From positions 1-33,137 of the forward strand of contig CAMAWD010000075.1 in assembly GCA_945861785.1 (NCBI GenBank): 33,137 bases of DNA, given 5' to 3'. The notes beneath the pieces were generated by a model. That model saw nothing but the letters and a program-made list of their open reading frames with translations, did no database searches and was not told the origin of the DNA. Shown in pieces: positions 1 to 33,137 of the stretch. The DNA is from Rhodoferax sp. OV413 (lineage in GTDB: Bacteria > Pseudomonadota > Gammaproteobacteria > Burkholderiales > Burkholderiaceae_C). Within the stretch, counting starts at the first letter, position 1. Each line of letters opens with the position of its first letter. Both the position numbers and the translations under genes were made by a program.

Positions 1-237
1 CAGGACGGGCTTGAGCGACCAGCGCCAGGCGAGCAAACTGAGGACCGCCACTATGAGCAGGAACAAGGCCACGCCAAAGCCTGCTGCGAAGGCCAGGCCC
101 CGGGCATTTTGCAGCTCTGGCAGTTGTGCGAGGTGGCGCCACAGCGGCACGTTGGCCACCGTCACCAACCAGAACGCCGAAAGCACGATCAGTGCAAACG
201 GATGGCGACCGGTCGAAACCGCATTCCACGTGCGCAC
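1..237 (-). CDS. eptA: Phosphoethanolamine transferase, EptA family (5' part only)
   Basis: Only the first 79 codons lie in the window; the gene runs off the left edge. The visible part is the membrane-anchor region: HPFALIVLSAFWLVTVANVP forms the first membrane helix, a short periplasmic stretch follows, then a second helix ending in LKPVL. This matches the N-terminal pattern of EptA/MCR enzymes, which transfer phosphoethanolamine from phosphatidylethanolamine to lipid A in the periplasm. The catalytic sulfatase-fold domain is outside the window. A TGA lies two codons upstream of the GTG at 235-237, so this GTG is the first usable start; the ribosome site is poor. It is 53 bases downstream of the YqhA-like gene and is probably the last gene of that operon. 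Family assignment rests on the N-terminus alone. Confidence 0.72.
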   Translation of the reverse strand, partial: MRTWNAVSTGRHPFALIVLSAFWLVTVANVPLWRHLAQLPELQNARGLAFAAGFGVALFLLIVAVLSLLAWRWSLKPVL

Positions 238-290
238 GGTTCAGATGCCCCGTTCGAAGCAAGACAACTGCGCACTGCGTGCCATCACCC

Positions 291-905
291 CTACTCCCCT
301 ATCCCGGTCGAACCCGCATTGCCATGCGACATCAGTTTGTCGGTATACGCAATTGCCAACGCCGAAAACAGAAAAACCACGTGGATGATCGTTTGCCACA
401 TCAACACCTTGACTTCGTAGTTGGCGGCATTGATGAAAGTTCGCAGCAGGTGGATGGACGATATGCCAATGATCGCGGTCGCGAGTTTGACCTTCAGCAC
501 GGAAGCGTTCACGCCACTCAACCACTCCGGCTGGTCGGCATGGCCCTCCAGGTTCATGCGGCTGACGAAGGTCTCGTAGCCACCCACAATCACCATGATC
601 AGCAGATTGGAGATCATCACCACGTCAATCAGTGCCAGCACCACGAGCATGATCAGGGTCTCGTTCAGCGATGTGACCTGGAAATCGGTCTTGTAGCCCA
701 CGCTGGTGATCAGTTGCTGAAGGGCCGTCGGGCTACCAAATGCAGCTTTGAGCAGATGGACCAGTTCGACCCAGAAGTTGTACACGTAGACCATCTGCGC
801 GGCGATGAGACCGAGGTACAGAGGCAACTGAAGCCAGCGGCTGGCAAAAATCAGGTTCGGCAAGAAGCCGATCTTGGTGGGCTTGGTCGTTGGCAAACTG
901 GTCAT
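291..905 (-). CDS. YqhA/UPF0114 family inner-membrane protein
   Basis: This 204-residue protein has about four hydrophobic segments. It contains the motifs FASRWLQLPLYLGL near the N-terminus, IDVVMISNLLIMVIVGGYE in the middle and ISSIHLLRTFINA toward the C-terminus. These line up with E. coli YqhA (UPF0114, about 164 residues). The extra length is a longer N-terminus and a loop near residues 50-75. The family has no established biochemical function. Its ATG overlaps the ctaG stop codon (ATGA), so it is translationally coupled to the cytochrome oxidase assembly gene. Why a YqhA-like protein travels with copper genes is not evident from the sequence. Confidence 0.85.
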   Translation of the reverse strand: MTSLPTTKPTKIGFLPNLIFASRWLQLPLYLGLIAAQMVYVYNFWVELVHLLKAAFGSPTALQQLITSVGYKTDFQVTSLNETLIMLVVLALIDVVMISNLLIMVIVGGYETFVSRMNLEGHADQPEWLSGVNASVLKVKLATAIIGISSIHLLRTFINAANYEVKVLMWQTIIHVVFLFSALAIAYTDKLMSHGNAGSTGIGE

Positions 906-1510
906 GAACCGATCCTCGAAGGTGACGTTGCTGGTGGGCCCCCGTCGGAGCCCGGCGCAGCGGGCACGGTGCCGCCAACCTCGAAAAACGTGTAGGACAG
1001 TGTGATCGTCTTGACATCCCGCGACAGCTTGGGGTCGATCACGAATGCAACTGGCCAGGACTTCTTCTCACCTGGCTCCAACGTGTATTGGTTGAAGCAA
1101 AAACACTGCAGCTTGTTGAAGTAGGCACTGGCCTGCCGTGGCGCGTAACTCGGGATTGCCTGGGCCGCCATGCGTCGGTTCTGGGTATTCTGAAACTCAT
1201 ACAGCACGGTTGTCAGTTCCCCGGGATGCACCTGCACTGACCGTACCGCGGGCTTGAACTCCCACGGACCACGCGCGTTGGCGTCGAACTCGACGGTGAT
1301 CGTGCGGCTTTTGTCGATCTGGGTGTTGGCCACGATGGCCGGAACTGCGCCGGGAATATTTCGTTCGCCAAGGGCCAGAATGTTGATGCCAGTCACCTCG
1401 CAAATAGCCTTGTAGATCGGCCCGAGTGCGTAGCCGAACGCCAGCATTCCGATGGCGATCACCACCAGCTTGAGCGCCATCGTCCGGTTAACGGACCGCA
1501 AGTTCATCAT
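902..1510 (-). CDS. ctaG: Cytochrome c oxidase assembly protein CtaG/Cox11
   Basis: Cox11 is a periplasm-facing, membrane-anchored copper chaperone that delivers copper to the CuB site of subunit I of aa3-type oxidases. The 202-residue protein has one N-terminal membrane helix (about residues 12-30) followed by an immunoglobulin-like domain. The copper-binding CFCF motif is at residues 136-139 (LQCFCFNQYTLEPGE), so the metal-binding cysteines are intact. The length fits the family. Two consecutive ATG codons give a start at 1510 or 1507; the first overlaps the stop of the small upstream gene. No oxidase subunit gene (ctaC, ctaD, ctaE) is present, so this is a copy removed from its usual operon. 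Overlap with the next gene suggests one transcript. Confidence 0.95.
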   Translation of the reverse strand: MMNLRSVNRTMALKLVVIAIGMLAFGYALGPIYKAICEVTGINILALGERNIPGAVPAIVANTQIDKSRTITVEFDANARGPWEFKPAVRSVQVHPGELTTVLYEFQNTQNRRMAAQAIPSYAPRQASAYFNKLQCFCFNQYTLEPGEKKSWPVAFVIDPKLSRDVKTITLSYTFFEVGGTVPAAPGSDGGPPATSPSRIGS

Positions 1511-1620
1511 TTGGATCCAAGGATATAGATCTTGACCACGATGCCGAGAAACATCACAAGAGCGACCGACGCCAGGATCATCGCCAGTCTGAAATTGGCC
1601 TTCTTTTGTTCAGGGGTCAT
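1507..1620 (-). CDS. Small cytochrome oxidase assembly protein (37 aa)
   Basis: Translation from the ATG at 1618-1620 gives a 37-residue single-helix membrane protein that begins MTPEQKKANFRLAMILASVA and ends KIYILGSK. In Burkholderiales a very similar tiny protein is encoded immediately before ctaG in the cytochrome oxidase operon and is annotated as a cytochrome oxidase small assembly protein; I recognise it from that pattern. Its stop codon overlaps the ctaG start, which preserves the chromosomal gene pair. The N-terminal EQKK would face the cytoplasm. Its mechanism is not known to me. Confidence 0.8.
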   Translation of the reverse strand: MTPEQKKANFRLAMILASVALVMFLGIVVKIYILGSK

Positions 1621-1689
1621 GGTGGAGAGCTCCGATTGACAAATTGGTGAATGGAATAGGTACGAAAGTGACGACTCAACATGTAGCGG

Positions 1690-2199
1690 TCACCTGGCTG
1701 CGGCCACGTTGATGGTGCCGATGATGTTCGGCAGGTAATGACCGGCAATGGGGCATGCGAAATTGAAGGTTCCCGAGGTGTTGAAGGTCCACACGATTTC
1801 CGCTGTTTTGCCGGCAGGAACCTGGGCGACAAAGAGCTCGTCGTGCACTCGGTCTGGATACTGCACCATCAGCGCCGCGTGTTCCTCGAGCGACTGACGG
1901 GTGCCGATCACGAATTCATGTGCGGACGAACCATTGTTTGTCAACACTATCTTCAAGGTTTCACCCTGCACTACATCGATGTAGTCCGGCAATAGGCGGA
2001 TTCTTTCGGTAATCGAAAAGTTGACGGTCCTGTTGACCGCGTTTGGGTTTCCTGCGGTACCCCATGGCTTTTGCTCTGGCTTCTTTAGGCTGTTGCCGGC
2101 CCCTGCCTTCTTGGCCGCCGGCATGTCACCACGTGACATGGCAGACGAACTGCTGCCCGTAGCCAATAGTGCGATCACCGTCCAGAGCAGGTATTTCAT
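1690..2199 (-). CDS. Exported cupredoxin-like protein lacking the axial Met
   Basis: A 169-residue periplasmic protein with a signal peptide (MKYLLWTVIALLATG, cleavage near residue 20) and a single cupredoxin domain over about residues 55-169. His94 (SSAHEFVIG), Cys149 and His154 (ACPIAGHY) match three of the four type 1 copper ligands. The fourth position, where plastocyanin-like proteins have Met five residues after the second His, is Ile159 here. It is a diverged paralogue of the CopI-like protein at 12997-13497, which keeps the Met. The start at 2199 is chosen because it gives the signal peptide; the frame is open further upstream. It lies 53 bases after the DsbA-like gene. It may carry or sense copper, or supply it to Cox11; that is inference. 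Confidence 0.85.
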   Translation of the reverse strand: MKYLLWTVIALLATGSSSSAMSRGDMPAAKKAGAGNSLKKPEQKPWGTAGNPNAVNRTVNFSITERIRLLPDYIDVVQGETLKIVLTNNGSSAHEFVIGTRQSLEEHAALMVQYPDRVHDELFVAQVPAGKTAEIVWTFNTSGTFNFACPIAGHYLPNIIGTINVAAAR

Positions 2200-2252
2200 A
2201 GTGCCAATCAGTGGCCGGTCGGCATGACCAACCGAGCAGCGCCAGGTAGCCA

Positions 2253-2906
2253 TTAGGGATAAATGGCCTTGATCTCCTGGAGGACCATCGCGCGCAGCGC
2301 ATCCGGATTGGTTTCCAGCAACGGTCGGCCATTGACATAGAAGGTCGGGGTTTTCTTGACCTGCAGCATGGCGATGTCCTCGGCATCCTGCTTCAGGATG
2401 GCATCGAAGCGCGGGTTCTCCATGTCGCGCTTCGCCTTGTCGACATCCAGCCCAACCGTTTGCAGGATGCCCCAGACACGCTGGACCTGCGGGTTGCCAT
2501 GTTCGGCCCAATCCGGCTGGGCCTTCAGCACCGCTTCCAGCGACTGCCAGTACAAACCTTGGCTTTTGGTGGCCTCCAGCATCTTCACCACCACATCGGA
2601 ACCTTGGTGAAAGGCCGCGTAGCGGAGCACCAGACGTACCTTCTGCGGGTTCTCGGCCAGAATCGATTTGACATACGGGTAGAACGCGCGGCAGGCCTCA
2701 CACGACGGGTCGAAAAACTCCACAATCGTGACCTTCGCATCGGCGGGTCCGGTTGTCGGCGAGTGAAACTGCACCAGCGACGCGCTGCTGGTTTTTGCTG
2801 CTTCGGTGCGCTCCTGGCCCTTCTTGTTCTGATAGACGAACATGGCGGCGACAAAGGCAACCAGGACCGCGACAACCGTGCCAACAACAATACTACTTCT
2901 CTTCAT
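2253..2906 (-). CDS. DsbA-like periplasmic thiol:disulfide oxidoreductase
   Basis: This 217-residue protein has an N-terminal signal anchor (about residues 6-25), then a DsbA/BdbD-type thioredoxin fold. The active site is C69-E-A-C72 within FFDPSCEACRAFYP, and the cis-proline loop is KKTPTFYVNGRP near residue 186. The family oxidises or isomerises cysteines of exported proteins. The CEAC dipeptide differs from the CPHC of classical DsbA, so the redox potential probably differs. It overlaps the dsbB-like gene by 14 bases, which makes a DsbA-DsbB redox pair likely. Plausible clients are the many cysteine-rich copper and transfer proteins of this element, but no specific client is shown. Confidence 0.9.
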   Translation of the reverse strand: MKRSSIVVGTVVAVLVAFVAAMFVYQNKKGQERTEAAKTSSASLVQFHSPTTGPADAKVTIVEFFDPSCEACRAFYPYVKSILAENPQKVRLVLRYAAFHQGSDVVVKMLEATKSQGLYWQSLEAVLKAQPDWAEHGNPQVQRVWGILQTVGLDVDKAKRDMENPRFDAILKQDAEDIAMLQVKKTPTFYVNGRPLLETNPDALRAMVLQEIKAIYP

Positions 2907-3342
2907 GGCTTCTTCTATTCAAAAGGAACAACACGACAACAATGGCCAGGAATGCAACCAGGGACATCAGTGGAATGGTCAGGAACCCCCAGATCTGCAG
3001 TTTGACATCGCTGCAGGGGACGTCCTGGCTGCATGGCTGGATCCCTTTCGGTATGTAGCCAAGGTACAGCAGGCAGTGGAACGCGGCAAGGGCCACGCCG
3101 ACAAGCGCCAAGGGCTGGGCATACTTGACGACGTGTACGTCTTGTGTCCACAACGCAATGCCGAGGATGAGCGCCAGCGCATACATGGGAATGCGTTGGT
3201 ACCAGCACAACACGCAAGGCGCGTAGTCCATCACCTCACTCAAGAACAGACTGCCCGCCATTGAAACGACTGCCAGGAGCCAGCCGACGAACAGCAACGC
3301 CCATTGGCGCGCACTGATCACCGTTGCTGGGTTAAGCGGCAT
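2893..3342 (-). CDS. dsbB: Disulfide bond formation protein B (DsbB/BdbC type)
   Basis: A small four-helix membrane protein of 149 residues. It shows the two cysteine pairs of the family: C43-V-L-C46 following the first periplasmic loop (YAPCVLCWYQRIPMYALAL) and C104/C110 in the second (QPCSQDVPC). DsbB reoxidises DsbA by passing electrons to quinone. The start at 3342 (MPLNPATV) gives an 11-base overlap with lspA; a start at 3393 is also open but would overlap lspA by more than 60 bases. Together with the overlapping DsbA-like gene it forms a complete oxidative pair. Confidence 0.92.
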   Translation of the reverse strand: MPLNPATVISARQWALLFVGWLLAVVSMAGSLFLSEVMDYAPCVLCWYQRIPMYALALILGIALWTQDVHVVKYAQPLALVGVALAAFHCLLYLGYIPKGIQPCSQDVPCSDVKLQIWGFLTIPLMSLVAFLAIVVVLFLLNRRSHEEK

Positions 3343-3850
3343 GGGGCTTTCCGGGCTCCAAGGGCGCAGCGCGGCTTCGGAAAGTATTGGCAATCAAGAG
3401 GAGCGCAGCGATGCTGACGCAGATGTCGGCGATGTTGAACGCCGGCCAGTGCCAGGTGCGCCAATACAGATCGATGTAGTCCACCACGGCGCCGATGCGC
3501 ATGCGATCAGCAGCATTGCCCAGCGCACCTGCAAGCAACAACGTGTACGCCAACGCATCGATTCGGGACACAACGCCGCGCCACAAGACCACCACCAGGA
3601 CCCCACTGACGACCACGGCAATGGTCGAGAAAAAGTAGCGTTGCCATCCACCTGCGTCCGCCAGGAAAGAAAATGCTGCTCCGGGATTGAGAACGTAGAC
3701 CCAATTGAATCCAGTTACGATCGGCAGGACTTCATGCAATTGCATGGTCTGGGTCACCTGGTACTTGACGGCCTGGTCGATGGCCCACAACAACAATGCG
3801 AGACTCAACCAGCGCCACCGTAACATGGCTTCCAATGGCGTTCGGGTCAT
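3332..3850 (-). CDS. lspA: Lipoprotein signal peptidase (signal peptidase II)
   Basis: LspA is the membrane aspartyl protease that removes signal peptides from diacylglyceryl-modified prolipoproteins. The 172-residue protein has four membrane helices and both catalytic aspartates: Asp115 in GNAADR and Asp142 in FNIAD. The GAAFSF motif near residue 57 is also present. It is probably an extra copy, since mobile metal-resistance clusters of betaproteobacteria often carry an accessory lspA. Its ATG overlaps the stop of the PCuAC gene and its 3' end overlaps dsbB. Lipoprotein clients within the window include the TolC-like protein and TraV. Confidence 0.95.
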   Translation of the reverse strand: MTRTPLEAMLRWRWLSLALLLWAIDQAVKYQVTQTMQLHEVLPIVTGFNWVYVLNPGAAFSFLADAGGWQRYFFSTIAVVVSGVLVVVLWRGVVSRIDALAYTLLLAGALGNAADRMRIGAVVDYIDLYWRTWHWPAFNIADICVSIAALLLIANTFRSRAAPLEPGKPHAA

Positions 3851-4296
3851 TTTTGGTAAGGATCCTTGAAACTCGTCCTGGCACTGACGGAAACGGTCCG
3901 CTTCAGCCCCTTCGCATCGGCAAACAGCAGTTCCAAAGGCACGGTTTGGCCGGATTTGATGGTTTGAGTCAAGTCCATCATCATCACGTGGTATCCACCG
4001 GACTTGAGTTCAACGGTCGCGTTGGCGGGAATCTCAAGACCGCCAAGATGCGCGCGCATTTTCATGACGCCACCTTCCATCTTCATCTCGTGAATCTCGT
4101 TGATACTGGCGGCAGGGGTGGCCACGGACATCAGCTTGACAGGTTCCGCCGAGGTGATCTTCATGAACGCTCCCGTGGCCTGCTGGCCCGGCACTGTGGC
4201 ACGCACCCACGCGTTTTCCACCTTGATTTGTGCTGATGCCAGCGTGGCACTACAACAAAGCGCGAGCGCGAGCCAGCGGGATCGCAGTTGGTTCAT
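3847..4296 (-). CDS. Periplasmic copper chaperone, PCuAC family
   Basis: PCuAC proteins bind Cu(I) in the periplasm and supply it to the CuA site of cytochrome oxidase, often with Sco or TlpA-type thioredoxins. The 149-residue protein has a signal peptide ending ATLASAQ and a compact beta domain. Copper ligands match the family motif: His69 and Met71, Met80 (H-X10-M), then His103-V-Met105 in GGYHVMMMDL. The start at 4296 follows AGAG at 7 bases; an in-frame ATG at 4314 would add six residues before the signal peptide. It is the first gene of a unit with a CueR-type promoter 31 bases upstream, so expression should rise with copper. Confidence 0.92.
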   Translation of the reverse strand: MNQLRSRWLALALCCSATLASAQIKVENAWVRATVPGQQATGAFMKITSAEPVKLMSVATPAASINEIHEMKMEGGVMKMRAHLGGLEIPANATVELKSGGYHVMMMDLTQTIKSGQTVPLELLFADAKGLKRTVSVSARTSFKDPYQK

Positions 4297-4326
4297 TGGC
4301 ACTCTTGGGAACATCCACGGGATTGG

Positions 4327-4352
4327 AAACCTTAGAGCCGCTTCAATGTCAA
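4327..4352 (-). promoter_or_regulatory. CueR-type promoter of the PCuAC operon
   Basis: On the minus strand TTGAC (4352-4348) is followed after 14 bases by AAGGTTT (4333-4327). This is the spacing of the E. coli copA promoter and of the two other boxes in this window. The half-sites ACATTGAAG and CTCTAAGGT agree in about six of nine positions. The -10 element 19 bases after TTGACA is TCCAAT, weaker than at copZ. MerR-type activators act on such overlong spacers. This is a prediction from geometry and sequence. Confidence 0.72.
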
Positions 4353-4691
4353 GCTATATTCCCCACGATGCGTAGGGAATTTCATTGCCCCAGCGCTGTC
4401 GGCAGATCGGATTGGCTGCGCGACGCGTCCGGATTGCCGGAGTTCGTCAAGGACTGCCAAAAGCGGGCAATGCGCATACTGCGGGGGGCGCACTGGTCGC
4501 CGTGTTACGGGCCTTGCATAAAGCTCGCCATCATGAAAGTGCTGGATTTGAAGTGACCGAACTGGGCGTGGCAGCGTCCTGGCCCAGAGCCATCACCGGA
4601 TTGCGTGTGCTGTTGCTGTGCAATTTCCCCGGCGCCCGTTCAACATCCAGCCAGGATGCTGTGTCAGCGGAGCGGCTGGCTGGGCTCACAC
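4353..4691. other. Gene-poor stretch upstream of the PCuAC operon
   Basis: This stretch of about 340 bases separates the end of the tlpA-like gene from the PCuAC promoter. Several frames are open across it, but none gave a product I recognise. A 6-base inverted repeat (ATTCCC at 4358-4363, GGGAAT at 4375-4380) lies just upstream of the CueR box and could be a second operator. I found no clear terminator after tlpA. Confidence 0.5.
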
Positions 4692-5162
4692 TCACGGGCC
4701 TACAGCCTGGAGCCGTTCGGTCAAGGTGGCTGCCGACAGTTCACCGACCCGCATGCTCACCAGTTGGCCCTTCGCGTTGAAAAACAGCGTCGTAGGAAGT
4801 GCACGCTGCTTGAATGCGGCCCCGATCTGCCCCTGTCCATCCAGCAGCACGTTGCGCAGTGATAGCTTGCGGGCGACTAGCCACGCGGCCACCTTGTCGG
4901 CCGACTCACCCTGGTTCACGAATACAAAGTTCACGCCGGGGTGATCGGCTTGCGCCTTCTGCAGCACTGGCATTTCACGGACGCACGGGGGGCACCAGGT
5001 GGCCCACAGATTCACCACCGTCGGTTTCCCCTTGAACTCAGCGAGTTGCACCGTTCGTCCCTCAAGTGACGCAAAACCAAGTGCAGGCAACTCCTGACCG
5101 GCATCGGCTCGCAATGCGAGGGCAATGTTGCCAACCAGCCAGACAACGGATCCCGTCATCAA
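4692..5162 (-). CDS. TlpA-type thioredoxin (C-terminal part of a stop-split fusion)
   Basis: The 156-residue product has one hydrophobic N-terminal segment (about residues 3-18) and then a TlpA/ResA-like thioredoxin domain with W56-C-P-P-C60 in NLWATWCPPCVREMP and a cis-Pro loop ALPTTLFF. TlpA-type proteins reduce periplasmic disulfides and help metallate oxidase copper sites or mature cytochrome c. The start is TTG at 5162 or ATG at 5159. It lies in the same reading frame as the upstream Lgt-like ORF, separated only by TAA and one codon. In related Burkholderiales proteins I recall the two parts as one polypeptide. It may be made by reinitiation with its own membrane anchor, or the locus may be a recent nonsense mutant. 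Confidence 0.85.
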   Translation of the reverse strand: MMTGSVVWLVGNIALALRADAGQELPALGFASLEGRTVQLAEFKGKPTVVNLWATWCPPCVREMPVLQKAQADHPGVNFVFVNQGESADKVAAWLVARKLSLRNVLLDGQGQIGAAFKQRALPTTLFFNAKGQLVSMRVGELSAATLTERLQAVGP

Positions 5163-5165
5163 GGC

Positions 5166-5510
5166 TTACTGCAGGGGCCTACGCAATAAGGGCCGTCGCC
5201 CTTGCAAGCTCAGTGCGAACAGCCACGCACCCACGAAGCCGGCAGTGGCCGTCCATCCGCCATCCCGGACATCGAGGACATCCAGTGGTGACGCGAGGTA
5301 GACCGAACGAAATTCCCAGACAAATGACAGGCGGGCCACGACCAGCCCGACCAACAGTGTCTTCCACAGCATTGTCTCGACCTCGACCCCTGCTTTTCGG
5401 GCTATTTGATTTCCGACAAATAGACTCGTGCCCACGGTAACAAACAGAAGCAGGAGCGCGTACGGCAGCACGATTGGTCCAAAAACAAAGGCGCTATTCA
5501 CGCGCAGCAC
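5166..5510 (-). CDS. Lgt-like membrane segment (N-terminal part of a stop-split fusion)
   Basis: A 114-residue hydrophobic protein with about three membrane helices. It contains VARLSFVWEFRSVYLASPLD and VLDVRDGGW, resembling the N-terminal region of prolipoprotein diacylglyceryl transferase. The arginines and DGGW pattern are shared, but most of the Lgt enzyme is missing. In related proteins this segment is fused to a TlpA domain and probably serves as a membrane anchor rather than an acyltransferase. Here the frame stops at TAA (5166-5168), and the TlpA part continues in the same frame after one codon. The start is GTG at 5510, or GTG three codons later. The ORF could still be translated. 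Confidence 0.7.
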   Translation of the reverse strand: MLRVNSAFVFGPIVLPYALLLLFVTVGTSLFVGNQIARKAGVEVETMLWKTLLVGLVVARLSFVWEFRSVYLASPLDVLDVRDGGWTATAGFVGAWLFALSLQGRRPLLRRPLQ

Positions 5511-5632
5511 TCACCGAGCAATTGACCAATGGCCGAAGGAACAACATCCGATTTCCAGCGTTTGTACAAGACAGGCCGCCATTGCGCGGCACCCAAATCG
5601 ACCACACACATTGTGATCGCCACCACATCATG
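5494..5632 (-). other. Possible small overlapping ORF between two membrane genes
   Basis: The stop of the unknown membrane gene overlaps an ATG (ATGATG near 5632), which opens a 45-residue frame to a TAG at 5494. Another frame in the same interval reads LGAAQWRPVLYKRWKSDVV and ends LLGECCA, which also looks protein-like. Neither is recognised and at most one can be real. The interval is listed because the ATGA overlap matches other gene joints in this operon. Confidence 0.25.
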
Positions 5633-6098
5633 GACCGACAGGCTTGCGCCCCAAGTTGCACCACTTGCCGACCATCCGGAACGTCAAAGGCGGAAGCACG
5701 AGCATTTGCAGCACAGGAGTCAAGCCAATCGCCAGATAAGGAATTATTGGCATCTGATCGGTGTAGGCCCATCGTTGAAGCACGTGCAGCGCAAACCATT
5801 CGATCCCCACTGCGACTGCTAATCCCATGCCCAACATGAATCCGGTCTCGGCGCGACTGACAGGAATGAACCAGTCAGCGCGCCGAAACACAATCCACCC
5901 TGCCATATGGATGACGAGCAACGCGATGCCATCACCCAACGCCGCAATGAAGCAGTGCCACCAGATCGCGCGGATCGACACCATGCCCACGAAAAGGAAT
6001 GCCTGGGATGCTTCCCAAAGGTAGTTGCCTGCGACCCCCACGGTGAATATGGCGAGGCAAATCCGCAGCCATCGAGGACACCTGACACCGCATGTCAT
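5628..6098 (-). CDS. Conserved inner-membrane protein of unknown function
   Basis: I cannot name this protein. It has 156 residues and about four membrane helices, with many aromatic residues: NYLWEASQAFLFVG, GWIVFRRADWF, GIEWFALHVLQRWAYTDQMP and LQMLVLPPLTF. The start at 6098 (MTCGVRCPRW) is chosen because the open frame upstream is arginine- and serine-rich and would not form part of a membrane protein. It sits between cueR (82 bases upstream) and the Lgt-like ORF, so it is probably cotranscribed with copA and cueR and induced by copper. The W/Y-rich loops and charged residues within helices suggest a small enzyme or transporter subunit, but no catalytic motif is recognised. Confidence 0.75.
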   Translation of the reverse strand: MTCGVRCPRWLRICLAIFTVGVAGNYLWEASQAFLFVGMVSIRAIWWHCFIAALGDGIALLVIHMAGWIVFRRADWFIPVSRAETGFMLGMGLAVAVGIEWFALHVLQRWAYTDQMPIIPYLAIGLTPVLQMLVLPPLTFRMVGKWCNLGRKPVGP

Positions 6099-6180
6099 GG
6101 CTGGCCAGCCACTGTTTGGCGGCCACCGATAACCCTGGACATTGCCTTTGTGCGTCGCAATGGGAACGCCTGTGGAATCA

Positions 6181-6612
6181 TTATGGCGCGGCGCCGTGCT
6201 CCTGCCCGAGCTGGTCGAGGATCGGGCAGTCGGGCCGGTGGTCACCGTGGCAGCAATGCACCAGCGACGCCAGCGTCTGTTTCATGGACACCAGTTCGGC
6301 GATGCGACGGTCCAGGTCGGCCAGGTGTACCGAGGCAATGCGTTTGACGTTTTCGCTGGAGCGCCGCTTGTTATGCCACAGTTTCAGCAACTCGGAAATC
6401 TCGGGCATGCTAAAACCCAAGTCGCGGGCGCGCTTGATGAAACGCAGCGTGTGCACCTCGCGCTCGGTGTACTGCCGGTAGCCTGAATCAGTGCGCAGGA
6501 CCGCAGGCAACAGGCCCAGGGCTTCGTAGTGGCGCACCATCTTGGCGGAGACTTTGGCGCGCTCCGCGGCTTGGCCGATATTGAAGGTGTTCGTCATGGT
6601 CATGTCGGTCAT
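6181..6612 (-). CDS. cueR: Copper-responsive MerR-family regulator CueR
   Basis: CueR senses cytoplasmic Cu(I) and activates promoters with a long -35/-10 spacer. The 143-residue protein has the MerR winged-helix domain ([20 protein letters not shown] at residues 11-30), a dimerisation helix over about residues 80-118, and a metal-binding loop [13 protein letters not shown], with Cys121 and Cys129 at the two CueR ligand positions. Its ATG overlaps the copA stop (ATGA), so it is cotranscribed with copA from a CueR-type promoter and should be autoactivated. A start at residue 4 or 6 is also possible. Targets predicted here are the boxes at 4327-4352, 8886-8911 and 8962-8987. Confidence 0.95.
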
Positions 6613-8831
6613 TTGGCATTCCCCTTCCAGCGCCGCAACAGCAAGGCATTGGTCACGACGCTGACGCTACTCAGTGCCATGGCCGCGCCGGCAATCATCG
6701 GATTGAGCCAGCCAAATGCCGCCAGCGGCACACCGACCAGGTTGTAGACAAAGGCCCAGAACAGGTTTTGACGTATCTTGGCATAGGTTCGGCGCGAGAT
6801 GTCGATCGCGTCGGCGACCATGCCCGGATCACCGCGCATCAGGGTGACGCCTGCGGCATGCATGGCCACATCGGTGCCCGTGGACATGGCGATGCCCACA
6901 TCGGCCGCCGCCAATGCCGGCGCATCGTTGATGCCGTCGCCCACCATGGCCACGGTGGCTCCACCAGCCTTGAGTTCACCCACGATGCGGGCCTTGTCTT
7001 CGGGCAGTAGGTTGGCACGGATCTCGTCGATCCCCACTTGTTGCCCCACCAGCGAGGCACTGCCCTGGTTGTCGCCCGTCAACAGGACGACCCGCACGCC
7101 CTGCCGTTGCAGCTGGGCGACCGCTGCTCTGGCATCCGGCTTCACGGTATCGCCAAAAGCCAGCAGGCCGAGCAATACGGGTTGTACCCCCGCCTCAGCC
7201 AGCCAGGAGACGGTTCGCCCCTGATTTTGCAGGTCGCGCGCCAACCCAGCCGACGGCGTCAGGTCGACCCCAAGTTCCTCCATCAGGCGTGTGCTGCCCA
7301 GGCGCAGGTCACGCCCACCGATGATCGCCGCCATGCCGCGCCCGGGAAGGGCACGAACCTGCGTTGCCGGCAACAGCGCGACACTTTCCGTCCGCGCCGC
7401 ATCGAGCACCGCCTGCGCCAGCGGGTGTTCACTGCCCGCCTGAATGGACGCACTGGCCGACAAAAGCGCGGCCCGATCACCGTCCGCCGCATGGGCGGCC
7501 ACCAGTTGCGGCCGGCCTTGCGTCAGCGTGCCGGTCTTGTCGAAGGCCACGACCTGCACCTTGTGCGCAATCTCCAGGGCCTGCGCGTCCTTGATCAGGA
7601 TGCCGTGCCGAGCCGCCACACCCGTGCCAGCCATGATGGCGGTGGGTGTCGCCAGGCCGAGTGCACAAGGACAGGCGATGACCAGCACCGCCACGGCATT
7701 CAGGATCGCGGTCTCCCAGTTGCCTGTGCCCAGCCCCCAACCCAGCAGCGTAACCAGGGCGATGGCAATCACGATCGGCACGAACACCGCGCTGACACGG
7801 TCCACCAGCCGCTGTATCGGGGCTTTGTGTGCCTGTGCCGACTCCACCAATCGCACGATGCGCGCCAGCGTCGATTCCGCACCAGTGGCCGTGGTCCGCA
7901 CCACCAGCAAGCCCTGCGCATTGACCGAACCGCCAGTCACCTTGTCCCCCGGGTGTTTGTCCAGCGGCAGGCTCTCCCCGGTGATGAGCGATTCGTCGAC
8001 CTGGCTGGCGCCTTCCAGCACCACACCGTCCACCGGCATGCGTTCGCCGGGGTGCACCACGACCAGGTCGTCCCGTCGAACCTGGCCGATCGGCAATTCC
8101 TGGTCCTGGCCATCGCGGCGTACCCGCGCGGTTTCGGGGCGCAGCGCGTTCAGGGCGCGGATCGCCGCTGTGGTCTGGCGCTTGGCGCGCGCCTCCAGCC
8201 ACTTGCCCAATAGCACCAAGGTGATGACAACTGCCGAGGCTTCGAAATACAAATGAGGCGTCCCGTGTTCGGCATGTGCCAGCATCAGGTAGACGCTGAG
8301 TCCGTAGCCGGCTGATGTGCCCAGTGCCACCAGCAAGTCCATGTTGCCGACCCCGGCCCTCATGGCGCCCCAGGCCGAACGGTAGAACCGCGCACCCAAC
8401 CAGAACTGCACTGGCGTGGCGAGTGCCAACTGCAGCCAGCCGGGCAACATCCAGTCCGCGCCGAGGAGCGACCCGACCATGGGGACGACCAGGGGCAGCG
8501 ACAGCATGGCGGACAACACAATCGGCCACCAGGCGGCTGTCGACTGCGCCGCAGCTTCAACATCCTGCATACCGGACACAGTGGCGCCGTGCGTGCTGTA
8601 CCCGGCCTTTTCGACCGCCGCGACCAGCATGGACAGGTCGGCCTCAGCACCGACCAGTGTCACCTCCGCTTTTTCAGTTGCCAGGTTGACTTCAGCGGAA
8701 ACCACGCCAGGCACCTTTTGGAGCGCCTTCTCAACGCGGGCCACACAGGACGCGCAGGTCATTCCTTCAATCGGCAAGGTCCAGGCCGTCGAAGTGCCTG
8801 AAGGCGGGGAAAGTGTGGCTAGCATGCGCAT
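6609..8831 (-). CDS. copA: Copper-exporting P1B-type ATPase CopA
   Basis: A Cu(I) efflux ATPase of 740 residues in the inner membrane. It has one N-terminal heavy-metal-binding domain (GMTCASC at residues 23-29), the intramembrane CPC motif in [15 protein letters not shown], the phosphorylation site DKTGTLT, the HP motif in SEHPLA and the hinge [20 protein letters not shown]. Many homologues have two N-terminal metal domains; this one has a single domain. The start at 8831 follows AAGGAG with four spacer bases; a second ATG two codons later is also possible. It is divergent from copZ, and each gene has a CueR box in the shared intergenic region. It exports copper to the periplasm, where the oxidase and cupredoxins act. 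Confidence 0.97.
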
Positions 8832-8866
8832 GAAACTCCTTGAGTTTGTGTATGGTGCAGGATGGA

Positions 8867-8888
8867 TTGAGACCTATCGAAGTCTCAA
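8867..8888. repeat. Perfect inverted repeat overlapping the copA promoter
   Basis: TTGAGAC (8867-8873) and GTCTCAA (8882-8888) are a perfect 7-base inverted repeat around eight bases. The repeat covers the predicted -10 region of copA and overlaps the end of its CueR box by three bases. It is not part of the usual CueR site. It could be an operator for another regulator or form a hairpin at the start of the transcript. Confidence 0.6.
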
Positions 8889-8911
8889 CCTTCCCACCAT
8901 GGCAGAGTCAA
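8886..8911 (-). promoter_or_regulatory. CueR-type promoter of copA-cueR
   Basis: On the minus strand TTGAC (8911-8907) is followed after 14 bases (TCTGCCATGGTGGG) by AAGGTTG (8892-8886). The -35 TTGACT and a -10 GAGACT are 19 bases apart, the overlong spacer typical of MerR-family control. The box lies 55 bases upstream of the copA start. Confidence 0.85.
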
Positions 8912-8961
8912 GGTCAGCACCCCTATCTCCACAACACGATAGTGGCCATCTGAAGATCGGC

Positions 8962-8987
8962 TTGACCTTGCCACAGTGGCAAGGTCT
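8962..8987 (+). promoter_or_regulatory. CueR-type promoter of copZ
   Basis: TTGAC (8962-8966), 14 bases (CTTGCCACAGTGGC), then AAGGTCT (8981-8987). The operator is a near-perfect dyad, ACCTTGCCAC/GTGGCAAGGT, the best of the three boxes in the window. The -10 TAGAGT (8987-8992) is 19 bases from TTGACC. It lies 35 bases upstream of the copZ ATG. Confidence 0.9.
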
Positions 8988-9022
8988 AGAGTCGCGGCTT
9001 CATTGCTGCTCGGGAAAAGCCC

Positions 9023-9214
9023 ATGATGGAATTCGACATAGCGAACATGCGCTGCGGCCACTGTGCCAGCATGATCACCAAGACCGTGAAATTTCTGGAT
9101 CCCGAGGCCGAAGTGGCGGTGGACTTGGTTCAAAAGAAAGTCACGATCAAGTCCGTGCAGGACCGCGCCGCCCTGGCAGATGCGCTGGCGCAGGCCGGCT
9201 ACCCAACCGCCTGA
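9023..9214 (+). CDS. copZ: CopZ-like cytoplasmic copper chaperone
   Basis: A 63-residue heavy-metal-associated domain with the Cu(I) site M9-R-C11-G-H-C14 near the N-terminus (IANMRCGHCASM) and the family ending QAGYPTA. CopZ carries Cu(I) to CopA and can deliver copper to CueR. It is close to full domain length and has no signal peptide. Two ATG codons at 9023 and 9026 are both possible. It is transcribed divergently from copA under its own CueR-type promoter. The next gene starts 106 bases downstream with no visible terminator, so the plus-strand copper genes may be read from this promoter. Confidence 0.93.
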   Translation: MMEFDIANMRCGHCASMITKTVKFLDPEAEVAVDLVQKKVTIKSVQDRAALADALAQAGYPTA

Positions 9215-9320
9215 CATCAGGCGTGCCGCTGCGTTAGCCCATCGACTCTCGGTCGCGACAACACACCCACTGTTCACACATTTCAGGGAACCATTCCTTC
9301 TTTCCCCCTATCGATAACCA

Positions 9321-9746
9321 ATGCGCCGCCTCCTGCTCCTCCTCATGATTGTTATCGCGCCCCTGCGTGGCATGGCCGGCGACTTGATGGCATTGCAGAT
9401 GGCCACGCAGCAGTTCGCTGCAGTCGCCGACGGCCGGGGCGCCGCCGTGTCGGAGGCGGGCGACAGGCAGTATGCTGGTGGCAGCTTGCCTGGACCCCAC
9501 AGCGACTGCATGGAGCAATCGATTGTGCGGGCCTCTGACGCAGGCCCTGCCGATCAGCAGCCAGACGGCAGCACCGCCTCGCATTGCCAGACTTGCAGCC
9601 GTTGCCAGGTTTGTTCGTCGGCGGCGTTCGCACTGTACGCATATATGGCCGACCAGTGGTTGTCGGCCCATGGCATGCCAATTGCCAGCAGTTTGGAGTT
9701 CAGCAGCGCAGACGCTGAACGCGGCTTCAAACCACCCATTTCCTGA
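9321..9746 (+). CDS. Small exported Cys-rich protein of copper locus
   Basis: I do not recognise this 141-residue protein. It begins with a hydrophobic signal segment (MRRLLLLLMIVIAP, cleavage near GMAG) and has a histidine/cysteine cluster, SHCQTCSRCQVCSSAAFAL, in the second half, with six possible metal ligands. The rest is low in hydrophobicity. Such Cys-clustered exported proteins (DUF2946-like) are common in proteobacterial copper loci, and this one may bind copper in the periplasm. No strong ribosome site is seen before the ATG. It lies between copZ and the TolC-type efflux gene. Confidence 0.65.
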   Translation: MRRLLLLLMIVIAPLRGMAGDLMALQMATQQFAAVADGRGAAVSEAGDRQYAGGSLPGPHSDCMEQSIVRASDAGPADQQPDGSTASHCQTCSRCQVCSSAAFALYAYMADQWLSAHGMPIASSLEFSSADAERGFKPPIS

Positions 9747-9827
9747 CTCCAAAGCCCGAAGTGCGTCCGCAACTGGCTGGCCCGTGGCCACTCGCTGCGA
9801 TGTTCCCCCCTTCTCTGGAGAGTCCTC

Positions 9828-10142
9828 TTGATTATTCGTCATGCCTTGTTGGCGGGGCTGCTTGCGACACTTTCGCTTGCCAGTGCCGCCGTACTGGCCC
9901 AAACCACCCCCGCATCCCCCATGCACCCCACTCCCAGCGAGCCGACCCAAAGCACCCAGGCTGTCACCAATCCGGCGGCCACCGTGCCCGCTGTTTTGTA
10001 CCGGTCAGTCTTCGTTGACACGCCTACCGGCGTGGAGACAGAAGAATTGGACTGGAGACGCGCCAATGCGGATGTCGGCCAATTCAAACGCGGTCACGTC
10101 GACATCCTGCAGTGGGAAAGCCGCAAGGAGGCCAAACCATGA
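9828..10142 (+). CDS. Small exported protein upstream of TolC-type gene
   Basis: A 104-residue exported protein of unknown function. It has a signal peptide ending ASAAVLAQ, a Pro/Thr-rich linker (about residues 26-50) and a conserved-looking C-terminal part with VETEELDWRRANADVGQF and ILQWE. No cysteine and only a few histidines are present, so direct copper binding by a cluster is not evident. The start is TTG at 9828, preceded by GGAG at seven bases. The stop overlaps the ATG of the TolC-like gene (ATGA), so the two are coupled and the protein probably assists that efflux system in the periplasm. Confidence 0.75.
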   Translation: MIIRHALLAGLLATLSLASAAVLAQTTPASPMHPTPSEPTQSTQAVTNPAATVPAVLYRSVFVDTPTGVETEELDWRRANADVGQFKRGHVDILQWESRKEAKP

Positions 10143-11557
10143 AACAACTTGCCCAAAGGGGCGTAGCGCTGGCCATCGCTGTGTTTCTGGTGGGTTGCGC
10201 AACCGTGTCACCGGATGGCGGCGTGGGTGACGTGCAGGCGCTGACGCAAGGGAAGACCTTTGTGGCACGGCCCATCGTGGGCCGTGGCCCGTCGGCGCAA
10301 ACCGATCAGGCGATTGCAGACCTGCTGGCGCAACCGGTCGCCGAAGACGCAGCTGTGCGTATCGCGCTGCTGAACAACCCGGGCTTGCAATCCTCGATAG
10401 CCACGCTGGGCATCAGCGATGCTGATAGGGTGCAGGCCGGTCGCTGGGCCAATCCACACCTTTCCTTGGGGCGGTTCGTCGAGGGCGACAGGGTCGAAAT
10501 CGAACGGATTCTCCGGTTCGACGTGATCGGCCTGCTCGCACTGCCGTGGCGCGCCAAATGGGCCGGACAACAAGCTGAACTGGCGAAGCTGCAAGCGGCG
10601 CAGGAGGTTGTGCGGCTGGCAGCCGACACCCGCAAGGCCTGGATCAACGCAGTTGCCGCGCAACAGACGGCGCGCTACATGCGCGATGTCAAGGAGTCTG
10701 CCGAGGCGGGTGCCGAGCTGGCGCGTCGTCTGGCGCGGGTCGGCAACTGGAGCCACCTGAACCAGGCGCGCGAGCAGAGCTTTCTGGCGGATGCCACAGC
10801 ACAGTTGGCCCGCAGCGAACAAGCCGCGTTCTCTAGCCGCGAGCAACTCACGCGGATGATGGGCCTCTGGGGCACCCAGACCAACTACCGCTTGCCCGAC
10901 CGGCTATCTGACCTGCCCGGGGAAGCGCGCCAGATCGCGGACGTCGAGGCCCAGGCCATCACGCAGCGGCTCGACGTGCGCAGCGCCACCATGGAGACCG
11001 CCTTTGTGGCGGATTCAATGGGCCTGGTCAAAGCCAGCGGCTTCATCGACGCGTTCGACGTGGGCTTCACGCGGGCTACCACGTTCGACAATGCCGCCAG
11101 CACGCGGGATACCCGGCGCGGCGTCGAGGTCGAGTTGCCCCTGCCCATCTTCGACTGGGGCCAGGCGCGCAATGCGCGGGCGCAGGCCGTCTACATGCAG
11201 TCGGTCGCCCGCGTGCGCGAGGTCGGGGTGCTGGCCCGCAGCGAGGCGCGCGCGTCCTACCACGGCTACCGCACCGCGTACGACCTGGCACGTTACTACC
11301 GCGACGAGATCGTGCCCTTGCGCAAGTTCATCAACGACGAGGTGCTACTGCGCTACAACGGCATGATCGTCGGCATTTTCGAACTGCTGGCCGATGCACG
11401 CACCAACGTCATGGCCGTCAATGCCAGCATCGAGGCGCAGCGCGACTTCTGGCTGGCCGATACCGACCTGCAAACCAGCCTCAGTGGAACCTCGCCAGGC
11501 AGTCTCTCCAAAATGCAAGCCACCGCCGCGGCGGGTGGTGAAGCCAAAGGACATTGA
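10139..11557 (+). CDS. TolC/CusC-type outer-membrane efflux lipoprotein
   Basis: A 472-residue outer-membrane channel subunit. The N-terminus MKQLAQRGVALAIAVFLVGC is a lipoprotein signal with the lipobox LVGC. Two long helical repeats follow, typical of TolC-family proteins, including SATMETAFVADSMG and a repeat after RRGVEVELPLPIFDWGQA, a strong family motif. It would form the outer-membrane exit for periplasmic copper or other substrates. No adaptor (MFP) or RND pump is encoded in the window, so the partner is elsewhere or the protein works with the multicopper oxidase locus differently. The start is chosen because it gives the signal peptide and overlaps the previous stop. The next gene follows within three bases. 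Confidence 0.92.
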   Translation: MKQLAQRGVALAIAVFLVGCATVSPDGGVGDVQALTQGKTFVARPIVGRGPSAQTDQAIADLLAQPVAEDAAVRIALLNNPGLQSSIATLGISDADRVQAGRWANPHLSLGRFVEGDRVEIERILRFDVIGLLALPWRAKWAGQQAELAKLQAAQEVVRLAADTRKAWINAVAAQQTARYMRDVKESAEAGAELARRLARVGNWSHLNQAREQSFLADATAQLARSEQAAFSSREQLTRMMGLWGTQTNYRLPDRLSDLPGEARQIADVEAQAITQRLDVRSATMETAFVADSMGLVKASGFIDAFDVGFTRATTFDNAASTRDTRRGVEVELPLPIFDWGQARNARAQAVYMQSVARVREVGVLARSEARASYHGYRTAYDLARYYRDEIVPLRKFINDEVLLRYNGMIVGIFELLADARTNVMAVNASIEAQRDFWLADTDLQTSLSGTSPGSLSKMQATAAAGGEAKGH

Positions 11558-11559
11558 AA

Positions 11560-12975
11560 ATGGCATCCAAAGCATTGAACCGACGACTCTTTTTTGCCGG
11601 CGCCGCGACCGCTGTCACAGCGGCTGCGGTCAGCCGCGTGGCCATGGCTGCCCTGCCGGAACCGGTGATCCAGACCAAGCCCGACACCATGCCGCCGCTG
11701 GTGCCCAAGACCGGCCGGCCCTACAACCCGGTCATCACGCTCAATGGCTGGACACTGCCCTGGCGCATGAACGCGGGCGTGAAGGAATTCCACCTGGTGG
11801 CCGAACCCGTGGTGCGCGAAATGGCACCCGGATTCAAGGCCAACATGTGGGGCTACAACGGCCAGAGCCCCGGCCCGACCATCGAGGTCGTAGAGGGTGA
11901 TCGCGTGCGCATCTTCGTCACCAACAAGTTGCCCGAACACACCACCATCCACTGGCATGGCCAGCGGCTCCCCAATGGCATGGACGGTGTCGGCGGACTC
12001 AACCAACCGCAGATCCCGGTCGGAAAGACCTATGTCTACGAGTTCGAGGCGCGTCGCCCTGGCACCTTCATGTACCACCCTCATGCGGACGAGATGACGC
12101 AGATGGCCATGGGCATGATGGGATTCTGGGTAACGCACCCCAAGACAAAGCATCCTTTGATAGACGAAGTAAACCGGGACTTCTGCTTTTTGCTCAATGC
12201 CTACGACATCGACCCTGGCAGCAAGACGCCCAAGATCATGACGATGACGGACTTCAACCTCTGGTCCTGGAACAGCCGCCTCTTCCCCGGCATCGACTCG
12301 CTCAACGTGCGGCTGAACGACAAGGTGCGGATCCGGATCGGTAACCTGACCATGACCAACCATCCGATTCACCTGCACGGGCACGAGTTTCTTGTAACTG
12401 GCACCGATGGCGGCCCGACGCCCAAAAGCACCAGGTGGCACGAAGTGACCGCCGATGTGGCCGTCGGCCAGATGCGGCAGATCGAGTTCCTGGCTGACGA
12501 GGAAGGCGACTGGGCCTTCCACTGCCACAAGAGTCACCACACCATGAATGCCATGGGGCACGATGTGCCCACGATGATCGGTGTGGACCACCGGGGCCTG
12601 GTCAAGAAACTGCAGAAGTTGGTGCCCGACTACATGGTGATGGGTGAACGCGGCATGGCCGACATGGGCGAGATGGAAATGCAGATCCCAGACAACACTT
12701 TGCCGATGATGACCGGCAGCGGCCCTTACGGTGGAGTCGAAATGGGTGGCATGTTCAGTGTGCTCAAGGTGCGCCGCGACCAGAAACCTGGCGACTACAG
12801 CAACAGCGGCTGGTACCAGCAGCCGCCAGGCACGCAGGCATTCGAGTGGACCGGAGCACTACCCGACCCGGCACGCTTCAAGGCAGAAGGTCAAGGCTCC
12901 ATGCCGTTGGCCGCCTCCCCCACCAGGACCACCCAGGTCCAGGTACGTAAACCCTCGGGCCCAATGGCCCACTAA
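11560..12975 (+). CDS. Tat-exported multicopper oxidase (copper oxidase)
   Basis: A 471-residue periplasmic multicopper oxidase that probably oxidises Cu(I) to the less toxic Cu(II). The N-terminus carries a twin-arginine signal (ALNRRLFFAGAATA). The copper sites are all visible: HWHG near residue 132, HPH near 174, HPIHLHGHEF in the C-terminal domain and HCHKSHHTMNAM, which holds the type 1 ligands. Met-rich segments (MAMGMMG, MGERGMADMGEMEMQ) add possible Cu(I) binding sites. It is shorter than classical CopA oxidases (about 600 residues). The ATG follows AAAGGA by nine bases; a TTG six bases earlier overlaps the previous gene. It lies in an operon with the TolC-like and CopI-like genes. 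Confidence 0.94.
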   Translation: MASKALNRRLFFAGAATAVTAAAVSRVAMAALPEPVIQTKPDTMPPLVPKTGRPYNPVITLNGWTLPWRMNAGVKEFHLVAEPVVREMAPGFKANMWGYNGQSPGPTIEVVEGDRVRIFVTNKLPEHTTIHWHGQRLPNGMDGVGGLNQPQIPVGKTYVYEFEARRPGTFMYHPHADEMTQMAMGMMGFWVTHPKTKHPLIDEVNRDFCFLLNAYDIDPGSKTPKIMTMTDFNLWSWNSRLFPGIDSLNVRLNDKVRIRIGNLTMTNHPIHLHGHEFLVTGTDGGPTPKSTRWHEVTADVAVGQMRQIEFLADEEGDWAFHCHKSHHTMNAMGHDVPTMIGVDHRGLVKKLQKLVPDYMVMGERGMADMGEMEMQIPDNTLPMMTGSGPYGGVEMGGMFSVLKVRRDQKPGDYSNSGWYQQPPGTQAFEWTGALPDPARFKAEGQGSMPLAASPTRTTQVQVRKPSGPMAH

Positions 12976-12996
12976 CCCAGTAAGGAAACTTCCATC

Positions 12997-13497
12997 TTGA
13001 AAAATACGATCAAACTCCTGGCGACTTGCGCCATTCTGGCTGGCTCTGGCGCCACTTTTGCGTCCGGTACCCACGGCGGCGGGCATGAACCCGACACGAT
13101 TGGGAAACCTGGGGTGCTTTCCAAGGTGACGCGTACCGTCAATGTGGACATGAGCGACGCCATGCGCTACAGCCCTGCCAGTCTCACCGTCAATCAGGGC
13201 GAAACCGTTCGCCTTGTCGTCAAGAACTCGGGCAAGCTGACCCATGAGTTGGTTCTGGGCACGCAAAAGGAACTCAAGGAGCACTACGAAATCATGAAGA
13301 AGAATCCGGAGATGGAGCACGACGACCCGAAGATGCTTACCGTTAAGGCGGGAAAAATCGGCCAGATCGTGTGGCAGTTCACCAAAGCGGGTACGGTTGA
13401 TTTTGCTTGCCTTCAGCCCGGTCACTACGATGCAGGCATGAAGGGTGCTGTGGCCGTTGCACCTGGCAAGAACTCCGCGAAAGTGGCCTCCAAGTAG
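12997..13497 (+). CDS. copI: CopI-like periplasmic cupredoxin
   Basis: A 166-residue exported cupredoxin that resembles CopI of Rubrivivax gelatinosus, a periplasmic copper-tolerance protein. After the signal peptide (MKNTIKLLATCAILAG) comes a His-rich start (THGGGHEP), then a cupredoxin domain. Type 1 ligands His83, Cys138, His143 and Met148 are complete (KLTHELVLG; ACLQPGHYDAGM). A charged loop KELKEHYEIMKKNPEMEHDD is rich in His and Met. The start is TTG at 12997, ten bases after AAGGAA; no ATG fits the signal peptide. It follows the oxidase by 21 bases and could shuttle or store copper for it. Confidence 0.9.
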   Translation: MKNTIKLLATCAILAGSGATFASGTHGGGHEPDTIGKPGVLSKVTRTVNVDMSDAMRYSPASLTVNQGETVRLVVKNSGKLTHELVLGTQKELKEHYEIMKKNPEMEHDDPKMLTVKAGKIGQIVWQFTKAGTVDFACLQPGHYDAGMKGAVAVAPGKNSAKVASK

Positions 13498-13564
13498 GTG
13501 CATGGCGACCTTGTTGCATCAGCCTCATTTTTTGTATTCCCCCTCGAACTCGATAGGAATTACC

Positions 13565-13888
13565 ATGAAAAGCCTCGGCAATTTCGCCACCGCAGCCCTG
13601 CTGGCATTCGCTTCGCTCGCGCCCACGCCCCTTCTTGCCCAGACCACGATGGGATCCATGGTGATGGAGATGAGCAATGGCGAAGTCAGAAAGATTGACA
13701 AGGACGCCCAGAAGATCACCCTCAAGCATGGCGAAATCAAGAGCATGGACATGCCGCCGATGACGATGGTTTTCAGGGTCCTCGACATGTCATTGTTCGA
13801 CAAGGTCAAAACCGGTGACAAGGTGAAATTTAGTGCCGAAAAGCGCGACGGCGCCATTGTCGTGACGGCGATCGAAGTCGCCAAATAG
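13565..13888 (+). CDS. cusF: CusF-like periplasmic copper-binding protein
   Basis: A 107-residue exported protein with a signal peptide ending PTPLLAQ and a CusF-type OB-fold domain. His55 (ITLKHGEI), Met66 and Met68 (MPPMTMVFRV) match the Cu(I) ligands of E. coli CusF, while the tryptophan that caps the site in CusF is Met63 here, a common variant. CusF proteins carry Cu(I) or Ag(I) to efflux systems. The ATG at 13565 gives the signal peptide; the frame is open further upstream. No CusCBA pump is complete in this window, but the TolC-like protein lies in the same gene series. Confidence 0.9.
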   Translation: MKSLGNFATAALLAFASLAPTPLLAQTTMGSMVMEMSNGEVRKIDKDAQKITLKHGEIKSMDMPPMTMVFRVLDMSLFDKVKTGDKVKFSAEKRDGAIVVTAIEVAK

Positions 13889-13901
13889 AAAGAAACGCCA
13901 G

Positions 13902-14126
13902 ATGAAGCTTGGCATCGTCGGATTGGGTCGGATGGGAGCCAACTTGGTTCGCCGGCTGCTGTTTGCCGTGGCTGACAAGGCCCAGCTCGATCAGGTCAAG
14001 GTGGGCGACAAAATCCGCTTCATGGCTGTGCAGAACAACGGCCGGATGGTCATGCCGCAGATTCAAGCTGCCAAGAGATGCGTGCCCAAGCCCAGAATCG
14101 CCAGATGGAACTGGAGGTCGGTTTGA
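13902..14126 (+). pseudogene. Chimeric remnant: gnd start joined to a CusF-like end
   Basis: The frame starts MKLGIVGLGRMGANLVRRL, the nucleotide-binding N-terminus of 6-phosphogluconate dehydrogenase (GXGXXG at GLGRMG). After residue 19 it switches to the C-terminal half of a CusF-like protein (DKAQLDQVKVGDKIRF, then NNGRMVMPQIQAAK) and finishes with an unrelated basic tail. Neither part is complete: the dehydrogenase needs about 300 residues and CusF needs its His/Met site, which is missing. The join at about 13957 looks like a deletion between two genes. The CusF part is diverged from the intact copy just upstream, so it comes from a second cusF paralogue. It may still be translated, but no function is likely. 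Confidence 0.75.
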
Positions 14127-14665
14127 TCTGTTCCAGATTTTCCCTACGCACGTTGCCATGGCTGGTGGCGGCCACGGTGCTCGCCACTGGTGTCTTCTGG
14201 CGTGATTCTGTGTTGATTGCATGCAGCGCCCTGTTTGCGCTGCATGCATTCGAGCTGGACATGGATGCCGGGGCCCCGTGGCAGGCCTGGCGCGCGGCCT
14301 TGCGGTGCGGGGTGATGGGCGCGGCGTCACTGCTGTGCGGGTTGGTCTTGTGGGTGATCGTGGGCGCCGTGCGGCTGGATTGGTGGACACCAGCCAATGA
14401 CCGGCCGGATGACGTGTTGTTGACCCTCGCGATCGCTGCGGCGATCTGCTTGTTGGTTCGTAGCCAAACGCACCGTCTGGCCTTCAGGCTGTTCGCCGAT
14501 TTGGTAGTCCCTACTGCAGTGGTGTTGACACTGGCTACAAGTACAAGCGGATGGGAGGAGGCACCGTTCCTGTTTGCTATTTTCGTGGCACTGGCTGTCA
14601 CGCACGTCGGCTGGCGTCGCCTGCAGGGTGCCGGCGCCATCTGGCGTTTTGGCGATGGGCGATAG
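14105..14665 (+). CDS. Membrane protein of unknown function
   Basis: A 186-residue membrane protein with about five helices (for example LPWLVAATVLATGVFW, GVMGAASLLCGLVLWVIVGA, VVPTAVVLTLATS). I do not recognise the family and see no metal-binding or catalytic motif, apart from HRLAFRLF in a cytoplasmic loop. The start at 14105 overlaps the end of the chimeric remnant by 22 bases; an upstream in-frame ATG at 14078 is also open. Its stop codon lies inside a short tandem repeat. It is the last gene of the plus-strand cargo before the transposase scar. Confidence 0.6.
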   Translation: MELEVGLICSRFSLRTLPWLVAATVLATGVFWRDSVLIACSALFALHAFELDMDAGAPWQAWRAALRCGVMGAASLLCGLVLWVIVGAVRLDWWTPANDRPDDVLLTLAIAAAICLLVRSQTHRLAFRLFADLVVPTAVVLTLATSTSGWEEAPFLFAIFVALAVTHVGWRRLQGAGAIWRFGDGR

Positions 14666-14674
14666 GCGATAGGC
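14651..14674. repeat. Tandem heptamer repeat GGCGATR
   Basis: GGCGATG, GGCGATA, GGCGATA and GGC follow each other. The repeat contains the stop of the membrane gene, so its length would alter the C-terminus of that protein. It marks the start of the non-coding scar. Confidence 0.8.
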
Positions 14675-14727
14675 TTCCATTGTGATACCGGTGACGGTTG
14701 TATTGCCGGTGGCAGTTTGCACGACTG

Positions 14728-14889
14728 CTACCGATTAGGCCTGCGTTCGAGCGCTTTCCGATCCGCTGGTCGCGACAACCCGCGCGCCTGCTCGACAAAG
14801 AATTGGTGGTCTTGCGCCTGAGTACGAAAACGCACGAAACGTCGAACAATTGCCAACACAAACTGAACAAGTTGGGACCGGCCGATCAC
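14728..14889 (-). CDS. Possible small ORF (53 aa), unrecognised
   Basis: A frame from GTG (14887-14889) to TAG (14728) reads as a mostly basic 53-residue product with VLAIVRRFVRF and QDHQFFVEQARGLSRPADRK. It has a TGA directly upstream of the GTG. It could be the tail of a truncated gene left in the scar. Base composition is lower in GC than in its neighbours. I cannot identify it and it may not be expressed. Confidence 0.25.
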   Translation of the reverse strand: MIGRSQLVQFVLAIVRRFVRFRTQAQDHQFFVEQARGLSRPADRKALERRPNR

Positions 14890-14917
14890 TCAGGCAGGCA
14901 TTTGTCAACTATTGCAA

Positions 14918-15095
14918 CTAGTGGAGTGTTGCATTCTGACTAGAACTTAAGCGGCCGTTGGCCCGAATGACCTATTGCAGAATGTCTTGTGCGCTCTTGG
15001 TCCAAATGAATGGCTTGGGATTGATGTTGTGATGCGCTACGTACTGATCGATGGCCTGTACCAATTCGGGCACGCTGGTCACCAAGGAGCTGCCC
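14918..15095 (-). mobile_element. IS630-family transposase 3' remnant
   Basis: The minus strand encodes SVPELVQAIDQYVAHHNINP followed by KPFIWTKSAQDILQ, a stop (TAG at 14972-14974), then VIRANGRL and a final NATLH. This is the C-terminal region of IS630-type transposases, which carry HNxNPKPFxWT and end in a short tail. The internal stop and lack of everything upstream show it is dead. No terminal inverted repeat was identified. It lies exactly between the copper cargo and the transfer genes. Confidence 0.75.
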
Positions 15096-15118
15096 ACTCA
15101 ACCGCCGACCTCGACCTT

Positions 15119-15832
15119 CTACGTGTACTTCTTGTAAAACGCGCACTGGTGTCGCGCCAGCCACCCAGTCAAGACGACGATAAACCCTGCGCAGCGCTCC
15201 CAAGCCACAGCCCCCGGCCAGACACACAGTGCCACCCCGCCCAGCCCCAGCACCGCCATCTGCAGGTACTTTGCCCGATGGTACAGGCTGGCTGACTCCC
15301 GCCCTCCACAGGACCTCCGAATCGCGCGCTCGGTCAGTCCATCCCCCGTGCCCACCGCGTACAGAAGCAGAACCAGCGGCAGGAATCGCAGGAGTATCGC
15401 GAAGCGCACCCCCAGCAATTGGGTTCCGACCATCGCTGTCTCGACGGCCTCACGATTGGCAAGGTAGCTGCGACGGACCACCGTGTCCGGGATCGACAAG
15501 GCCAATGGATCGGCGAACCGAAGCCCCATGTCGTGGATGCCGGTGGCCTCGAACACAAGGCCATACAAAAAGTTCGCCGGCCCGGTGATCTCGCCTGCCC
15601 CCCGGCCCTGCAGTGCAGCCAGCGCGATGCCATGCCCGAGATCGGCGGCGAGCAGTCCACGCAACCGGCCCACGCCATCGGTCCAGACTCGAGACACGAA
15701 CACCCAATCAATGCTCCAGGCAACGACAAGAATCACTACCAACCCCAAGACCAGCGAGAACGCCAACTTCAGTGGGCTCAGTAGCACGCCCGCCAATGGA
15801 CCATCATGGAAGGACGTGTTCTTACTCGCCAA
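15119..15832 (-). CDS. DUF4400-type integrating-element membrane protein (TraJ-like)
   Basis: A 237-residue membrane protein with an N-terminal helix (LAFSLVLGLVVILVVAW) and two or three helices in the C-terminal half. It resembles the DUF4400 / TIGR03747 family of conjugative-element membrane proteins. In SXT/R391 and IncA/C elements such a gene directly follows traD, as here. Its role in conjugation is not well defined. The start is TTG at 15832, preceded by GGAG at seven bases, overlapping the traD stop; an in-frame ATG at 15928 would overlap traD by more than 100 bases. The ending FYKKYT is close to the transposase scar but appears natural. Confidence 0.8.
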   Translation of the reverse strand: MASKNTSFHDGPLAGVLLSPLKLAFSLVLGLVVILVVAWSIDWVFVSRVWTDGVGRLRGLLAADLGHGIALAALQGRGAGEITGPANFLYGLVFEATGIHDMGLRFADPLALSIPDTVVRRSYLANREAVETAMVGTQLLGVRFAILLRFLPLVLLLYAVGTGDGLTERAIRRSCGGRESASLYHRAKYLQMAVLGLGGVALCVWPGAVAWERCAGFIVVLTGWLARHQCAFYKKYT

Positions 15833-17888
15833 GATTGGGCTCCACTCGCGGTACTGGATCCTGGTCTTCCTGTGGCCGATTCCAAGGCCCATCCAGTCGG
15901 CTGCGCATAGCTTGCCCAATCGCAGCAAGACCTTCAGGCATCAGCGGGTCGTGCTCAGTACTGGGCAACGGCATGCGAATCTTGTGCAACTGGCCACCAT
16001 GTATCAGCGCAAAAGCCTGGCCCTTGGGCAACTGCACAAGGTCGGTCGGCTCCAGCATGCGAACGCACTCCGGTGCAATACGGTCCTCATTTCGGCTGGC
16101 AAAGTCGGTGAACTCACCCGGATCGTTGGTATCCGAGACCGACGACGACACGATGGTCGACACCACCTGCACCTGTGGCAACTGGTCGGTCAGCAACTCG
16201 GCAGTCGCCACCTCTTTGACCCGCAACATGATCAGCGTGTTGAAGTTGCCGGCGATCTGTCCAGCCTTCGCCGGTGAACCGATCCGGGCCTCCACGTCCG
16301 ACCAGGTCTGCGTGTACGCCGTCACCTGAAACCCGGCGCCACCAGCCTTGTTCAGCAGCGGAATGAACTCGTCGCCAATCAATTCGTTGAACTCGTCGGC
16401 ATGGATAGCGATCCGCCTCGATCTGATCTCGCCTGGTAGCCCTCGGCCGGGTCCGAACTTGTACAGGCTGCCGGCCACGCTGGTGAGATCGGCAAACATG
16501 GAATTGCCCACCGCCCCTGCCACTTCGTAGTCAGACAGCGCATCGAGCCCGACATAGACGATCCCGCCCAGGTTGATCACCGATGCCCAGTCGAACACCG
16601 GCCGCCAGTCAGTCGGATCGTCGAGGGCCGGCGACAACAGCGCCGCGGTGCGGCCGGTGGTGAGCTTTTCCATCAGGGGTAGAAGGGATGCCACCAGCTT
16701 GTCGAAATGGCTTTTCTCGTAGTTCAGTGTCGAAGCCAGCGCATGGGCAATCGGGTCGTAGAGCTTGCGCCGGCGCGCGTATTCGACCAAGCTGACCGCA
16801 CGCACGCCACGCGACTGCAGTCCCTTGTCCAGGCTCTTCTTGTCGATCGCCATCGACTGCAATTCCTCGCGCCAGCCGACAGCCGCAGGCTCCCGGTCGA
16901 ACCAGTGCTCGAAATAGTCGATCAGGAGTGGTTCGATGTCAGAGGCATAACGGTTGATCTCCTGGTAGTCGGGCTTGCGCCCCAAGGCCACCAGCGCACG
17001 CGCCATCACGTTGACGAAACGCCAGACAAACTCCTTGAACGCCGCAGACTGCCCCTCCGAGGGCAACTGGCCGGCAATACGCGTGGCGACTTCGGTGATG
17101 CGCGAGAAACTGCCCACCGGGTTGTAACGCGCCGAGATCTCTGGGTGTCCCAGGTGGAACATGAAGAATTCATCCAAACGCCCTGCCCGCTGGCTTTCCG
17201 CATAGACGCGGCGCAGCAGGTCGATGTCCCCCTTGGGGTCGAATACGATCACCACCTCCCCGCGGCGGATGTCCTGGGTGATCAACAGCTCCGCCAGGCG
17301 CGTCTTGCCGACACGCGTCGTGCCCAGCACCAGCGTGTGGCCGACCCGGTCTGCGATGTCCATCCAGATGTCGGCTTCATCCGGTTCGACACCGTGGAGC
17401 GCCGGATCACCGCCCAGGCCAACGGGTGCCGCTTCCTGCGGGTTCAGACTTGTGAGGAGTCCCGCAAGCGAGCCTGGTTGCAACAGCGGCTGGTTCTCCG
17501 GACGCCGGGCCTCGAACAGACGCTGGGTGTGGCGCTGGTCCCACCGGAAACCCTGTCCCAAAAACAGCCGCTCGGCCGACCACGGGATCTGGGGTGCGGT
17601 CACCTCGTAACGACGCTGGCGCCGCAGGTTGGCACGGTAGCGCAGGTTTCGGAATCCAGCCGCACCCCGCCATGCTGCGTGCCCCATCAATGCACCGGCC
17701 AACAACCAGTCCCAGGGACGGCTCAACAGAAACAAGCCCGGATCCCACAGCACGACACCCGCGCTAAGCGCGGACACACAGGATGCGCGCAACTCATGCG
17801 CCGGACGCAGCAGGGCTTCGAGTGGATAAGTCATCAACAGATCGATCAAGTGGAGAAGGAGAAGAAGAATGAAAAGCACCAACACCAT
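15822..17888 (-). CDS. traD: Type IV coupling protein TraD
   Basis: TraD is the membrane ATPase that links relaxosome DNA to the secretion channel. The protein has N-terminal membrane helices, a Walker A motif GTTRVGKT near residue 190 and a Walker B motif IAIHADEFNELIGDE near residue 490, matching SXT-type TraD. KGDIDLLRRVYAE and FQVTAYTQTWSDVEAR are further family segments. The start is uncertain: ATG at 17888 adds an extra hydrophobic segment (LVLFILLLLLHLIDLL), whereas ATG at 17834 (MTYPLEALLRPAHEL) looks more like homologues. Both overlap the end of traI (95 or 41 bases), so traI, traD and the DUF4400 gene form one operon. Confidence 0.95.
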   Translation of the reverse strand: MVLVLFILLLLLHLIDLLMTYPLEALLRPAHELRASCVSALSAGVVLWDPGLFLLSRPWDWLLAGALMGHAAWRGAAGFRNLRYRANLRRQRRYEVTAPQIPWSAERLFLGQGFRWDQRHTQRLFEARRPENQPLLQPGSLAGLLTSLNPQEAAPVGLGGDPALHGVEPDEADIWMDIADRVGHTLVLGTTRVGKTRLAELLITQDIRRGEVVIVFDPKGDIDLLRRVYAESQRAGRLDEFFMFHLGHPEISARYNPVGSFSRITEVATRIAGQLPSEGQSAAFKEFVWRFVNVMARALVALGRKPDYQEINRYASDIEPLLIDYFEHWFDREPAAVGWREELQSMAIDKKSLDKGLQSRGVRAVSLVEYARRRKLYDPIAHALASTLNYEKSHFDKLVASLLPLMEKLTTGRTAALLSPALDDPTDWRPVFDWASVINLGGIVYVGLDALSDYEVAGAVGNSMFADLTSVAGSLYKFGPGRGLPGEIRSRRIAIHADEFNELIGDEFIPLLNKAGGAGFQVTAYTQTWSDVEARIGSPAKAGQIAGNFNTLIMLRVKEVATAELLTDQLPQVQVVSTIVSSSVSDTNDPGEFTDFASRNEDRIAPECVRMLEPTDLVQLPKGQAFALIHGGQLHKIRMPLPSTEHDPLMPEGLAAIGQAMRSRLDGPWNRPQEDQDPVPRVEPNLGE

Positions 17889-19185
17889 CAACCACGCGCA
17901 CCAGTGCCGGATCGATGGCTGGCAGTGGCTGGATGAATCGCTGCGGCTCGCGGATCACGATCCCGTTGATCCGGGTGGTCTCGCTGTCGGATCGCCCCCT
18001 CGCGTAGCGCCCTTTCTCGTAGCAAAAAATGCTCAAGCCACGGTCGGCACGCAGGTGCCAGCCCTCGCGCAACACCTCGCGCTGCACGCGCCTGGCAGCA
18101 TCGAACAACGGTTCGGACCCGCCGATCTGCTTGGCGAATTCCCTAAAAATCCGGGGTGAGGCGAGCAACAAACCTTCCGCCACCACGTGCACCAGGGCAT
18201 CCGGCGCGTTGACCGGCAACACGCCGCCCTGCACCCCCTGCCTCAGCCAGGCCATGAATTGCCCGGCGAGCGCGGATTCGACCGGACTCACCTCCTCCAG
18301 GAATTCGGGTGAATCCACGGTGGTGACCATCTGCGCTGCCGGGACACGCACGACGGCGACCGATGTCGCTGCCGGTATTCTTGGCGCAGGGGAGACCGCC
18401 GGGGTTGGCGCCAATGCACTCCTGGCCAGATCACACGCAACCAATTCTCTGATGACCCCGACCGGATCGGCCAGGCCACTCAGGCAGGCGAGAAGCTCAG
18501 CCATCAAAGCCTGATCCTCCCGGAGCCAGTCCTGAATGGGAGCAGGCACGCAGCGCTCGAACAAGCGCAGCGCGGTGGCCGGGTCGACTTCGACCGACGG
18601 CGCGTCAGCTGGCAAGGTCTCAATACGGTAACCAAGTGCGCCGCAGCCGCGCATCGGACCTGCCGCCGGTCTCCAGGCGCAAGGAATGCCGGTTCCCATC
18701 TGCATCCACACACGCATCCCCTGGCTGACCTGTGGCAAGTCACGCAGCAACGCCGCCACGAACACTGCGTAAGTCCAGCGATGCGCTTGTGCCCCAATGA
18801 CCTCCGGTGCCGCGCCGCGCGGCAAGATCTGCGAACGCCGGCGATCGAGTCCGCGAATTGCCGTGGCGAGCGCCCGACTCAGTTGTCCACCCAGTTGCCC
18901 AAATCGCCCCGAGCGCGAAACCGGCAGCATCTGCACGAGCTCGGCGTGGCCATCGATCAACGGCCGTGCGGCCAGCGCAAACACCTCCGGCGGAAATGCC
19001 AGCTTGATCCGCAGAACCGCAATAGCGTTGCCCAGGCCCAGGGTATCGATCAGCGACTGTGCATCCAGCACGGGTTGCACAGTGCCAGGAATCGAAGTCG
19101 CCCCACCCGACGCGATCGGCACCCCCATCCGGTCGCCAAAGTCGCCGCCACTTACTGGCGCGCGTCTGTCTTCAATGTGGTTCAT
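17794..19185 (-). CDS. traI: TraI_2-domain (MOB-H) protein with degenerate relaxase site
   Basis: A 463-residue protein related to SXT TraI and PFGI-type ICE relaxases. The N-terminal half has the TraI_2 pattern (DGHAELVQMLPVSR, then HRWTYAVFVAALLRDL, then CGALGYRI). The C-terminal half matches the TraI_2_C/DUF1528 domain (FMAWLRQGVQGGVLPVNAPD, REFAKQIG, GLSIFCYEKGRYARG). Active homologues have histidines after LPAS (S-HHH, then GGLL-H) and LLHDxGK. Here these positions read SGRF at 91-95, GGQLSRAL at 99-106 and LLRDL at 146-150, so only the aspartate of the HD pair is kept. SXT TraI has about 716 residues. The start at 19185 is a best guess; an upstream start at 19281 is open. Confidence 0.85.
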   Translation of the reverse strand: MNHIEDRRAPVSGGDFGDRMGVPIASGGATSIPGTVQPVLDAQSLIDTLGLGNAIAVLRIKLAFPPEVFALAARPLIDGHAELVQMLPVSRSGRFGQLGGQLSRALATAIRGLDRRRSQILPRGAAPEVIGAQAHRWTYAVFVAALLRDLPQVSQGMRVWMQMGTGIPCAWRPAAGPMRGCGALGYRIETLPADAPSVEVDPATALRLFERCVPAPIQDWLREDQALMAELLACLSGLADPVGVIRELVACDLARSALAPTPAVSPAPRIPAATSVAVVRVPAAQMVTTVDSPEFLEEVSPVESALAGQFMAWLRQGVQGGVLPVNAPDALVHVVAEGLLLASPRIFREFAKQIGGSEPLFDAARRVQREVLREGWHLRADRGLSIFCYEKGRYARGRSDSETTRINGIVIREPQRFIQPLPAIDPALVRVVDGVGAFHSSSPSPLDRSVDDLSTRSPAASGA

Positions 19186-19488
19186 GCGGCCAGTATTTCG
19201 CGCGCGCCGGTGGCCGACGACCACGATGGTGGCCTCAACAAAGTCCTGATTCGGCCTTGACACCGTGCTCGCGCGGTGCATCCGAGCCCTTGCACCTCGC
19301 CCACACCAGGGGCGCCACCGCCAATAACGAGATTCGAGCCACCGAAACCACCGCTTGTCTACGAGGAATCAGGACTTTTGTGGGGCCCCGATTCGCCCTG
19401 ATTCGCGGGCCTTGCCTGCCTACGATGGTCTCCATACGCGCTGTGCCGAACACGGTCGGTGCCGGAAGCAACCACCAAGGAGAGCCTG
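19186..19488. other. Divergent intergenic region between traI and the secretion operon
   Basis: About 300 bases hold the 5' ends of both transfer transcripts and no convincing gene. The traI frame remains open over the first 96 bases, so part could be coding if a longer start is used. It contains three copies of GATTCG, an 8-base inverted repeat and a GGGGCCCC palindrome. It is the best place in the window for promoters and possibly for the origin of transfer, but no oriT sequence is recognised. Confidence 0.5.
19366..19404. repeat. Inverted repeat with nested palindrome and direct repeats
   Basis: GAATCAGG (19366-19373) and CCTGATTC (19397-19404) are perfect inverted repeats separated by 23 bases. 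The loop contains the palindrome GGGGCCCC (19382-19389). GATTCGC occurs twice in tandem (19390-19396 and 19400-19406), with a related GATTCGAG at 19331. Such structures occur in operators and near nick sites. Confidence 0.6.
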
Positions 19489-20019
19489 TTGCCCAAGTCG
19501 ATGCGCTGGATTCCCCGGATAGGGTCGATCGTCGCGATCACCCTGATCGCCGCGTCACCCGCCCGTGCCTGCTGGGAGCAGGCGGCACAGCGTTACGGCG
19601 TCAGTTCCGAGCTGCTCTACGCAATCGCGCGCACCGAATCCGGCCTCGACCCGCAGGCCATCGGGCGCAACCGCAACGGCTCGCGCGACATCGGCCTCAT
19701 GCAGATCAACTCCGCCTGGTTGCCCCGGCTGTCAACACACGGCATTGCAGAACGCGACCTGTTTGACCCCTGCACCAGCATCCATGTAGGTGCCTGGATC
19801 CTGGCCGGCAATGTCCAGCGCCTGGGCTACACCTGGGAAGCCGTTGGTGCCTACAACGCTGCGACGCCGATGTTGCGGCGGGCCTACGCCGAACGGGTCT
19901 CCCGCCAGTTGGCAGCAACTGGATCCCCACGAACACCACGGTCGCCGCGCCCACCGGGTCCACAACGCCCCCAGGCCGGCACTCCGCACGAATCCATTTT
20001 CCTGGCGAGTACGCAGTAG
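19489..20019 (+). CDS. Transfer-associated lytic transglycosylase (VirB1/IagB type)
   Basis: A 176-residue exported muramidase that opens the cell wall for assembly of the secretion channel. The signal peptide (IGSIVAITLIAASPARA) leads into an SLT domain with the catalytic Glu50 in YAIARTESGLDP, the GLMQINS motif and VGAYNAATP near the end. The tail is proline- and arginine-rich. The start is TTG at 19489, six bases after AAGGAG; an ATG four codons later would lie too far from that site. It is the first gene of the F-type operon. Confidence 0.9.
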   Translation: MPKSMRWIPRIGSIVAITLIAASPARACWEQAAQRYGVSSELLYAIARTESGLDPQAIGRNRNGSRDIGLMQINSAWLPRLSTHGIAERDLFDPCTSIHVGAWILAGNVQRLGYTWEAVGAYNAATPMLRRAYAERVSRQLAATGSPRTPRSPRPPGPQRPQAGTPHESIFLASTQ

Positions 20020-20090
20020 CGGCTGCGTTTGCCCGTCTCCACCCCTCCAACCGCTGCCAACCCCTGTATCCACACAGAAAGGACTTCCCC

Positions 20091-20387
20091 ATGAACCCGT
20101 CCCGCCGCATCGCTCTCTTCATACCCGTGGCTTTCGCCCTGGCACTCGGCGCCAGTTCCGCCTTCGCCGGCACGACTGGCGCCGAATTCCAGACCATGTA
20201 CACGACCCTCCTGAACTGGGCAACCGGGTACCTGGGCAAGGCCATCGCTGTTGCGGCCTTCATCCTCGGTGCGGGCATCGGTGTGGCGCGCTCCTCCCCG
20301 ATCCCGGCGCTGGTGGGCGTGGTGTTCGCGCTCTTCATGGTCTACGTGCCGACCATCATCGACTCGATCATGACGGCGACGGTCTGA
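20091..20387 (+). CDS. traA: Conjugative pilin (TraA/TrbC-like)
   Basis: A 98-residue prepilin. The signal peptide ends ASSAFA, and the predicted mature part of about 70 residues has two hydrophobic helices (GKAIAVAAFILGAGIGVA and ALVGVVFALFMVYVP), the pattern of F- and VirB2-type pilins. There is no sign of cyclisation motifs. The ATG follows AAAGGA by eight bases. Its place directly before traL is that of traA in F. Confidence 0.85.
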   Translation: MNPSRRIALFIPVAFALALGASSAFAGTTGAEFQTMYTTLLNWATGYLGKAIAVAAFILGAGIGVARSSPIPALVGVVFALFMVYVPTIIDSIMTATV

Positions 20388-20409
20388 AGCCTCACGAGCA
20401 TTCAAAGTC

Positions 20410-20700
20410 ATGAACGACGCCTCGCTCGACATCCCGCGCCGGCTGAACGACGCACCCCGCATGTTCTGGTGGGAGATCGACGTCGCCCTGATCTTCCTGG
20501 GAGCGGTGTTGGCCGGCATGTTGGCGGGCTTCTTCATGACCGGCTTCGCCCTTGGCGTGCTGCTGGCCTGGAGTTTCGGCAAGGCCAAGTCGGGCGAACA
20601 CCCCGCCTTTGCACTGCACCTGCTGTACTGGCATTTGCCGGCGCAAATCTCGGGGCTCAAGCGCACTCCACCCTCGCACCAGCGGCAACTACTGGGATGA
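20410..20700 (+). CDS. traL: Type IV conjugative transfer protein TraL
   Basis: TraL (96 residues) is a small inner-membrane component needed for F-type pilus assembly. It shows the family start DIPRRLNDAPRMFWWEID and a long hydrophobic hairpin (ALIFLGAVLAGMLAGFFMTG). Its length is normal. It lies 22 bases after the pilin gene and seven before traE. Confidence 0.93.
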   Translation: MNDASLDIPRRLNDAPRMFWWEIDVALIFLGAVLAGMLAGFFMTGFALGVLLAWSFGKAKSGEHPAFALHLLYWHLPAQISGLKRTPPSHQRQLLG

Positions 20701-20707
20701 GGCTGCA

Positions 20708-21340
20708 ATGAAACTCGAATGGCTGCGCGCCGACATCACCAGTGCCCGCCGGGCCACGAGCTACTTGGCCGTGCTGCTCACCGCGTCGCTGCTGGTCAAC
20801 GTCGTGCTGGCCTTGCTCACCATGCGCATGTCCGGGCGTGAGCGCATCGTACTGGTGCCCCCCACCATCAACAAGACCTTCTGGGTCGAGTCCGAGCGGG
20901 TCAGTGCCGAGTACCTGCAGCAGATGGCGTATTTCCTGATGCAACTCACCCTGGACGTCACACCCCAGAGCGTCGACCACCAATCCAGCGTGTTGATGCA
21001 ATACGCCGCCCCCGCGTCCTACGGTGAACTGCGCTCGGCCATGACCGCCACGGCCGATCGCCTCAAGCGCGACAGCGCCTCAACCATCTTCAGCGCACGC
21101 GACCTGGTCGTCGATGAGGCCACACAACGCGTGGGCGTGCGCGGGCAGCTCACCACCTACATCAGCGACCGCCGCGTCTCCGAAGTCTCGAAGGCCTACG
21201 CCATCGAGCTGCAGTACACCGGCGGGCGAGTTTTTCTCAAGGCATTTCGCGAGACCCATCCCAATGATCCCCTGGAAACACAGTCTTCGACTACTCCGAC
21301 AACTTCTACCGGCGCTGCCGCTGTTGATGCTACTCGGTGA
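20708..21340 (+). CDS. traE: Type IV conjugative transfer protein TraE
   Basis: TraE is the VirB8-like inner-membrane scaffold of F-type systems. The 210-residue protein has an N-terminal helix (SYLAVLLTASLLVNVVLALL) and a periplasmic domain with NKTFWVESERVSAEYLQQM and GGRVFLKAFRETH. The last 25 residues are Ser/Thr/Ala-rich, extend beyond the usual family end and overlap the start of traK by 77 bases. The start at 20708 was chosen by family alignment; the frame is open upstream. Confidence 0.93.
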   Translation: MKLEWLRADITSARRATSYLAVLLTASLLVNVVLALLTMRMSGRERIVLVPPTINKTFWVESERVSAEYLQQMAYFLMQLTLDVTPQSVDHQSSVLMQYAAPASYGELRSAMTATADRLKRDSASTIFSARDLVVDEATQRVGVRGQLTTYISDRRVSEVSKAYAIELQYTGGRVFLKAFRETHPNDPLETQSSTTPTTSTGAAAVDATR

Positions 21341-22007
21341 TCCCGCCCATGCGCTCCAGATCGTGGATGCGCAAGACGGCCAAACAGCGCTTGCCAAACT
21401 CTCGCGCAAGGAGGTCACCCGCATCGCCTTCGAGCACGGTCGGGTTCGCAAAGTCACTGGCAGCGCGGGCGAGTTCGTCCTGGAGAAGGACGACGAGAAG
21501 GGCCAGATCTTCATCCGGCCCACGGACGCGCAAAGCACCAAACCGATCAACCTCTTTCTGACCTCGGAGCGCGGCACCGTCGCTCTGCTGCTGCAGCCCG
21601 TCGACACCCCGAGCGACTCGATTGTGATCCGAGAACCGAGTGACCCACGCGAACGCAGCATCGCGCCCACGCGGCTGGAGGCCAGTGGCCGCCATGTCCG
21701 CACGCTCAAGAACTTGCTGCTGCAACTGGCCGACGACGCCCTGCCCGAGGACATGCAAGCCCTGGAGGTGGCGCGCGACATCACCCTGTGGCCGGGCACC
21801 CGGCTCACGCTGCAGCGCGTGCTGCTGGGCACCGGTGTGGTGGGCGAGAAATACCAGTTGACCAACACCGGCAACACCACCATGGAAGTGGCGGAGACCG
21901 CACTCTTTAAGTCCGGCGTAATGGCAGTCAGCGTGGAGCGGCCCAGCCTGCGCCCGGGCGAGGCCACCAACCTGTTCGTGATCCGGGAGCGCAAGAGCGA
22001 TGACTGA
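21264..22007 (+). CDS. traK: Type-F conjugative transfer secretin TraK
   Basis: TraK is the VirB9-like periplasmic and outer-membrane ring component that binds TraB and TraV. The 247-residue protein has a signal peptide (LPALPLLMLLGDPAHA) and the family domain with GEFVLEKDDEKGQIFIRP and LKNLLLQLADDALP. The start at 21264 is needed for the signal peptide and makes a 77-base overlap with traE, unusually long here. It overlaps traB by eight bases. Confidence 0.93.
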   Translation: MIPWKHSLRLLRQLLPALPLLMLLGDPAHALQIVDAQDGQTALAKLSRKEVTRIAFEHGRVRKVTGSAGEFVLEKDDEKGQIFIRPTDAQSTKPINLFLTSERGTVALLLQPVDTPSDSIVIREPSDPRERSIAPTRLEASGRHVRTLKNLLLQLADDALPEDMQALEVARDITLWPGTRLTLQRVLLGTGVVGEKYQLTNTGNTTMEVAETALFKSGVMAVSVERPSLRPGEATNLFVIRERKSDD

Positions 22008-23373
22008 AACCGTTCCCACCACGGCGGGCGTCAAGCGCCGCCAGTACCTGTTGATGGCGGGAGTCGGCGGGGCAATAGTCGCCGGCACCTTGTTCTCGGT
22101 GTCACTGACCGGCTCCAGGCCGGATGCCGAGTCCCGCCCCAAGCCGAAGTCCACCAACATCCTCTCGCCCGGCGCCCAGGTCGATCCGCGGGACGCCTGG
22201 CGCGGACAAGCCGACGCCCAACTGCGCGCGATCGAGCAGAAATCGCGCGAACTGGCACAGCGTGACACCGAAATGCAGGGCCAGGGCCGCGAGATGGTCG
22301 AGCGGCTGCGCAAGCTGGAGAGTGGCGGTGCTGCGGGCTCCGCCAGCCATGGCCTCACCGCATTGCCGCCACCGCCGGTCGCCGCACCGGCAACGCGGCC
22401 AAGCTTCGGCCCCGACACTGCCAATGGGGCGCAAGCGGGCAGCGGCTCGCAGCGACCAGGGACGCTCCCGCAACTGCCGCCACCCCCGCCGCCGCTGCCG
22501 AACCGCGCAGGCGGTTTTGCGCAACTGCCGGGTGCCGGCTCCAATGGGGGATTGACTGGCACGCCATCGGGAATCGTCAGCGTCACGCTGGCCGATCCGG
22601 CCCCGACGACGAAGCCCGGGCCCGCCACCGACCCCGCCGTCACAACTGCCGCACCCCGCGACACCCGGCGCTACATCCCGAGCGGTACCTTCACCCGCGC
22701 GCTGCTGCTCGGCGGCCTGGACGCCCCCACCGGCGGGCAGGCCCAGCGCAACCCGCAGCCCGTGCTGCTGCGCCTGATGGACAACGCGGTGCTGCCGAAT
22801 CAGTTCCGATCCAAGGTAAAGGAATGTTTTGTGGTGGGGGCGGGCTTTGGTGATGTCAGCTCGGAGCGTGCCTACATCCGCACCGAATCGCTCTCCTGCA
22901 TCACCCGCGACGGCATGGCCATCGATGTCCCGGTCAAGGGCTATGTGGCAGGCGAAGACGGCAAGGCCGGCATGCGCGGGCGCCTGGTCTCCAAACAGGG
23001 CCAGATCCTGGCCAACGCGCTGCTGGCCGGTGTGGCAAGCGGCATCGGCCAGGCGTTCACCCAGAGTTCGACCACGATGTCGATCTCGCCACTGGGCACC
23101 ACCAGCACGGTCGACTCCGGCAAACAGTTCGAAGCCGGGGTGGGCACGGGTGTGGGCAAGGCATTGGACCGCCTCGCGCAGTACTACATCACTCTGGCCG
23201 AGAAGGTTTTTCCGGTGATCGAGATCGACGCCGGACGCACCGTCGACGTCGTACTCACCCAAGGTATCGCCCTGCCAGGGCCACTGGACGCCGCCACGCA
23301 GGACGCTGAAACCTACCCGCGACTCACTGCACGCACCCACCAACAAAGGAGATCCGAAAATGATGATGAATGA
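22000..23373 (+). CDS. traB: Type IV conjugative transfer protein TraB
   Basis: TraB is the VirB10-like energy-sensing protein that spans from the inner membrane to the outer-membrane core. The 457-residue protein has an N-terminal membrane helix, a coiled-coil segment (about residues 70-110, QADAQLRAIEQKSRELAQRD), a Pro-rich spacer (LPQLPPPPPPLPN) and the C-terminal VirB10 domain (YIPSGTFTRALLLGGLDAPT, RAYIRTESLSCI). All expected parts are present. Confidence 0.96.
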   Translation: MTETVPTTAGVKRRQYLLMAGVGGAIVAGTLFSVSLTGSRPDAESRPKPKSTNILSPGAQVDPRDAWRGQADAQLRAIEQKSRELAQRDTEMQGQGREMVERLRKLESGGAAGSASHGLTALPPPPVAAPATRPSFGPDTANGAQAGSGSQRPGTLPQLPPPPPPLPNRAGGFAQLPGAGSNGGLTGTPSGIVSVTLADPAPTTKPGPATDPAVTTAAPRDTRRYIPSGTFTRALLLGGLDAPTGGQAQRNPQPVLLRLMDNAVLPNQFRSKVKECFVVGAGFGDVSSERAYIRTESLSCITRDGMAIDVPVKGYVAGEDGKAGMRGRLVSKQGQILANALLAGVASGIGQAFTQSSTTMSISPLGTTSTVDSGKQFEAGVGTGVGKALDRLAQYYITLAEKVFPVIEIDAGRTVDVVLTQGIALPGPLDAATQDAETYPRLTARTHQQRRSENDDE

Positions 23374-24223
23374 ACTGCCCATCAGGGCCATGCGGGGCAC
23401 GCGTTTCCTGCGCGCCAAAGTATTTGCGCCGGTTTGCGCAGGCCTGCTGGCCGCCTCGATCGCCCTGCCCGGTGCCGCGCAGTCGGCAAACACAACGGGT
23501 ACGGCAGCACCTCCAGCCACCTCCGCTGCCACCGCCACCGAGAGCACGCTGGCCAACCGCCTTCAGGCGCTCTACCCATCCACCCGCTTCGGTGCCGTCA
23601 ACCCGACCCCCTGGCCCGGGGTTTTCGAGGTGGTAATGGGTGCCAACCTGGCCTATGTCGACCAAAGCGGCCAGTACTTCCTGTTCGGCCACTTCTACGA
23701 CATGAAGGCGCAGCGCGACCTGACCGCCGAGCGCAAGGACACGCTCGCACGGATCGATTTCGAGACGCTGCCGCTCTCCGATGCGATGAAGGACGTGCGG
23801 GGCAACGGCGCGCGCGTGCTGGCCATCTTCAGCGACCCCGACTGCCCCTATTGCCAGAAGTTGGAGGCGGACATTCGCGAACTCACCAACGTCACGATCT
23901 ACACCTTCCTGATGCCGCTGGTATCGCTGCACCCGGCCGCCCACCGCAAGGCCGTCTCGGTGTGGTGCGCCAAAGACCGCATCGCCGCCTGGCAAGCCAC
24001 GATGTGGCGCGGTGAAGCCGTCCCCCAGGCTGACTGCCCGCATCCGGTGGATCGCAATGTGGTCCTGGGTGAACGGCTCGGTATCAACGGCACGCCCACG
24101 CTGGTGGCGTTGGATGGCCGCATGCTGCCGGGTGCGGCGAGCAAGGAGCAGATCGAGGCCTGGCTGCAGCGCTCCGCCGTCAGCGCACAGGGCGATGCCA
24201 AGCCGGGGGTCATGTCCCGATGA
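23360..24223 (+). CDS. dsbC: DsbC-like thiol:disulfide isomerase of transfer operon
   Basis: A 287-residue exported isomerase. An Ala/Thr-rich linker follows the signal peptide. Then come a DsbC dimerisation-like region (SQGYF-type: YVDQSGQYFLFGHFYD) and a thioredoxin domain with C162-P-Y-C165 and the cis-Pro loop GTPTLVALDG. IncA/C and SXT elements also encode dsbC among their tra genes. It probably rearranges disulfides of Cys-rich TraU, TraN and TrbC. The ATG follows AAGGAG at eight bases. It overlaps traB and traV. Confidence 0.93.
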   Translation: MMMNELPIRAMRGTRFLRAKVFAPVCAGLLAASIALPGAAQSANTTGTAAPPATSAATATESTLANRLQALYPSTRFGAVNPTPWPGVFEVVMGANLAYVDQSGQYFLFGHFYDMKAQRDLTAERKDTLARIDFETLPLSDAMKDVRGNGARVLAIFSDPDCPYCQKLEADIRELTNVTIYTFLMPLVSLHPAAHRKAVSVWCAKDRIAAWQATMWRGEAVPQADCPHPVDRNVVLGERLGINGTPTLVALDGRMLPGAASKEQIEAWLQRSAVSAQGDAKPGVMSR

Positions 24224-24861
24224 ACCCGAACACGCGCACGACGCCAATGCCAATGCCGATGCCGATGCCTACACGGCTCTCTCTGGCAATCGCCACCACC
24301 ACGGCATTGGCGGCCACAGTGGTGCTTGCCGGCTGCGCCTCCTCCCTGTCGGGCGTCGGGGGCACGCAGGGTTATGCCTGCAAGGCCCCCATCGGCGCCC
24401 AGTGCACTTCCGTCTCCGGCGTCTACGCCAACGCCACCCCGATGGCCCACCGCGCCGTGTATGAAGCCCTGCGCGAGCAACAGGCCCAACTCGCCACGCC
24501 GCCCGTCGCCACCTCGGCACCCAAAACCCAGGCTTCCACAACACCCGGTGCCTCGACTGCTCCCGCATCCGCCCCGTCGACGAGCGCTGCGCCCACCTCC
24601 ACCCCGGCTGCGCTGCGCTCGCCGCCCCGCGTGGTACGTCTGTGGATCGCTCCCTGGGAAGACGCCGACGGTGATCTGCACGATGCGTCCTTCGTCCACG
24701 TCGTGGTCGACACCGGGCGCTGGCTGATCGAGCGGGTCCGTCCTGCGTCGCGGTCGCGGCTCGACATCGCCAAGCCACCCGTTGCCAAAACCATCGCCCC
24801 ATCCGTCGCACCTGCCCCGGAAGCGAAGGAACCGGCCGACCTCGCACCCATCGAGCCTTGA
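24220..24861 (+). CDS. traV: Type IV conjugative transfer lipoprotein TraV
   Basis: TraV is the VirB7-like outer-membrane lipoprotein of F-type cores. The 213-residue protein has a lipobox (VVLAGC at about residues 34-39), the family cysteines in GYACKAPIGAQCTSVSGVYA and a long Pro/Thr/Ala linker before the C-terminal region. The N-terminus contains MPMPMPMP, coded by a 6-base repeat ATGCCR. The ATG overlaps the dsbC stop; ATGs within the repeat give alternative starts. Confidence 0.9.
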   Translation: MNPNTRTTPMPMPMPMPTRLSLAIATTTALAATVVLAGCASSLSGVGGTQGYACKAPIGAQCTSVSGVYANATPMAHRAVYEALREQQAQLATPPVATSAPKTQASTTPGASTAPASAPSTSAAPTSTPAALRSPPRVVRLWIAPWEDADGDLHDASFVHVVVDTGRWLIERVRPASRSRLDIAKPPVAKTIAPSVAPAPEAKEPADLAPIEP

Positions 24862-24863
24862 CC

Positions 24864-27431
24864 ATGTTGCGCAACCTGATCCACGATCTCGAATCGGCCC
24901 TCACGAATGTCCGAGTCGCCGACTTCCTGCCGGGCCTGCGCACCGGCCCGGCGCCAGATTTCGACCACAGCGCCAGTCTATCGCACTGGCTGCCCTACCG
25001 CGCCTACCTCGAAGACCAGCAGATCTTCATCAACCGGGACGCTTTGGGTTTTTGTCTGGAAGTGCGCCCCCAATCCGGTGCCGACGAGGACATGGCGCGA
25101 GTACTCACCGCGCTGTATGCCACATCGCCTGCCGGCACCGGCATCCAGTTCCACCTGCTGGCCAGCCCCGACATCCGGGGCACGCTGGGCCGTTACGCGG
25201 ACATGCGCTTACCCGACGAAGTCGTGCCGGAATTCGATACGCTCGGGCGCCCAGGCCGTCACGGCAACATCCACCGCACGATGGCGCGGCGGCGTGTCGG
25301 TCATTACCTTGCAGGTACCCGCAATTCGCTGCTGCCCAACCAGAGCTACCTGCTCCGCAATTTCCGGCTGATTTTGAGCGTCTCGCTGCCCGGCAGCCCG
25401 GAGAACCTCAGCCGCATCGAAGAACTGCTTCTGTTACGTGACGGGCACCGCGCCACATTGCATGCGGCAGGTTTTCCGTCGCGCTCCTGGACGGCGACCG
25501 ATCTCATCAATTGGGGCTCCGCCCTGCTCGATCCGCACCGCCGCTCCGGCGATGGCATCCCCCTGACCTATGACCCGGGGCGGGAACTGCGCGACCAGGT
25601 GATCGACCGCTCGACCCAGCTGCTCGTGCGCCAGAACGGCATCGAACTCAGCAATACGGCCCAGGAACATAGCGGCGAGTTGCGCCTGCTGTCGGTCCGT
25701 TCGTTCCCCCAGCGTTATGCGCTTTGGAACATGGGTAGCCTGATCGGGGACCTGTACCAGGCCACGCTCCAGTTCCCCTGCCCTTTCATGATCACGCTCG
25801 GCGTACACGTACTCGACCCCGAGGCCACGCGCAATTGGGCGTACCTCAAGGCAGCGCGCGCCACGACCAACGCCACCAGTTACATGGCGCGTTTCCTGCC
25901 CGACATGCAGGAGCGCAAGGCGGATTGGGACATCGTGCTCAAAGCCATGGACGACGGCCAGCAACTCGTCGACCTGCAGCACCAGGTGGCCCTTTTTGCA
26001 CCCAAACACGACATGGCCCGCGCCGAGCAGTCAGCCCGCTCCATCTTTCGCGCCCGCGGGTTCGAACTCTCGCGCGACACCATGATGATGACCCAGGGCC
26101 TGATCGGCTCTCTCCCCATGACCTTGTCACCCCCCTTCCATGCGGACCTGGCCCGCATGAAGCGTGTGACTACCAAGACATCGGCCAACGCGGTGCACCT
26201 GGCACCACTCATTGCGGAGTGGCAAGGCACCGGCACGCCCGTGCTGCTCCTGGGCGGCCGGCGCGGCCAGTTGATGCAGATCGACGTCTACGACAACCCG
26301 GCTGGCAACTACAACGTGGCGATTGCCGGCACCTCTGGATCGGGCAAGTCGCTGTTGCTCAATGAGATTGCCGCCGCCTATCTCGGCACCGGTGCCCGCG
26401 TGTGGATCATCGATGTGGGTCGCTCCTACGAAAAGGCCTGTCGCAACTTCGGCGGCAGCTTCATCGAGTTCACCGAGCAAGCAGGCCTGTCCCTGAACCC
26501 CTTCTCCTTCGTCGACGACATCGACGAGGACATGGAGCTGCTGCAGCCTTTGCTCGCCCAGATGGTGTCGCCGCGCGAAGCCCTGGAAGGCTTCCAGTAT
26601 TCGACGCTGGGTGCTGCCATCAAGAAGGTCTGGAAAGCACGAGGGCGGGCCATGACCGTCACCGACATCCACGACCTGCTCGCGACCGGCCGGCTGGACG
26701 AGAACACGGAAGTTCCCGCCGCCGAGGGCGACCGGCGCCTGAAGGACCTGGCCACCATGTTGCACCCCTACACCCGGGACGGTACCCATGGCAAGTACTT
26801 CGACGCGCAGGCCACCATCGATTTCAGCAGCGACTTCATCGTGCTCGAACTCGAAGAACTCAAGGCGAAGAAGGACCTGCAAACCGTGGTGCTGCTGATC
26901 ATGATGTACCGCATCACCCGCGAGATGTACTTCTCCCGCGACCGCAAGAAGATCGTGATCATCGACGAGGCCTGGGACCTGCTCTCAGGTGGGGCCACTG
27001 CCGAGTTCATCGAGGCCGGCTACCGCCGTGCGCGCAAGTACAAGGGCTCCTTCATGTCGGCGACCCAGGGGGTGGACGACTACTACCGCAACCCGGCTGC
27101 CAGGGCTGCGCTGGACAACTCTGACTGGATGTTCCTTCTGCGTCAAAAACCCGAATCCATTGAGATGATGGACAAGCTCGGCCAGGTCACCATGGACGAC
27201 GCGATGAAGCGGCTGTTGCAGTCGCTGCGCACCGAGCACGGCGCGTTCTCCGAGGTTTTTATCCACTCGCCGGCCGGCAACGGCATCGGCCGCTTGATCG
27301 TCGACCCCTACAGCCTGCTGCTCTTCAGCAGCCGCGCAGAAGACTTCAGTGCCATCAACGCCAAACGCGACGCAGGCATGACCGTACCCCAGGCTATCGA
27401 ATCCGTTCTGATTGAGAGGGGGCTGACATGA
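24864..27431 (+). CDS. traC: Type IV secretion ATPase TraC (VirB4 type)
   Basis: TraC is the large ATPase that powers pilus assembly. The 855-residue protein has an N-terminal TraC domain, Walker A GTSGSGKSLLLN near residue 490 and Walker B KIVIIDEAWDLLSGG near 695. The C-terminal motif FMSATQGVDDYYRN follows. It is full length. The ATG at 24864 follows the traV stop; a TTG at 24858 overlaps that stop and is possible. Confidence 0.97.
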   Translation: MLRNLIHDLESALTNVRVADFLPGLRTGPAPDFDHSASLSHWLPYRAYLEDQQIFINRDALGFCLEVRPQSGADEDMARVLTALYATSPAGTGIQFHLLASPDIRGTLGRYADMRLPDEVVPEFDTLGRPGRHGNIHRTMARRRVGHYLAGTRNSLLPNQSYLLRNFRLILSVSLPGSPENLSRIEELLLLRDGHRATLHAAGFPSRSWTATDLINWGSALLDPHRRSGDGIPLTYDPGRELRDQVIDRSTQLLVRQNGIELSNTAQEHSGELRLLSVRSFPQRYALWNMGSLIGDLYQATLQFPCPFMITLGVHVLDPEATRNWAYLKAARATTNATSYMARFLPDMQERKADWDIVLKAMDDGQQLVDLQHQVALFAPKHDMARAEQSARSIFRARGFELSRDTMMMTQGLIGSLPMTLSPPFHADLARMKRVTTKTSANAVHLAPLIAEWQGTGTPVLLLGGRRGQLMQIDVYDNPAGNYNVAIAGTSGSGKSLLLNEIAAAYLGTGARVWIIDVGRSYEKACRNFGGSFIEFTEQAGLSLNPFSFVDDIDEDMELLQPLLAQMVSPREALEGFQYSTLGAAIKKVWKARGRAMTVTDIHDLLATGRLDENTEVPAAEGDRRLKDLATMLHPYTRDGTHGKYFDAQATIDFSSDFIVLELEELKAKKDLQTVVLLIMMYRITREMYFSRDRKKIVIIDEAWDLLSGGATAEFIEAGYRRARKYKGSFMSATQGVDDYYRNPAARAALDNSDWMFLLRQKPESIEMMDKLGQVTMDDAMKRLLQSLRTEHGAFSEVFIHSPAGNGIGRLIVDPYSLLLFSSRAEDFSAINAKRDAGMTVPQAIESVLIERGLT

Positions 27432-27805
27432 CGCGATTGGAGGCGGCGCGGCTGATCGCCATCAACACTGTTGTGAGTCTGGCCCTCGCAGCGGGCGTCG
27501 CGGCCTGGATGCAACGCACCCAGAAACCCACCTTTGGGACGCTGGACGTGGCCGAGCTCTACCGGCTCAAGGAAGCCCAGGTCGCCGCGGTACTCGTCAA
27601 ACGCGACAGTGGCGATGCGGAACGCATCCTGGCAATCCAGCGGGCGGCCATCTTCGGCGCCGAGCTCAGCAAGCTCATCGACACACTGCCCGAGGAATGC
27701 GGCTGCCTGGTGCTGACCCGTGGCGCGGTGCTGGGCTCCGGGGCTCAACTGATCGATCTGACGCCGGCAGTGCGCCAGCGGCTCGGCCTGGAGGTGCGCC
27801 CATGA
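27428..27805 (+). CDS. trbI: Type-F conjugative transfer protein TrbI
   Basis: A 125-residue inner-membrane protein with one helix (LIAINTVVSLALAAGVAAWM) and a periplasmic tail with LPEECGCLVLTRGAVLG and QLIDLTPAVRQRLGL, the TrbI (F-type) pattern. TrbI influences pilus extension and retraction. It overlaps both traC and traF with ATGA joints. Confidence 0.88.
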   Translation: MTRLEAARLIAINTVVSLALAAGVAAWMQRTQKPTFGTLDVAELYRLKEAQVAAVLVKRDSGDAERILAIQRAAIFGAELSKLIDTLPEECGCLVLTRGAVLGSGAQLIDLTPAVRQRLGLEVRP

Positions 27806-28428
27806 CTTCCTACGGGCCAGGAGCACCTGCAGATGCATTCACGCCGGCGCCCGACCGGGCACCCGTCACGGCACGGGCCAGCCGGATTGATGCGGTTCGC
27901 GCCTTCACCCCTCAGGCAATCTGGCGGCGCTTTGACCGTGCAGTCTTTCGCCGGCGGCTGATCCGGCACCTGCAACGCTGGACCGTGGTGTACCTGGTGG
28001 CAGCAGCGACCACCGCGTGGTTCGACGCGCACTACGCGCTGGGTCTCAACGTCACAGAGAGCCTGCCCGCCCGGTTCTTCCTGATCCACCTGGGCGAGCA
28101 ACCCGGACGCGGTGATTTCGTGGCCTTCCGTTGGCTGGGCGGCGGCCCCTACCGAGCTGGCACTACGTTCGTCAAAGTGCTCGCTGGTTTGCCCGGCGAC
28201 GAAGTGACCCAGGTCGACGGGGAGTATTTCGTGAACTGCTACCCCGTGGGCAAAGCCAAGTCGGTGAGCCGACAAGGAATCGCGCTCGAACCCGGGCCCA
28301 CCGGCACGCTGCCTAACGGCTCGTACTACGTGCGTGCCCCGCACCCGGACAGCCTGGACTCCCGCTACGCGCTCACCGGCTGGGTATCGCTCTCCCAAAT
28401 TTTTGGACGGGCCCATGCGCTGTTTTGA
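27802..28428 (+). CDS. traF: Transfer signal peptidase TraF (S26 family)
   Basis: A 208-residue serine protease of the signal peptidase I type (TraF/TrhF). It has one membrane helix (about residues 60-75) and the catalytic dyad Ser87 (VTESLPARFFLI) and Lys125 (TFVKVLAGLPGD). TrhF-type enzymes process the pilin in related elements; the target here is probably the pilin at 20091-20387. It overlaps trbI and traW. An upstream open frame to 27697 is not needed. Confidence 0.92.
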   Translation: MTSYGPGAPADAFTPAPDRAPVTARASRIDAVRAFTPQAIWRRFDRAVFRRRLIRHLQRWTVVYLVAAATTAWFDAHYALGLNVTESLPARFFLIHLGEQPGRGDFVAFRWLGGGPYRAGTTFVKVLAGLPGDEVTQVDGEYFVNCYPVGKAKSVSRQGIALEPGPTGTLPNGSYYVRAPHPDSLDSRYALTGWVSLSQIFGRAHALF

Positions 28429-29107
28429 ATTCATGCCCCACCTGCAAACGTCGGGGCAGTCAGGCCAGCAGTGGCGAGCCTGCGCCCGCAGTGCCACACT
28501 GCGCATGGCGGTCGCGGTGATCGCGCTTGCCATTCACAGCGCACAAGCCCGCGACCTGGGCGTGATCGGCCCGGTCTATCCCATCACCGAGCCCAGTCTG
28601 ATCGAGGTGATCCAGTCCAAGCTGCGCGAGATGCAGATGAGTGGCGGCCTGGATCGCCTGCAGCGCGACAGCCAGGCCCGTATCCGCCGCGAGGTCGAGC
28701 AACCCGCACCAGTGGCCGGCATCACCAAAACCACGCGGGCACGAAGCTTCCACTTCGACCCGAGCATCGAGGTGCCCTACCCCATCACCGATGCCGATGG
28801 CCGGGTCATCGTGGCCCCTGGCACTCGGGTCAACCCGCTCGACACCGTGTCGCTATCGCGTCCGCTACTGTTCATCGACGCGCGCGACACCGCACAACTC
28901 GACCGGGCGCAGCGCATTCTTGGCGAGCGCAAGGGCCAGGTCAAGCTGATCCTGACCGGTGGCTCCTACCTCGACCTGATGCGCCGCTGGAAGCTGGCAG
29001 TGTTCTACGACCAGCAGGGCCACTTGACCACCCAGCTCGGCATCCGCCATGTGCCCGCACTCGTCACCCAGGACGGCAAGAGGTTGCGCATCGATGAACT
29101 CCTGTAA
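28415..29107 (+). CDS. traW: Type-F conjugative transfer protein TraW
   Basis: TraW is a periplasmic protein needed for F pilus assembly. The 230-residue protein has a late signal segment (LRMAVAVIALAIHSAQARD) and family motifs YPITEPSLIEVIQSKLREM, RSFHFDPSIEVPYPIT and LLFIDARDTAQ, with the thioredoxin-like end TQLGIRHVPALVTQDG. The start is uncertain: ATG at 28415 overlaps traF by 14 bases; ATG at 28433 is also open. Neither has a good ribosome site. Confidence 0.92.
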   Translation: MRCFEFMPHLQTSGQSGQQWRACARSATLRMAVAVIALAIHSAQARDLGVIGPVYPITEPSLIEVIQSKLREMQMSGGLDRLQRDSQARIRREVEQPAPVAGITKTTRARSFHFDPSIEVPYPITDADGRVIVAPGTRVNPLDTVSLSRPLLFIDARDTAQLDRAQRILGERKGQVKLILTGGSYLDLMRRWKLAVFYDQQGHLTTQLGIRHVPALVTQDGKRLRIDELL

Positions 29108-30131
29108 CTCCATCCTGACCCGCTTGCTGAGCGGGCTCGCAGCCACCATTGCAATGGTGATCAGCCTGGCGGGCCTGGCCACTTCGGCACAAGCCGGGCC
29201 GACCTGCCACGGCCAGTTCATGAACCCGATCACCGACATCTGCTGGAGCTGCATGTTTCCGCTGACGCTGGGCTCGGCCACCCTGGTTTCGGACGGCCAG
29301 CCAGACATCGCCAACCCCTCGTCACCGGTCTGCTTCTGCAAGAACCCGCCGCGCATTGGTGTGGCGATCGGCTTCTGGGAACCGGTGCGGCTGGTCGACG
29401 TTACCCGCACGCCGTTTTGCATGGTCGGACTCGGTGGCCTGCAACTCGACCCCGGCATCGAAGTTCCACGTGGAGCGCAGGTGGGCCACGACAGCCAAAC
29501 ACGCAACAGCTTCTACCAGGTGCATTGGTACGCCAACCCGATCCTGAGCTGGCTGGAGGTGCTGCTCGACTTTCCCTGCCTGGAGCAGGGCTCGTTCGAT
29601 CTGGCCTACCTGACCGAAGTCGACCCGCTATGGGCCGACGATGAACTCTCCGCCATCCTGAACCCTGAGGCAGTGCTGTTCGCCAATGTCGTCGCCAAAG
29701 CTGCCTGCGCGGCCGACTGTGTCGCGGCGAGCGCCGGCATGCCGCTGGCTTCTCTGTTCTGGTGTGCCGGATGCCAGGGCTCGATCTACCCGATGACCGG
29801 TCATGTCACGACCCACATCGGTGGCGTGCAGGCCTCGGTACTGCTGGCCCAGCGCATGACCGCCAAGATGCATCGCCAGTTCGCCACCTTCACTGGCGCC
29901 GGCAGCCAGGGTCTGTGCGGCTACTACCCACTGCCGATCATGGACAAGACCCACTACAAGCTGCAGATGGTCTACCCGGTACCGGCCACCTCCAAGGAAA
30001 ACGGCCAATGCTGCCAGCCGTATGGCCGCACCACCATGGTCTGGGGAGCCGGCAAAGAGTTTCCGGTGAGCGGCGAGGACTTCTCGTACCAGATCTTTCG
30101 CAAAAGGAATTGCTGTGCAGGTGCGTTCTGA
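29094..30131 (+). CDS. traU: Type-F conjugative transfer protein TraU
   Basis: TraU is a Cys-rich periplasmic protein needed for DNA transfer. The 345-residue protein has a signal peptide ending SAQAG and the family segments ITDICWSCMFPLTLG, PVCFCKNPPRIGVAIGFWEP, GCQGSIYPMTGHV and NGQCCQPYGRTTMVWG. It contains well over ten cysteines, likely clients of the element's Dsb proteins. It overlaps traW by 14 bases and trbC by 17. Confidence 0.95.
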   Translation: MNSCNSILTRLLSGLAATIAMVISLAGLATSAQAGPTCHGQFMNPITDICWSCMFPLTLGSATLVSDGQPDIANPSSPVCFCKNPPRIGVAIGFWEPVRLVDVTRTPFCMVGLGGLQLDPGIEVPRGAQVGHDSQTRNSFYQVHWYANPILSWLEVLLDFPCLEQGSFDLAYLTEVDPLWADDELSAILNPEAVLFANVVAKAACAADCVAASAGMPLASLFWCAGCQGSIYPMTGHVTTHIGGVQASVLLAQRMTAKMHRQFATFTGAGSQGLCGYYPLPIMDKTHYKLQMVYPVPATSKENGQCCQPYGRTTMVWGAGKEFPVSGEDFSYQIFRKRNCCAGAF

Positions 30132-30939
30132 AATGACTGGCGGACTGTTGTGCTGGATCGCTGCCGCGATCCTCGTCCCGTGCGTCGCGCTCGGACAGCC
30201 GGTGCCTCCTTCGGCGTCTTCGCCGATTTCGCCGTCTTTGCCTTCATCCAATTCGGCTGCATCGCGGCCATCGCCCCAATGGCCAGGTCCCGACGACACG
30301 ACGCGTGCACTCAAGGAACGGCCGCTGCCAACACCCGAGCGCCTGGCCACCCAGCCACCACGCGAGATACCCCGTATCGGCCCCAATACGGCCGTACCAC
30401 CAACAACGGGCACCATCGACATTGCGGCAATGGCCAGGCAGGGTGCAGCACTCACCACGCCGCCCCCGTCAGCGAACGCCACCAACGCACTGCGCATCTT
30501 CATCACCCTGGACATGCCCCGCGGCAGCCTGCAGCGCCTGGTCGACCAGGCCCAGCGCTCCGGTGCCACCCTGGTGCTGCGCGGGCTCAAGTCCCAATCG
30601 ATGCGCCAGACGCTGGCAGCGGTGGGCGAGCTAATCGAAACACGCAACGTGTCGTGGGTCATCGACCCGGACGCCTTCACCCGCTTCTCTGTCAGCGCCG
30701 CACCGACCTTCGTGCTGACGCTGGCCGATGAACCGATGCCGGGTATGGCCGCCTTCGGTACCACCCCCGAACTGCCACGATGCAGCGGCACCAGTTGCAC
30801 ATCTCCAGCGGCCCTGTCGAGTTACCTCTCGATCGCCGGCGACGTCAGCCTGGACTACGCACTGGACGCGATGCTGCGCCGCAGCCCCGAGGCCGCAACG
30901 CGTGTCACCCCCCTCCTGCAGAAACTGCGCAAATCATGA
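30115..30939 (+). CDS. trbC: Type-F pilus assembly protein TrbC
   Basis: A 274-residue exported protein. A signal peptide (CWIAAAILVPCVALGQ) is followed by a long Ser/Pro-rich region and a TrbC_Ftype domain: LRIFITLDMPRGSLQRLVDQ, GATLVLRGL, APTFVLT. TrbC binds TraW in F pilus assembly. The start is GTG at 30115, with AAAAGGA just upstream inside traU; an ATG six codons later is an alternative. Confidence 0.92.
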   Translation: MQVRSEMTGGLLCWIAAAILVPCVALGQPVPPSASSPISPSLPSSNSAASRPSPQWPGPDDTTRALKERPLPTPERLATQPPREIPRIGPNTAVPPTTGTIDIAAMARQGAALTTPPPSANATNALRIFITLDMPRGSLQRLVDQAQRSGATLVLRGLKSQSMRQTLAAVGELIETRNVSWVIDPDAFTRFSVSAAPTFVLTLADEPMPGMAAFGTTPELPRCSGTSCTSPAALSSYLSIAGDVSLDYALDAMLRRSPEAATRVTPLLQKLRKS

Positions 30940-30949
30940 GTCTGCACAC

Positions 30950-31921
30950 ATGAACCTGCCAGCAATTACCGCCCTGCTGATCGCCATGTCGAGCGTCGCG
31001 GTGCAGGCCCAATCCCTGTCCGACGCCTTCAGCCAGGGCACGGCGCTCGGGCGCAGCGGCAACGCCGCGGCCCGTTTCCAGATCACTGGAAACACCGCAC
31101 AGTCCAACGTACCCGGCTACACCACCAACCCACCGCAGTCGTCCTACTTTGGCGGTGTGGGCATCTCGACGCCCGCTGCGGCGGCCGCAAATGCCTGCAC
31201 GGGCCCGGGCGACAGTGGGGACCTCGCAGCGCAGGCCTGCAACGCGATCAACTTCTCGCAGACCAACCCGACCCGCCGTCCAATCTTCAGCATCACCCAA
31301 ACCGATCCGCTGCTGACTGGCTCCAAGGCGATCACGGCCGATCCCCAGGCCATCGCCGGCAACATCGCCGGCACCTACAGCGGCTGCACCGTTCAGACCA
31401 CCACCACGCCCGACCGTTTCGAGACGGCGTTGTGCCACCAGGTCCGCACGACGGAAACGCTGTCCTGCGACAAGGTGCTGATCGTGACACCGGTGCAGAC
31501 GCCAGGCTGCTCGGATGGCCAGTTCCTGACCCGCGTCACCGCCGATCCCTGTCCGGGGTGCATCGACTACATCGCCTTTGATTTCAGCTGCGGCTCCAAC
31601 AGCTACCTGATGCATGCCTTCACCATTGCCAAGGCAAGCGGCCAGGTTTTCATGGAACTTGGCTCGCAAATCGTGCCCGGCACACTCAACACCCAGATCC
31701 CCCAGACCCCCGGTCCATCCCGGATCGACGGCTCCTTCTGCTACCGGACCCACTACAGCCAGTCCTGCACGGGTGCGAACTGCTCGATTGGCGCCTGGTT
31801 CTCCAACCCCTGCCAGGGCACCAGCTACTACGGTGTGAGCACCTTTGCCATGCCGACCACGGTGAGTTTCATCGACACCTGGGACAACCAGTGCGCGGCG
31901 CTGGAGGCGCGGACCCAATGA
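30950..31921 (+). CDS. traN: TraN N-terminal half as a separate protein
   Basis: A 323-residue exported protein. The signal peptide ends MSSVAVQAQ. The mature part lines up with the first part of F TraN: DAFSQGTALG, SNVPGYTTNPPQSSYFGG, TDPLLTGSKAITADPQAIAG, then a Cys-rich domain (SCDKVLIVTPVQTPGC, DPCPGC). It ends VSFIDTWDNQCAALEARTQ, at the point where F TraN continues into its second Cys-rich half. The next gene encodes that half. TraN is the outer-membrane adhesin that stabilises mating pairs. The ATG at 30950 gives the signal peptide; the frame is open upstream. The stop overlaps the next ATG. Confidence 0.82.
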   Translation: MNLPAITALLIAMSSVAVQAQSLSDAFSQGTALGRSGNAAARFQITGNTAQSNVPGYTTNPPQSSYFGGVGISTPAAAAANACTGPGDSGDLAAQACNAINFSQTNPTRRPIFSITQTDPLLTGSKAITADPQAIAGNIAGTYSGCTVQTTTTPDRFETALCHQVRTTETLSCDKVLIVTPVQTPGCSDGQFLTRVTADPCPGCIDYIAFDFSCGSNSYLMHAFTIAKASGQVFMELGSQIVPGTLNTQIPQTPGPSRIDGSFCYRTHYSQSCTGANCSIGAWFSNPCQGTSYYGVSTFAMPTTVSFIDTWDNQCAALEARTQ

Positions 31922-33137
31922 CCGCCATGCAGCCGACCCGAAGCACGTTGCGCCGATGGCTTTCGGCGCTGGCGCTCGCCGCGGCATTCGGCGTGATTTG
32001 CGCCGGCGCGTCACCCGCACATGGCGCCGATTGCGTCAAGAACTCGGAGGTCTGCGTCGAAGGCCCTGCCACCCGCAACATCGGCGGCTACCCGGTCTAT
32101 CGGGACTGCTGGCGCACCTCCTCGCAGTTCAGCTGCATCTCGCAGAACACGACCGATGACTGCCAGCCGTTGCGGGATCGAGGCTGCAGCCAGGTGGGAT
32201 CCAGCTGCGTGGAGACCAACCCGCAAGGCGCCTGCATGGTCTACGAGCAGACCTGGCAGTGCCGTATCGCCTCTGGCACAACTTCCACCGTCACAAACTG
32301 CGGCAGCCAGCAGTTCTGCATCGATGGCCGCTGCTTTGACACCTCGCACGCTCCCGACGCCGACTTCGCCCGCGCCATTGCCGGCCTGGAAGTACAGCGC
32401 GAGGCCGGCAAGTACCTCGACCCCAACACCCTGGTCGTCTTTCAGGGCTACGACAACCGCTGCCGCAAGAAACTCTTCGGCCTGGTGAATTGCTGCAAAC
32501 GCGGCGGCAGCGACGGCTCCTTGTTCTCCACCATGAGCCTGATCGCCGGCGCTGGCGGCCAGGCGATCGGTGCTGTCGGATCGAGCTACACCTATGACGC
32601 GCTGTTCGCCTCAGATGCGCCGGGTTTTGTGATCCAGGGCTTCGAGGCCCTGTTCGGCGCGGGCGGCGGCTCCTCGGCATTGGCCGGTGTCATGGCCGGC
32701 GACCTGTCCGTAGGCAGCTTCATCGAAACCCTGATCCCCGGCCCATGGTCAATTGCCATGCTGGCGATCCAGCTCTCGGGCCTGCTTTCGTGCGAGCAGG
32801 CAGAGCAGATCCTGGCCATGAAGAACGACAACCGCCTGTGCCACAGCGTGGGAAGTTATTGCTCTGCCAAGGTCCCGATCCTCGGCACCTGCATCCAGAC
32901 GACACAGACCTACTGCTGCTTCAACTCCCGGCTCGCCCGCATCCTGAATGAGCAGGGACGCGGCCAACTCGCCCGCAGCTGGGGTGGGCCCAAGAGCCCC
33001 GATTGCAGCGGCTTCACCGTGGCCCAACTCCAGTCGCTGGACTTCTCGCGTATGGACCTCACCGAGTTCTACGCCGAGATCGCGCCGACGCTGCCCGACG
33101 TCGGCACGTTGCGCCAGAAGGCCCAGCAGCGCGTCAA
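31918..33137 (+). CDS. traN: TraN C-terminal half with its own signal peptide (partial)
   Basis: The gene runs off the right edge; 406 codons are visible. It starts with a signal peptide (WLSALALAAAFGVICAGAS, cleavage near AHGAD). The mature part matches the second half of F TraN: GGYPVYRDCWR, NPQGACMVYEQTWQC, CGSQQFCIDGRCF, FGLVNCCKRGG and later SYCSAKVPILGTCIQTTQTY and RQLARSW-like residues. The family normally holds both halves in one polypeptide of 600 or more residues. Here the C-half is exported separately and the ATG overlaps the preceding stop. The two halves probably associate outside the cell, possibly by disulfides, but this is inference. Confidence 0.85.
   Translation, partial: MTAMQPTRSTLRRWLSALALAAAFGVICAGASPAHGADCVKNSEVCVEGPATRNIGGYPVYRDCWRTSSQFSCISQNTTDDCQPLRDRGCSQVGSSCVETNPQGACMVYEQTWQCRIASGTTSTVTNCGSQQFCIDGRCFDTSHAPDADFARAIAGLEVQREAGKYLDPNTLVVFQGYDNRCRKKLFGLVNCCKRGGSDGSLFSTMSLIAGAGGQAIGAVGSSYTYDALFASDAPGFVIQGFEALFGAGGGSSALAGVMAGDLSVGSFIETLIPGPWSIAMLAIQLSGLLSCEQAEQILAMKNDNRLCHSVGSYCSAKVPILGTCIQTTQTYCCFNSRLARILNEQGRGQLARSWGGPKSPDCSGFTVAQLQSLDFSRMDLTEFYAEIAPTLPDVGTLRQKAQQRV

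What the first reader, a model, noticed from the sequence alone, without database searches (positions are those of the whole stretch)
30950..33137. TraN split into two separately exported proteins
The 323-residue protein matches the N-terminal part of F-type TraN and the next gene matches the C-terminal Cys-rich part. The second gene has gained a signal peptide and starts in an ATGA overlap. A simple frameshift would not create a signal peptide, so the split looks evolved. Receptor recognition, usually in the N-terminal/central region, could then vary independently of the C-terminal base.
Basis: partly seen in the sequence, partly recalled or inferred. Interest (0 to 1): 0.72.

Follow-up and report, generated by a model that had tools for sequence, protein, structure and literature searches.

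The report
Two-gene version of mating protein TraN
A surface protein that lets a DNA-donating bacterium grip its partner is here made as two separately exported proteins instead of one; the same two-gene form turns up on many related mobile elements, where the grip half mostly goes unrecognised.

Summary
Gene 1 (30950-31921, 323 aa) is the N-terminal lobe plus tip of F-type TraN. Gene 2 (31918 to window end, finishing just inside another contig, 412 aa) is the Cys-rich base with its own signal-like start. It is not a sequencing error: 21 of 22 close relatives are split (the other is cut off), and so are 17 of 19 plasmid regions that I chose to open. A signal-like start precedes the base in 45 of 45 split loci and 0 of 63 fused ones. 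Split and fused forms changed into each other at least 3-4 times on the tree.

The proposed benefit is only partly right. The tip is exchanged as a block, but the block ends about 40-80 residues into mature protein 2, and fused TraNs show as many tip swaps (113 of 521 pairs; split 23 of 100). So the split is not the swap joint; the tip co-varies with the start of protein 2, which suggests contact. Best reading: a bipartite TraN whose halves reassemble at the outer membrane. Databases mostly call the tip half 'hypothetical protein'.

The parts
30950..31921 (+). Gene 1, TraN N-lobe plus tip subunit, 323 aa
   Evidence: NCBIfam TraN N-terminal matches; hhalign of its family to F TraN 2-154, probability 95.4, E 1.9e-8
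30950..31009 (+). Signal peptide of protein 1 (residues 1-20, ending AVQA), end read by eye
   Evidence: Sequence; crude score; no SignalP available
31010..31459 (+). N-lobe of protein 1, about residues 21-170
   Evidence: Alignment to relatives and F TraN
31460..31918 (+). Tip region of protein 1, about residues 171-323, predicted nearly all beta, ending in WDNQCAALEARTQ
   Evidence: Replaced as a block in L017, L022, L023; beta strands, ten-residue pLDDT means 45-82, most of them 60 or more
31918..31921 (+). ATGA: start of gene 2 overlaps stop of gene 1
   Evidence: an ATG at -4 in 20 of 20 close relatives listed and in L019
31918..33137 (+). Gene 2, TraN Cys-rich base subunit, 406 codons here, 412 aa in all; 3' end on contig C124 (L003)
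31918..32025 (+). Signal peptide of protein 2 (about residues 1-36, ending SPAHG), end read by eye
   Evidence: crude score; signal-like start before the base in 45 of 45 split and 0 of 63 fused loci
32029..32292 (+). First Cys module of the base (about residues 38-125); its first 40 or so residues change with the tip; repeated in tandem on some plasmids
30115..30939 (+). trbC, upstream neighbour
   Evidence: PF09673 / TIGR02742
29049..30131 (+). traU
   Evidence: PF06834
23360..24223 (+). DsbC-like disulfide isomerase in the same transfer region
   Evidence: PF13098 and PF10411

Best explanation
This is a bipartite TraN. Gene 1 makes the N-lobe plus the receptor-reading tip; gene 2 makes the Cys-rich base that F-type work assigns to outer-membrane anchoring. 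A stop, an overlapping start and a signal peptide sit at the tip/base junction. The two proteins are made in step by coupled translation (ATGA), exported separately, folded with disulfides closed inside each chain, and reassemble, probably without a covalent link, at the donor outer membrane into a TraN-like adhesin that stabilises mating pairs. Shown by sequence: homology of both halves, a shared split point, the overlap in the close clade, signal-like starts, even cysteine counts, tip exchange, co-variation of the tip with the start of protein 2. Inferred: export, coupling, complex formation, outer-membrane location, receptor binding.
For: Homology of both halves. Position between trbC and traF-traH-traG, as in F. 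Of 80 genome-contig loci, 25 are split, 52 are one ORF (4 of them tip-less; L071 has the start of its N part in another frame) and 3 are cut off; of the 22 close relatives (L004-L024, L067; best-segment identity 67-82%) 21 are split, none fused, 1 cut off. 17 of 19 plasmid regions that I chose to open are split. An ATG at -4 exists in 30 of 44 split loci, 20 of 20 in the close clade. Signal-like start before the base: 45 of 45 split, 0 of 63 fused. Cysteines even in both halves in 37 of 38 split and 49 of 49 fused loci. In swap pairs of split loci, base columns 1-20 and 21-40 are 50% and 49% identical against 79% and 74% in other pairs; columns 41-60 are 82% against 88%.
Against: No biochemistry. 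AlphaFold2 could not be run on two chains; the fused relative gave mean pLDDT 61.5 and pTM 0.31, protein 1 alone 54.5 and 0.38, so no interface is shown. The N-lobe is poorly modelled in both, so this does not tell whether it needs a partner. No PDB sequence match for gene 2 at E <= 1 and one chance-level hit (E 0.89) for gene 1; no fold match at E <= 0.001. Even cysteine counts also allow two inter-chain bonds, and for fused loci the boundary rule was refined after a first count had given odd numbers. Many loci have several possible starts; some annotated starts are not at -4 (pDCB1, pAZI09). Some plasmids have another gene, a gap or an IS between the halves, so tight coupling is not universal. 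The 1.9 threshold was set after seeing the split scores.
Confidence: 0.78

Rival explanations
1. The two proteins act apart: protein 2 alone serves pilus assembly or anchoring, and protein 1 is a free or separately held adhesin.
For: PMC13104618 (passages) suggests a role of the base in pilus biogenesis distinct from the tip. Six tip-less TraNs (ORFs of 444-469 aa) exist, so a base without a tip persists.
Against: Protein 1 keeps an N-lobe that is conserved along with the base in fused TraN, and the tip co-varies with the start of protein 2.
Confidence: 0.14
2. The split is a neutral accident kept by descent, with coupled translation and reassembly making it harmless; it brings no benefit. (About benefit only, so compatible with the best explanation; the odds are not meant to add to one with it.)
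For: Fused and split forms both persist and show like rates of tip exchange, 113 of 521 and 23 of 100 pairs; even cysteine counts suggest a permissive cut.
Against: At least 3-4 changes between the states and the spread on plasmids could mean selection, but do not show it.
Confidence: 0.45
3. Sequencing error or decayed gene.
For: None found. The genome is a 202-contig assembly and the second gene is cut by the contig end.
Against: 21 of 21 classifiable close relatives and 17 of 19 opened plasmid regions are split; 45 of 45 split second genes have a signal-like start against 0 of 63 fused.
Confidence: 0.01
4. Gene 1 is not TraN but another exported protein.
For: Pfam has no TraN hit for it; of eight homologues of gene 1 tested (seven on plasmids, one genome locus) two have no NCBIfam hit and one only a short hit in the middle of a long TraN model.
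Against: NCBIfam E 1.4e-22 for the window's own gene 1 and hhalign to F TraN; one-ORF relatives join both halves.
Confidence: 0.02

Closest known systems
F-type TraN (TraN short; F, pKpQIL, R100)
   Same: Gene position, N-lobe, tip in the middle, Cys-rich base at the end; tip variable and base conserved (PMC9246713, PMC10516633: passages read).
   Different: One polypeptide of about 600 aa there; here two proteins. The window base also holds a ~100-residue stretch (hmm 164-262) that my profile did not match in F TraN.
NCBIfam NF009015 (PRK12355.3-1, 420 positions, called TraN)
   Same: Matches gene 2 nearly end to end, positions 9-412, so NCBI seems already to model a base-only TraN.
   Different: Gene 2 as read in the window scores 291.5 against a cut-off of 416, and gene 1 did not match this model.
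TraN medium, long and V-shaped types (IncA/C, IncH, A. baumannii; PMC13104618)
   Same: Base plus tip architecture.
   Different: Larger single proteins; the word 'split' does not occur in that main text.
Fused beta-proteobacterial TraN (L069, ORF of 709 aa)
   Same: Colinear with gene 1 plus gene 2; 42% identical over the base.
   Different: No internal stop, start or signal-like stretch.

Membership tests
F-type TraN | Homology over the C-terminal Cys-rich base (PF06986) | tested here: met
   219.9 bits against cut-off 23
F-type TraN | Homology over the N-terminal lobe | tested here: met
   NF009012 E 1.4e-22; hhalign to F TraN residues 2-154
F-type TraN | Place in the transfer operon between trbC and traF | tested here: met
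   Window trbC upstream; on C124 a 133-aa gene, then traF-like, traH, traG; F order. TraH and TraG score below their curated cut-offs
F-type TraN | At least 20-22 cysteines | tested here: met
   14 in protein 1 and 22 in protein 2 without its signal peptide
F-type TraN | One polypeptide with base and tip | tested here: not met
   Two ORFs in different frames
F-type TraN | Full-length NCBIfam equivalog cut-off | tested here: not met
   79.8 (gene 1) and 339 (gene 2) against 775 for NF009012
F-type TraN | Signal peptide | tested here: inconclusive
   Both proteins have signal-like starts by a home-made score; no SignalP
F-type TraN | Outer-membrane location and binding of a recipient outer-membrane protein | not testable with these tools
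   -

The most novel reading that the evidence does not exclude
The two-gene form makes the tip protein a diffusible, exchangeable subunit: when two such elements share a cell, tip proteins of one can dock on bases of the other, giving mixed receptor ranges without recombination. The co-varying start of protein 2 would then be the specificity code that limits which tips dock.
Probability: 0.15. Interest if true: 0.8.

Novelty: new variant of a known kind. Interest (0 to 1): 0.52.

Why it matters
TraN tips help decide which bacteria can receive a plasmid. In this two-gene form the gene called TraN in databases has no tip, and the tip gene is mostly called hypothetical: of the 60 rows listed (of 67 plasmid records that match gene 1), 53 have a hypothetical-protein name under the match (one of them with trbC at its edge), 2 are called TraN, 2 'conjugative transfer aggregate stability protein' and 3 have no annotation. 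A survey that takes TraN by annotation, as PMC13104618 describes in its section 5, would be expected to miss such tips. The natural edges of tip exchange also map, without a structure, which part of the base goes with the tip.

Tried and rejected
Sequencing error, pseudogene and non-TraN origin: rejected (see rivals). An mRNA structure at the junction that might hint at frameshifting: the 101-nt fold is no better than shuffles (z 0.92, 167 of 200 shuffles fold at least as well). 'The split enables tip swapping': rejected as stated, because fused loci swap as often. A first cysteine count gave odd numbers in most fused proteins; I put this down to signal-peptide cysteines and a boundary one cysteine too late, and with a refined rule the oddness vanished. 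The rule was made after seeing the first result. AlphaFold2 of a fused relative and of protein 1 gave weak models; fold searches with them gave nothing at E <= 0.001. PHROGs: no match for either protein. The pRA1 stretch that I fetched as an IncA/C yardstick gave no TraN match, so the comparison with IncA/C rests on papers; SXT TraN was not compared; a two-chain model was not possible.

Literature: eight full-text searches. Rows seen in the listings: 2 of 2, 2 of 2, 15 of 37, 11 of 11, 15 of 401, 15 of 4,004, 10 of 37, 12 of 35. No title or abstract start among these rows is about a two-gene TraN; the unlisted rows were not seen. Passages of PMC13104618 (and its section 5), PMC10516633, PMC9246713 and PMC11493245 were read; 'split' was searched in PMC13104618, PMC10516633 and PMC11493245 and does not occur in their main texts. 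Subscription papers and preprints are not held, so the form may well be described somewhere.

Rows dropped before counts: 21 of 108 loci with short, partial or tip-less segments before the identity table; 41 of 120 rows (long branches, unclassified, near-copies) before the careful tree. The uncut quick tree needed 5-6 changes. The best 80 of 92 related loci were returned. Of 18 class genomes (of 274 searched) with a TraN match I opened six more widely: one split (L135), one with N and C parts about 1 kb apart (L134), four in which my N profile found nothing at E <= 1 (L136-L139).

Full report
What is there. Its right part is an F-type transfer region: traE, traK, a TrbI/TraB-like gene, a DsbC-like gene, traV, traC, a gene without a family match, an S26 peptidase, traW, traU, trbC, then the two genes of the finding. 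Gene 1 is 30950-31921 (323 aa). Gene 2 starts at 31918 in an ATGA overlap and is open at the window end. Contig C124 shares an exact 36-base end overlap; read from there, gene 2 ends after 6 more residues (412 aa), followed by a 133-aa gene without a Pfam hit and by traF-like, traH and traG (the last two below their curated cut-offs). Linking the two contigs rests on that overlap and the expected gene order.

Homology. Gene 1 matches the front of TraN models and gene 2 the back, meeting near position 291 of TIGR02750. In the F plasmid my profiles match residues 17-172 and from 322 on of the 612-codon stop-to-stop ORF that holds TraN, leaving about 150 residues between. In the window the N-lobe ends near residue 170-190 of protein 1, so the region equivalent to the tip is in gene 1. 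The tip of F-type TraN carries receptor specificity (PMC9246713, PMC10516633; passages read).

Not an artefact. Of 80 related loci from species genomes, 25 are split, 52 are one ORF (4 of them tip-less; in L071 the start of the N part lies in another frame) and 3 cannot be told. Of the 22 close relatives 21 are split and one is cut off. Of 19 plasmid regions that I chose from the hit lists, 17 are split, among them pBCJ2315, pAOVO01, pBRH02, pDCB1 and RPME01; Denitratisoma pI and Piscinibacter plasmid unnamed1 are fused. My choice was not random, so these are not frequencies. The cut falls at one place: gene 1 mostly ends in a motif like WDNQCAxLExR plus a few residues, and the base begins near a Cys; in the fused Denitratisoma protein a like motif (WDNQCAEKEAR) runs on into the base.

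Coupling and export. An ATG at -4 is among the possible starts in 30 of 44 split loci, and in all 20 of the close clade in that list; L019, left out there, has it too. Other starts are possible in many, and some annotated ones differ. A crude signal-peptide score was run on the stretch before the base: a start with hydrophobic core 1.9 or more, a K/R before it and a cleavage-like end exists in 45 of 45 split loci and in 0 of 63 fused loci, whether or not a start codon is asked for. The threshold was set after seeing the split scores; the medians are 2.71 against 1.01, or 1.25 with any codon.

Cysteines. With one boundary rule, both halves have even counts in 37 of 38 split and 49 of 49 fused loci; the window has 14 and 22. 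A single bond across the cut is therefore not required in either form. Two are not excluded, and the rule for fused loci was refined after a first count.

History. A careful tree of the base (79 of 120 rows) needs 4 changes between split and fused, 3 of them forced by starred branches. Holding all 37 fused rows of the main clade together is rejected (AU p 7e-5), mainly, I think, because the fused Denitratisoma protein sits among split ones; the main clade was marked out after a first tree. Direction cannot be read from the counts; a re-fusion there is my inference. The bootstrap had not fully settled and several long branches remain.

Tip exchange. L017 and L021 are 78-96% identical in DNA (120-base steps) on both sides of a block of about 700 bp at 43-59% that starts in gene 1 after the N-lobe and ends inside gene 2. 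L022 and L014 show a like block with another backbone, while the blocks of L017 and L022 are 82-92% alike. In complete plasmids, pAOVO01 and pDCB1 are 89-98% identical upstream and 89-100% downstream; between lie 69-77% over the end of trbC and the N-lobe and 38-55% over the tip and the start of gene 2, so here the divergence starts before gene 1 and ends about 60-100 codons into gene 2. Of four other plasmid pairs compared, none showed so sharp a block. Over all pairs with N-lobe and base at 65% or more, tips fall under 45% in 23 of 100 split pairs and 113 of 521 fused pairs. Pairs are not independent, so this is rough, but gives no sign that the split raises the rate. In swap pairs of split loci base columns 1-20 and 21-40 are 50% and 49% identical against 79% and 74% in the other pairs; from column 41 on the gap is small. 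In fused pairs the drop reaches further, to about column 120 (69% against 90% in columns 81-120).

Mechanism. I read this as a TraN made of two exported subunits which reassemble. The co-variation of the tip with the first residues of protein 2 is the best evidence for contact; it is indirect, and a recombination tract may overrun a domain edge without any contact. The structure models could not show it: the better parts are beta strands in the tip region, in keeping with published descriptions of the tip.

Against known kinds. It is TraN by homology, place and cysteines, and departs in being two proteins. NCBI seems already to have a base-only model (NF009015); no family in the searches made names the partner other than by its partial match to whole TraN. 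In the listings that I saw there was no paper on the two-gene form; they cover open-licence papers only and several were capped.

Noticed in passing
L086, L087, L089, L123, L125, L128, L131 (plasmid loci): The first Cys module of the base (about 80-100 residues) is present two or three times in tandem in the second gene, and its cysteine count goes from 22 to 30, 32 or 42.
   Followed up: partly
How these elements hold a mating pair is open.
   Followed up: no
L093 (CP102478) 2514-3331: An IS402-type transposase gene lies between the two traN genes of a B. cenocepacia plasmid otherwise like pBCJ2315.
   Followed up: no
L087 2026-2739: A 237-aa gene called hypothetical sits between the two halves in pSTJ1.
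   Followed up: no
window 6609-8831 (-), 10112-12975 (+), 13445-13888 (+): Heavy-metal P-type ATPase, outer-membrane efflux protein, multicopper oxidase and CusF-like protein: looks like a copper-handling cargo.
   Followed up: no
window 15822-19281 (-): TraD-like coupling protein and TraI_2 protein on the minus strand, as in MOBH elements (that label is recalled).
   Followed up: no
window gene 2, hmm columns about 164-262 of the base: A ~100-residue glycine-rich, hydrophobic stretch is present in the window and its beta-proteobacterial kin and not matched in F TraN and several TraNs of the class sample.
   Followed up: partly
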